64,000 bases of DNA, taken from assembly GCA_029964075.1 (NCBI GenBank), contig CM057144.1, positions 15,027,281-15,091,280 of the forward strand, given 5' to 3'. Numbering within the stretch: the first letter of the stretch is position 1; each line of letters begins with the position of its first letter. Shown here in pieces: positions 1 through 64,000 of the stretch. Under the pieces are notes generated by a model, which ran no database searches, was not told the origin of the DNA, and saw only the letters and a program-made list of their open reading frames with translations. This stretch comes from Patiria pectinifera. Lineage: Eukaryota; Echinodermata; Asteroidea; Valvatida; Asterinidae. The position numbers and the translations under genes are program-made.

Positions 1-3000
1 TTTTTGAGTATGAAAGTATGTTTATTATGCCTCCTAGAGTGTTTCTGAGTTGTTTCCCGAAAAGTCGATTTTTGACCCAAATTTGCTAAAAATGCAAGGC
101 TAACCCCTTGCATTTTTTTCAATTTTGGCCAAAAAATAAAATTGCTTGAAACTTGCTTGACAGATGCCTAAGGGCCTTTAGAACACGTTCCCAAAATTTC
201 TGTTGCCAAATGTGCCGCTCAAAGGAAATATGGCGTGCAAAAAATTGAAAATTATATTAATTTTTTTTGAAAAATATTTCTCCATAAATCCTTTATACTT
301 GCCCAAATCTCTTCAAGAATCACTTTTTGTGTATGAAAGTATGTTTATTATGCCTCCTAGAGTGTTTCTGAGTTGTTTCCCGAAAAGTCGATTTTTGACC
401 CAAATTTGCTAAAAATGTAAGGCTAACCCCTTGCATTTTTTTCAATTTTGGCCAAAAAATAAAATTGCTTGAAACTTGCTAGAAAGATGCCTGAGGGCCC
501 TTAGAACACGTTCCCAAAATTTCTGTTGCCAAATGTGCCACGCAAAGGAAATATGGCGTGCAAAAAATTGTAAATTAAATAATTTTTTGTGAAAAATATT
601 TCTCTATAAATCCTTTATACTTGCCCAAATCTCTTCAATAATCACTTTTGAGTATGAAAGTGTGTTTATTATGCCTCCTAGAGTGTTTCTGAGTTGTTTC
701 CCGAAAAGTCGATTTTTGACCCAAATTTGCTAAAAATGTAAGGCTAACCCCTTGCATTTTTTTCAATTTTGGCCAAAAAATGAAATTGCTTGAAACTTGC
801 TAGAAAGATGCGTGAGGGCCCTTAGAACACGTTCCCAAAAATTCTGTTGCCAAATGTGCCACTCAAGGGAAATATGGCGTGCAAAAAATTGTAAATTAAA
901 TCAATTTTTGTGAAAAAAAAATCTCCATAAATCCTTTATATTTGCCCAAATCTCTTCAAGAATCACTTTTTGAGTATGAAAGTATGTTTATTATGCCTCC
1001 TAGAGTGTTTCTGAGTTGTTTCCCGAAAAGTCGATTTTTGACCCAAATTTGCTAAAAATGTAAGGCTAACCCCTTGCATTTTTTTCAATTTTGGCCAAAA
1101 AATAAAATTGCTTGAAACTTGCTAGAAAGATGCCTGAGGGCCCTTAGAACACGTTCCCAAAATTTCTGTTGCCAAATGTGCCGCTCAAAGGAAATATGGC
1201 GTGCAAAAAATTGTAAATTAAATTATTTTTTTTGAAAAATATTTCTCCATAAATCCTTTATACTTGCCCAAATCTCTTCAATAATCACTTTTGAGTATGA
1301 AAGTGTGTTTATTATGCCTCCTAGAGTGTTTCTGAGTTGTTTCCCGAAAGTCGATTTTTGACCCAAATTTGCTAAAAATGTAAGGCTAACCCCTTGCATT
1401 TTTTCAATTTTGGCCAAAAATGAAATTGCTTGAAACTTGCTAGAAAGATGCCTGAGGGCCCTTAGAACACGTTCCCAAAATTCTGTTGCCAAATGTGCCA
1501 CTCAAAGGAAATATGGCGTGCAAAAAATTGTAAATTAAATCAATTTTTTTGAAAAATATTTCTCCATAAATCCTTTATACTTGCCCAAATCTCTTCAAGA
1601 ATCACTTTTTGTGTATGAAAGTATGTTGATTATGCCTCCTAGAGTGTTTCTGAGTTGTTTCCCGAAAAGTCGATTTTTGACCCAAATTTGCTAAAAATGT
1701 AAGGCTAACCCCTTGCATTTTTTTCAATTTTGGCCAAAAATTAAAATTGCTTGAAACTTGCTAGAAAGATGCCTAAGGGCCCTTAGAACACGTTCCCAAA
1801 ATTTCTGTTGCCAAATGTGCCGCTCAAAGGAAATATGGCGTGCAAAAAATTGAAAATTATATTAATTTTTTTTGAAAAATATTTCTCCATAAATCCTTTA
1901 TACTTGCCCAAATCTCTTCAAGAATCACTTTTTGTGTATGAAAGTATGTTTATTATGCCTCCTAGAGTGTTTCTGAGTTGTTTCCCGAAAAGTCGATTCT
2001 TGACCCAAATTTGCTCAAAATGTAAGGCTAACCCCTTGCATTTTTTTCAATTTTGGCCAAAAAATAAAATTGCTTGAAACTTGCTAGAAAGATGCCTAAG
2101 GGCCCTTAGAACACGTTCCCAAAATTTCTGTTGCCAAATGTGCCGCTCAAAGGAAATATGGCGTGCAAAAAATTGAAAATTATATTAATTTTTTTTGAAA
2201 AATATTTCTCCATAAGTCCTTTATACTTGCCCAAATCTCTTCAAGAATCACTTTTTGTGTATGAAAGTATGTTTATTATGCCTCCTAGAGTGTTTCTGAG
2301 TTGTTTCCCGAAAAGTCGATTTTTGACCCAAATTTGCTAAAAATGTAAGGCTAACCCCTTGCATTTTTTTCAATTTTGGCCAAAAAATAAAATTGCTTGA
2401 AACTTGCTAGAAAGATGCCTGAGGGCCCTTAGAACACGTTCCCAAAATTTCTGTTGCCAAATGTGCCGCTCAAAGGAAATATGGCGTGCAAAAAATTGTA
2501 AATTAAATTATTTTTTTTGAAAAATATTTCTCCATAAATCCTTTATACTTGCCCAAATCTCTTCAAGAATCACTTTTTGAGTATGAAAGTATGTTTATTA
2601 TGCCTCCTAGAGTGTTTCTGAGTTGTTTCCCGAAAAGTCGATTTTTGACCCAAATTTGCTAAAAATGTTGCATTTTTTTCAATTTTGGCCAAAAAATGAA
2701 ATTGCTTGAAACTTGCTAGAAAGATGCGTGAGGGCCCTTAGAACACGTTCCCAAAAATTCTGTTGCCAAATGTGCCACTCAAGGGAAATATGGCGTGCAA
2801 AAAATTGTAAATTAAATCAATTTTTGTGAAAAAAAATTCTCCATAAATCCTTTATATTTGCCCAAATCTCTTCAAGAATCACTTTTTGAGTATGAAAGTA
2901 TGTTTATTATGCCTCCTAGAGTGTTTCTGAGTTGTTTCCCGAAAAGTCGATTTTTGACCCAAATTTGCTAAAAATGCAAGGCTAACCCCTTGCATTTTTT

Positions 3001-6000
3001 TCAATTTTGGCCAAAAAATAAAATTGCTTGAAACTTGCTAGAAAGATGCCTAAGGGCCCTTAGAACACGTTCCCAAAATTTCTGTTGCCAAATGTGCCGC
3101 TCAAAGGAAATATGGCGTGCAAAAAATTGAAAATTATATTAATTTTTTTTGAAAAATATTTCTCCATAAATCCTTTATACTTGCCCAAATCTCTTCAAGA
3201 ATCACTTTTTGTGTATGAAAGTATGTTTATTATGCCTCCTAGAGTGTTTCTGAGTTGTTTCCCGAAAAGTCGATTTTTGACCCAAATTTGCTAAAAATGT
3301 AAGGCTAACCCCTTGCATTTTTTTCAATTTTGGCCAAAAAATAAAATTGCTTGAAACTTGCTAGAAAGATGCCTGAGGGCCCTTAGAACACGTTCCCAAA
3401 ATTTCTGTTGCCAAATGTGCCGCTCAAAGGAAATATGGCGTGCAAAAAATTGTAAATTAAATTATTTTTTTTGAAAAATATTTCTCCATAAATCCTTTAT
3501 ACTTGCCCAAATCTCTTCAAGAATCACTTTTTGAGTATGAAAGTATGTTTATTATGCCTCCTAGAGTGTTTCTGAGTTGTTTCCCGAAAAGTCGATTTTT
3601 GACCCAAATTTGCTAAAAATGTAAGGCTAACCCCTTGCATTTTTTTCAATTTTGGCCAAAAAATGAAATTGCTTGAAACTTGCTAGAAAGATGCCTGAGG
3701 GCCCTTAGAACACGTTCCCAAAAATTCTGTTGCCAAATGTGCCACTCAAAGGAAATATGGCGTGCAAAAAATTGTAAATTAAATCAATTTTTTTGAAAAA
3801 TATTTCTCCATAAATCCTTTATACTTGCCCAAATCTCTTCAAGAATCACTTTTTGTGTATGAAAGTATGTTGATTATGCCTCCTAGAGTGTTTCTGAGTT
3901 GTTTCCCGAAAAGTCGATTTTTGACCCAAATTTGCTAAAAATGTAAGGCTAACCCCTTGCATTTTTTTCAATTTTGGCCAAAAATTAAAATTGCTTGAAA
4001 CTTGCTAGAAAGATGCCTAAGGGCCCTTAGAACACGTTCCCAAAATTTCTGTTGCCAAATGTGCCGCTCAAAGGAAATATGGCGTGCAAAAAATTGAAAA
4101 TTATATTAATTTAAAAAAAAATATTTCTCCATAAATCCTTTATATTTGCCCAAATCTCTTCAAGAATCACTTTTGTGTATGAAAGTATGTTTATTATGCC
4201 TCCTAGAGTGTTTCTGAGTTGTTTCCCGAAAAGTCGATTCTTGACCCAAATTTGCTAAAAATGTAAGGCTAACCCCTTGCATTTTTTTCAATTTTGGCCA
4301 AAAAATAAAATTGCTTGAAACTTGCTAGAAAGATGCCTAAGGGCCCTTAGAACACGTTCCCAAAATTTCTGTTGCCAAATGTGCCGCTCAAAGGAAATAT
4401 GGCGTGCAAAAAATTGAAAATTATATTAATTTTTTTTGAAAAATATTTCTCCATAAGTCCTTTATACTTGCCCAAATCTCTTCAAGAATCACTTTTTGTG
4501 TATGAAAGTATGTTTATTATGCCTCCTAGAGTGTTTCTGAGTTGTTTCCCGAAAAGTCGATTTTTGACCCAAATTTGCTAAAAATGTAAGGCTAACCCCT
4601 TGCATTTTTTTCAATTTTGGCCAAAAAATAAAATTGCTTGAAACTTGCTAGAAAGATGCCTGAGGGCCCTTAGAACACGTTCCCAAAATTTCTGTTGCCA
4701 AATGTGCCGCTCAAAGGAAATATGGCGTGCAAAAAATTGTAAATTAAATTATTTTTTTTGAAAAATATTTCTCCATAAATCCTTTATACTTGCCCAAATC
4801 TCTTCAAGAATCACTTTTTGAGTATGAAAGTATGTTTATTATGCCTCCTAGAGTGTTTCTGAGTTGTTTCCCGAAAAGTCGATTTTGACCCAAATTTGCT
4901 AAAAATGTTGCATTTTTTTCAATTTTGGCCAAAAAATGAAATTGCTTGAAACTTGCTAGAAAGATGCGTGAGGGCCCTTAGAACACGTTCCCAAAAATTC
5001 TGTTGCCAAATGTGCCACTCAAGGGAAATATGGCGTGCAAAAAATTGTAAATTAAATCAATTTTTGTGAAAAAAAATTCTCCATAAATCCTTTATATTTG
5101 CCCAAATCTCTTCAAGAATCACTTTTTGAGTATGAAAGTATGTTTATTATGCCTCCTAGAGTGTTTCTGAGTTGTTTTGAAAAGTCGATTTTTGACCCAA
5201 ATTTGCTAAAAATGCAAGGCTAACCCCTTGCATTTTTTTCAATTTTGGCCAAAAAATAAAATTGCTTGAAACTTGCTAGAAAGATGCCTAAGGGCCCTTA
5301 GAACACGTTCCCAAAATTTCTGTTGCCAAATGTGCCGCTCAAAGGAAATATGGCGTGCAAAAAATTGAAAATTATATTAATTTTTTTTGAAAAATATTTC
5401 TCCATAAATCCTTTATACTTGCCCAAATCTCTTCAAGAATCACTTTTTGTGTATGAAAGTATGTTTATTATGCCTCCTAGAGTGTTTCTGAGTTGTTTCC
5501 CGAAAAGTCGATTTTTGACCCAAATTTGCTAAAAATGTAAGGCTAACCCCTTGCATTTTTTTCAATTTTGGCCAAAAAATAAAATTGCTTGAAACTTGCT
5601 AGAAAGATGCCTGAGGGCCCTTAGAACACGTTCCCAAAATTTCTGTTGCCAAATGTGCCGCTCAAAGGAAATATGGCGTGCAAAAAATTGTAAATTAAAT
5701 TATTTTTTTTGAAAAATATTTCTCCATAAATCCTTTATACTTGCCCAAATCTCTTCAAGAATCACTTTTTGAGTATGAAAGTATGTTTATTATGCCTCCT
5801 AGAGTGTTTCTGAGTTGTTTCCCGAAAAGTCGATTTTTGACCCAAATTTGCTAAAAATGTAAGGCTAACCCCTTGCATTTTTTTCAATTTTGGCCAAAAA
5901 ATGAAATTGCTTGAAACTTGCTAGAAAGATGCGTGAGGGCCCTTAGAACACGTTCCCAAAAATTCTGTTGCCAAATGTGCCGCTCAAGGGAAATATGGCG

Positions 6001-9000
6001 TGCAAAAAATTGTAAATTAAATCAATTTTTGTGAAAAAAAATTCTCCATAAATCCTTTATATTTTCCCAAATCTCTTCAAGAATCACTTTTTGTGTATGA
6101 AAGTATGTTTATTATGCCTCCTAGAGTGTTTCTGAGTTGTTTCCCGAAAAGTCGATTTTTGACCCAAATTTGCTAAAAATGTAAGGCTAACCCCTTGCAT
6201 TTTTTTCAATTTTGGCCAAAAAATAAAATTGCTTGAAACTTGCTAGAAAGATGCCTAAGGGCCCTTAGAACACGTTCCCAAAATTTCTGTTGCCAAATGT
6301 GCCGCTCAAAGGAAATATGGCGTGCAAAAAATTGTAAATTAAATTTTTTTTTTTGAAAAATATTTCTCCATAAATCCTTTATACTTGCCCAAATCTCTTC
6401 AAGAATCACTTTTTGAGTATGAAAGTATGTTTATTATGCCTCCTAGAGTGTTTCTGAGTTGTTTCCCGAAAAGTCGATTTTTGACCCAAATTTGCTAAAA
6501 ATGTAAGGCTAACCCCTTGCATTTTTTTCAATTTTGGCCAAAAAATGAAATTGCTTGAAACTTGCTAGAAAGATGCCTGAGGGCCCTTAGAACACGTTCC
6601 CAAAAATTCTGTTGCCAAATGTGCCACTCAAAGGAAATATGGCGTGCAAAAAATTGTAAATTAAATCAATTTTTTTGAAAAATATTTCTCCATAAATCCT
6701 TTATACTTGCCCAAATCTCTTCTAGAATCACTTTTTGTGTATGAAAGTATGTTTATTATGCCTCCTAGAGTGTTTCTGAGTTGTTTCCCGAAAAGTCGAT
6801 TTTTGACCCAAATTTGCTAAAAATGTAAGGCTAACCCCTTGCATTTTTTTCAATTTTGGCCAAAAATTAAAATTGCTTGAAACTTGCTAGAAAGATGCCT
6901 AAGGGCCCTTAGAACACGTTCCCAAAATTTCTGTTGCCAAATGTGCCGCTCAAAGGAAATATGGCGTGCAAAAAATTGAAAATTATATTAATTTTTTTTG
7001 AAAAATATTTCTCCATAAATCCTTTATACTTGCCCAAATCTCTTCAAGAATCACTTTTTGTGTATGAAAGTATGTTTATTATGCCTCCTAGAGTGTTTCT
7101 GAGTTGTTTCCCGAAAAGTCGATTCTTGACCCAAATTTGCTAAAAATGTAAGGCTAACCCCTTGCATTTTTTTCAATTTTTGCCAAAAAATATAATTGCT
7201 TGAAACTTGCTAGAAAGATGCCTAAGGGCCCTTAGAACACGTTCCCAAAATTTCTGTTGCCAAATGTGCCGCTCAAAGGAAATATGGCGTGCAAAAAATT
7301 GAAAATTATATTAATTTTTGTAAAAAATATTTCTCCATAAATCCTTTATACTTGCCCAAATCTCTTCAATAATCATTGTTGAGTATGAAAGTATGTTTAT
7401 TATGCCTCCTAGAGTGTTTCTGAGTTGTTTCCCGAAAAGTCGATTTTTGACCCAAATTTGCTAAAAATGCAAGGCTAACCCCTTGCATTTTTTTCAATTT
7501 TGGCCAAAAAATAAAATTGCTTGAAACTTGCTTGACAGATGCCTAAGGGCCCTTAGAACACGTTCCCAAAATTTCTGTTGCCAAATGTGCCGCTCAAAGG
7601 AAATATGGCGTGCAAAAAATTGAAAATTATATTAATTTTTTTTGAAAAATATTTCTCCATAAATCCTTTATACTTGCCCAAATCTCTTCAAGAATCACTT
7701 TTTGTGTATGAAAGTATGTTTATTATGCCTCCTAGAGTGTTTCTGAGTTGTTTCCCGAAAAGTCGATTCTTGACCCAAATTTGCTAAAAATGTAAGGCTA
7801 ACCCCTTGCATTTTTTCAATTTTGGCCAAAAATAAAATTGCTTGAAACTTGCTAGAAAGATCCCTGAGGGCCCTTAGAACACGTTCCCAAAATTTCTGTT
7901 GCCAAATGTGCCGCTCAAAGGAAATATGGCGTGCAAAAAATTGTAAATTAAATTATTTTTTTTGAAAAATATTTCTCCATAAATCCTTTATACTTGCCCA
8001 AATCTCTTCAAGAATCACTTTTTGAGTATGAAAGTATGTTTATTATGCCTCCTAGAGTGTTTCTGAGTTGTTTCCCGAAAAGTCGATTTTGGCCAAATGT
8101 AATAAAAAATGTAAGGCTAACCCCTTGCATTTTTTTCAATTTTGGCCAAAAAATGAAATTGCTTGAAACTTGCTAGAAAGATGCGTGAGGGCCCTTAGAA
8201 CACGTTCCCAAAAATTCTGTTGCCAAATGTGCCACTCAAGGGAAATATGGCGTGCAAAAAATTGTAAATTAAATCAATTTTTGTGAAAAAAAAATCTCCA
8301 TAAATCCTTTATATTTGCCCAAATCTCTTCAAGAATCACTTTTTGAGTATGAAAGTATGTTTATTATGCCTCCTAGAGTGTTTCTGAGTTGTTTCCCGAA
8401 AAGTCGATTTTTGACCCATATTTGCTAAAAATGCAAGGCTAACCCCTTGCATTTTTTCAAATTTTGGCCCCAAAATAAAATTGCTTGAAACTTGCTAGAA
8501 AGATGCCTGAGGGCCCTTAGAACACGTTCCCAAAATTTCTGTTGCCAAATGTGCCGCTCAAAGGAAATATGGCGTGCAAAAAATTGTAAATTAAATTATT
8601 TTTTTTGAAAAATATTTCTCCATAAATCCTTTATACTTGCCCAAATCTCTTCAAGAATCACTTTTTGAGTATGAAAGTATGTTTATTATGCCTCCTAGAG
8701 TGTTTCTGAGTTGTTTCCCGAAAAGTCGATTTTTAGCCAAATTTGATGAAAAATGTAAGGCTAACCCCTTGCAATTTTTTCAATTTTGGCCAAAAATGAA
8801 ATTGCTTGAAACTTGCTAGAAAGATGCCTGAGGGCCCTTAGAACACGTTCCCAAAAATTCTGTTGCCAAATGTGCCACTCAAAGGAAATATGGCGTGCAA
8901 AAAATTGTAAATTAAATCAATTTTTTTGAAAAATATTTCTCCATAAATCCTTTATACTTGCCCAAATCTCTTCAAGAATCACTTTTTGTGTATGAAAGTA

Positions 9001-12000
9001 TGTTGATTATGCCTCCTAGAGTGTTTCTGAGTTGTTTCCCGAAAAGTCGATTTTTGACCCAAATTTGCTAAAATGTAAGGCTAACCTTGCATTTTTTTCA
9101 ATTTTGGCCAAAAAATGAAATTGCTTGAAACTTGCCCGGAAGATGCCTGAGGGCCCTTAGAACACGTTCCCAAAATTTCTGTTGGCAAATGTGCCACTCA
9201 AGGGAAATATGGCGTGCACAAAATTATAAATTATATTAATTTTTTTGAAAAATATTTCGACATAAATCCTTTATACTTGCCCAAATCTCTTCAAAAATAA
9301 CTTTTTGAGTATGAAAGTATGTTTATTATGCCTCCTAGAGTGTTTCTGAGTTGTTTCCCGAAAAGTCGATTCTTGACCCAAATTTGCTAAAAATGTAAGG
9401 CTAACCCCTTGCAATTTTTGTCAATTTTGGTCCAAAAATGAAATTGCTTGAAACTTGCTAGAAAGATGCCTAAGGGCCCTTAGAACACGTTCCCAAAATT
9501 TCTGTTGCCAAATGTGCCGCTCAAAGGAAATATGGCGTGCAAAAAATTGAAAATTATATTAATTTTTTTTGAAAAATATTTCTCCATAAATCCTTTATAC
9601 TTGCCCAAATCTCTTCAAGAATCACTTTTTGTGTATGAAAGTATGTTTATTATGCCTCCTAGAGTGTTTCTGAGTTGTTTCCTGAAAAGTCGATTTTTGA
9701 CCCAAATTTGCTAAAAATGTAAGGCTAACCCCTTGCATTTTTTTCAATTTTGGCCAAAAAATGAAATTGCTTGAAACTTGCTAGAAAGATGCCTGAGGGC
9801 CCTTAGAACACGTTCCCAAAATTTCTGTTGCCAAATGTGCCGCTCAAAGGAAATATGGCGTGCAAAAAATTGTAAATTAAATTAATTTTTTGTGAAAAAT
9901 ATTTCTCTATAAATCCTTTATACTTGCCCAAATCTCTTCAATAATCACTTTTGAGTATGAAAGTGTGTTTATTATGCCTCCTAGAGCGTTTCTGAGTTGT
10001 TTCCCGAAAAGTCGATTTTTGACCCAAATTTGCTAAAAATGTAAGGCTAACCCCTTGCATTTTTTCAATTTTGGCCAAAAATGAAATTGCTTGAAACTTG
10101 CTAGAAAGATGCGTGAGGGCCCTTAGAACACGTTCCCAAAATTCTGTTGCCAAATGTGCCACTCAAGGGAAATATGGCGTGCAAAAATTGTAAATTAAAT
10201 CAATTTTTGTGAAAAAAATCTCCATAAATCCTTTATATTTGCCCAAAGCTCTTCAATAATCACTTTTGAGTATGAAAGTGTGTCTATTATGCCTCCTAGA
10301 GTGTTTCTGAGTTGTTTCCCGAAAAGTCGATTCTTGACCCAAATTTGCTAAAAATGCAAGGCTAACCCCTTGCACTTTTTTCAATTTTGGCCAAAAAATG
10401 AAATTGCTTGTAACTTGCTAGAAAGATGCCTGAGGGCCCTTAGAACACGTTCTTAAAATTTCTGTTGCCAAATGTGCCACTCAAGGGAAATATGGCGTGC
10501 AAAAAATTGAAAATTAAATTATTATTTTTTGAAAAATATTTCTCCATAAACCCTTTATATTTGCCCAAATCTCTTCAATAATCACTTTTTGAGTATGAAA
10601 GTATGTTTATTATGCCTCCTAAAGTGTTTCTGAGTTGTTTCCTGAAAAGTCGATTTTTGACCCAAATTTGCTAAAAATGTAAGGCTAACCCCTTGCATTT
10701 TTTTTCAATTTTGGCCAAAAAATGAAATTGCTTGAAACTTGCTAGAAAGATGCCTGAGGGCCCTTAGAACACGTTCCCAAAAATTCTGTTGCCAAATGTG
10801 CCACTCAAAGGAAATATGGCGTGCAAAAAATTGTAAATTAAATCAATTTTTTTGAAAAATATTTCTCCATAAATCCTTTATACTTGCCCAAATCTCTTCA
10901 AGAATCACTTTTTGTGTATGAAAGTATGTTGATTATGCCTCCTAGAGTGTTTCTGAGTTGTTTCCCGAAAAGTCGATTTTTGACCCAAATTTGCTAAAAA
11001 TGTAAGGCTAACCCCTTGCATTTTTTTCAATTTTGGCCAAAAATTAAAATTGCTTGAAACTTGCTAGAAAGATGCCTAAGGGCCCTTAGAACACGTTCCC
11101 AAAATTTCTGTTGCCAAATGTGCCGCTCAAAGGAAATATGGCGTGCAAAAAATTGAAAATTATATTAATTTTTTTTGAAAAATATTTCTCCATAAATCCT
11201 TTATACTTGCCCAAATCTCTTCAAGAATCACTTTTTGTGTATGAAAGTATGTTTATTATGCCTCCTAGAGTGTTTCTGAGTTGTTTCCCGAAAAGTCGAT
11301 TCTTGACCCAAATTTGCTAAAAATGTAAGGCTAACCCCTTGCATTTTTTTCAATTTTGGCCAAAAAATAAAATTGCTTGAAACTTGCTAGAAAGATGCCT
11401 AAGGGCCCTTAGAACACGTTCCCAAAATTTCTGTTGCCAAATGTGCCGCTCAAAGGAAATATGGCGTGCAAAAAATTGAAAATTATATTAATTTTTTTTG
11501 AAAAATATTTCTCCATAAGTCCTTTATACTTGCCCAAATCTCTTCAAGAATCACTTTTTGTGTATGAAAGTATGTTTATTATGCCTCCTAGAGTGTTTCT
11601 GAGTTGTTTCCCGAAAAGTCGATTTTTGACCCAAATTTGCTAAAAATGTAAGGCTAACCCCTTGCATTTTTTTCAATTTTGGCCAAAAAATAAAATTGCT
11701 TGAAACTTGCTAGAAAGATGCCTGAGGGCCCTTAGAACACGTTCCCAAAATTTCTGTTGCCAAATGTGCCGCTCAAAGGAAATATGGCGTGCAAAAAATT
11801 GTAAATTAAATTATTTTTTTTGAAAAATATTTCTCCATAAATCCTTTATACTTGCCCAAATCTCTTCAAGAATCACTTTTTGAGTATGAAAGTATGTTTA
11901 TTATGCCTCCTAGAGTGTTTCTGAGTTGTTTCCCGAAAAGTCGATTTTTGACCCAAATTTGCTAAAAATGTTGCATTTTTTTCAATTTTGGCCAAAAAAT

Positions 12001-15000
12001 GAAATTGCTTGAAACTTGCTAGAAAGATGCGTGAGGGCCCTTAGAACACGTTCCCAAAAATTCTGTTGCCAAATGTGCCACTCAAGGGAAATATGGCGTG
12101 CAAAAAATTGTAAATTAAATCAATTTTTGTGAAAAAAAAATCTCCATAAATCCTTTATATTTGCCCAAATCTCTTCAAGAATCACTTTTTGAGTATGAAA
12201 GTATGTTTATTATGCCTCCTAGAGTGTTTCTGAGTTGTTTCCCGAAAAGTCGATTTTTGACCCAAATTTGCTAAAATGTAAGGCTAACCCCTTGCATTTT
12301 TTTCAATTTTGGCCAAAAAATAAAATTGCTTGAAACTTGCTAGAAAAATGCCTCAAGGCCCTTAGAACACGTTCCCAAAATTTCTGTTGCCAAATGTGCC
12401 GCTCAAAGGAAATATGGCGTGCAAAAAATTGAAAATTATATTAATTTTTTTTGAAAAATATTTCTCCATAAATCCTTTATACTTGCCCAAATCTCTTCAA
12501 TAATCACTTTTTGAGTATGAAAGTATGTTTATTATGCCTCCTAGAGTGTTTCTGAGTTGTTTCCTGAAAAGTCGATTTTTGACCCAAATTTGCTAAAAAT
12601 GCAAGGCTAACCCCTTGCATTTTTTTCAATTTTGGCCAAAAAATGAAATTGCTTGAAACTTGCTAGAAAGATGCCTGAGGGCCCTTAGAACACGTTCCCA
12701 AAATTTCTGTTGCCAAATGTGCCACTCAAGGGAAATATGGCGTGCAAAAAATTGTAAATTAAATCAATTTTTTTGAAAAAAAAATCTCCATAAATCCTTT
12801 ATATTTGCCCAAATCTCTTCAAGAATCACTTTTTGAGTATGAAAGTATGTTTATTATGCCTCCTAGAGTGTTTCTGAGTTGTTTCCCGAAAAGTCGATTT
12901 TTGACCCAAATTTTCTAAAAATGCAAGGCTAACCCCTTGCATTTTTTTCAATTTTGGCCAAAAAATAAAATTGCTTGAAACTTGCTAGAAAGATGCCTAA
13001 GGGCCCTTAGAACACGTTCCCAAAATTTCTGTTGCCAAATGTGCCGCTCAAAGGAAATATGGCGTGCAAAAAATTGAAAATTATATTAATTTTTTTTTGA
13101 AAAATATTTCTCCATAAATCCTTTATACTTGCCCAAATCTCTTCAAGAATCACTTTTTGAGTATGAAAGTATGTTTATTATGCCTCCTAGAGTGTTTCTG
13201 AGTTGTTTCCCGAAAAGTCGATTTTTGACCCAAATTTTCTAAAAATGCAAGGCTAACCCCTTGCATTTTTTTCAATTTTGGCCAAAAAATAAAATTGCTT
13301 GAAACTTGCTAGAAAGATGCCTAAGGGCCCTTAGAACACGTTCCCAAAATTTCTGTTGCCAAATGTGCCGCTCAAAGGAAATATGGCGTGCAAAAAATTG
13401 TAAATTAAATTATTTTTTTTGAAAAATATTTCTCCATAAATCCTTTATACTTGCCCAAATCTCTTCAAGAATCACTTTTTGAGTATGAAAGTATGTTTAT
13501 TATGCCTCCTAGAGTTTTTCTGAGTTGTTTCCCGAAAAGTCGATTTTTGACCCAAATTTGCTAAAAATGTAAGGCTAACCCCTTGCATTTTTTTCAATTT
13601 TGGCCAAAAAATGAAATTGCTTGAAACTTGCTAGAAAGATGCGTGAGGGCCCTTAGAACACGGTCCCAAAAAAATCTGTTGCCAAATGTGCCACTCAAGG
13701 GAAATATGGCGTGCAAAAAATTGTAAATTAAATCAATTTTTTTGAAAAAAAAATCTCCATAAATCCTTTATATTTGCCCAAATCTCTTCAAGAATCACTT
13801 TTTGAGTATGAAAGTATGTTTATTATGCCTCCTAGAGTGTTTCTGAGTTGTTTCCCGAAAAGTCGATTTTTGACCCAAATTTTCTAAAAATGCAAGGCTA
13901 ACCCCTTGCATTTTTTTCAATTTTGGCCAAAAAATAAAATTGCTTGAAACTTGCTAGAAAGATGCCTAAGGGCCCTTAGAACACGTTCCCAAAATTTCTG
14001 TTGCCAAATGTGCCGCTCAAAGGAAATATGGCGTGCAAAAAATTGAAAATTATATTAATTTTTTTTGAAAAATATTTCTCCATAAATCCTTTATACTTGC
14101 CCAAATCTCTTCAAGAATCACTTTTTGAGTATGAAAGTATGTTTATTATGCCTCCTAGAGTGTTTCTGAGTTGTTTCCCGAAAAGTCGATTTTTGACCCA
14201 AATTTGCTAAAAATGCAAGGCTAACCCCTTGCATTTTTTTCAATTTTGGCCAAAAAATAAAATTGCTTGAAACTTGCTAGAAAGATGCCTAAGGGCCCTT
14301 AGAACACGTTCCCAAAATTTCTGTTGCCAAATGTGCCGCTCAAAGGAAATATGGCGTGCAAAAAATTGTAAATTAAATTATTTTTTTTGAAAAATATTTC
14401 TCCATAAATCCTTTATACTTGCCCAAATCTCTTCAAGAATCACTTTTTGAGTATGAAAGTATGTTTATTATGCCTCCTAGAGTGTTTCTGAGTTGTTTCC
14501 CGAAAAGTCGATTTTTGACCCAAATTTGCTAAAAATGTAAGGCTAACCCCTTGCATTTTTTTCAATTTTGGCCAAAAAATGAAATTGCTTGAAACTTGCT
14601 AGAAAGATGCGTGAGGGCCCTTAGAACACGGTCCCAAAAAAATCTGTTGCCAAATGTGCCACTCAAGGGAAATATGGCGTGCAAAAAATTGTAAATTAAA
14701 TCAATTTTTTTGAAAAAAAAATCTCCATAAATCCTTTATATTTGCCCAAATCTCTTCAAGAATCACTTTTTGAGTATGAAAGTATGTTTATTATGCCTCC
14801 TAGAGTGTTTCTGAGTTGTTCCTGAAAAGTCGATTTTTGACCCAAATTTGCTAAAAATGTAAGGCTTACCCCTTGCATTTTTTTCAATTTTGGCCAAAAA
14901 ATGAAGTTGCTTGAAAATTGCTAGAAAGATGCCTAAGGGCCCTTAGAACACGTTCCCAAAATTTCTGTTGCCAAATGTGCCGCTCAGAGGAAATATGGCG

Positions 15001-15505
15001 TGCAAAAAATTGTAAATTAAATTATTTTTTTGAAAAATATTTCTCCATAAATCTTTATATTTGCCCAAATCTCTTAAATAACCACTTTTTGAGTATGAAA
15101 GTATGTTTATTATGCCTCCTAGAGTGTTTCTGAGTTGTTTCCCAAAAAGTCGATTTTTGACCCAAATTTGCTAAAAATGTAAGGCTAACCCCTTGCATTT
15201 TTTTCAATTTTGGCCAAAAAAATGAAATTGCTTGAAACTTGCTAGAAAGATGCCTAAGGGCCCTTAGAACACGTTCCCAAAATTTCTGTTGCCAAATGTG
15301 CCACTCAAAGGAAATATGGCGTGCAAAAAATTGAAAATTATATTAATTTGTTTGAAAAATATTTCTCCATAAATCCTTTATACTTGCCAAATCTCTTCAA
15401 TAATCACTTTTTGAGTATGATAGTATGTTTATTATGCCTCCGAAAGCGTTTCTGAGTTGTTTCGGTCGATTTTTGATCCAAATTTGCAAAAAATGTAAGT
15501 CTTAC
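1..15505. repeat. Satellite array, ~320-bp monomer, about 48 copies, with higher-order structure
   Basis: Head-to-tail array of an AT-rich monomer. The word GTTGCCAAATGTGCC recurs at spacings of 318-323 bp (for example 1808 to 2131, 7578 less 6934 = 2 x 322, 11111 to 11434). Most monomers differ by a few substitutions or 1-3 bp indels. Variant monomers recur in the same order in several places, so multi-monomer blocks have been copied. Each monomer carries three symmetric elements: a hairpin of AAAAATGCAAGG and CCTTGCATTTTT around a 6-base loop, the 12-bp palindrome TTTTGGCCAAAA, and in many copies the palindrome CTAAGGGCCCTTAG. Copies from about 14820 rightward are more diverged and the last one decays near 15505; the left end lies outside the window. 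A centromeric or heterochromatic satellite is possible. No CENP-B-box-like 17-mer was noticed. Confidence 0.97.
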
Positions 15506-16972
15506 CCTTACAGGGGGTGTGTGCGACTGGACATCGGCGAAACACAATTACTTGGAAAGCCAAACTGCAAATACCAAATAAATTTTTGTTTTATAAGTAA
15601 TGCTTTATTGTGCTCATCGGATTTCCCAGGAGAGCGATTAACTGAGCTCCACGAATTTCTAAAAATGAAGGCCTGTAACCCTTAAAAAAAATTCAGCTCA
15701 TTCCAAAAGAAAGGTTTACATTACAAGTTAATATTGAGATCATAAAGCCCGGTTCATACTTTACCCGAAAGCAAGTGCAAAGCAAAATCCATGTCGTCAA
15801 CAATGGTGGACGAATTTCGCTTTCGCGTGAAGTATGAACCGGGCTTTAGTAGCATTTGTTAAGTTTTCATAAAAGGGACAGGTGTTTCACAACTGTGTCA
15901 ATGTATGTTTCATTGTCTCAAAATGTGAAGGTTGCTGTATGTAGTTATCAGCACAAAAAGCTGCTTTTAATACGAGTGCTTAGCAACTTATTAATTTGGA
16001 TTCTGTGTGCCTTTTCTCATAACTTATGTACTAAGAGAGATTTTCACTAAATGTTTCTTAGTATTATCTTTCATTTTAGATATTTTCACAATTTGAAGCA
16101 TCTCTCTATATAAGCCATTTTAAGGTCATGGAATATGCAAAATGAGAGCCACATTACAGAAAAAAAGTCTCAAAAAGTCTTTTGCATTCCGCTCAAAATA
16201 ATTGAGGAAATAGATGCATAGTGCTATTAGTTGCTGAAGAAAAAAACAAGCAAAAAGTTCCGAAAATAAAATGCAGATTATAAATGTCTTCAATAGTTTG
16301 TAGTTATTGATACTGAAATTAAGTATTATTTTGTAGTTATTTATATTACTAACTAATCATCTATCTATCATTAAATACTTGGCAAAAAATATAAAAAGAT
16401 GTCTTTTTGGTCTTATTCTGTTAAGCAAGCACCTTTGAAAACTGTGGAGGAACCTTTACTGCCTTCCAACTCTCTTGGCACATAGAGAAGTTCAAGGGAA
16501 TTCAAGACATCTTTTTCTCGCTTCTAAAACCAAAACGATCCAGGGGATAAACACCCAGAATTACAATTTCCGATCTTGGCAAGTTTTAGGATTTATCCAC
16601 AAAGATATTGCAATTTTACAACATGCAACTCGACTCAAAATGTTTTCCCCCCCCCCAAAAAAAAAAATTGTGAAAATTATGCAAATTTATCACGTAAAGT
16701 TACAGAAAGTATGCATAGCTGGGGGCCAAGTTCTCCTCAAATTTGAATCTTGTGTCACCAAATTACCTTTAACTTCCCCAATCTTTTCTCCATTAACTTT
16801 GTCTAAAAATCCACCAATTTGATTGTCCACCACTCTGAATGAAAGAAAATCCAGATGTTGGACTTAAAATAAATATGGTATAAAAGAAAGTGTCAGGTAC
16901 TTCATGAAGAGGAGAAACTGTGCAGAGTTTGGGACATTAAGTAACGGAACGACGACTACAAAAGCTTCCAAA
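15506..16972. other. Non-coding flank between satellite and helicase gene 3' end
   Basis: No supported coding region. It holds one small MITE (15743-15848) and a C-run followed by an A-run near 16648. Part of this stretch should be the 3' UTR of the minus-strand helicase. An AATAAA signal on the minus strand is visible at 15604-15609, which would imply a 3' UTR of about 1.4 kb. Nearer variants may be used instead; I cannot decide. Confidence 0.5.
15743..15848. mobile_element. Short MITE, AAAGCCCGGTTCATACT inverted repeats (copy 1)
   Basis: A 106-bp element bounded by TAAAGCCCGGTTCATACT and its reverse complement AGTATGAACCGGGCTTTA. The interior is short and GC-richer than the flanks, with a TTTCGCTTTCGCG-like segment also seen in copy 2 (25363-25536). 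There is no coding capacity. This copy looks like an internally deleted relative of copy 2. The TA at both ends may be part of the target duplication. Superfamily not assigned. Confidence 0.85.
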
Positions 16973-17833
16973 TCACGCCGTCAGACAAGCATCTATGTGC
17001 TTGTTCAACTGCGCTATCCACGTCCCTGTAGGGAATTCCTTGTTACAGACCGGGCATGTTAGTTTGCCCAGCAAGCCCTGCTTGGTGGTGGTTTCCAACA
17101 GCCTGTTTGCCGACTTCTGTTTCTTGGTGGCCGGTTGGCTCACTGCGTCGGCCGGGCGACCATTGGCGTCTTGCAAGGGGCGCTTGGTCCCGGGACAGTT
17201 TGATTGGACGGTTGACGAGTTGGAGACTTGCTGGACTGATCCACTGCCATCAACAGTGGGTAGTTCACCCACAGTGCTGTGTGGTGACGGAATAGCCAGA
17301 TCCTCAGGAACTTCCATTTTGACATCTTCAGGTTGCTCCCCCACGTTTCCAGTGGAATGGTCCATGATGCTTCCAGTACTTTCCTGCTTCAGTGTACAAT
17401 CTTTGAGTTGGTCCGTACCATTTGGAGTCCGAGGGGTTGCACTTGGATGATCTTCAACCACAACACAGCAGTCATCATTGCTGTCTTCATTTTTGGAACA
17501 TTCCAATGTTTGCTTATCCTGGCCCCTGAGGGAACACCTTGTACTTTTGGGCCTACCTCGTTTGGCTCCTCTCTGTTTCACCTTCCCTGCAGCACTAGTG
17601 GTATCGTCTTTTTTCTTGTCAGCTGAAGGTGAGGGAGATGAGCTCTTGGACTCTCCACTGTCAAATCGAGGGGTGGTTTTGAAGAAGGTGTTCAGGGTGA
17701 CTGGAGCAGTCATGGCTTTTTTGACAAGTTTTGGATTAACCGGTGATTCGGGTTCAACCACGGCAAGCTTGGGGGTATGGGAAAGGTCGACTGAGGTCAT
17801 TACAGCTCCATTTGCAGCATTCTGTCGTAGCTT
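16973..17833 (-). CDS. Helicase terminal exon: disordered tail with PIP-like, AT-hook, SIM-like, NLS and UBZ4 finger
   Basis: A single 861-nt exon encodes residues 1064-1349. Seen: [12 protein letters not shown] at about 1106-1117, resembling a PCNA-interacting box (hydrophobic-x-x-F-F followed by a basic residue) but with Pro where Gln is usual; KRGRPKST at about 1154-1161, an AT-hook core; [10 protein letters not shown] at about 1183-1192, a hydrophobic patch in acidic surroundings as in SUMO-interacting motifs; KRPLQ and KKQK at about 1280-1303, a bipartite NLS; and CPVC, 15 residues, HIDAC at 1323-1346, closely matching the Rad18-type UBZ4 pattern (C-x2-C, then N-x-H-x-D-x-C-L). UBZ4 usually has about 11 residues between the second Cys and the His, so the insertion is odd. 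Each motif is short and only the zinc finger is strong alone; their order is the argument. Confidence 0.85.
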   Translation of the reverse strand, partial: KLRQNAANGAVMTSVDLSHTPKLAVVEPESPVNPKLVKKAMTAPVTLNTFFKTTPRFDSGESKSSSPSPSADKKKDDTTSAAGKVKQRGAKRGRPKSTRCSLRGQDKQTLECSKNEDSNDDCCVVVEDHPSATPRTPNGTDQLKDCTLKQESTGSIMDHSTGNVGEQPEDVKMEVPEDLAIPSPHSTVGELPTVDGSGSVQQVSNSSTVQSNCPGTKRPLQDANGRPADAVSQPATKKQKSANRLLETTTKQGLLGKLTCPVCNKEFPTGTWIAQLNKHIDACLTA

Positions 17834-20800
17834 CTATAACAAAAAAAATATATAAATACTTGGGTGAGCAAATCAGTAATGACAGTAATTAAGATTTGAG
17901 GCTTTGTGTGGTGGAGATACTAAATAATGAAAGGTTTGCGGAAACACCATGTGCGAATAATTTCTCAACTAAGAGAATGGTTCTGAAAAGAACCAGAGGT
18001 ATAAACAATATGAATATGTTCCCTTGTCCTTACCGCCTGCAGTGCTTCAATGACTTTCTTTTCGCGTAACTCCTCCTCCGCAATCTCCACTAAGCATTCT
18101 GGGTAACGTATCCCGATGACTCGTTTCTCGTCGCTCAAAGCCACTCGCACCACTCGCATGCTATAGCTGGACTTGCTGCAACAAGACAAAACCAAGCCCT
18201 TAACATCAAAATAATATTATGTAACAGGAATCTTCGCCCACATGTGTTTTTTAGTTTCCACTTATGAATAATCCCGACAAAGAATTGCTGCAAACCCAAA
18301 ATGAGCTGTGGACAAAATCGTGTTTCGTGCTCAAAAGGTTGTGGATGGTTTTACACTGTTTACACAGAAAGTATAATATCAACTGAGTTGAAACTTCACT
18401 GGGTTAGGCTTTGAACGTTCTTCTTCAGGTTTTGAGTTGTGTTGGTTTTTATTCAAAACGAACAAAATGCATGAACAGCGAATGATCCTATATGCCTAAC
18501 CCTAACCCCTTAGTACTTCCTTAGGACTACCCTGCTAAATCCAACAGAGTCCAACCGGACTTTCCTGTTCAATCCACTAGGCCTCATTTTCAGTTGCATG
18601 CTGAATCCAACGGAGTCAAACAATGCGTTATAATGCGGTTCAGTTGCCTGCTGAATCCAACATTTTGCATGAGGAATGTACACAAGGGGTCAACTGCTCA
18701 ATCCAACAGGCTCCATCGGGTAGGTGACGTAGTTGGATCCTGTTGGATTCAGCAGCGTTGTGGAAACGGGTTGCACAATGTCATTTTATATTTTTTGCAA
18801 AGATGTTATATTATACATGTACGTTGCCACTAACCTCAGGTCTAGTTTCTGCGCATGTTTAGCAACAGTGGCTTCAAGTGTAGACAACAGAGTCACAATG
18901 CCTCCACACAACAGATCCATGCGATGCAGCCGCGAACCAACTACAAGAGATGAATAGTATACAAATATTGAGTGGCTCAGCGTGGAATAGGAGGAATATT
19001 ATCGCAAGGTAAAATCTGGACTTTTCCATTTCACGTGTCTCATTCAGAAGCGAATAAATTTTGCTACGCTAAAACTAGCAATTGAAAAAGATACATATTT
19101 TTAGATGAAGTAAAGGGGGAACGGAGTGCCCATCTCTCTTTCGTTAGCGATTGGGCCTGACTTGTATGCTGCTGTGGGGGGATCACCACACCTCCACAGC
19201 GAGTCTGTTACCTTCCCAGCATTGAATAATGCCGGTACCCATTTTAACACCTGGGTTGAGAGGATTAATTGTGGTAAAGCGCCTTACTCAAGGGCACAAC
19301 ACGCATGGCCACAGATAGTACATCTTCAACCCTGACAGTACCTGAATCTTTCAAGTTTGATTTCTTTGTTCACACACCCAAGGGGGATAGGATTACTAAT
19401 GCTGGACAGATTGTTGCATTTCTACTCACTCATGCAGGTGGCAGGGTTCTTGCAGTGAGATCCATGCATGCACTTATCTTTGGTGGCTTCATACTGCTCC
19501 TTCCAACCATCCTCTTCAATCAAAAAAAAAGTCACAGTGCTTTAGTAAAACTGGCCTCCCCAGGTGATCCATGAAGCATTCTATTTTCCTGAGGCGAAGC
19601 TGAAGAAAAATAGAATGCTCCATAGATCACCGAGGGAGGATAGTTTTACCACACCACGAGATAAAGCAGTCAATATTTGTTTTATAACACTTTTCTCACA
19701 GATTCTGCTTGTTTTAAGTGATAACTGATTAACTACCCCTTCCAGAAATGTTTGAACCCAGCTCTGTGGCGCCAGCGCACGCTTGGGACTAATACGCGCA
19801 ACGCGCACACCAATAATGCTTTTGCACACCATACCGAATCTCATCGTATAGTACTTTGGTTGCTACGGGTATAGTACTTTTCGCCGTGCACAGCAAGATA
19901 GCAACAATAGCGAATGCCATGTGACTTGCTCTCGGCCAATCAAGATACAGAATCTGTGGGTGAGGTGTTATAAAGAGAAATATACATCATACCTGCTTCC
20001 TCTTTGCTGATTGATTTGTATCTCATTGTGAGGTCAGCATAGTCCTCATCGTACGGGGAAACGCCAGTATTGGGCCTGTCAGACATCAGAAAAACAAGAG
20101 GCTAAAATTATAACACAAAAGATCATTACTCTGTTCTTCATGACAAAGTCTATGAAAATCGATGTCAATTTTTTTTTTTTTTTGGTATTTTGTTAGTGCT
20201 TGAAAGCATCTCGAAAGAAAAAACACAACTTAGGCCAAAAAAAGTCTTGGGTTTCTGGTACGGAGCTTGCCCCAAAAGTGGTGCGGCGACGCAGGTTTTT
20301 TTCGGTACTTTTTTTTCTTCAAATGTCGGCTGATACTGCAGATGATGCTTCGATCCCCTTAAAACTCTCAAAAATATCCTCCCAATCAAATGACAACGAT
20401 CTGTATGTCAGTTATATAATATGCTAAATGGAGACGTTTATGGTTAATGTAGCAATATTTAAACAGATTTTTGAATGACAAACAAAATATCCACCTTGCT
20501 ATTTTGAAGTGATGTGTGGAGTCTTCCTTCTGTGTTGCTAGGACGTACAGCTTCTTCCCAAACTGTTCTCGTTTGGAGCAGTAGAAGCCGTCACGCTTGC
20601 CGGTGAATCGCTCCGCTCTCTCCAAAGCTGCCTCCCAGCTCAGGCCACGGTCAACAGACAGGGACAGAAGTCTGGACGGAGAATTGCATCAAAACTTTCT
20701 TGATTCATTTTAACATCTCAATAGCACCGTGATATTACACTGTATATATCCCTCCATAAAACCACATTATTTGGGCAGTGCAGGGAATAACAGGCAGGGT

Positions 20801-22193
20801 GGTTGCAGGGTGGTGGGGGGGATACAGAGACTAAGGTCCACAGACTACAGTCCATTGTGACCTATCACCACGAAATGAGCTGAAAGTCGGAGATTGCCAT
20901 TGTGCAGTACAGTGGGGCAAAGCCAAAATTTGAAGGGGTGGTCGATTTTTTGTTTTCAGGTAAACCTCAATCTGTAAGTCCTGTGCTACCTTTCTCCAAT
21001 TTTTTTGTTCCGTCAAACATCTTTAAAACCTATTTCATCCTGTCTGTTATGAGTTGACTGTTCATTCACTGTAACACAACTGCAGGATTTTTAAATGATT
21101 CTCAAGAATCAGTTTTATAACTTCAAGTTAGTTGGTGGTCTGCATTTCCGTTATTAAACTCAGTACCCCTTAGTGTTGTATACCATTGGAAAGCCCCTTT
21201 TCGGCAGAATCCAGATATATGATTACCTCAATTCTTAAAAATTCCAACTTTAAGCTCAATTTGTGATGACAGGTCACAATTATGTCAAGTAAAACGCAAA
21301 TGAACTTTGACAAAAGCTATTCTTAAGATGGAACTTTTGCATTGAAATGTTGTAAATACATCTTGGGTTTTGCCCTTCAACAACATATTTTTTTATGAAC
21401 ACTGTTTACTCTGTTGTCCCGAGCAATTTTTGAGAAAAAAATTTTTTAGGATTTTTTTTTGCTGCTTAGCCTTCACACTTTTCTTTTCAAGGTGCCATCT
21501 GGGAGAGTCCAACCATTCCCACTTACTGTGTCGGTGTGCTTGTATTCGCTTCCTTGAAGACCGTCTTGGGTGGGCAAACCATCTCAACAGAGGATGCATT
21601 GATATCTACAAGACCTTCACTGTACCTACAATCACAGACATCATCAAAAATACGTAACTGCATCTCTTTGACAAGTGTTCAATGTAGTATTCACAAAAGA
21701 CAAACAAAGACGCTTTAATGAAAGTATAAGCTCTATAGGCTCTTAACTTCTGGCACAAACACCAAATATGTGCAGTATTCGTGTACAAACAATGTATTTA
21801 CCCAACTTCTTTAGTAAATGAAATCCTCTCCATTTTTAATTTACCTATTTTCAAGGAAAATGTCCCTTTACTCCCCATTTTAGAAAATGTTGGAAGTTTT
21901 CTGCACATGTATACAGGGTGGATGAAAAAAACCCGAAACCGAGATATTATTGCTAATTGGAACAGAAGTAGGGCACATGTGAATCAAAGGGAGATATCCT
22001 CTGTTAGGGTTGAATCTCCTCTTTAAAATGACACCCTGATCATGTCATTACATTCACGGTTGACTGAGCAGTGACCAATTTTATGAAAGGGTCTATTTAA
22101 CTAGTTTGACTGGAATTCTGTGGCCTCTCTGGACTCCCATATATTTGCACTAAGTTTAGTCGGGCACCATTGCAGTCATCAGCCGACATTTTG

Positions 22194-22226
<33 letters not shown>

Positions 22227-25200
22227 CCCACCCTTTTGGGGCAAGCTCCCACCAAACCTTTTTTTTTTTTTTTTTTGGCCTTAGAGGCTTGCGCCACTTT
22301 CAATTGTGGTTTTTGTGTCGTCATTTGTCACAGCGTGAAAGGCTATGGTTGCCAATCAAGGCAGGTGGGGGAAAAAAGAGATTTCACTATGAAAAGTGGC
22401 AAAGCCTCTAAATAAACCCTTTCATAAAACTGGTCGCTGCTCAGTCAACCGTGAATGTAAGGACATGATCAGGGTGTCATTTTAAAGAGGAGATTCAACC
22501 CTAACAGAGGATATCTCCCTTTGATTCACATGTGCCCTACTTCTGTTACAATTAGCAATAATATCTCGGTTTCGGTTTTTTTTAATCCACCCTGTATAAA
22601 TTTCAGTGTAGCAGCTTACCGGACAGACTATGTTAACTTATTTGGTAACACAACTATCTTTACACCTAGTACAAAGTGGTTTCCTCATTTTTCAGTCAAT
22701 TTAGTTATGATATCTCAAAGCGTTATGAGCTGTTTAATGACATTTTACTACTTGGAGCAAATTTCTCACTGCCACACACAAAAAATTAATTTAAAAAGAT
22801 TTTAAAAAGAAATTGACTTACTTTCCCTCCTTTTTCGCCATGGCGATAGCAGCTTGAAGGCACTCATAAAAATAGTTGAAAATCTGAAACCAAGCAGAAT
22901 GTCAAATGTCAAACATTTCAATGTCTCCCTCTGACTTGTGACTGTGATGGACCTGACAAACTCTAGACTTCCCTGCCACCTACCAAGTTCTGTCGTTCCA
23001 CACGGAGGCCCAGGATTCGATTCAGGAACCGGCTTACATCTGTGCTGTCTTTGTCGTTCACTCTGCGGCCGATGGAGGCGTAGGTCTCCATGACAGCCAT
23101 GATAGAGGTACACTCCTGTAGCTCAGCATTCAGCTCGCTGAAATCCATGTCTGGTTTGTCTGGTGAGATGGATGATAGTGCCACGCCTGCAGCCAACTCA
23201 TTCTGGAAAAAACAAGTAAAAATAGATGTAAGAAACCAAATACAAGATAAATGTAGGAGGTAATCTTAGTGTTGCACTCCTCATGACACTAAAGCGCAGT
23301 CATCAGAACAACTCTTCAGGAAGTTAATGAACCTACAAATTCTTAACAAAATAAGAATAACTGGTAGACTTTACTGCACCCGATTTCACGAAGCGCTATA
23401 ATGTGTGCGCTCTGACACAGACTAGTCTGGAAACAGCTTTTCTGGCCTTGCCTAGTCTTGTTTCTACCTCATCCCCTTTGGAAATATAAAGGGTGAGTCC
23501 AAAATACCGAGACCCAAATGTCTGGACCATTGTTTCAGTGAATTTCTGCATGTAGCACTTTTAAAATCTAGGATATGAAAGCCCAATTCATAAGCTTTCT
23601 TTTAGTACAAGAATCATTCAGATCACTCAAGTTACGGCATTTTAAACACAACCACCGTTTTAAAGTTCTGTCCACGGATAACACAAAAGGTGTGTGTTCT
23701 TTCAGCAAAACGAAAACAATTCACACACATCCTATGTGATTTGGTTTCATTTTACTTCTTGTGATCCGTAGACAGAACTTTAAAACAGTGGTTGTGTTTA
23801 ACATTCCGTAACTTGAAAAGTACATGAGTGATTGGAATGATTTTTATACTACAAGAAAGCTTATGAATTGGGCTTTCATATCCGATATATTGAAAGTGCT
23901 ACGTGCAAAACTTCTCTATGGGACTATAGTCCCGACATTTGGGTTTCGCTTTTTTTTGACTCGCCCTGTAGAGCTTGATGGTGCCATTTTGACATGCAGG
24001 TAGCCAATTCAAACACAGTAACCCACATCTGCCGTCATCGATACCAAAGTATCACTGAGCCCTCGAGTCTAGTGCACTGATCACGACGCCACAGTAAAGT
24101 ATGCTTCGTGCTAAACCGCTGGACAAATTTTGGAAAAGCATCCCATGTTTCCTCAAGGAAGTCTTGCTTGTTGTTTTGAGACACTTACATTACATATGGA
24201 CGTATACATGGTGCGCAGCGCGGAGCGTCCATAGGGCGTGTCAAAGTTGAACTGGGTCAGGTCAGCTCCTGTGGCTGCTCTTCTATCACCCTGGGTCAAT
24301 GCACCTTGAAGGGAAACCAGATGATTTGAATATTCATGAGCCAGTCACATTGAAGGGAAACCAGATGATTTGAATATTCATGAGCCAGTCACATTGAAGG
24401 GAAACCAGATGATTTGAATACTCATGAGCCAGTCACATTGAAGGGAAACCAGATGATTTGAATATTCACGAGCTAACTCCACTCCAGTCACATTGAAGGG
24501 AAACCAGATGATTTGAATATTCATGAGCAAACTCCACTCCAGTCACATTGAAGGGAAACCAGATGATTTGAATATTCATGAGCTAACTCCACTCCAGTCA
24601 CAACATTCATTGACTCATTACACACCGCAAGAGTGGGTTGAAAATTAGCTATTAAAGAATTTGTCATTTTATTATGCGTACCGGTAGTAGCCAAATTTGT
24701 TAATCTACAAAAGCTAAACTCACCTAATGTCTGGAGCCTGCGTGCTACGGACGCCGCAAATCGCCTCTCGCCGCCAAGGTTTGTCGTGAGAAGTTTGTAC
24801 AGTGGGCCACTGGCAACAAAAACAATAATACAATTGTTTTGGGAAACTGACCGCTAATTTGACTTGTGACTGACTTGTGATTTGACATGTGATTTGACAT
24901 GATTTTGTGATTTGACATGATTTTGTGATTTGACTTGTGACTGACTGGTAATTTGACTTGTCATATGACTTGTGACTGACTTGTGATTTGACTCGCGATT
25001 TGACATGATTTTGTGATTTGATTTTTGACTGACTGGTAATTTGACTTGTGACTGACTTGTGATTTGACTTGCCTTTTGACTTATGATTTTGTGATTTGAC
25101 TTGTGACTGACTGGTAATTTGACCTGTGATTTGATTTGTGATTGGCATGACTACAGCTCTGTTACCTGGTCTGGTTGGATCTGTGAGATCGTCCCATTTG

Positions 25201-28200
25201 TTGCACGGCTTTGTCAGCTGACCATGGGAGCTCAATAGTCAGATGTAATCGCCTACGTTGATTCTTCACTCTGGTGTCTGCATGCAGAGAAATGCCTGCA
25301 CAAAATAACAAATTCAGAAGTCTTATTTACCAAAGCGTCAGATAAGTTTGCTCATACCCAAGTAAGCCCGGTTCATACTCGGCGCGAAAGCGAACGCGAA
25401 TTTGTGACGTCTTGTCAAGTATTCGCGCTGCGAATTTGCAAAAGTTGAACACATTTCAACTCGGGCGAATTTCGCAGCAAATGTTTCATGACGTCAAATT
25501 CGCTTCGTATTTGCATGAAGTATGAACCGGGCTTTACAAATGAAAAACTGTGAGTACGTTTGCACGTACCTTTTGGTTTTTCAGACAGACAACTGGGAAG
25601 TCCAAAAAATTAAGAGGAAATAAGTTGATCGGAGGAAAATTTGCGTGGCTTTTTTTTTAAATATACCGGTAAAGGAAAGATTGAAATTAAACGTCTTCCC
25701 TATGTGAGTTTTTGGCATGTAATTAGTTAATTAAAAAGTTCAATTATACAGAATACTGTTTAAGATACCTTAAAGTAAACAAAGTAAGTATAAAAGAAGG
25801 ACAAACATTAAAAAGTTACAAATATAATAATACAATTATCTTCCTACATACCTATCTGGAATTTTTTTTAGGGCATTACCGTAAACATACAATTTTTGTT
25901 TGCCCAAATAACAATGGGCTGTGTACATGTAGCTTGGTTGAGTGTGAAAACTACACTCTGAACTCACAGGTTTAATTTCTTTGTTCAAACCAATGTTACT
26001 TAAAAATTAAAAAGTCTGTTTCGCTTTGTGGGATTATTCCAATTTCTTACCCGTACTGGCTGCATCTGAAATTATGGCAACTAACTTCTTGCCAGACATG
26101 AAGCTATTCCGCTGTAAAACAATTAAAACCAATAATCGTTTACAAAAAAACAAAACAAAAACATTCATCTTACATCAGATATACATTTCTGACTTCAGTC
26201 ACTGTCCAAGTTCCTTCGCAAAGTCCCAGAAATTTTCAGCATATCTCTTCGTTCAAAAGCCTGGATTCCTCCCCATGATGAAAAGTTCAAATATCACTTT
26301 CTCAGTCTGTTGAATTTGTTGTACGATCAGCTTATTCATTTTAGTATCCTAGTCTCAGAAAGTACTCAACTAACACTGCAGCGATAAATGCAGACATTAT
26401 GCAGGCAAAAGCATTGACAATTTCTGATTCCTATAGTGCCAGATTAGTATGACTGTGCTATTCATAAGATGGAGTTTGCGTCGGGGTGATATAAATCAAC
26501 AGTGGGTTTTGCCCTTCACCGACGTGTAAAAACTGTATACTCGGTATGTTACCTCCCGGGTGAAAGTTGGAAAAAATCACTCGGAGTCGGGTGGGACGTG
26601 AACCCACAACCTTTCTGCTTTCTAGTGCAGATGTCTTTGAATTTGCGTATACAGTGTTTATACGTCGGTGAAGGGCAGAACCCAATATTGATTTGTGAGG
26701 TATTTTAGGCAAAAGTAGCTCTGGGAACTTGAGCTTTATTTTGTGGATTGAATAACATTTTGAACACTTTTGAACTTTTCGAAGCGTTGGACCTTCACTC
26801 AAGACCCTGCAAACTGACCTCCTGCACGTTCAGACTGTTCACGTCAAAGGAGTCAGCCGGGGTACGTGGTTGATAGCGGGCATGGGCGTTGGGACCGTCC
26901 CGCACCATGCGACCTTTACGCCCCGTCATTTCAGCAACTGCCGAAGCCCCGCCCAGCTGATCTATGATGTCATCAAGGGGACTGTGAGTACAAGGGGAGG
27001 GGCAGAACACGAGGAGAATTTAATGAAATTTTAGACTGCCTTATTGAATAATCTAAGTCCCGCCCACTTCGCACTTTGGCAAAAACACATGCACTTCTCT
27101 AATGCAACACTGCATGATTCAGCAATGAATGTGTCATATTCATGTGCATGCATGTCAGATTTTCATAGACTTTTGTGCATGCATGTCGTACAGGAATCAT
27201 GGCTGTGATTGCTCAAAACATCCTGTGGCTGGGCTTAATGATTCGGTTCATTCTGATTAAGAATGGTTCTTGAACTCTGTGTACAGAAATCAATGAAAGA
27301 AGGCTTTTCCAACGGTGCGTCTTAAGAAGCACCATTGGAAATTTCTGTTTGTAGTTCTTTCTTTTTTATTCGGCGAAGCGCGCAAGCGTTGACATGACGC
27401 ACGCACCCGCGTGGTTGCTATTATTCGTTGGATCGGTGCGCGACATCGCAGAGCTGCAATGGGCTCAGTGAGAACGTGTCTCGAGCACTGAATTCAGGCC
27501 CAATTCAAAACATGATTCAGCAACCTTTGACTTGAAATCGAGATCCTAAAATGCTGTTTTTCTCAAAATATACAGCTGAAGCTGAGCTGAAACTTCATCA
27601 GGTTAGTTGTTCAGCACCCTTCTTTAGATTTGGAGCACTTTTGTTGCTTCAAACGAACAAAATGCACAAATTACAAATGATGGACTGTACCTTTAAGTAC
27701 TGACCTATTAGGAAGCGGCATTTTCTTGGCAAACTCCAGGAGCATCGTCTTGGCAGTCTTACTCCAGTCGTCATCACGAGCTGCCTCTGTGTCCTAGTAA
27801 GAAAAATAAGAACAATGTTTATACTTGATGCCAGTTTGTTATCTGTACTTTGGATAATCCACCCAAGGCACATTGTATCATGGTGTTTAAAGGCAGCATT
27901 CAACATCTGCAAACATCAAAAAACAAAACTACCTAATTATCATGAAATACCTTACATGAATATTAGTAAATAACAGTCTCAAGCACCCTGTAAAATCGTG
28001 GCACCTGGCGCGCTGTCATTTTCAAGAAAAGTGGGATTTTTGTAAAAATTTCCAAAGAAGGTGAGCTGAATATTGTTGGAAATAAACTGCCATTTTTCAA
28101 ATTAATGCCCCCAATTTACCAAATTTAGTGGGTCCACATTTTGTTTGCAATCGATTACACATCCGTGAACGAGTGAAAGTCAGCTAGACTCCTTCCCTGA

Positions 28201-31200
28201 CTTTACAACTTCCCCAATGACTATAACTCGCTCTGTTTCATCTGAAGTGGTGTCAGGAAACCAGACTTCAATGGCATTTTGTTTTTCTTGGTTTTTCCAG
28301 CAGCTATGAACATAAACTTAAACAGGTCAGGGCAACAATATTTGCTATAAAATGCTAATCCCAAAATCCATCAATTTCTGAAAATTACAGCAAAAGCAAA
28401 TGTTGTCCATGAAGTCATACATGTATAGTCGGTATGTTTCTGTCTAAAATAAACAGTGCAGTGTGTGATACAAAAATAGCAGACAGTAACAATTACTGCA
28501 GGTGACAAAACTTTAGGACAGCTTAATAATTTTCATCATAAAAATCATGGCAGAGAACACTGTCTTTGTGTTGAAAATCAGGTTGCCCTTCAGTGTCTCT
28601 CACCGAGATGACGAGGGTTGGGAAGTGTTGACTGATGAAGCGGACCAGAATTTCTCGCGCTACCGAGACGAAGCCCGACTGACCGCTACCTGTCTTGGTC
28701 ATCTCACTGTCCAGGCTGGCCTGAAATGAAATCAAAACAAACATCAAAAATGTAAACAAAAATCAAATCAGTAATGTGCTTTTGCGTGAACGGGGAGCCC
28801 AACTTGAGGAGGCCAACATAGCCTACAGGGGTTCTAAAAGACACTAGGTTACCCTTCTGTTAACTGAAATGTTGTCCCCTCCTATTTAACAAAAAGAGGC
28901 AGCGGTATTTTATCTTACCTCGCCAGTGCTCTGCAGGCCAATCACCACACAGTATCCCTCCTCCAGAGCCTTCTTGGCTTCTTCGACAATCCGCGGTACC
29001 TTCACTCCAAGACTGTTGACAGAAAAACTTTGAAGTTTTACTCACAGCCTAGGAAGTTAGGGTTAAAAACACTGGAGCTTTCAGAAAAACATTTTTAGGA
29101 CACAAACTGTTTGCTTTACCACAGCTGTTTGAAGAATCGTTGATGGCAGGACCAGAAGAAAGACCAGATGCGAGGGGAGCCCGTGTTGGTGCGTCCGAGG
29201 GCTGCTTCAAGGGAATTCTTCAACTCATTCCTGGATGGGAAGGAACAAAGCAGGAAAATGATAACAGAACTCGGGGAAACTTGGACTCAGCTTGAAGTCA
29301 ATGTAGCATTATAATTAGGTTTTTAACATTTTGGTGTAAGACATGTCCAAATGCTTTGAAGACTCACCAGACATGAGCTGCAGTGTCGTACATCTTTACC
29401 TGATCCCCTGTCAGATCCATCTCCACGGTAACAAACTCTGCCTGTTTGAAGCTTAGCCCTCTAGACAAGTACATCCCGGATGCTTTCATCTCCATGGCCA
29501 GCATCTCGGCAACACCTAGCAACACACAGAATCAATGTCAAGTGATTCAATTCTGTAACTTTAATTTTTTTTAATTTTTTTTTTACTGTTTAGACTGAAG
29601 TTCAGTTGCTAAATTGCTTTTCAAAAAAAAATTACATTTTTACTACTGATACCCAGAAAATGGCTAGTTAATGGATTAACCGCTTGCACACAAGCGTCTG
29701 TGATATTCACGCAGATTCGGTGATTAATTTTGCAAAACAAGACTGCGTCTTGACATCCAGATTCTGACCATTCATCGGGCGCCTTCTATCGGGTCTTCCG
29801 TAACCCGTTGTTGCATTACAAAAACATGGCATCCAAATTGACCAATCAACAGCTTAGTCCACATTTCTTATCCAAATGACGACAAAGTTTCTAATGTCGA
29901 CTCCGATTGGGGTGGCATAAATGTTCATGCTATGATATATCAGACGTTCGTACTGTGGCTCTGCACACGTGCATGTCTAATTGTCAGACTAGAAAACGGC
30001 CTCTCTTGCACAAAAATATTGACTCTTTATTTCTCACCTAATCCTCGTTTGGTGATGGCCTCCAGAAATTTCTCAAATGATTCAAAGGATGCGCCATCAC
30101 CCCACATTCCAAGACGCTCCATGAAAGCCTGCAACAAAAATGAAGAAATATTTAAAAGTACCAGTCCAACAATACATGGCACGAAAGCAAGGACGCCCTC
30201 ATCTGCAGTCTAAGAATTCGTCACCATTTTGACGAAGTGGCGCATCTGTGCACACAGATGCAAAACCGAGTTTTGAGAAAAATTGCGTTTGAAGTTGGTG
30301 GATTTTTCAGTTTGCAATTTTCTGTACATTTCTCCACCAGATTACTAATTACTAAAGATATCCGTCACTTCGTCAAAACGGAAAATCTACTTCTTCACAA
30401 AAACGAGGCATGTTTGTACACAGCGCATGCGCGCATATAAAATGTATACATTTTAGAACGCACATGCGTCACTTCGTCAAAACGCAAATCGCGGAGGCTT
30501 CATAGTTCTAAATATAGCACACGTGTAAACTCAATGAGACTAAGTGACACAGAGAGATTTGTCACTTTGTCAAGACTGAAAAAAACTTAAGTGTGTAGCA
30601 CTTTCAACACTTTGTGCAATTAGCGTAATTAACGAACGATGGAATGTTGTGTCTCAGAATTTGGTAATCATGTAGAAGACATCATAAAATGTTAGAATAG
30701 CCAAAAATCTCAGATTTCAGAAAATCTCGAATTTGGACGGATGCGTCACTTCGTCAAAACGGTGAGGAATTGTGCAACCTGCTTGTATCTATGATGTTAA
30801 ATAGTCTGTGACCAATAAATGTATGCAGTACAGGTATTTTCATTCTTAAAATGTGTCTTTCTATCTATGAGAATTAAAGCCACCTCAATAAAGAATAACT
30901 AGAAATGGATTTTCATAAAAAATACAATACAAATTTGACTGAGACGTTTACCATGTTTTTGACATCGGTTACTCCTGTTGCACTACAATACAGGACTCTA
31001 GCTTGTGGAAGCATTCTGCAAACAAGTACAAAAATGTTTTAATTTAAGTTTCAATTTTGATGAGTCTACTACAAACTATTCAAAAATTACGATACTTACA
31101 AGTAATATACAACATTTGCAAACATCAAAAAACAAAACTACCCAAAAAATAAAAAAAAAACATAGAAAATTATTATGAAATACCTTACTTTGCTGTAAGT

Positions 31201-34200
31201 GAATGATAGTATCACGCCTCTTGTGAAATTATGGCACCTGGTGCACTGTAATTTTCAAGTGAAGTGGAATATTTGTATCCATAAAACAAAATGCCCAAGT
31301 GATTACCTCTGGATGGTAGTCACGGCGACTGCAACCTTAGTACTCCTATCTTCCTTGCCCTGAAAAAGAAAAAAAACAATTTTGCATTTAAAAGGAAACC
31401 AAATGATAAACTTTCTCATAAAAAATAAGATGTTTTTCCAAAGAGGATAAAATGTAAATAGAACTGTTTGAACTTACTGGTATAAAATGCTTGGCTTTAT
31501 GACACTCATCAAAGACGAGGCAACCATTGAAGTCTGTCCCGCCACACCATCGGATCAACTGCTCCAAGCGACTCTGACGTGCTGAGCCCCAGGATCCTTC
31601 AAGTAACAAACAAAAATAAAGAGTAATAGTAAAATAACAGCGTTGCTGTTGAAACCCCTCAGCCAGAGTCTATCATCCGGACACTATTAACCTTTAACTC
31701 ACCACAGTGACCTTGACCTTTGACCCCAAAACCAGTCCCAACATGCCTGTACCAATGGGCAACCCCCTATCGAAGTTAGACACCAAAATTTCATTTCAAA
31801 CTCAAGTTATCATCCGGAAACCATTTACCTTTAACTCACCATGGTGACCTTGACCTTTGATTTTCAATTTCTTTGTTCAACTTTAAAATTAAAAAAAAAT
31901 TGATTTTGTTTTTGTCACACACCTCCTGTGCTTTTCAACAAATTTAAATGTTTCTCATAAAGAGTTTTCATCTCACGTTTTATTCTAAAAATAAAATAAT
32001 TATCTTCTATCTGTGATTTTAGCACAAGTCTGAAAATAGGTCTGAAACTTTGATGAAAGGTCCGAAAGATGTAATCCTTTCTCTAATGTCTTTCTCTCAG
32101 ATTCAAAAGGTCTGATTTTAAACAGAAGTCTAAAAAAAATCATAAGCCTGGAAAGGGAGGGAAAAAAAATAACACTAAACATTTACCTCCTTTCTGTGTT
32201 GATGAAACCAAGGTTGCATAGGTGCTGAAGATAACACCCTGTTGAAAATCCTTGGGTAAACCAAGAACTCTGGTAAAAAAAGATGAGTGAATTTGTACAG
32301 ATATCAAAATCTAAAATTCACACACGCAACAGTTCAAAAGTTGGTTCAATTGGCGGGTGAGCTGATGACAAATGGGCAGGTAATTTATTTATTTGTTTAT
32401 TTATTTAGTTAGTTAGTTATTTATGATTATTTGCCAATCCGCTCCGTTCACAAGTACCCAATCACCGGCAAAGAAAGTACAGTTGGGGGTGACCGACCGA
32501 CACCATCTTGCCTGACTGCAATTTTGCTGCGACGCGTGGCCATACCACTGCATGTACATAGTACAAATCCCCTGGTGTACGTGCGTCACACACAAGGAAC
32601 GGTGCGCGTCAACCAGCTAAATGTCCCGCCCATGGGACGTCGTTGCTAGGTAAAAGGGCGCCCTCTTTCGTTGGCGCACGGAGCCCATTGGCATGAAGTC
32701 TTTCAATTTATGTCCCTTAGTAGTAGTTGTGGAAAGACATTACAGTTTTGGTGGTGGGAGGAAAACCCCAGAATGATATTCTACGGAAAACCCACGGAGT
32801 CAGGAAGGGACTGAAAACCCAATCCACATATTGGCCCAGGCGGGATACGAACCCGGGTCACAGCGGTGAAAGGCGAGGAAAGTACCACAACGCTAACCTA
32901 ATCGGAGGAAACCAATTCACAGAGAATAACAATTAATATCACAACGTAATGATTCCCACCTTGTTTCTTTGTCAAGTTGTTGACATCCTTCAATAACTTT
33001 GATGTGGCATCCAATGTCATGAAAGTCCCTGAGCAAAATGAACATTTGGGAGTATTTGTTGATATTAAAAAAAAAAATCCTTATATATGTACTGTACAAC
33101 AAAGTTTAATCGGACAGCACTAAAGAAAGAAATTCTAATATAAAATTAAACCATCCATTGTGTAAGTTGCATATTTGAGACCATTATTAACCCTTTAGTG
33201 CACAGATTATTTGGCTTAGATACATAGATTAGAACATTTCTTGGGCGGTCGCTACAGGTTAAAGCTCAGGACACCATTTTTGTTTTAGCTAATTCTATAG
33301 TTTCACTGTTGTATGAATATTGAAGGACTGAATTTGGTCTGCACTTTAAGTAAGAGGTTGTAAATTCATCCAAATTGAGGATTTCAAAAGTCTCTGTTAA
33401 AGATCCCTACCTTTGTGCATCGACTTTCAAATCTGCCGATATGCTGAACCAAATGTGCTTGGTACGACCGCGGCAATAGTTGTCTAAGATTATACCAGCA
33501 ATCTAAACCAAAGGGAGAAATGTGTAATCAACACTTATATCACACTGCAAATTTCGCAATTAGTCCAACATCAGCATCTGAAAATTGTACAGAGGATGAT
33601 ACTAGGCTACAGCTAAAGACACTAGTTGAACACAGTCTGAATGTCATAAAATACTACAAGTTCTGGTTAGGGTACTAAAACATTCTTGCTTCACCCAAAC
33701 CTAAATGTTGTGCTTTGTGTAATAATTTGATATCAAACTTAACCTATAATATTGTATTTCAACTTTATTGTAAACACTGTACATCCAAGGACAGCATTGA
33801 AATAAATGTACTACTACTACTATAAAAGAAAGCTTTATTTTACCTGTCTTCCTTTGCCGACCCCTGCTGCATCGCCAATGAAGCATCCAGCACGGTTACC
33901 ATTGGGCAAGATCTTCTGATGCCGCTGACACTGAGTAATAAACACAACGTCCCCACAAGCATAAGTAACAGACATGATCACCCATGGAACAAAAATCAAT
34001 CTCAACCCTGGTGTTGACTGATTTCAATGCATAATTCAGTGACTGGTCTTACCATGCATGTAACCATAGGGGATTAAAAGCTAATTCCGGCTTAACTTTT
34101 CAAAATCACCATTTGCATATAAAGCGTTGAGAGAAAAAGCGGCCAAATTGTCAATTTGGCTGATCCAGTTGACTTGGCGAATAGTTTGAAGTAGTAATGC

Positions 34201-36420
34201 CCCTATCAATGCTTAGCAAACAACAGGTGAATACTAATGGCAAGCAATATACATCACGTGGAGTTTTGGCTGGTAACCTGCTTTTATAAGCCAGCGTTTT
34301 TTGTGTGCTAAGCAAATTTGTGTGCTTAGCAACGCCATGAAATTGGCCCATGATGTACAGTGTTGTGTCTGGCAGGGTTAGGGTTTATCCTATCCCAAGA
34401 CATTTTTATCGATAAAAAGAAAAGAAAGCTAAGACTTACTGCATACAAGATTCCTTCAAGTTGGAGGCGACTCAGTTTACCTCCTGTGATGAGTTCCCGT
34501 GGGATAGAAGCTGCGAGGTCATAGGTCGCCTTTGGTAGCGGGACAGCCTTTACAAATGAAAACAAGTAATGAAAACTCTCAAAATTTGCTTTGTGTAAAT
34601 GGAGGGAGGGACAATTTAGTCAGTGATTAAGGGAATGTAAAACCCAGCAATTAACAACACATTGACTAGCAAAGTGTTGACTATGTTTTGAAACTATTGT
34701 CGGCATGAGTCTGGCCAACTTGCAAGAGCCAGAAAATTCACAGATGCAAACCGTACAGAGATTAAAACAATTTCGACTTCAAACTCAGAACAAGTTAGGT
34801 GTGTTTACAAACACAAATGCCCCGCAACCGTGACTGTTCCCATGACATAACACCACTCTTTTAACATCAACTTACATGTACATGTACTTGGGTCACATGG
34901 AACGTTCATTGACATCATTAGTGTTTTCTGCAGGTTTTATATGAATTAATCCCTATGATCTATTGTTTTTATTGTTTTAGCTACTGTGACCTTGACCCTC
35001 GACTTTTCGACCCCAAATGCAATAGGCTTCTGTGGATTACCAAGAACAATCCACAAACCACATTTGAAGTTCACTTGTAAAGTATTTCTCAAGTCATCGC
35101 GCTGACAAAATTTATTTTGTTTTAGCCACTGTGACCTTGACCCTTGACCTTTCGGCCCCATCAACTTCAGAGTTTTTTTAATTGTTTGAACTTACAGCCA
35201 GGGAGGCAGCTTCTACGATATCTCCTGGGTGAACTATGGCCCCAGGAATGAGATCTGTGCTCTTGTAGGTAGCGAAAACCTCCTTGCTGCAAACACAAAT
35301 GAGGAAAAAAATGACCAGTCAGAAACAATTTACTCTTTCTCACGAAAACATGCTTTTGAATTCAACATTGCAAACTGGTCCTTCAGCTTTACGAGTCGCC
35401 CATCCAAAGGTCCTTAAGGGCCACTCAAGGCAAGGGCTACATAAAGACGGGATAGAAAAGTCAATCTAAGAAAAAGAAAAAAAAAATTACTTCAAGCAGA
35501 AAGATAAGTATAAATGTTACACTTGAACTAGGACAGACCAAAATCAACTGGAAGACAAGAAACAGGGTGTAAGGAGTTCCATAGTGAGGCAGTGCGTGGG
35601 AAGAAAGTGGATGAATACTTCTTAGAATTTGCATGCAACTGGGAATTTAGAAAAACAAGGGAATTCCAAACCACACCAGACTTTGTACAGTATTTTCCAA
35701 TTTGTAATGGCATTCAAGAGAAGTAAAAAACGAGGAAATCAGCGGATCCTAGGAAAATTGGCTTGCCTGTTTTGAATATCACGGTTTTTGAAATTTTACA
35801 GTGTCGTGAAATTTCTCTTTCTCTTTCAACAAGAAATCTACCCTACCAGATACAGGCATCACAATGGAAACCAATTTCTAGGAGTTTAAAAAGACAATTT
35901 GAGGTTGGCAGTCATAGGTTTTGAGTTCTATCAGACGTCTTCCATCTATTGTCACATCTGAGGGCAAAAGTCTGAATTTCTCTGTGAAATGAATGAGCAG
36001 ACGTTTTGTACTTTCATTGTCACAGCATGTTAATAACATGGATTGTACTAATGACACACTAAAAGGCACATTACCACTTGATCAAACTCACCTTAGAGTC
36101 TCCTGCACTCCTTCGTCCGATATATCCTGTGCCATCTCACTGCTGTCCCCTCTCCCCACCCTCCTGTTGCTGCCTCCCCCTCCAGTCGTTGCTCCGCCCA
36201 TCATCTGGTCATTCCTGGAAGATCCGGACGGACCAGCGATTCCCATTTGACTCAGCATTGCATCTTGCATCCCTGGACCACCTCCTGCTAAAGCAGTCAT
36301 GCCAACGGCTGATGGAAACTGACTGCCCATCATTCCCACGGCTCCATTCATCAAGAATGCGGCATCCCCACGAACCTGATGTGGATTTCCCTGACCGAGT
36401 TGACGATCTTTATTTTGCAT
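16973..36420 (-). CDS. Strawberry-notch-type (SBNO) helicase with PIP/AT-hook/SIM/UBZ4-like tail, complete gene
   Basis: Nuclear superfamily-2-like ATPase of the strawberry notch family (AAA_34 plus Helicase_C_4). I assembled 29 coding exons, each with AG/GT borders and matching phase: 36092-36420, 35196-35286, 34440-34547, 33844-33930, 33411-33502, 32960-33028, 32187-32269, 31478-31596, 31307-31359, 30952-31015, 30038-30128, 29368-29515, 29120-29230, 28919-29012, 28604-28720, 27705-27793, 26819-26981, 26051-26111, 25166-25295, 24724-24809, 24189-24304, 22984-23202, 22822-22883, 21527-21625, 20495-20671, 19993-20075, 18835-18940, 18034-18175, 16973-17833. They sum to 4050 nt, 1349 residues. 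Landmarks: Walker A AAGVGKGR (197-204), FDECHKAK box (315-322), SAT (355-357), motif [13 protein letters not shown] (688-698). Length is near what I recall for vertebrate SBNO1/2, but the region before the ATPase is much shorter and the C-terminus is extended. Human SBNO proteins are described as transcriptional co-regulators; the tail here suggests a replication or repair role (inference). Confidence 0.93.
18034..23202 (-). CDS. Helicase exons 22-28: SBNO-specific C-terminal region
   Basis: Seven exons cover roughly residues 768-1063. They carry [20 protein letters not shown], typical of the region after the helicase lobes in SBNO proteins, followed by [17 protein letters not shown], a [17 protein letters not shown] block, and [18 protein letters not shown]. 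The last two exons give [18 protein letters not shown] and [20 protein letters not shown]. Phases join cleanly across every intron (for example CACA/GTAAGT at 21527 joined to a one-base start at 20671). No catalytic role is known to me for this part; in the family it is a conserved structural module. Confidence 0.88.
18531..18756. repeat. Array of a ~14-bp word TGCTGAATCCAAC ending in an inverted copy
   Basis: Variants of TGCTGAATCCAAC occur near 18531, 18564, 18597, 18648 and 18694 on the plus strand, with GTTGGATTCAGCAG inverted near 18743. Spacing is irregular (33-51 bp). It lies in the intron between the exons 18034-18175 and 18835-18940. Possibly the subterminal repeats of a small DNA transposon. 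Confidence 0.6.
19110..19315. repeat. Probable dispersed repeat in helicase intron
   Basis: The block with GCCGGTACCCATTTTAACAC and GCCTTACTCAAGGGCACAAC resembles a dispersed repeat I associate with many aquatic animal genomes. No second copy occurs in the window, so this rests on recollection. Confidence 0.3.
19543..19650. mobile_element. Foldback hairpin element in helicase intron
   Basis: Imperfect inverted arms of about 45 bp. TAGTAAAACTGG and CCCAGGTGATC on the left are mirrored by GATCACCGAGGG and TAGTTTTACCA on the right. The inner arms GCATTCTATTTT and AAAATAGAATGC are nearly perfect and surround a short loop. No coding capacity. It may be the edge of a larger dispersed repeat reaching about 19870. 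Confidence 0.65.
20219..20345. mobile_element. MITE family B fragment (GGCCAAAAAAAGTC end)
   Basis: One end of the family seen complete at 40472-40870 and 51432-51806. It shares GGCCAAAAAAAGTC, TTTCTGGTACGGAGCTTGCC, GTGGTGCGGCGACGC and CAAATGTCGGCTGAT. The other half is missing, so this is a truncated copy. Confidence 0.8.
21914..22594. mobile_element. 681-bp mariner-like TIR element with a second MITE nested inside
   Basis: Flanked by TA on both sides. Terminal arms of about 190 bp start CAGGGTGGATGAAAAA and are about 95% identical to the inverted arm ending TTTAATCCACCCTG. The centre (about 22100-22408) contains a deleted MITE B copy and long A- and T-runs. TA duplication and CAGGGTG ends suggest a Tc1/mariner-mobilised MITE. 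No transposase is present. It lies in the intron between exons 21527-21625 and 22822-22883. Confidence 0.88.
22100..22280. mobile_element. MITE family B, deleted copy nested in the 21914-22594 element
   Basis: Shares TGGCCTCTCTGGACTCCCAT, ATTTGCACTAAGTTTAGTCG and AGTCATCAGCCGACATTT with the copies at 40.5 and 51.6 kb. It then has an expanded A-run and a degenerate GGGGCAAGCTCC end. It shows insertion of one transposon into another. Confidence 0.8.
23490..23970. mobile_element. ~480-bp foldback element, AGGGTGAGTCC / GACTCGCCCT ends
   Basis: Arms of about 200 bp: GACCCAAATGTC, ATGAAAGCCCAATTCATAAGC and GTTTTAAAGTTCTGTC on the left each recur inverted on the right. Identity is clearly below that of the 21.9-kb element, so this insertion is older. 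It lies in the intron between exons 22984-23202 and 24189-24304. No protein coded. Confidence 0.85.
24189..29515 (-). CDS. Helicase exons 12-21: C-terminal helicase (Helicase_C_4-like) lobe
   Basis: Ten exons of 61-163 bp. Recognisable SBNO blocks in order: [17 protein letters not shown], the [16 protein letters not shown] block, [38 protein letters not shown], then [18 protein letters not shown] and [20 protein letters not shown] (motif VI with two arginines able to contact ATP), and finally [19 protein letters not shown]. These match the family in order and spacing. The 25166-25295 exon begins at GCATTTCTCTG after TTGTGCAG; a second AG 18 bases further in would break the ISLHAD motif and the phase, which is why it was not chosen. 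The 24189-24304 acceptor sits directly against a minisatellite. Confidence 0.92.
24305..24603. repeat. Minisatellite of 44- then 55-bp units abutting a splice acceptor
   Basis: Six units each begin TTGAAGGGAAACCAGATGAT, at 24306, 24350, 24394, 24438, 24493 and 24548. The first three periods are 44 bp; later units gain AACTCCACTCC and are about 55 bp. On the minus strand the first unit supplies the pyrimidine-rich CCCTTCAAG acceptor of exon 24189-24304; the others read CCCTTCAATG and lack the AG. Confidence 0.95.
24845..25150. repeat. Degenerate TTTGACTTGTGA minisatellite filling an intron
   Basis: Irregular array of words such as GATTTGACTTGTGACTGACT, GATTTGACATGATTTTGT and GGTAATTTGACTTGTGA. 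It occupies nearly the whole intron between exons 24724-24809 and 25166-25295. The open frame across it (repeated SQITSQ-type residues on the minus strand) is a product of the repeat and is interrupted by good splice sites. Confidence 0.9.
25363..25536. mobile_element. MITE, AAGCCCGGTTCATACT inverted repeats (copy 2)
   Basis: A 174-bp element with TAAGCCCGGTTCATACT and AGTATGAACCGGGCTTTA ends, in the intron between exons 25166-25295 and 26051-26111. The interior has GCGAACGCGAATTTG and AAATTCGC-type words in both orientations. Copy 1 (15743-15848) is a shorter relative. Confidence 0.88.
26492..26695. mobile_element. Foldback element with tRNA-like (B-box) interior
   Basis: Inverted arms of about 46 bp (GGGTTTTGCCCTTCACCGAC on the left; GTCGGTGAAGGGCAGAACCC on the right) enclose a segment containing GGGACGTGAACCC (26593-26605). 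On the minus strand this reads as a tRNA T-arm: GTGGG, TTCACGT, CCCAC. A SINE-like body with terminal inverted arms is unusual. It lies in the intron between exons 26051-26111 and 26819-26981. Confidence 0.75.
27900..28045. repeat. Intronic repeat, copy 1 of 2 (direct)
   Basis: GCAAACATCAAAAAACAAAA, CATGAAATACCTTAC, GGCACCTGG and ATTTTCAAG occur in the same order at 31108-31275, in another intron of the same gene. It is either a dispersed repeat or an old intragenic duplication. Confidence 0.65.
30038..35286 (-). CDS. Helicase exons 2-11: N-terminal ATPase (AAA_34-like) lobe
   Basis: Ten exons of 53-119 bp encode residues 110-395. Exon 33844-33930 carries the Walker A loop in the context [18 protein letters not shown]. 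Exon 31478-31596 carries [14 protein letters not shown], the DExH-like Walker B box diagnostic of SBNO. Exon 30952-31015 carries [15 protein letters not shown] (motif III-like). Exon 32187-32269 carries [13 protein letters not shown], another typical SBNO block. All catalytic landmarks are present and no frameshift or stop is seen, so the ATPase should be active. Introns here host a SINE (32708-32918), a TIR element (30212-30772) and AGGTCA-rich repeats (31640-31860, 34970-35160). Confidence 0.92.
30212..30772. mobile_element. ~560-bp TIR element with internal copies of its own terminus
   Basis: Ends are GAATTCGTCACCATTTTGACG and the inverted CGTCAAAACGGTGAGGAATT. The core word GTCACTTCGTCAAAACG recurs inside at about 30363 and 30468, with a weaker copy near 30560, as subterminal transposase-binding sites do in some DNA transposons. 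No transposase. It lies in the intron upstream of exon 30038-30128. Confidence 0.78.
31108..31275. repeat. Intronic repeat, copy 2 of 2 (direct)
   Basis: Second copy of the 27900-28045 sequence, with extra A-runs. It ends some 30 bp from exon 31307-31359. Confidence 0.65.
31640..31860. repeat. Dispersed repeat carrying nuclear-receptor-like half-site clusters
   Basis: Two copies of CACC(A/T)NGGTGACCTTGACCTTTGA-type sequence (around 31702 and 31841), each preceded by a TCATCCGGA... block. Reversed, the core reads GGTCAAAGGTCAAGGTCA: a DR1 (two AGGTCA-like halves one base apart) fused with a TCAAGGTCA extended half-site. A related pair lies at 34970-35160. Confidence 0.7.
32708..32918 (-). mobile_element. 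tRNA-derived SINE
   Basis: On the minus strand the head reads GATTAGGTTAGCGTTGTGG (A-box region) and GGGTTCGTATCCC (B box, 32842-32854), then a body with TTGGGTTTTCAGTCCC and GGGGTTTTCCTCCCACCACC. Promoter boxes and spacing fit a polymerase III SINE. It lies in the intron between exons 32187-32269 and 32960-33028. No poly-A tail is obvious. Confidence 0.82.
34970..35165. repeat. Second copy of the AGGTCA-rich dispersed repeat
   Basis: CTACTGTGACCTTGACCCTCGAC at 34980 and CACTGTGACCTTGACCCTTGAC at about 35127, with an intervening block resembling the 31.7-kb copy. It ends about 30 bp from exon 35196-35286. Confidence 0.7.
35528..35713 (-). pseudogene. LINE reverse transcriptase C-terminal remnant
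   Basis: The 61-codon frame contains [18 protein letters not shown], which matches the FFPRT..WNSLP signature near the C-terminus of many non-LTR retrotransposon ORF2 proteins, and it ends at a stop soon after, as those proteins do. Nothing upstream of it in frame looks like RT, so it is 5'-truncated. It lies in the first coding intron of the helicase, same strand. Confidence 0.75.
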
Positions 36421-36433
36421 TCTTTTGCCTTTT
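36092..36433 (-). CDS. Helicase exon with start codon; Gly/Met-rich N-terminal segment
   Basis: Exon begins after a TTTTTCCCTTAG acceptor, 13 bases before the ATG at 36420. Joined to the proposed upstream exon (36633 onward), the frame has no earlier ATG and meets an in-frame TAG, so this start is favoured. The first 109 residues are low-complexity and disordered: [15 protein letters not shown], then methionine, glycine and serine runs ([13 protein letters not shown]), then an acidic DISDEG patch. The exon ends in phase 2 at a CTAAG/GTGAGT donor. The next exon (35196-35286) continues with [20 protein letters not shown], matching the conserved segment just ahead of the ATPase in SBNO proteins. 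Confidence 0.85.
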
Positions 36434-36486
36434 CTAAGGGAAAAATTGAAATTTTATACATCAAAATAATCCCATAAAATACTTTG

Positions 36487-36568
36487 GTCATGTTGGTACT
36501 GGTCTAGACCCGTGAACGTGGCTTGTAAACTACGCCACGTTCTTGTGTCATTTTGAACCTGGCGAAAT
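36487..36568. repeat. Inverted repeat arm left of the helicase promoter
   Basis: Contains CTAGACCCGTGAACGTGG and GCCACGTTCTTGTGTCATTT; its reverse complement recurs at 37128-37212. The arm is itself an imperfect palindrome centred near 36531. Confidence 0.85.
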
Positions 36569-36632
36569 TGTCCCTCTGACTCCCTCCGTTACACACACTG
36601 GATGTTATTTTGCCCATGTAATAAGTACTCAC

Positions 36633-36710
36633 ATATGAAGCTGTCTTGAAATCCGTTTGCACGTCAAAACTTGCTAGCTGCCATTTTCTCCCAAGTGACG
36701 CATGCGCATT
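36633..36710 (-). other. Probable 5' non-coding exon of the helicase, with a short upstream ORF
   Basis: A consensus donor (CATAT/GTGAGT) ends this exon at 36633. The 5' edge is not defined; 36710 is only a guess from the promoter motifs. Within it, ATG at 36684 in a strong context (AAAATGG) opens MAASKF followed by TGA (36664-36684), a 6-codon upstream ORF. It could dampen translation of the helicase, or the ATG may simply be the YY1-like initiator sequence. Transcript evidence is absent, so the exon is an inference from splice signals and from the lack of a promoter closer to the coding start. Confidence 0.5.
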
Positions 36711-36870
36711 GCGTTTTATTGTACCGTCCTTCGTATAATTCTGCGGCTGTTTACTGTCGCAGCTAAAAGAGACATCGTTTTAGACAAGTTTCAAGTCCTT
36801 TCCTCTCTCACCGCACCGCACGCTGGCGCACGTGCGCCCACGTGCGTGAGCGCACACGTACACGTCATGA
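36680..36870 (-). promoter_or_regulatory. Probable helicase promoter: NRF1-, YY1-, E-box- and CRE-like sites
   Basis: CpG-rich compared with its surroundings. ACGCATGCGCAT (36698-36709) is one mismatch from the NRF1 consensus. GCCATTTTC (36681-36689) fits the YY1 pattern and lies at the likely start region. Two CACGTG E-boxes sit 10 bp apart (36829-36834 and 36839-36844), and CACGTCA at 36861 is a CRE-like half. NRF1 with YY1 is a common layout for TATA-less housekeeping promoters. No TATA box is evident. Confidence 0.5.
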
Positions 36871-37127
36871 GCCGAACAGCCAATCGGGTGCGGGGTTGTT
36901 TTTTTCGGGGTTGCGACATGAAACAGCCGTCAATCTGTCTAAGCAACTCATCCGGGGTCATTTGTTAGGGTCACTTGTCGTGTAAAAATGAAATTTCTGT
37001 ACACGTTCGTATGGGTCTTTACTGATGGGCAAATTTCGTCGAAATTACACAGCCTAAACAATCGGACGGGCAAATTTAGATTTCTAGGTGAGTACTCAAC
37101 ACCTATTCGGAATTATGTATGGCGGAT

Positions 37128-37212
37128 CGATTTTCGCTAGGTTCAAAATGACACAAGAACGTGGCGTTGTATACAACGCCACGATCACGGGTCTAGTACT
37201 GGTCATGCTGGT
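37128..37212. repeat. Inverted repeat arm right of the helicase promoter
   Basis: Mirror partner of 36487-36568 (AGGTTCAAAATGACACAAGA shared exactly). Here the core is a perfect 24-bp palindrome centred on TGTATACA, flanked by CGTGGCG and CGCCACG. Likely a small palindromic MITE inserted twice in opposite orientation, or the ends of one foldback that now holds the promoter. Confidence 0.85.
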
Positions 37213-37744
37213 ACTAGTCAAACATTTAACCAATCGATATACCACAGCATTCTGGTTGGTAGGACTAGTAATAGTATTAATATTATAAACATGATAAATA
37301 TGTGTTATACGCTTGGCAAGTTTTTTCTTGTTTTGCAATTGCATGTTTTCAATAACTTCAGTTTTGGGACTCTCATACACAGTAGTCAACCGTAGTGAGA
37401 GTCCCAAATTTTCGGACTGCTTCAACTCAGTTCTGCACGATGTGTGCATCCAAAACGTGCTCTAAAAACGCATTTTGCCAATTTTTTTAAAGCATTTACA
37501 GAGCTTCCTGGATTCCTCTTGGGTGAAATCACAAGGCGAGGTGAAAATTGATATGTTTGGCGGCAGGTATAGTGGTGACCCAGTATGGACATTTTCCCAT
37601 ATTTTTTACTATAATTTGATCAAAACAAAACAGGGGCCCTACACTACATGATCACCTGCAAACAATGAAACATGATAAATGGTGGTAAAAACACACGACA
37701 AAGCGATTTAAGTTTTAACAATAACATTCAAGTCATAAACTCAC

Positions 37745-38481
37745 GCCAGGCTACACTGAAGCTCCAACAGTTGTCTATCAAGGTAAAGAGTATTGGACGC
37801 TCTCACAAATTGTCTTTGTTCCTTGTATAAGTTGAACCCAAGAGTTGCATTCCCATAGGAATCGTATCTATATATTAAGCTGCAGTGGCGGCATCGCAAC
37901 GTGGATTTTCGGCCAATCTTGCAGCCATTTAAGGTAATTACCTTAACCTTGGTACCATCCACGTGATTGTGTCCCAAGTTACCCTCACAAGAAATGCATG
38001 TAGATTGTGGAGGGACCAAACAAAAATCAAAAGAATCTACAGGAGAAAAACTAGATGAGATCAAAGAGGATGAGCTTGGGAGTGACGGCTGCTGTAAGGA
38101 TGAGGAAGATGGCGATTCGGTTGATGTGGAACTGGAAGAGGAAGTTGAAGTTGAAGTTGAAGACAAAGTAGGCCTACGCACCGCTAACAAAAATTGGCAC
38201 AGCTGTGAATATGCTCCAAGACTTTCACTAAATATATCAGCGTCAAAAAAAGAAGAGACGTCACTGCTTTCAGTGGCTCGTTGTACACGGCAAACTTCCA
38301 GAAAACCAAATCGCGAAACCACTACTCCAAACTGTTCATCGGTACTCAACTGACGAAACGAAGTTGAAGAAATGTTGATTTTTTCCAATGCACGCTGATA
38401 TTGTTCAACTGCCTCGTCGTCTGCTTCGAGTTGACTTAAAAATGTTGTGAAATTAAGTTTCGCAACCTTTTTCTTCGGCAT
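37745..38481 (-). CDS. CxC5-type cysteine-cluster protein (KDZ-transposon-associated), first exon only
   Basis: Start MPKKKVAKLNF follows an in-frame TAG about seven codons upstream. The exon encodes 245 residues plus two bases. Residues 1-100 are probably helical with no recognised fold. About 105-145 is a Ser/Thr run. The C-terminal part has CISC (162-165) and CRHC (197-200), with RHCSLIYRYDSYGN after the second pair: the cysteine cluster typical of proteins encoded beside KDZ (Kyakuja/Dileera/Zisupton) transposases. The final ASNTLYLDRQLLELQCSL also fits that family, which continues further. The frame stops at TGA, but CTGGC/GTGAGT is a consensus donor at exactly that point. I found no continuation downstream, so the gene is partial, or exons were lost. 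No KDZ transposase is in the window. Function unknown. Confidence 0.7.
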
Positions 38482-40465
38482 CCCGACCAGAAAACATATC
38501 TATTAAAGAGGTTGGCGTAAATAACTGACGAAAACGAATTGAACAATATTAAAAAGAAGGAAGAACGAGGCGGGCGACGGCAGGGAGAAATGGATATCGT
38601 GGATGAAGCATGTACACGTATTGTGCACGCGCGTGGTGCAACGTGTGACGCTGGTATTCTGCTTTACGTAATATGCAGTTTTTTGAAGTGTACCAGTGAA
38701 CTTTTGATCGTTACTGCGCATGCTCAATTCTGTAGCAGTGTAGCAATGCTGCATGACATATGGTGCGTGACCGATCGTCTCGTTTCTTGCTCCATATGAT
38801 ATTTGTTGTAATGCTGTAAGGATAGCAGATGAAAATCCGGCTGCCGCAATAATAGCCACTACGTTTTTATGTGCAGTCCAGTATTAACCATCACATTTAT
38901 TAATGGGACTAGCCCGGAAGCATCTGCCTGCACAAACATGACAAATTACAGAATTAGGCCTAGCTGTAAAATGCCATTCATTGTTTTTCTTTTCTTTTTT
39001 GCCTGAATTCCCAGTAAAGCCTTCAATTTCCACATTTTTTCGGCTGCTGGTTAAAGTTTGTGCATCAAAGGATACGATCCCAGTGAAAGTATCATTTTTA
39101 GGATGCATGCCTTGCAAAATCATGAAAATATAACTTAAAACTAAAAGGCGAGTGCCGAGTGCGCAGAAATAGACATGAAATTGCGCGAGGTCCATGGAGG
39201 TAGAATTAGTCTGACGATATAGCAGACTGACAATGAGTGACATGGAAACAGATGCACTTTTTATACTTACCAGGTCTGTAAAATGCAGCAATTATGACAG
39301 AAGAGGTTGTTCAGGCTACCAACATCACAATTTACCAAATTATGTTGAGGTTTTGACTTACCTTTAAAAATCAAACCCGCGCGAAAAACAGCGCGCCATG
39401 CCTCAACTTGTCGAGGTCTAACGTCCAACTTGTACTCGCTCATCCAATGAAGACCCAGAGATCAGGCTTGGAACCCGACTATTTCAATTCACGAACACGC
39501 GACGACTGTTTATGATTTGCACCGGTAGCATTGATGTTTGAAACATAGAACAGTCACATATCCGTACCCAACACAACGTGTGGGCGTGGCCCGAAAAAGT
39601 TATTTGGAAATGATCGATGCGGAAACTGAACTCGGAGTAAAAAAAAACTGTTTCGTTTTTAAATTTACTGATTATTTCACAGATAATAAAAATACCTACT
39701 TGACACCACTGTGTTTTCTCTGACTTTCCGCGGGGGCCGGGCCCTAAATTTTAGTGCAAAAGTCCTGAAGGAATAAAGCAAGAACAAGTGTGCTAAATAT
39801 ATTTTTTTTAAATGTTAAGCGTCCTGCCTTTTTGGAAAAAAAAGAAGGCGGCGGCCTTTTCCCCTAAAAAACGACCAGCCGGGATGTTTTTCAATTTGTC
39901 CGCCAGCTTTTTTTGTATGGCCACCACTTGGACACAGGAAATGACATACCAGCTTTATATGGGCTAGATGCAACAGACAGAAGGATGTCACTGATTACAA
40001 TTTATCTTTTTATCGGTTGTTTTTTTTTTTTTCAAAAAAAGGAGAGAAAAAATAACCAGCCTCCAAAATGGAAGCAGGCAGGGACGCTAAACAGGTTTAT
40101 TTTATTTGGCCTTACATGTAATGGCGTGTCATTAATATTTGCCTACCCGCACATTTTCCCAACTATTTAGCAAAATATGGAAGGTCGTTATGTCGCGAAA
40201 AAATAAAAAAAATAATTATTAATGTTTCTAAACATATCATTTAATTGTTGAAAAATAATATTTCAGACTTGACCCAAAATAATCAAAATCTCATTTGTAT
40301 TTGAATGCCTGTGTGTAATCAGTTAATTCTCACTCAGCTAAAAAGCTTAATGGCATTACATGGACAGCTATAAAGATAGGTTCTGATAGTAGTGGTCAAT
40401 TTCAGTAAACAAACACTGGATTGTGTGGCCAAAATGATCTGACGTGGAAAATGACCTGTTTTACA
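38482..40465. other. No supported gene; scattered homopolymers
   Basis: Upstream flank of the CxC5 gene. A 135-codon minus-strand frame (38884-39291) has no recognisable domain and no clear splice partner. A/T runs occur at 39790-39850 and 40021. Otherwise nothing seen. Confidence 0.5.
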
Positions 40466-40471
40466 GGGTGT

Positions 40472-40870
40472 ATATAAGGCCCCCCCCCCCAAAAAAAAGT
40501 CTCCGGTTTCTGGTATGGAGCTTGCCCAAAAAGTGGTGCGGCGACGCGGCTTTTTTTTTTTTTACCAGATTTTTTTGCTTCAAATGTCGGCTGATGACTG
40601 CAAATGGTGCCCGACCTCCAGGCTCCATGACTAAACTTAGTGCAACTATATGGGAGTCCAGAGAGGCCACATAAAGCTTATTCTCGACCATAACCCAATC
40701 TAAAAACACGTTAAAATTGTGCAGCAGCAGGATTCCAGTCAAACCAGTGAGTTTGGCGGTTTTGAGACATCATCTTTCATTGAAAAAAAAACTTTTTCAT
40801 TTTGCCGACGCGCATGGCTACGGCGACGCGCGCGCATACCAGAAACCGGAGACTTTTTTTTGGCCTTATA
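40472..40870. mobile_element. MITE family B, complete copy (about 400 bp)
   Basis: Ends TATAAGGCC...GTCTCCGGTTTCTGGTATG and the inverted CATACCAGAAACCGGAGAC...GGCCTTATA. The inner arms GGTGCGGCGACGCGG and CGCATGGCTACGGCGACGC are GC-rich in an AT-rich setting. ACAGGGTGTATATAA lies directly outside both ends in the same orientation. No coding capacity. Confidence 0.9.
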
Positions 40871-40899
40871 CAGGGTGTATATAAAGACAAGTTACTCAA

Positions 40900-43130
40900 A
40901 ACTAATGGGTTTGTATATGTGAAGGTGATGAAATTGAACTCTGTCAAAATGATCCCATCTGAAAGTGGTAGTTCATCATCATTAGCTTTCCATTGATAGC
41001 TGGAGTGTGCATTTTATATGAATTGGCTACCAAAAGGTCACTTTTTGAAAAGAAATCTTCATCTTCCTCCCCCCGAATTTAAAAAAAATAAAAAATTACA
41101 ACGAAAATGTTGTTCAGAATCTACTGGTGGTTTGCTTGTCTGAACACGTGAGGGTTTCATTTTTTTTATCGGAAGAACAAGAGAAAAGTTAAGCCTGTGA
41201 CCGGCTTCCACATTTTTTAATTGGCAGGATTAATGACATGGATATGTAAATGAGTGGCGAGTTTGCGAGGTTTGACAACAAAAGAGTTTATATTCTACGA
41301 CAAACAATTTACATAATCATCACAATGTACACAGTACACAAGTTTATTTGCAGCACAAATTCACATATTGTCACAGCAATGCCAAAATATCCAAAAAGTA
41401 CATATATTAAGTTAATGAGTTGTTTTGTCTGTTTACCCTGCTACACAGTGGAGGATGTAATCTGAGGACTTTACAAAAAAATGAAAACTCCCGGCAACTT
41501 CATAGACCTAAAACATAATGACGTCACGCTTTGTTTTCACGTGCGCTTTCATATGGAGGTCTGTTGGGGATGAGAGCCAGCAAGTTCCCATAAGAAAATG
41601 CACATGTAAACAAAGTGTGATGCCATTATGTATCAGAACTAAAATCACTGATCATTATCATCTCCATCAATCAACAAACGTTACAAGGTTAATCTCGAAA
41701 TACTTTTTTTTTTCAATAATATTTTTTCAAAAATAAATAAAATCAAACTTTGGATCGATGCGTCATTAAATTTACTGAGACGTTTGGCTGATTTTTGATG
41801 AGTTGATTTTTGGATTGGCATATTAAACTACCTCGCACACAAACAAAGAGTGTTGTTATGTTGCATATTAAAATGCTCATATGGAATTTCCATGTAAAAC
41901 AATAGAAAAATAAAATACAGCAATGCATTAATTAAGCAATGGCAAAAACACACATGTATACTTCACAAAATTAACTTACAAAATGTTTTTTGAATATATA
42001 TACATGTACATGTATTTGAATATTTATTGATAGGCATGAACGATAAATGATACAGATGGGTGATGATAAACTAGTCTAAGTGTTTCAATTTAACACAAAT
42101 ATAAACATACATTTACAAGTGTTTCCTAAAACACAAACACTGGGAAATGGGCATAAAGTCACATCTTTTTGAAACCACTACTTGCAAAGTGACATACATG
42201 TACCTGTATGTACATCAGCTTAAAATTGGATCTTTCCCCGAACAATACATCTATTGGCCAAATTGTCAATTTTGTTTTTTACAGTATGGAATGCCAAACT
42301 TCATTTTAGGTCCAATCATTTAAACACCAACGAAAAAAACCCACCTGGTTTGAAAATTGTATGACATTTAATAACTGGCAAGATTTCATGAAATGAGTTG
42401 TCATTTCAGATGATGAACATCATATCAAAATACAAATGTAATACCTTATTCTGCTAAAAAAAAATGTACAATAATTGGCAACATTTTAGTCAGTATCTGT
42501 AATAATACAGTTATAATTAATGCTCTTATTAAAAGTAAAATGCAGAGGGACGTGTTAAGATGATGTATAAAATAAAATTAATCAATTTTCCCCATTGAGT
42601 CTTCTGGGCCGTAAATTAATTTACTAAAAAACATAAATAAAAAATTACTGCATAATTTTTGAAGATGTTTTACGAATGGTACAGTTATAAATGCAATACT
42701 ACTGTATTTAAAGCAAGCAAACTAAGCTACACAATAAAAAAAAAACAATAGCAAATACTTCATTTTGCATATTTAACACAATTACACACACAAGCAACAA
42801 TTACCACAAAATAAATGTCAAAGTTTAAGACTTTGTCTTTGCTATGTACAAATGTAGTTCATTAAACATTCTCTTTTAGTCCACTGATCAGTAACACTGT
42901 TTATTTTTGTGGACTGCTCCCATGCATAGCACTGGTCTTAAGCATGAATCAATCGTTCAGTTGTTTTCCCGAACTTTTTAAACTTCAAAACATGTACATG
43001 TATTCTATGCAAATGTCTACACAATTAACACTTACACAATAAAACAAGCAAAGTTGTTATCAATTTGGAAAAAGGGTCGCCCAATTATCGCAGATGATCA
43101 CAATTATCAGGGTGCTGGCAACAGAACACT
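40900..43130. other. AT-rich intergenic stretch without recognised features
   Basis: Low GC, many A/T runs and short ACATGTAC words (about 42001-42020, 42195). No frame has family-like content. Nothing else seen. Confidence 0.55.
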
Positions 43131-43135
43131 GTACA

Positions 43136-43414
43136 TTAAAGAGGTTGTGGAATGCTCAAAGACATTTCCGTCATTTTTCGGGTATATGTAGCCTAAGGTG
43201 TGATGAAATAAAAACGACTAACGCTGCCCCCAGCGACGACTTTTACACAAATTGCACGTTCGGGTCGAAACAGGACCTGAAAAACAGCTCTCAAAAGTAC
43301 CGTTTGTACTCATTTCATGACAGACACTATAGTCGTTTTTATTTCATCACACCTTAGGCTACATATACCCGAAAAATGACGGAAATGTCTTCGAGCATTC
43401 CACAATCTCTTTAA
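43136..43414. mobile_element. Foldback MITE with 85-bp near-perfect TIRs and TTAA ends
   Basis: Arms 43136-43220 and 43330-43414 are reverse complements with two mismatches, beginning TTAAAGAG and ending CTCTTTAA, around a 109-bp unique centre. The TTAA at both outer edges fits a piggyBac-type target duplication, though here the TTAA may be part of the arm. The low divergence suggests a recent insertion. Confidence 0.92.
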
Positions 43415-44149
43415 GTGGGTCACAACAGAAATGCATTTTGCTGGCTAGCCCTCAATAATGGACAGTCAAAATGGCTCCGTGCATGCAGAAATATACATGT
43501 AGATGACGCTTTGTGATAACTTTCAAATGCCCCGTTGGGAGGGACACATCGCTTTTGCATTCTGGTTTGTGTGCTAATGGTGTGAAGTACATATACAATG
43601 TATGTACAGTGCCGATCATTGTAAACCTACCACCGGTTAACGGTAACCAATGGTTACCTATAATCCTCCCGATAATCTCGTTGCGTTTGGACGAAAGACC
43701 GCAAAACGGCATGCTTATCCGATTGGTAAACAGTCTGCGGTCAGGCTAAGGTTGTAAACTTCCTGCCTTCGTTCATGGATTCTATAAACAACGTTCCCTC
43801 CTGCAGCAGCCTACACATCGTTTTATTGTTCCAGTACACGCACTTGTGGTTAGATAATGCAGTCGTAAAATCCTTGGGTCAATTATCTGCTATCGTGTAT
43901 CAACTTTTGACCACGATCTTTCCAGCTACAAGAAGGCGTGCTGACCGATGTATGGTGCAAGTACCTCCAAGGCCGCTTATCATCAAAGATATATACAATG
44001 TATAAGTTTTGAAGTTCGCCTGTCAATCATCGTCTCGAAATGGCTTTCCCGACAAGAATATATAGGACACTATTTTATTCCCCGGCTGTAATTGGGGAAC
44101 ATGTATAAAAATGTGCTTGGTCGTTTTTTAAAGTAAAACAACGACAAAC

Positions 44150-44545
44150 ACCTACACGAACTCTCCGTTAAATATCCTGTGGATTTCTGGGAAACATTTA
44201 ATACGAACTATGCTTAGTTTCTTAACAAATAATATCAAGGTAACCAGCATCCCTTGGACCATTAACTGAACGTCAAAGAATATTTTTAATATATATTCTA
44301 GACAAATTTGTCTGGTCCTCTCGATTTTTGAAACAAAACAATTCCCTACATCCCAGCCCATTAAATTCTGAACTCCTCGTTAAATCCTGCGAATTCGTGA
44401 TTTTATTTAATATGAATTGTTCTCAAGTTTTTCTTATTTTTAAAGGAATAAGGGTCAAGATTACCAACAGCCCTTGGTCTTTTAATCGAACAATCAAATA
44501 TATTCTAAAGTACATTCTAGAGTATCATTAAAACAAAATAATAGG
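44150..44545. repeat. Two degenerate copies of a ~200-bp repeat
   Basis: Near 44160-44300 and 44365-44525. Shared words: TTAAATCCTG(T/C)G(A/G)ATT, TA(C/T)GAA(C/T)TATGCTTAG, AAGGTAACCAGCATCCCTTGG or AAGATTACCAACAGCCCTTGG, and ATATTCTAGA. Further copies lie at 45020-45155 and 49260-49435. Old, with many indels. Confidence 0.7.
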
Positions 44546-44609
44546 CCGTGCGCTGTTGTTGTTGTAATGTTCTTTTTTAATAAACGAAGAAAATCGTCAT
44601 TCCCATTTA

Positions 44610-44700
44610 GGCCAAAATATTTCTGCTTCTGATTACATGCTTTTCCAAAATAGGGTCGGTCGGTCGGAATATTTTTTTTTGCCATTTTTTTTAATGCTGA
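44610..44700. mobile_element. MITE family C, solo end
   Basis: TAGGCCAAAATATTTCTGCTTCTGATTACATG, then a GGTCGG run. It matches one terminus of the family at 45890-46127; the other end is absent. Confidence 0.65.
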
Positions 44701-45019
44701 TTGAATGGGGTATTCAATTATATGCGGAGTTTTAGACTGAACTTTTTCCATTGCACTACGAAAGCTATACAAAAAATGCCACAAAAAGTTAACGCTAGTC
44801 AAGACTGGAAACTGGCCAAAACTCAGTAATTCATGAGTGAATGCATGTGTGGCCAGCGGGCGACAGACCTCGTTTTTACTGTGGACAATTTTGGGGAAAC
44901 ACGCTGGATCGTATCACTCCAAGTACGAGTAGTGCCATCTCAAAATGAACGCTTGAACACGGAAAATACATACACAGACAAGAGAGATCAAGCTCTGTGA
45001 ATAAACTTGCAAAAATGTT

Positions 45020-46127
45020 CCTTCTCCTGGGGAAACGTAAATACGAATTATGCTTATGTTTTTTTTTATTTTAAAGGAATAAGATCAAAATTATCAACAG
45101 CCCTTGGACTTTTATATTGAACGTCAAAATACATTCTAGAGTAACATCTAGCCTTCACGGAATAATGTAGGCATAGTGGGGTGGGGTGGGGTTTTTTTGG
45201 GGGGGGGGGCGATGGGGGGTTTAAATGAAGAATAAAGTCTTGCCCCGAAATAAACACATGGAGGGCCCTGCATTTAATGAATTATTTTGGGACTTGGAAT
45301 ATCCCTACCCGACTCGTTATTTTCTCATGTGCATATTCACAAAAGGGGCCCGTGTGAAATTTCAGTTTACCTCATTTTCTGTTTGAAGTTTTTATGGTCT
45401 TTGAAAAATGCCCAAGTAAAATCTTTGAAAAAACCTTCCTAGCAGAATGATTGATGGCCGCATTGTTCAAATTGATACAATACATCTGTTGCTCGTTATA
45501 TACAAAGGATCAGTTTGGCATCAGCTAAAGGCGCCGCCGAACTTTGAGGACGGTGTCCCATGAACAGTCTCAGCCAATTAAATGAGCCGGTCCCGGCAAA
45601 TAAATACGCCATTGGTTGCTTTCTTCACGGACTATTTATGCTTTCATGAATATGACGCGCCTTCCGCACTCAAACGGATATTGATGGCCAATGGCTGGAA
45701 TTCCTTGCTAGGCTGAGCCGCAGGTGCAGCAAAACTGTCACATTCCAACCTGGTTGCCTAGAGATACTGTTGCTAGGGAGGCTCCCCTGTGATGTCCCAG
45801 ACTGCCGGTTGCGTAGCCAGAAAATCTTGCATGTGAGAGAGGGTGTGACTATTTTCTCGAATGCTGACGCTTTGGGGACATTTGTGAAGGCAACAAACCA
45901 AAAAGTTCTGCTTCCGATTATTTTTTCATGGCGTTCAAAAATATGGTAGGTATGGTAGGTAGGGAATGTATTTTTAATTTTTTTTGACATTTTTTGGGTA
46001 GGATCATTATGGAGACGTATGCGTCACAAGGTAGACATTGATGGTATCGGGTGTTTTGTTCTCATTTTCCCATAAAAAATAGGGTAGGTAGGGAACCGGA
46101 AGCAGAACTTTCTTTTGGCCTAAGATG
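45020..46127. repeat. Directly repeated segment, copy 1 (well-conserved core 45528-46127)
   Basis: Matches 49310-50366 in the same orientation. The outer part (45020-45520) is diverged with indels, and carries a G-rich insertion at 45178-45215. The core, from AAAGGCGCCGCCGAACTTTG on, is nearly identical; only three differences are seen over about 240 bp from 45661. The core holds three CCAAT/ATTGG boxes, a TATTTATGC and a short plus-strand open stretch from DIDGQWLEF, but lacks the ATG present in copy 2. It ends in a MITE C copy. Confidence 0.9.
45890..46127. mobile_element. MITE family C, complete copy 1
   Basis: Ends AGTTCTGCTTCCGATTATTTTTTCATGG and inverted GGAACCGGAAGCAGAACTTTC followed by TTTTGGCCTA. 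The interior has GGTAGGTAGGGAA-type repeats. The same insertion is present in copy 2, so it pre-dates the segment duplication. Confidence 0.85.
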
Positions 46128-49100
46128 CGGCTTCTATGTCGTTTAATAATTGTTTAAAGATATATGAAATATGTGGGGTTGTCGATTTGTCGCTGTAAAC
46201 AACGGAGATCATGTTCCATGCCGCTCATAACAAAATGCATTTTTCTGGGACACCTCCGAGTCGAAAGACCGGAAGAGGTGATTCGTGGCCAGAAAATTAC
46301 TGTTCCAGCGGTAAATCTTTAATGGAAAAGTGCTTTATATTCCCCCCCCCCCCCCCACCAGATCGAGAAACCAGTACAGTACAAAGCCATTAAGAATGGA
46401 GACTGTGTGATACCTAATTAAAATGATTGGACAACTACCAATGTCCGGCAGTTTCGCAACGAGACAGACATTCGCCCATCACTGGGCCTGGTGCACGGGA
46501 TCAGATGTACATGTACATGTACATGTACGTACGTGCGGCTGTAAAGCACTACCGCTGCTACGTTCCCATAGCCTACACTGCAGCCAACACACGGGCGAAC
46601 TAGCGCTGTCTCCCAAATGGGAGACTGTACCCCAATCGGGGGACAAACCTTTTGAGTCTGGCTGCCCGACTTATTACATGATTTTCATTAGGGCCCGTTT
46701 TTGTGTTGTTTTCCTGTCATGCAGTGTTCCTTTTTTTGAGGGTATTTTTTTTTATTATTGTTTAATCAAAGTTTAATCGGTTTTTTTATATGCTTAGAGT
46801 TGCAGATAATGTTGTGCTGATGCTTGTGTTTTGATATGGATGTTTGGTAAGTACATACATGTAGTTGACTTGAGTTATAACACAATATCTGGAATTCATT
46901 TAGATTGAGAATTTAGCATGTCCAATTCTCTGGACTCAATCCATGCGCATGGCATGGGTTTTTTTTCGGCCTTATATTTTGTTTTTTAATTCAAGAAATT
47001 TCCAGGTGAATGAGCAAAGGCCTTATTCATGAGTCGGTCATATTAAACAGAAAGCGAGGCCGAGGTGAACTCTTCACTTTTGGCAATTGAGAGTTTAAAT
47101 GAAATAAATGAAGTAGACTAGGTTCATGAAAAATTAATACCGATTAATTAGGTGTCCGGGTTGAATAAGACTCTTCATTTTTTTCTCTTGGCTTTATAAA
47201 ATGTATTATAATATATCGTTTGTCAAGATTTACCTTTTGTCTTTTCTATTTTAGGATTGCAAACCTTTCTACGGGATCTCCCTTGATGCCAACATTAAAA
47301 TTTGGCCATCAACGTTAAAGCTTTTGGCCAGTGTTTGGTCTTAAGAGGAAATACTTATTTTAATCTGCTGCTGAGGACAGTGTAAATTTTTAAAAGAATT
47401 ACATTTAAGTGATCAATAATTAATATCAGTATTTTTATCAGAATTGAATTCCTAAACGGCTCCGAAATGCTTTAAATACAAAGTACTTTATCCAAACAAC
47501 CTTTTACATGAAACAAATGTTACAGGATAAGTGGCGGTCATTACAAGTGTACATTTTCATTATCGTAATTTCAAAAGTTTAACAATTCTAGCCTATTGGT
47601 TGCAATCACAAACCAGGAGTAAATACTAAACAGAAATCTGCACAAAAGGTTGAATAAGAGAAATTATGTCAATTACAAAGGGTAGCACAGCTTTCAATTT
47701 TCTAGCCATTATGATGCACCTATCATCAGTGTCCCCCAAAAATTGAACAACTTTCCACGAACTATTTGACAGCAACGCGTTCAAGGAGTGGAATCAAGCG
47801 TGATCGTGACGACACCCAATCCTCCCTTCCTTGTATCCTCACTCACATCCTGGCGTTTGTTCAATTCACTATGAATAATGTACAGCGAATTGAATTTTTT
47901 TAAATTAAAAAATCTCATGTTTTGTATCACTAAAAAGAGAATTACACAAAATCAATGACGTTTGAATCAGCATCATAGATGTTTGCATTTTGGAGAAACA
48001 ACAACCTATATGGCCAAATTCTGAGTTTCAATTTTGTATGATGTAGGCCTACATTTACTTTTAGCATGTTTTATAAATCTTATTTTCGAAACATATCGAA
48101 GTGTTTGATATCATAGGAATCCCCATCAAATAAACAATAAGTTGATTTTTGAATCAGGTTTTGACCACTCATAACAAAAAAGTTACGATTTTTTCCCGGA
48201 GGCTTCGCACTGTCCAGGCGCGCGCCGAGCAAACACCGCGATGAGACCAGACAATATCAGATGGCCCGCCGTTACGCACGGGCAAAGTATAGTTCCGATC
48301 CTGCTCCACACAACGCAGCAACACGGAGCAATGTTTCCACTCACCGTTACCACGTGCGAGACAACGTCTGGCAACGGCCGATTCCGCTCCACAGAACGCA
48401 TCAACTCGGAACGTGCGCACACGCGTTATTACTGTTACCGCCTGCCAGACTACACGTAAGTCTGGCACCAATGCCATCCGCATAAAACAACATGTAGTAG
48501 TAGATTAGTCTGGTTGCAGTGTTACATAGTGAGCTTCGCCGTTGTACAAATTTCTCTCGTATCGCCTCTGTACCCCGACCTTTATAAATGCTTTGCAGAA
48601 TAAAGGTGCGGAGGGATTTTAATCCTTTCTTTTTGTACCACTGTTTTAATAAAAGTCTGAGCTTTCTGGGTACGAGAATACTAGTCTGTGCCCTTTTTAT
48701 TTATAATTTTGATAAAAATGTTTGGCGCAATTGGTCGATATGGAAAGCGCGAGTTGAGAATTCGTTTTTTTCCCATCCAAATGAACGCAAAGTTCTGCAT
48801 TGTTTTTAATAATGGGGGTGTATTTTTCTTGTATCAGGATACCTTTTATATTTTTAGAGTCATGTTGATACTCATTAGCACGGATTGAAATTGACTAATT
48901 TTGCGTGGTTACATTTACGGCCCAAAACTGGACTCCCTACTACATAGCTTTATAAACGGAACTCGGTCTTTGTCCATCGCATCCACGTAATGGGGCATTT
49001 TATGGCTCAACGGCGCGCCGCGGCCCGCCTCGTGCGTGGACCAAAACTTCTCCACTGACCTCGCTCATTAACATAACAATGGGACAAGCACAATAGCGAA

Positions 49101-49259
49101 AGTTAATGAGCTGATGTCTGGTCTGAGCGCCGCGCAGCGCCGAGGGTAGAGAGAAAATAAACAGCTGGGAAATAAGCGCCGCACTGCGCCGCGGCGGCTC
49201 GCGTCGCGCCCAGTAAAATGTATTTGCCTTCTACAATTTGTCTGATTTCCCCACATCTT
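46128..49259. other. Intergenic stretch; two small CpG-rich islands
   Basis: Mostly AT-rich. CpG-rich patches occur at 48190-48470 (ending in a CACGTAAGT donor-like word on the plus strand) and 48990-49215 (GCGCGCCGCGGCCCGCC and GCCGCACTGCGCCGCGG). Either could be a promoter, a first exon of a non-coding RNA or a foreign repeat. No frame is recognisable. An ACATGTAC microsatellite lies at 46504-46530. Confidence 0.4.
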
Positions 49260-49309
49260 AGCCCATTAAATTCTGAACTGTCAGTTCAATCTCCTGTGAA
49301 TTCCTGGGG

Positions 49310-50366
49310 AAAATTTTATACGAATTATGCTTAGTTTTTATTATTTTTAAAGGAATAAAATCAAGATTATCAACAGCCCTTGAACTTTTATTAATACTGA
49401 ACGTGAAAAATATATTCTAGAGTAACATCTACACAAAATAATGTAGGCAATGTTATGGGTTTTTTTTAAACGAAGAATAATATCAAAAGACATGGAGGTC
49501 TCTCTGCATTTAATGACTCATTTTGGGACTTGGAATATCCCTATCCGACTCGTTATTTTGCCATGTGCATATTCACAAAACCGGCCTGGGTGAAATTTCA
49601 GTTTCCCTCATTTTTTTTCCAAAGTTTTCATGGCCTTTGAAAAAATGCCCAGATAAAATATAACAAAAAAAACCTTCCCCGCAGAATGATTGATAGCCGC
49701 ATTGTTCAAATTGATACAACACATATTCGTTGTTGTTACAAAGATCTATTTGGCATCATTTAAAAGGCGCCGCCGAACTTTGAGGACGGTGTCTGATGAA
49801 CAGTCTCAGCCAATTAAATGAGCCGGTCCCGGCAAATAAATACGCCATTGGTTGCTTTCTTCACGGACCATTTATGCTTTCATGAATATGACACGCCTTC
49901 CACACTCAAATGGATATTGATGGCCAATGGCTGGAATTCCTTGCTAGGCTGAGCCGCAGGTGCAGCAAAACTGTCACATTCCAACCTGGTTGCCTAGAGA
50001 CACTGTTGCTAGGGAGGCTCCCCTGTGATGTCCCAGACTGCCGGTTGCGTAGCCAGAAAATCTTGCATGTGAGAGAGGGTGTGACTATTTTCTCGAATGC
50101 TGACGCTTTGGGGACATTTGTGAAGGCAACAAACCAAAAAGTTCTGCTTCCGATTATTTTTTCATGGCGTTCAAAAATATGGTAGGTATGGTAGGTAGGG
50201 AATGTATTTTTAATTTTTTTTGACATTTTTTTGGGTAGGATCATTATGGAGACGTATGCGTCACAAGGTAGACATTGATGGTATCGGGTGTTTTGTTCTC
50301 ATTTTCCCATAAAAAAAATAGGGTAGGTAGGGAACCGGAAGCAGAACTTTCTTTTGGCCTAAGATG
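49310..50366. repeat. Directly repeated segment, copy 2 (well-conserved core 49767-50366)
   Basis: Partner of 45020-46127, about 4.24 kb away. Here the stretch has an ATG: MDIDGQWLEFLARLSRR begins at 49910 on the plus strand and stays open for about 70 residues to ADALGTF, where TTT/GTGAAG could be a donor. It is not a protein I recognise. CCAAT-like boxes and a TATTTATGC-like element (here CCATTTATGC) lie just upstream. It could be a duplicated first exon with its promoter, or a non-coding repeat. Confidence 0.85.
50135..50366. mobile_element. MITE family C, complete copy 2
   Basis: Same ends and interior as 45890-46127, and the same position relative to the duplicated core. Confidence 0.85.
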
Positions 50367-51105
50367 CGGTTTCGTTTAATATTTTTTTTAAAGATAATCT
50401 GACCTTGAACGTTACGTACAAAATACAAATAAACGATCTTCCTCAGGCCTGGAAAATGTCTTTCTTGAAGTGACATTTTTGAAGTGACAGTGACACTATA
50501 TTTGACAACACAAGCAGAAGATTGAGTTCTTCTTTATTTGTATTTCGCCTCTGGAAATGTTTTTTTCCCTAACATTTTCGTATCCCCCCCCCCAAAAAAA
50601 TACCCAGGCGGCCTCTCAAAGAAAGAAGCCTGATCCCCCCCCCAGCATGATACTATATAGGTCGTTTTTTAGACCGCTCTATGGATACGTACGTACTATA
50701 CAGTCTATACTGTAGAACGTTTTCGTGAAATGTTCTGAAAACCGGTATCCACTCATCATACTCATACTGTAGTGTAGCGGCCTGTTGGTACACGTATGAG
50801 TGCAGAATGACTCAAGGTAACAATGTTATTATCTCGCAGTGTTTGCTAAGGATTAAGCGCAGATAAGAAGCGTTCGCCGACCTCATAAAAACGAACTACC
50901 GCCACGAGATCTGCCTGTGGTTGATTGGTAAACAAAACAACGTGTACTGCAGCAATATAACGATGTCAACTGGCCGCTTGACCGCAGGATCGTTTGTGGT
51001 TTTTTAATCCCCGATAATCTGCCTTCCGTAGTGGGCAGAGCTGATACCCCATTGACGAAGAACGTATTTACCGTTTATCAGGAATTGTTTACTGTGATCG
51101 GTACT

Positions 51106-51253
51106 GTATAAGTGATGAAAACAAAAGTTCAAGCAGTGCTCACCGGGAATTATTCTGGCTGAATTTTCGGCCCCGCTGGGCCTTCATCGGAGCTATGAAG
51201 CCAGAATAATTCCCGGTGAGCACTGCTTTAACTTTCGTTTTCATCACTTATAC
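51106..51253. mobile_element. Foldback element with ~54-bp arms
   Basis: GTATAAGTGATGAAAAC ... CACCGGGAATTATTCTGGCT on the left is mirrored by AGCCAGAATAATTCCCGGTG ... GTTTTCATCACTTATAC on the right, with a GC-rich 38-bp loop. Few arm mismatches. No coding capacity. Confidence 0.9.
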
Positions 51254-51431
51254 TTTTCTTCAGTGCTACGCAGTTCCGCTTCATTTTTTACAATGTATAT
51301 ATACGTACGTCTTATTCATTCTGAATGTGCACGAATTTGAAGTATCTTTGCGTGGGCATCAGGTGTCATCGGCAATGCCTTCGAAGGTAGTTTGAGGCTG
51401 CTGAACTAGTCTCATTGACTTTATGTCATCT

Positions 51432-51806
51432 TTAGGCCAAAAAAAAAAAAGTCTCCGATTTCTGGTATGCGCGCGCGTCGCCGTAGCCATGCGCGTCGGC
51501 AAAATGAAAAAGTTTTTTTTCAATGAAAGATGATGTCTCAAAACCGCCAAACTCACTGGTTTGACTGGAATCCTGCTGCTGCACAATTTTAACGTGATTT
51601 TAGATTGCATTATGGTCGAGAATAAGCTTTATGTGGCCTCTCTGGACTCCCATATATTTGCACTAAGTTTAGTCGGGCACCATTTGCAGTCATCAGCCGA
51701 CATTTGAAGCAAACAAATCAGGTAAAAAAAAAAAAAAGCTGCGTCGCCGCACCACTTTTTGGGCAAGCTCCATACCAGAAACCGGAGACTTTTTTTGTGG
51801 CTTATT
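51432..51806. mobile_element. MITE family B, complete copy in opposite orientation
   Basis: Reverse complement of the 40472-40870 copy over almost its full length, with the same GC-rich subterminal blocks and central TAGTCGGGCACCATTTGCAG. Confidence 0.9.
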
Positions 51807-52133
51807 TAGGTGTATATAAATAGCTTTGTGTTTAACATAATGGACAGCAGAAGACAAGGAGGATGTTGACATTATGTTGTTACATTCTTCTGTCAAAGGT
51901 TCAAGCACAGGTTGGACTGGACCAATAATAGAAAAATATATAAATACTTTGTACTGCTTGGTTTTTTCCAAGATGGACAGTCAACAGTGGCTGAAATAGA
52001 CAGGTAGCCAAAAGCACCAGTTGAAACATGAAACAGCTAACAGTAAATTACCCCCCCCCCTCCAAAAAAAATGCATACATACGTACATTTACACAGACAT
52101 TATGTGAGTGTTGGAGACTTATGCAGTCAGGAA

Positions 52134-52200
52134 AATGTTGCAATTAACATCATTATTTTGAGTAGTAACTACTCAAAATAATGATGTTAATTGCAACATT
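52134..52200. repeat. Perfect 67-bp palindrome (33-bp arms, one-base centre)
   Basis: AATGTTGCAATTAACATCAT ... GAGTAGT, one A, then ACTACTC ... ATGATGTTAATTGCAACATT with no mismatch. Flanking sequence is unrelated on the two sides. A perfect arm with almost no loop is either very recent or under strong correction. Confidence 0.95.
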
Positions 52201-52475
52201 AAACTAGTTATTTAGACACAATATCAACATTTATCTTCAAGTAAACTTGAATCCTCGATCCCGATTGGTCGATCCATGGCAACAAGCTGTGCTACATATA
52301 ACCATGTAGCACGGCCACGGTCCATACCGCACTCCGCGTATAGCGCTATTCCAAGATGTGCGCGCCATTCCGTACAAACACGCACGTGTAATAGGATTAC
52401 CGCTGAAAGGTTTGTGTACAACGTGCGTGTTCCATCTTTTTAGTGCGTCAAGTTTGCTTGCAGATAAATTCGTTA

Positions 52476-52582
52476 TCACGCTCGCGCTCATGGAACACAG
52501 AAAATGTAGTGCGTCTGTGCCCCACATACCACTCGGCCAAACACAGACGCACTACATTATTCCGTGTTCCACTCGCGCTCGC
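52476..52582. repeat. Inverted repeat, ~35-bp arms
   Basis: TGTAGTGCGTCTGTG and CACAGACGCACTACA are perfect inner arms; GGAACACAGAA and TTCCGTGTTCC extend them with mismatches; CGCTCGCGCTC on the left and CTCGCGCTCGC on the right flank as direct, not inverted, repeats. The loop is about 22 bp. Confidence 0.8.
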
Positions 52583-52885
52583 AGGATAAATTATATAATA
52601 TTGTCACTGTTCATCTCATGCACATGCATTCAATGTATGTACATTGTATGTGTATGCAGGCATCGTAAACAATTGCACATTCCGGTACACTGTAAATGTA
52701 CATGAATGTAATTGGCAAAATATTCCAACTTAAAGTCTCCAATACTCCCATCCCTTTTTATGATGGCTACTAGTACGTACATACCGGGTAGTAAACTTAT
52801 AGTTCTACTCAAGTCCTCACAAGTTTATCACAAATCACAAGGCTTACATTATTTGTCACGGTTAGTCCCTGGTATCTGTGTCCTT

Positions 52886-53064
52886 ACGGCAAGTTCACAC
52901 TTCACTCAAATACGAATGCGAAGCGAGCATGACGCCATGAAACACTTGACATTCGCCGGAACTGAGATGTGTTCAACTTTTGCAAATTTGCAGCACAAAC
53001 AAACTCTATGCGGTGTCACAAATTTACAGTTGTGTTCGCTTTCGCGCCACGTGTGAATCGGCCT
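52886..53064. mobile_element. Diverged relative of the AAGCCCGGTTCATAC MITE family
   Basis: Ends GGCAAGTTCACACTTCACTC and CACGTGTGAATCGGCC, with an interior sharing GTTCAACTTTTGCAAATTTGC with the 25363-25536 copy (there inverted: GCAAATTTGC-type words and GTTGAACAC). Probably a sister subfamily. It lies about 65 bp from the sulfotransferase stop codon, in its likely 3' UTR. Confidence 0.6.
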
Positions 53065-53128
53065 ATATTTGTGCTGGACTTGAGTTACAACTTTGCCTAT
53101 ACTTGCCAGCATGTTGACCACCCTGACT

Positions 53129-54439
53129 TTAAGTAAAACTGATGTCCGAGCCAATATTAAGTGGAGAAGTGACTGGCACTTCGTAGTTTGTCAAATCCTC
53201 CTCGGATTCGACTGGCAGATAACCCAGCAGTGCCATCACATCACCGCATTTCTTTTCCACATCTTTGGCCTCCTTGAAGCTGAGCGTGTTCCTCCAGCTC
53301 TGGGCCGCTTCAGTCGAGTTCTTCTTGGTATTGAAGACTTTGGAGCTCTTCTGGGTGTTCTCCTGCGTGTTTGATTTGACCCAATCGGTCACCTGCGGGT
53401 GCAGTGGGAGCTTTAGAAAATTGTAGATGTCTTTGGCAAAGCGCAGTGGCTCCAAGGCCATGTCTTCATACCGAATGAGCTTATAACGCCCTTGGAGCCA
53501 TTCCGGCCTTGCTAATGCAACCTGCACAGTTTCTCTCATCCACTGGCAGTACCTGTGGATAGTTTTGTACTTGATCAGTTGGGGTTCATTTTCCAGTAAA
53601 CCCATTGTGTACAGAGAGCACTGTTCCGGCGGGACTTTTCTCCTTGGGCAGTAAAAACGTTTACGGGAGTTGGCGGTGCCGCGAGGATCGCGAACAAGAT
53701 GGAGTATTTTCACGTTCAGGTGGTCTTCAAGTACCAGGGGCTTAATGGTCTCAAGGTCAGCACGGATCAATTTCATGGCCATGTTTCCTCTGCGACGGAC
53801 GCACCGTGCATTGAAGAGCGTAGGGTTGGCCTTACTGCATCTGAATTTGCCCTCGCACATTTCTTGGATAGTCCGGCTCTTTCCCCTTGCAATGCGCCAG
53901 TTGTAAATGTCGTACATGAACTCACTGGGGAAGGTGCACTGGGAGAGTTTGCGGAGAAGCGTGGCCATTGATGCTTCCATCTTGCTGGACTCCATGAGCC
54001 TCAGATTTACCAAGGCATCCGTGGCGTGGAGGGGTTCAAAGAGGTAGAACAGGTTAGGGTTCTGGTTCAGGATTTCCCCGAGCAAGGTGGAGCCTGTTCG
54101 CATCCTACCCATGATCATGATCTTCAGTCCTACAGGGTGCGCGGGGCCAACTTTCTCGGAGCCATTAAAGCTCAATTTTGTCATATTCATTATGTGGTAT
54201 TGGCGTTGTTTCTTTCTCCGGCTAACATCCAGCACGGAATTGGTCATCGACTCTCCCTGTGAAAATTCAAGGTATGGACGGCTCTTTAGCCGGTTTCTGT
54301 ATGAGATCATTCCAGTTGGGTAGGCATGCTCAAACCACTTTGAGCGTCTTGAAAGAACTTCGGTATACATTAGAAGAGACAGTAGTACAAAAATAGAGCC
54401 TATGACCATGAAGATAATACCGCGACTTATGGTATGCAT
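53129..54439 (-). CDS. Carbohydrate 6-O-sulfotransferase-like, type II Golgi enzyme (CHST1/3 family)
   Basis: An intact single-exon frame of 436 residues. It transfers sulfate from PAPS to a sugar hydroxyl (Gal, GalNAc or GlcNAc 6-O in this family) on glycosaminoglycan or glycoprotein chains in the Golgi lumen. A hydrophobic signal anchor at about 8-26 (GIIFMVIGSIFVLLSLLMY) is preceded by one Arg. The 5'-phosphosulfate loop is GRMRTGSTLLGEILN (111-125); the 3'-phosphate-binding segment is HLVRDPRGTANSR (247-259). The tail SWRNTLSFKEAKDVEKKCG and MALLGYLP is typical of the CHST family. Possible N-glycosylation sites are NMT (85), NGS (92) and NST (374). An in-frame TGA lies seven codons before the ATG, so the start is firm. 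Length is in the family range. Acceptor sugar cannot be told from sequence. Chondroitin or keratan sulfate are the usual choices in invertebrate deuterostomes (inference). Confidence 0.95.
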   Translation of the reverse strand: MHTISRGIIFMVIGSIFVLLSLLMYTEVLSRRSKWFEHAYPTGMISYRNRLKSRPYLEFSQGESMTNSVLDVSRRKKQRQYHIMNMTKLSFNGSEKVGPAHPVGLKIMIMGRMRTGSTLLGEILNQNPNLFYLFEPLHATDALVNLRLMESSKMEASMATLLRKLSQCTFPSEFMYDIYNWRIARGKSRTIQEMCEGKFRCSKANPTLFNARCVRRRGNMAMKLIRADLETIKPLVLEDHLNVKILHLVRDPRGTANSRKRFYCPRRKVPPEQCSLYTMGLLENEPQLIKYKTIHRYCQWMRETVQVALARPEWLQGRYKLIRYEDMALEPLRFAKDIYNFLKLPLHPQVTDWVKSNTQENTQKSSKVFNTKKNSTEAAQSWRNTLSFKEAKDVEKKCGDVMALLGYLPVESEEDLTNYEVPVTSPLNIGSDISFT

Positions 54440-56580
54440 ATTGTGCCCCTCACCGTTTCAAAAATACAGCTTCTAGAAGTTTGGAGTACTGACAACATGT
54501 GGTTGGAATCAGGGTAAGTACGGAGTATGAGTGTGTCCGTTTCAAGCACATCAAGAAAGCTCGTGGAGTGGCACGGCTCGCATAATTTGCATCACTTGCC
54601 ACAACATAAATGCCTACTTCCTGCTCATGACAAACTGCATTCAGGGAGTAAACATGCACTTGGCAATGCTTAAAGGTCTGGAGGAAAAATAAAAGCAGTC
54701 AACACAGTCACTGTTACGTGGACCTTTAGATTCCAACGCCAGTAAACTTTTTAGAGTTACTGGATAAAATCAATGAAGATCACGACTTGAAAATCTCCAC
54801 AGTCTGTCCGACTCTCTCAGACTCAAGTTCATTTGATTGAAGCCGATGGAACATGAGATCCACGCATCCAGCGTCAAACTTGGCTGCAAACCTAATGATC
54901 CTTGATCTCTATTCACACAGCCGTCTGTTCACTCGCATAATCATCAATGTGGCAAGCAAGACGTTACAAAACGCCCGGGTAGACGTACATATATTAAAGC
55001 AAGTACTGAGGGATCACAGGCTACGGCGATTTCACAATCTCTGTCGCCATTGAAACAAGTTTAACACTAGGCCGGAACAAAGAATTGATCAAACAGAAAG
55101 GTCCAGAATATTCATTGGCTATTTAAATTACAAAGAAACTACATTGTACATGGCTTGGTCCTGTATACTGGAAAATCCCCAAGAGAGAGTTGCATGCGGC
55201 CAAATTTAATGAGGCTTCTATTGACGTGGTGCTTCAAAGCTGAGATTTTTCGCAATTGAACATGTTTAAAGCAGCAACAGACAGAAAGTGGATGGCAAAG
55301 TAAACGGTTCAATATTAAATGGGCAAGTGTGGGCGAAATGCTGATTGTAGACGCTGCAATGTGTACATGCAAGACTCCCTGAACCCACAACCAATACAAT
55401 TTTATTGGAAAAGGGTCAGGTTAAATACAGAGGAAGTGCATTCAATAAAAAAGGGTGAAACACATGCACTTTTCAGGTTTATAAGGTGGCAAGAATAAGT
55501 GCAGCTTTCGTGAGATATTTCATAAAAAAAACCATGCATCTTCTCTGATACCGAACTTATTCCTACTTATAATATTGTCAATAGACCTACTGTACATAAA
55601 TATGTAAAAAAATATATTTGGCAAGATTTGGCACCAACGTTAGTTATCCCTCACAAGTTACATTCCGGCCAGTTCATCAGCACTGGTTATGTCCTCGTTA
55701 TGCAAAGTTACTCCAAGAATCGGAGGACAATTCCCCCCCGAGGGCATTAACACAATGGGGAGTGTAACAACGTAGAAGGCCGTCAGCTAGCTCTCCTCAA
55801 TGAGGAGTGCGCCCGATTACTTTAACCGGCCTATTTATGTGGCCTCAGTGACATCTGAAGCAACCACATGTGGTTCCAGTCCGCTTCCACTTCCAGCCCA
55901 CAACGGGTAAATGTCAACGCCGGAACAACTCGTGCTGTCCGAGCCAAGAATAGCTGCTGCACCTGGAAGTCTAGGCTATTAACCCATCCGTGAGTCCAGC
56001 ACTCTCTTCACCGACGTAACCCCAAGGGTACACTTTGCCCCCCCGGCAAGGCGCACTTTTAGAAAGCAGGACACTATATGATTGTTATTTTTTGAGTCCT
56101 GTCTGGTGCCTTCGGTGTTTGTGGGTGTTGTGGCAGATAATGTGCGTCGGGTTATGTAGTACTGCTTTAATGAGCATGCCCAGATGAGATTGTTAATAGC
56201 AGAGGACGGTCATCGATGGTTGTCCCTAGGCTCTGGGGGGCCTTCGTAGGGGTGAATCCTCACAGATCACTGATGACTCAACAGCTGGCAAGAAGTTGAT
56301 ACATTGTAAAGCTGTCAGGGCCCTGGACCACTATTCCTCTGTAGGAAGATCAAAATCAAACAGATAAAAAATAGAAACAGCATTTCCTTTGAGTTATACA
56401 CTGTATGTATGCATGTATTTCCTTTCAGTAAAGCACTTCCTTTCAGTGTCATTTTCTTCAGTTCAATCCCCAACGTTTCAGAAACAGTTTACTTAACTTG
56501 ATAAAAAGTCATTTTTAAAGTGGATCAGATTCACACCATTTCCTTCGCGCAAATTTTTACTTGAAATCAGCTGTAGCATG
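54440..56580. other. Upstream flank of the sulfotransferase; no gene recognised
   Basis: A CTTCTAG acceptor-like word at about 54472 (minus strand) could mark a 5' UTR intron. A C- and G-containing segment at 55860-56060 and 56200-56330 has no frame or RNA fold that I recognise. Nothing else seen. Confidence 0.45.
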
Positions 56581-56599
56581 TAAACTTGATCAAGTTTGG

Positions 56600-56855
56600 A
56601 TCGGCAATGGAAAATATGATCATGGCCTTGGGCACTGAAGGATTGATAATGGAATAAATGTGTGCCTGGGAGATGTTAAACACTACGTTTAAGACTGGTT
56701 GGAGTCTGGAATGCTGATAATTACCCTCGGCCTCGCCTCGCATAATTATCGGCATTCCAGACTCCAACCAGTCTTAAACAAAGTATTTAATACCGACCAA
56801 GCACACATATTCCCACTCATTTACCTTTTCCTTCAAAAAATCAAAACTCTCTGGT
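56600..56855. repeat. Long diverging palindrome, arms >100 bp
   Basis: Inner arms are nearly exact (AAGACTGGTTGGAGTCTGGA and TCCAGACTCCAACCAGTCTT) around a 19-bp GC-rich loop near 56741. Outward the arms diverge steadily but remain alignable (GTGTGCCTGGG with CCAAGCACAC; GGAATAAATGTG with CACATATTCC). Both strands give similar short frames starting MESGM, a by-product of the symmetry. Confidence 0.88.
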
Positions 56856-57224
56856 CCAAAAGTCAACACAAGTCAAAAATTAAAAATTTCCAACAATGTT
56901 GTTCAACAGTCACAGTTTTACTTTCTGTTATTCGAAACACCTCTCTAGCTATATGTATGTAACAAAGTGTCCAGCAGGCGAGTAAGACGTAAACAACTCC
57001 TTTTATGGGGATAGGCGCGTGCATCGCACTGGTTGGTTTGAGGGGGGGGGGGATGGAGTGCATACTCCCTTCAAGAATACAGCCTGCGCAGAATGACACA
57101 ACATGAAAAATAACAAGACAGACCCGTCAGATCGTGGTCAGATCAACAGATGTTTCCGTTATTACGGATGCAATATACCCGCACTGTCACTAATGATTTC
57201 CTGAACTTGACAGGGATCTGATAC

Positions 57225-57260
57225 ATTGTACACATGTACGTATACATGTACATGTATGCA
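57225..57260. repeat. GTACAT microsatellite (first of many to 62.3 kb)
   Basis: Alternating ACATGTAC/GTACAT words, self-complementary. Similar tracts: 57910-57975, 58245-58275, 59885-59905, 61478-61506, 61985-62045, 62190-62215. Confidence 0.85.
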
Positions 57261-57488
57261 AATGTAAACTTTCACTGGTAACACGTTCAAAATGGAATAA
57301 GGCTAACTGCATTAACACACACACACTGTTCAGTTTAACGACTGCAATTCTAGAAACAAAACTAGACTGGTCGGAAAAGTTCTTCAGATGGGTAGATGCT
57401 CCTATGTCATACAAACAAGTCCTTGCAACCATCAGTGGTGTTTTGAAGCAAGATTTGGAAGCAAGCCCAATGCAGTGAAACCTGCCAC

Positions 57489-57828
57489 AGTCCTTCTGAT
57501 TTGAAAATCACAGGTGTGTGGAAAAAAGCACACCTGGATTTTTTAAGGCGTGTGATTTTTCTAGGCGTGTGATTTTCTAGGTGAGTGATTTTTCCAGGTG
57601 TGTGATTCTATGGTCCAAGCTGGGATATTTCATAATATTCATCTTGGTTTACAATAAAGCCATTTTCTCTTCACTGACGTACTTTATTTTTCACAAATTA
57701 TGCTGTAAATGTATGCCGAGGTGTGCGGTACTGAGGGATTCAGGCGTGCGATTATTCGCACTTCTCAGGAAGCTTTTAGGCGTGTGATGGCGTGGGGGTG
57801 TGATCGCACGCCTCAAAACAGAAAGACT
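57489..57828. mobile_element. hAT-like MITE, copy 1 (340 bp) with CCTGCCAC/GCTGCCAC flanks
   Basis: Ends AGTCCTTCTGATTTGA and inverted TCAAAACAGAAAGACT. Flanking octamers CCTGCCAC (57481-57488) and GCTGCCAC (57829-57836) match at 7 of 8, as expected of an hAT target duplication. The interior has tandem AGGCGTGTGATTTTTCT-type repeats and a stretch of about 105 bp (57615-57720) absent from copy 2. Confidence 0.85.
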
Positions 57829-58567
57829 GCTGCCACTATGGCCACCTTGATAAAGAGGCCACCTGCTCAGTCTCTGGCAACCGTTGGTAAGGACCCGACA
57901 ACAACGGTACAATGTACATGTCTGTATTATGATTACAAAATACATACATGTACAAATGTACAATGTACATACATAACCAACCATACATCTACATATTATG
58001 TACATTTTGTACTGAACAAAATGATGGTTTACATACAAATTTTCTGAGTGCATACACATTGTAATGTACCGGTACCATACAGTACACAAGCAATTTCTAT
58101 GTCCAATGCACACGTGTGTACAATCATAATCCAAATACTGGTACCTTCCGACAGTTCCTGCGTTGATTATCAGGAAATTGTTGGGCAGCTTCCAATCCAC
58201 AATACTATTTATTTGAAACCCAGCCTCTAAACACTGTTATAAGGTCTCCTACATGTACACGTATGTACATGTACATTAAGCAACAAGAAAAACTGCTGAC
58301 ATGCTATATTTATTTACCGGTAAGTACACTATGTACACACTGACTGAAAACATCCACATGTGTAAACACGTTTGTTTATAGTGTAAATCGAGGATTTCCT
58401 ATTGTTCCTCTTCCCTTTTCCTTTGTTTATACTGTAACTTTTCTGCAACAGCTCTCATTAGTTTTGTACACGTTTTCTAATCGAGGTCATTCTTGATTTG
58501 GTTTGTGTCTCCTCAATTCACCTACAGGGGTATAGTGTTGCACGTGTGTGTGCTCAATTTACACCTT

Positions 58568-58805
58568 AAGGCCCAAAAAAAAAAATTCTTCTGCTACCGA
58601 TTACATGGCATTCGAAAACCTGTGGGTAGGGAATTTTTTTTTCATATGGAGGCATGTGCGTGTAGTCGAGGGTAAAAGGTAGAAATTGGTGGTTTTGGGT
58701 GTTTTTTCCTCATTTTTCCAAAACAAAATTAGGGTAGGGACTGTCAGAATAGGTCGGGAAACCGGAAGCAGATCTATTTCTTTTTTTCTTTTTTTTTTTG
58801 GCGTA
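58568..58805. mobile_element. MITE family C, diverged copy
   Basis: AGGCCCAAAA...TTCTTCTGCTACCGATTACATGGC at one end and AACCGGAAGCAGATCTATTTC with a T-run at the other; the interior has GTGGGTAGGG-type repeats as in the 45.9- and 50.1-kb copies. Confidence 0.75.
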
Positions 58806-59619
58806 AACATCATGCACATGTATGTACACACATACACCAAACTACATTGTACCACACACACCTACCGTACTAGTCCAACATCCATGACATCACCACCCAC
58901 TAACCTATGGGTTTTCTAGGTAAAGCCCCGTTATTGATCAGTACCAAAGAAGGGCTATCATTATACTAGCCTCCTCCATACCAGCTGTCTGTGTCACACA
59001 CAACCAATGTACACATCCAAACTAGGGCATTTTGGTTTGAGGTGGCATCCCACTGACCCCTGTTTGTTCCTGCGTGGAAGGAAACACTTGAGCACAGCGG
59101 TCTAGGTGCTGATGAGAGGAGGACGACAAACAACCCCTCAGATCAGTCCATAGGATGTTGCCAATCAAATGGTGGGTTCATTACTGCTTTCGTTTTCTTA
59201 GAATTTAAGACGGCCACAAGCAGTCTAAAATATCCAACAGGTACCGTACACATCTTGAAGTTACATAGTATACACTGGACAAGTACGTACCAGGTAGTAT
59301 ACATAAATTATTAAGCAGGCCACTCGGCAAATGCAATGAACAAGTTCATCACATCCTGACGATGACTAGAGCAGGCTAGTCGAAACGTTGAGACCAATTT
59401 GCCAAAGACAAGTTCTTTTAGAACTTACAGCAGCACTGTTCTTATCAGAACAAAAACTACTTAATAGCAAAGTTGATAATAAGCAGGACAAGTTCTTTTC
59501 AGAACTAAATATCTTCTAAGCAGTAGTTATTATCACATGGTGTTACCGCAAACCGAAACGATACCGATACTCCACCATGCAAAGCCTTAAATCTTGTATA
59601 AGTTCATCACAACAAGTGA

Positions 59620-59872
59620 TGCAATCAATTAATCAATCAAAAGAAACTTTAAGCGCCAAAATCAAAAAGTGTGCTCTAAGGCGCTGATGGGGCACCAAGA
59701 GGAAGAAAAATTATTGATGGTACACCTCCTGAAACAGTTGAGCTTTCAGGAGTGTCTTGAACGTACGCAGTGAGGTGGTATCTCTAATGTATTCTGGAAG
59801 TTTGTTCCAGATTCTGGGGCCGTATACAGAAAATGATCTATCAGCAAACGAGACACAATGGGTTCTACCTTA
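59620..59872 (-). pseudogene. Non-LTR retrotransposon 3' end (ORF2 C-terminus plus 3' tail)
   Basis: The minus strand reads SFSVYGPRIWNKLPEYIRD, then TSLRTFKTLLKAQLF and a stop at about 59718: the C-terminal signature of CR1/L2-type reverse-transcriptase ORFs. After it comes a short 3' UTR ending in TTGATTGATTAATTGATTG, a microsatellite-like tail usual for these elements. A stop just upstream of the conserved stretch shows it is 5'-truncated or broken. Confidence 0.85.
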
Positions 59873-60215
59873 TTGTACAGGGTGTACAATGTACATGTAC
59901 ATGGACCGGTATGTACAGCGCAAAAAGCAATAACAAAAAGTGATCATGGCAGACCATTTAGCAGCATGCACCATTACTTGTCTGGTTAAAAACGAAAAAA
60001 CCTACAATTTCCAAAGCTCTTCAACATATGGAACAACTGGACCTTCACTTTATAACTGACTGGATTAGTCCACTTCTTGTTGGAGGGAAGATGTCATATG
60101 ATTCTTTAGTTGGTTGCTGCTGGCGAATGTGGAATGGTGGAAATGTTACCATATGGCAAATTATGTGATGTCACTTTTGACCTACATGTAAATGAAGAAC
60201 AATGAACTTGAAATC

Positions 60216-60423
60216 AGTCCTTCTGTTTTGAGGCGTGCAATCGCACCCCCACACCGTCGCACACCTAAAAGCTTCCTGAGAAGTGTGAATAATTGCACGC
60301 CTGAATGGCCCTGGACCACAGATCACACACCTAGAAAAACCACACACCTAGAAAAAACACACACCTAGAAAAATCCAGGTGTGCCTTTTTCCACACGCCT
60401 GTGATTTTCAAATCAGAAGGACT
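60216..60423. mobile_element. hAT-like MITE, copy 2 (208 bp), opposite orientation
   Basis: AGTCCTTCTGTTTTGAGGCG and inverted TTTTCAAATCAGAAGGACT ends. The interior has ACACACCTAGAAAAA repeated four times, the reverse of copy 1's repeats. Flanking octamers match only partly (TTGAAATC and AAGAAATG). Confidence 0.85.
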
Positions 60424-62844
60424 AAGAAATGTCGGCACAGAATTGTCTTTATTTCTGAACCCAATGTACATGTATGATTAATTTTAGCAGTATTTGTTTC
60501 TGTATTTGGACTGGAAAATGGCTTAAAACACTAAGAAAATATGTCTTTGAAAAACACAGTACTAAAATACAGTACAGTACACTGCACAACCAAAACGCTA
60601 AAACTCAATTTGAGAATTTAAAACCTCGCATAAATTCTGTTGCAATTCCATAACTATAGCCTTATGGCTTTCATTAAAAATAGCCAAGTAGGCCTACCAT
60701 ACGGTTCTTAAATTTGATCTGTATCAATAATAGATAGGCCTACTGAACACTATGAATTGTAGTTGTACATATCGGACGGTACCTGTACATTTAACCACAG
60801 TGGGGGGAAAAAAAACAAGTAAATAAAATTTAAATGTGTGTTAACATTGTACATGTATGGTTACTACAACTACAAGAGCCAGGTGTGGTTTTTGGATATT
60901 TTTTTTTACCCTGGACAAAATCAGGGTTTAATATGGTAGAGCCCTGGGCCCATGAAGCCATGTAAGATTCTTGCTGTGAGGGGTTGCTGAAGTCTCAGGT
61001 TTTCGACAGGGATCCAACACAGAGATATTGGATAATGTGCCGAGCCTAAGATGATGTACTTGTAGCCAGAAGTTTTGGTGCAGGTGGTCGTGCATGAACT
61101 CACGTACATTGTAGTACACGTTGTACGAAATGTCACCGTGTCAACCACCAATGAGTTTTCCAGATTATCTAACCATGGTATACAAACAAACACACATGCT
61201 TTTGTTTGTAAATTTACATCCATGCGTTTGTTTTCAAGTGCAACTCTACATATTTCTACATTCAGATTTAGCAATGTAAGTCTCACCATGGTCTCACCTG
61301 TAGTCTTGGTATTCCAACATGTCCAATATGAATGCAGTTGTAGACGTACGTACCTCTACAAAATGTATGACCTCCGTTTACAACTGTATGCAGCCTATCA
61401 GTGGGAGTGCTGTTTTTAACCCTGTTCCATGGTCACAAGTAGTGTTCAGCAAACTGTAGGGCCTACTGAGTGTGTACACGTGCACGTGCACATGTACATG
61501 TACGTGTGGATCCTTCTGGATGTTATCTAGAGGCATCTGGCCTTGATGCCCATATACTGGTACCCACCCACTCCTGTTGCATCCAATTCCTGCTGTGAAA
61601 GTTGGAGACAGAAAAATCATGGTCCATTTAATTATCGGACACATCAACTTCAAGGAATAAATTGGTCTGCTGTTCCTGTGTTGTAGTACTACGTGAACAT
61701 CACTTTGACAATTTTCCTTCCTCCATGCTTTTACATGTACCGTCATGAGCAATTATAATATTGTTCCATGCTTTGACTATAATAAGTTCATTTGTCATGT
61801 TAGCACACTTTATTCTGATGATATTGATGCATTCAGGACATACCGGTAGTCCAAGCATAATACTACATGTATGTATTCATGCCAACGAGATTCTGTTCAT
61901 AATGAAACTAAAGTACATGTAACACATCAAAAAGCAGTTTCTGAACATGCAGAATACGAACTTACAATTATCTTCCTTGTACCGTACATGTACAGGTAGT
62001 ACATACAATTGTACATCTACATGTGCAGTTGTACATGTACATGCACAAAGGTCACATACGGTATACGTTTCCTTTTAAATTACATGATACAAAAAGTTTG
62101 GCAATGTAGTTTTTCCTTTGCATGTAGTTGGGCAATCACAAAATTAATGTACAATACGTATACTTAAATGTACACATGTATGTGTGCTGTACAATGTACA
62201 TTGTACATGTATACATGTTTGAGTGTTTACATGGAAATGAGGCCTACATGTATCTGCTGAACTTGGGTTCGTTGACCTGAAATTGTCAAGGTGAATTCTT
62301 GGTACTCTGTCATTAAATCATAATTGGCATTGGCACAGATTTCCAGGTTACAACCAAAGGAAGTCATTTATAGGAAAGTATTATCAGAGGGCAGTGGATG
62401 TGGTTAAGGGGTTTCCACAGCTTTCACTGGCTACGATTAACACACTGAGGGTTACTGAAAGGCCAGTTGCTGTAGTAGCAATTCCAGCATTTGCAGCCAT
62501 ATGGTTGCGAACAAAAAGCGCCATGCCGTTGTTAGGCAAAGCTAATCCGATTACACACTTAGACGCTATAATATAAAAGGGCAGTGAAATTCATGCACCC
62601 CCAAAAAACATGGCATTGGGAACGTTGTGTTTCTCAAAAAATATGATTGAAATGTTAAAATATAACGGAAGAAGAAATTCTAAACTTCATGTCAGTGAAA
62701 AAAATCGCCGTCATCGATGCCGAAACGTCAATACTAGTTACTGGTAAAAGCTGACCAAATTTCACGAAAAATAGACATCTGAAAAAGACAGCACTTTCTG
62801 ATTAGCCTATTAAGAGGGTAAGTATGCTTCTAAAGCAAAAATAA

Positions 62845-63000
62845 AAAAATAAAAAATAAAAAATAAAAGTGCGCCACGTTAGGGGCCGCGCCACGTTAGG
62901 GTACATCAACAATATTGGTACATGGTAGGCGAAAAATCAAAGTGCGCCACTTTGAAGTTTGAGGGCGCGCCACGTACGTTAGGGTACATTAACAATTATT
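62845..63000. repeat. AAAAAT run and GCGCCACGTTAGGGTACAT repeats
   Basis: An (AAAAAAT)n tract is followed by CGCCACGTTAGGG at 62871 and 62888, and again as CGCCACGTACGTTAGGGTAC at 62976. Short direct repeat, nature unknown. Confidence 0.6.
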
Positions 63001-63464
63001 ACTAGGCCCATGGAGGTAGGAAACGGCCTAGGCATATTAATAATATGCCGAGCAACAGCATTTGACTCACCGATTTGGAGACCACACCGGTTATGATTTA
63101 CTTATTCGAGTCGTTGGCTAAATGGGCAGCACAGTTTACAGGCACGAGTTCCATGCCTTTTTCGCCTGGAATTTGACAGTGCGCTCCGCGTTCATGTTCA
63201 TCTTGTCGTTTTTTTCATGAATACCGCCCTCTATCGAGACGTGCCACGCACAATATAATCAAGGTGACCGTTTAAACGGTCCTTTTGGCGCCTGATTGGT
63301 CCTTTTTAGTTGTTACATGTACAAGTGGCCTTAAAATGCACACAAAACGTGTGGTCACCGTCACAGGTGCTTGTAATATATAAAAACACATTCCAAAAAA
63401 GTGCGCAATTTTCCAACCTGCGTGTGAAACAAGCAGTCGGCAGAAGAAGGAACAAATCTTCTGA

Positions 63465-63650
63465 ATTTATGTTATCTCAGGGTGACGACAGTTTACAGGC
63501 AAGATGACGATATTCTAAGATAAGTTATCTCGGGATGACGACATCCTGAAAGTATAGGATGTCGAAATCTTGAAAGTATTCTACTTTCAGGATGTCGACA
63601 TCCCATGATAAATTATCTCAGGATGTCGTCATCCCGAGATAGTGGATCTG
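63465..63650. repeat. Modular palindromic repeat of ATCTCGGGATGACGACATCC words
   Basis: TTATCTCGGGATGACGACATCC, GGATGTCGACATCC and TTATCTCAGGATGTCGTCATCC alternate in both orientations, with CTGAAAGTATA and TACTTTCAG between them. A self-complementary mosaic, most likely a dispersed MITE-like family. Confidence 0.8.
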
Positions 63651-64000
63651 AGTCGGATTGCACCTCCAGAGCTCCGTAGCACCAGAATTAGCTAGGATGG
63701 CATGTATATTAGTAGTTTTTTGACCAGTCGCTAAATGTTTAAAATTCACACAAATATTGTGAAGTGCTATAGTTTACATTTAGTGAAACCTTATGTTCCT
63801 GTATATCAAACAACAAGTTTTATGCACTTCGTTTGTGCCACGGTAAATTTTACTGAATTTGACAGAGATATTTAGTGTTCATGAAATTTGTTTTTATAAA
63901 ACCTGTTCTGTTTTCAGTATTCTCCTGTTGGCCGTTTTCATACAGTGGTTTTTTGATGTCCTGGTGTCGGAAATTCTCAGTGTATGTCACAGACAGTTGA

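Follow-up and report, generated by a model that had tools for sequence, protein, structure and literature searches.

Gene structure and helicase core

The window, that is, the whole stretch of 64,000 nucleotides analysed here, carries on its minus strand a gene of the strawberry-notch (SNO) family, the features of which are collected in Table 1. The exons were located with an approximate SBNO1-type guide sequence, and the junctions were picked by phase, splice signal and fit. In the assembled model, which runs from 36420 down to 16973, one unbroken frame extends over the 30 exons and contains a single stop, at its end. Since GT-AG ends and phase were conditions of the junction choice, the fact that all 29 of 29 introns are of the GT-AG type is not independent evidence; such evidence for the model comes from a frame without internal stops, from the Pfam domains and from the codon statistics. 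The least certain junctions are 7/8, 15/16 and 21/22, where there are close alternatives or the guidance is weak. A small exon may be missing at one of these junctions, which would leave the C-terminal tail unaffected, and a non-coding 5' exon may precede the first modelled one.

Three Pfam domains, AAA_34, Helicase_C_4 and SBNO alpha/beta, were found in this order in the 1,377-aa model, as in the strawberry notch proteins Drosophila Sno, human SBNO1/SBNO2 and Arabidopsis FORGETTER1. The AAA_34 domain contains Walker A and the DECH box, and the catalytic motifs of the core are kept. Judged by these domains, the protein is a complete SNO helicase, in agreement with the normal strawberry-notch core claimed by a first-pass annotation of this DNA. 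It differs from the family in a C-terminal tail of 286 residues with a PIP-like motif, an AT-hook core and a terminal UBZ-type finger. To our knowledge, human and plant SNO proteins have no such tail. Conversely, a PHD finger, which is described for FGT1 (PMC5040591), was not matched by Pfam in the 1,377-aa model.

Table 1. Features of the strawberry-notch gene and its predicted product
Feature	Coordinates	Strand	Residues	Remarks
Strawberry-notch family gene	16973..36420	-		Model; 30 coding exons, 1,377 aa, 4,134 nt
AAA_34 helicase half, exons 2-12	29368..35286	-	129-440	PF13872, E 4.3e-123
Helicase_C_4, exons 17-24	21527..26981	-	583-868	PF13871, E 3.7e-103
SBNO alpha/beta domain, exons 25-28	18835..20671	-	904-1012	PF25373, E 1.1e-25
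Penultimate exon, end of SNO core	18034..18175	-		Exon ends at residue 1091
Last exon, 286-aa tail and stop	16973..17833	-	1092-1377	Single open frame
PIP-like motif, PVTLNTFF followed by KTTPR	17681..17704	-	1135-1142	Sequence and shuffle test
AT-hook core KRGRPK	17546..17563	-	1182-1187	No Pfam match at this place
SIM-like stretch with VVVEDH	17447..17476	-	1211-1220	Weak
KKQK, monopartite NLS-like	17114..17125	-	1328-1331
UBZ-type zinc finger	16982..17062	-	1349-1375	Ligands C1351, C1354, H1370, C1374

Assignment of the last exon to the gene

The tail, numbered 1064-1349 in the first-pass annotation and 1092-1377 here at equal length, is encoded by the last exon, and all the tail strings quoted earlier are present in the minus-strand frame of 16973..17833. 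A reading of this interval in plus-strand frame 1 was rejected for its many stops; in the remaining plus frames the longest ORF has 169 aa.

The alignments with approximate sequences of two family members end inside the penultimate exon, at residue 1080 for FGT1 and at residue 1069 for SBNO1 (taken without its last ~40 residues). The last exon is joined to the SNO core in phase 0, through a good donor of the penultimate exon (GCG/gtaagg, after 18034) and a T-rich acceptor (tttttgttatag/AAG, at 17833). The GC content of the last exon is 51.4%, compared with 51.5% in the other 29 exons and 40.5% in the surroundings at 16-37 kb. Read in its own frame, the exon has a codon score of 0.148 per codon, above the scores of the five alternative frames (-0.032 to 0.105) and above those of all 150 overlapping windows of the joined introns (maximum -0.021); positive scores are also obtained in four of the five wrong frames, and therefore part of the gap to the introns is due to GC. 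Among 4,000 first-order Markov sequences of the same composition, none remained open. No AATAAA or ATTAAA poly-A signal is present within 1 kb past the stop (the nearest ATTAAA is at 15971 and the nearest AATAAA at 15609), an observation that is neutral to slightly unfavourable for the exon. AlphaFold2 confidence is low nearly everywhere in the tail except at its C-terminus, which fits, and does not by itself prove, a predicted disordered tail or linker.

The last exon could lie outside the mRNA if it were an alternative last exon, if it belonged to a neighbouring gene, or if retention of the last intron ended the protein soon after 18034. This intron was picked by GT-AG and phase, so that the junction is a prediction from genomic sequence, and translation past 18034 without splicing would add 22 residues before a stop (ORF 17965..18216). 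Against such readings stand splice sites of good quality that keep phase 0, the GC content like that of the rest of the gene and the coding-like codon use, and we regard them together as very improbable. The last exon is very probably a part of the strawberry-notch mRNA, and the earlier description of an SNO core followed by one terminal exon is upheld by the same three lines of evidence.

A UBZ-type zinc finger at the C-terminus

A search of 177,635 PDB sequences with the last 42 residues of the protein (phmmer) produced 37 matches at E<=10. The best of them is DNA polymerase kappa, with an E-value of 9.5e-5 for the whole chain that sums two UBZ stretches scoring singly just 1.5 and 5.1. It is followed by an uncharacterized protein (0.0018) and by the UBZ of RAD18 (0.0061, or 0.0082 for the stretch, the best single UBZ stretch among those shown). 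UBZ proteins or their fusions make up 12 of the 37 matches (Pol kappa, two of RAD18, four of TAX1BP1, two of FAAP20, two of WRNIP1, and CALCOCO2/NDP52), and the others are mostly zinc proteins by name (RINGs, C2H2 fingers, Elf1). With the whole 286-aa tail as the query, four PDB matches were obtained at E<=1, namely Pol kappa (0.0026), RAD18 twice and a GFP-TAX1BP1 fusion. Two scrambles of the finger that kept its four ligands found no UBZ, one giving a single match (RNF4, 0.43) and the other none.

No curated Pfam cut-off is reached by the tail, the best scores being 19.1 of the required 23.2 for PF18112 and 16.9 of 25 for PF15750. The sub-threshold matches on the tail include UBZ_FAAP20 and PF18112 among other zinc fingers, and nothing appears there at E 0.1 in the search with the full model. 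As controls, a fragment with the RAD18 UBZ reaches zf-WRNIP1_ubi (PF18279, 26.5 of 26.4), and two fragments with the Pol kappa UBZs match no UBZ family, which demonstrates that the Pfam cut-off test overlooks genuine UBZs.

The AlphaFold2 single-sequence model of a 51-residue segment is a beta-beta-alpha finger with block-mean pLDDT of 75-86 and no residue at or above 90. Its comparison with PDB by Foldseek gave 33 matches, all with E-values of at least 1.1, and 19 of them, including the first five, are UBZs. The gap between C1354 and the ligand His is 15 residues; in RAD18 it is 11, and each of the two Pol kappa UBZs has 14. Asp-1372 aligns with D644 and D799 of Pol kappa and with the Asp conserved in RAD18; in a Pol kappa that has also lost its PIP, substitution of the UBZ Asp by Ala is reported to lower the activity that depends on ubiquitinated PCNA (PMC8526622). 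When the tail was shuffled 100,000 times, the pattern C..C{11-17}H[ILV]D.CL never occurred and C..C{11-17}H...C occurred at a frequency of 7e-4, these narrow patterns having been picked post hoc with the sequence already known. The four ligands and the conserved Asp, the UBZ relatives and the predicted beta-beta-alpha fold all argue for the UBZ4 finger proposed earlier at the extreme C-terminus, and the C-terminal finger is very probably a UBZ.

The PIP-like motif

The second element of the tail is situated 208 residues upstream of the zinc finger. The canonical pattern Qxx[ILM]xx[FY][FY] has no match in the tail, and the PIP-like motif is non-canonical because of a Pro at the position of the canonical Gln. 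On the other hand, PVTLNTFFK has TLxxFFK in common with MQTLESFFK and KHTLDIFFK. This is the form seen in Y-family polymerases, being shared by the PIPs of Pol eta (GMQTLESFFKPLTH) and Pol kappa (PNNPKHTLDIFFK) (PMC5295019, Table 1), and the motif is flanked by basic residues. The PIP-like motif of the first-pass annotation is retained in its Y-family form and lacks the canonical Gln.

The pattern T[LI]..FFK, picked after the fact, was found in 7 of 100,000 tail shuffles (7e-5), and the broad pattern [LIMV]..[FY][FY] in 0.7% of them. PIP-like matches also exist inside the helicase core, one canonical and two relaxed. The PIP peptide alone had no match in PDB, the query being too short to inform. 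The terminal PIP of Pol kappa is reported to stay out of the PCNA complex of this polymerase and to bind PCNA extremely weakly, binding not being observed by SPR (PMC8526622); a value of 4.9 uM is listed for the Pol kappa PIP peptide lengthened by PLTH (PMC5295019). Since a PIP of the same pattern is nearly inert in Pol kappa, the PIP-like motif of the tail proves little on its own, and we give it an even chance of being a working PIP.

AT-hook, SIM-like and NLS-like stretches

The AT-hook named earlier withstood the shuffle test: the pattern [KR]GRP[KR], represented in the tail by the KRGRPK core, is rare in shuffled tails (8.5e-4 of 100,000), and by its sequence the AT-hook core is considered real. 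The SIM-like stretch and the nuclear localization signal fared differently. Three valines next to an acidic residue occur in 0.07 of the tail shuffles, that is, in 7% of them and within chance, and the stricter SIM patterns [VI][VI]x[VI] and [VI]x[VI][VI] find no match. For this reason SUMO reading through VVVEDH was dropped, and with it the proposed recognition of SUMOylated PCNA. In a classical bipartite NLS the spacer is 10-12 residues long. Here about 19 residues separate KR from KKQK, and the bipartite NLS proposed earlier was abandoned because of this excessive spacing; the simpler pattern K[KR].[KR] is found in 0.36 of the tail shuffles and is also within chance.

Relatives of the helicase core

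The core was compared with approximate sequences of FGT1 and SBNO1 and lies at about equal distance from the two: over 786 alignment columns, identity is 45.8% with FGT1, 43.6% with SBNO1 and 49.2% between these two references. The branching order of the three proteins has an SH-aLRT of 5.1 and a UFBoot of 48. If the sequence is an animal one, so low an identity to SBNO1 would point to an old paralogue or to rapid evolution; with approximate reference sequences, this is a lead. The window protein groups with the approximate FGT1 and SBNO1 sequences at 100/100 against nine Acidobacteriota rows and one viral row, in a tree where its branch is long and where long branches and unlike composition were flagged. 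Neither the tree with the viral sequence L001 nor the one without it, L001 being left out because of its long branch, gave a supported order of the three eukaryotic proteins.

As a single-protein query against viral_contigs the helicase core had no match, and tblastn with the core against phages found 3 of 50,697 records, at ~28% identity and over less than half of the query. An alignment query of the core retrieved one viral contig at 32% identity and ten prokaryotic loci at 39-41%. The viral contig (L001:1098-11117) has an open frame of 3,340 residues that includes the SNO-like helicase. The prokaryotic loci (L002-L011), nine of them labelled Acidobacteriota, carry SNO-like helicases, with the MAG RYN_26 represented at three of them, and could be informative about how the family arose. 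Sno is reported from Holozoa, plants, two heterokonts and the haptophyte Emiliania with its virus in a 2009 survey (PMC2770060). Ten ORFs from the 11 prokaryotic and viral loci were compared, the Pyrinomonadaceae fragment L011 being left out, and the pattern C..C{8-20}H{3-5}[CH] is found nowhere in these ten SNO-like ORFs. The tail itself had no relative in viral_contigs.

Possible function of the tail

The presence of a UBZ-type finger and a Y-family-type PIP-like motif in one terminal exon supports, at the level of motifs, the arrangement of ubiquitinated-PCNA readers. The first-pass proposal of a reader of modified PCNA thus survives in its ubiquitin part and is given up in its SUMO part. 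In SPRTN, a protease and not a helicase, a PIP is followed by a UBZ4 at the extreme C-terminus, in the same order as in the tail described here. FAN1 likewise combines a non-canonical PIP and a UBZ in one protein, with the PIP located immediately upstream of the UBZ, whereas here the two elements are 208 residues apart and C-terminal. Both elements of FAN1 are described as necessary, either mutant losing ubiquitinated PCNA, and at the concentrations used no binding to unmodified PCNA was seen (PMC5648898). Recruitment of SNM1A is also reported to need both its PIP and its UBZ (PMC6213728). FAN1 and SNM1A are nucleases, in contrast to the SNO helicase of the window. Pol kappa, the best-scoring UBZ chain, likewise carries the xTLxxFFK PIP, as does Pol eta, and its long C-terminus is for the most part unstructured (PMC8526622), but it is a polymerase with two UBZs, whereas the present protein has one UBZ and no polymerase. 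ZRANB3 and WRNIP1 are also described as ATPases that act at forks and are equipped with parts reading PCNA, ubiquitin or both; the former differs in combining PIP, APIM and NZF with a SWI/SNF2-family ATPase, and the latter is an AAA+ ATPase with a UBZ (PMC6213728).

FAN1 is the best model, as an AND-gate suits a protein whose predicted flexible tail combines a Gln-less PIP with a single UBZ. The Gln-less PIP would be too weak alone to hold PCNA, the UBZ would bind ubiquitin, and, as in FAN1, only ubiquitinated PCNA, offering both sites, would retain the protein. The AT-hook would contribute affinity for DNA, and the SNO motor could then remodel chromatin or fork DNA at the stall. We tentatively favour, with a confidence a little below even, a strawberry-notch SF2 ATPase whose tail brings it to DNA-bound partners carrying ubiquitin; the likeliest of these would be mono-ubiquitinated PCNA where forks stall.

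The UBZ could be genuine and its ligand another ubiquitinated chromatin protein, for instance H2A, FANCD2/FANCI or the K63 chains of RNF8-UBC13, the PIP-like match having arisen by chance in disordered sequence and the protein being a chromatin remodeller that ubiquitin brings in for repair or transcription. The evidence for the UBZ is stronger than that for the PIP, and the terminal PIP of Pol kappa is described as nearly inert (PMC8526622). The UBZs of FAAP20 and SLX4 read other ubiquitinated targets (PMC6213728). The SNO proteins of the literature consulted act in transcription, FGT1 being placed at promoters of expressed genes, with H3 binding and interaction with SWI/SNF and ISWI remodellers (PMC5040591), and Sbno1 acting at least partly via Yeats4 (PMC12289961). 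These UBZ targets and transcriptional roles make a different ligand nearly as likely as PCNA. However, TLxxFFK with its flanking basic residues is rare in tail shuffles (7e-5, post hoc), and the tail has no feature pointing to histones or FANCD2; we consider a different ligand a substantial possibility, at about one third.

In an unlikely reading, the protein is an SBNO1/2 orthologue that has evolved fast and keeps an ordinary role in transcription, and its lineage-specific tail is of little consequence. Such an orthologue would suit the long branch of the window protein, the UFBoot of 48 for the order of the three eukaryotic sequences and the report that mouse Sbno1 protects neuronal DNA at least partly through Yeats4 transcription (PMC12289961). 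On the other side, the catalytic motifs of the core are kept, and a drifting tail would not be expected to have a C-terminal finger with every ligand and the Asp.

The favoured recruitment to ubiquitinated PCNA can be extended to a third, anciently separate strawberry-notch branch outside the human SBNO1/SBNO2 picture, with a dedicated reader of ubiquitinated PCNA and remodeller at stalled forks that would form a new class beside SMARCAL1, ZRANB3 and HLTF; we find this extension doubtful. The search of the open-access literature gave no description of such a tail on an SNO protein; the tail may be described or annotated elsewhere.

The biochemical role of strawberry notch is poorly defined and has so far been framed as transcriptional co-activation. 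A tail of the damage-tolerance type predicts for the SNO motor a ligand, either PCNA or some other chromatin component in its ubiquitinated form, together with residues to mutate and, in fork stalling, a setting for assays. It would also raise the question of whether the genome-stability phenotypes of SNO in some lineages have a direct component.

Neighbouring sequence in the window

Rfam found nothing at the gathering score in the 64,000-nt window. A single ORF of 442 aa on the minus strand (53132..54457) encodes a sulfotransferase domain (PF00685, 6.3e-17); at 0.001 it had no sequence relative in PDB. A minus-strand ORF (37744..38499) that lies about 1.3 kb upstream of the first modelled SNO exon contains a CxC5 cysteine cluster (PF18718, 4.1e-8) of the type linked to KDZ transposases. 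Within the SNO gene, introns 20 and 19 contain minisatellites (24302..24602 and 24857..25143, respectively), and a 44-bp array within the former (24302..24583) reaches the acceptor of exon 21 at 24304. A satellite array of ~48 copies of a 322-bp unit with 94% matches (1..15507) ends ~1.5 kb downstream of the SNO stop.
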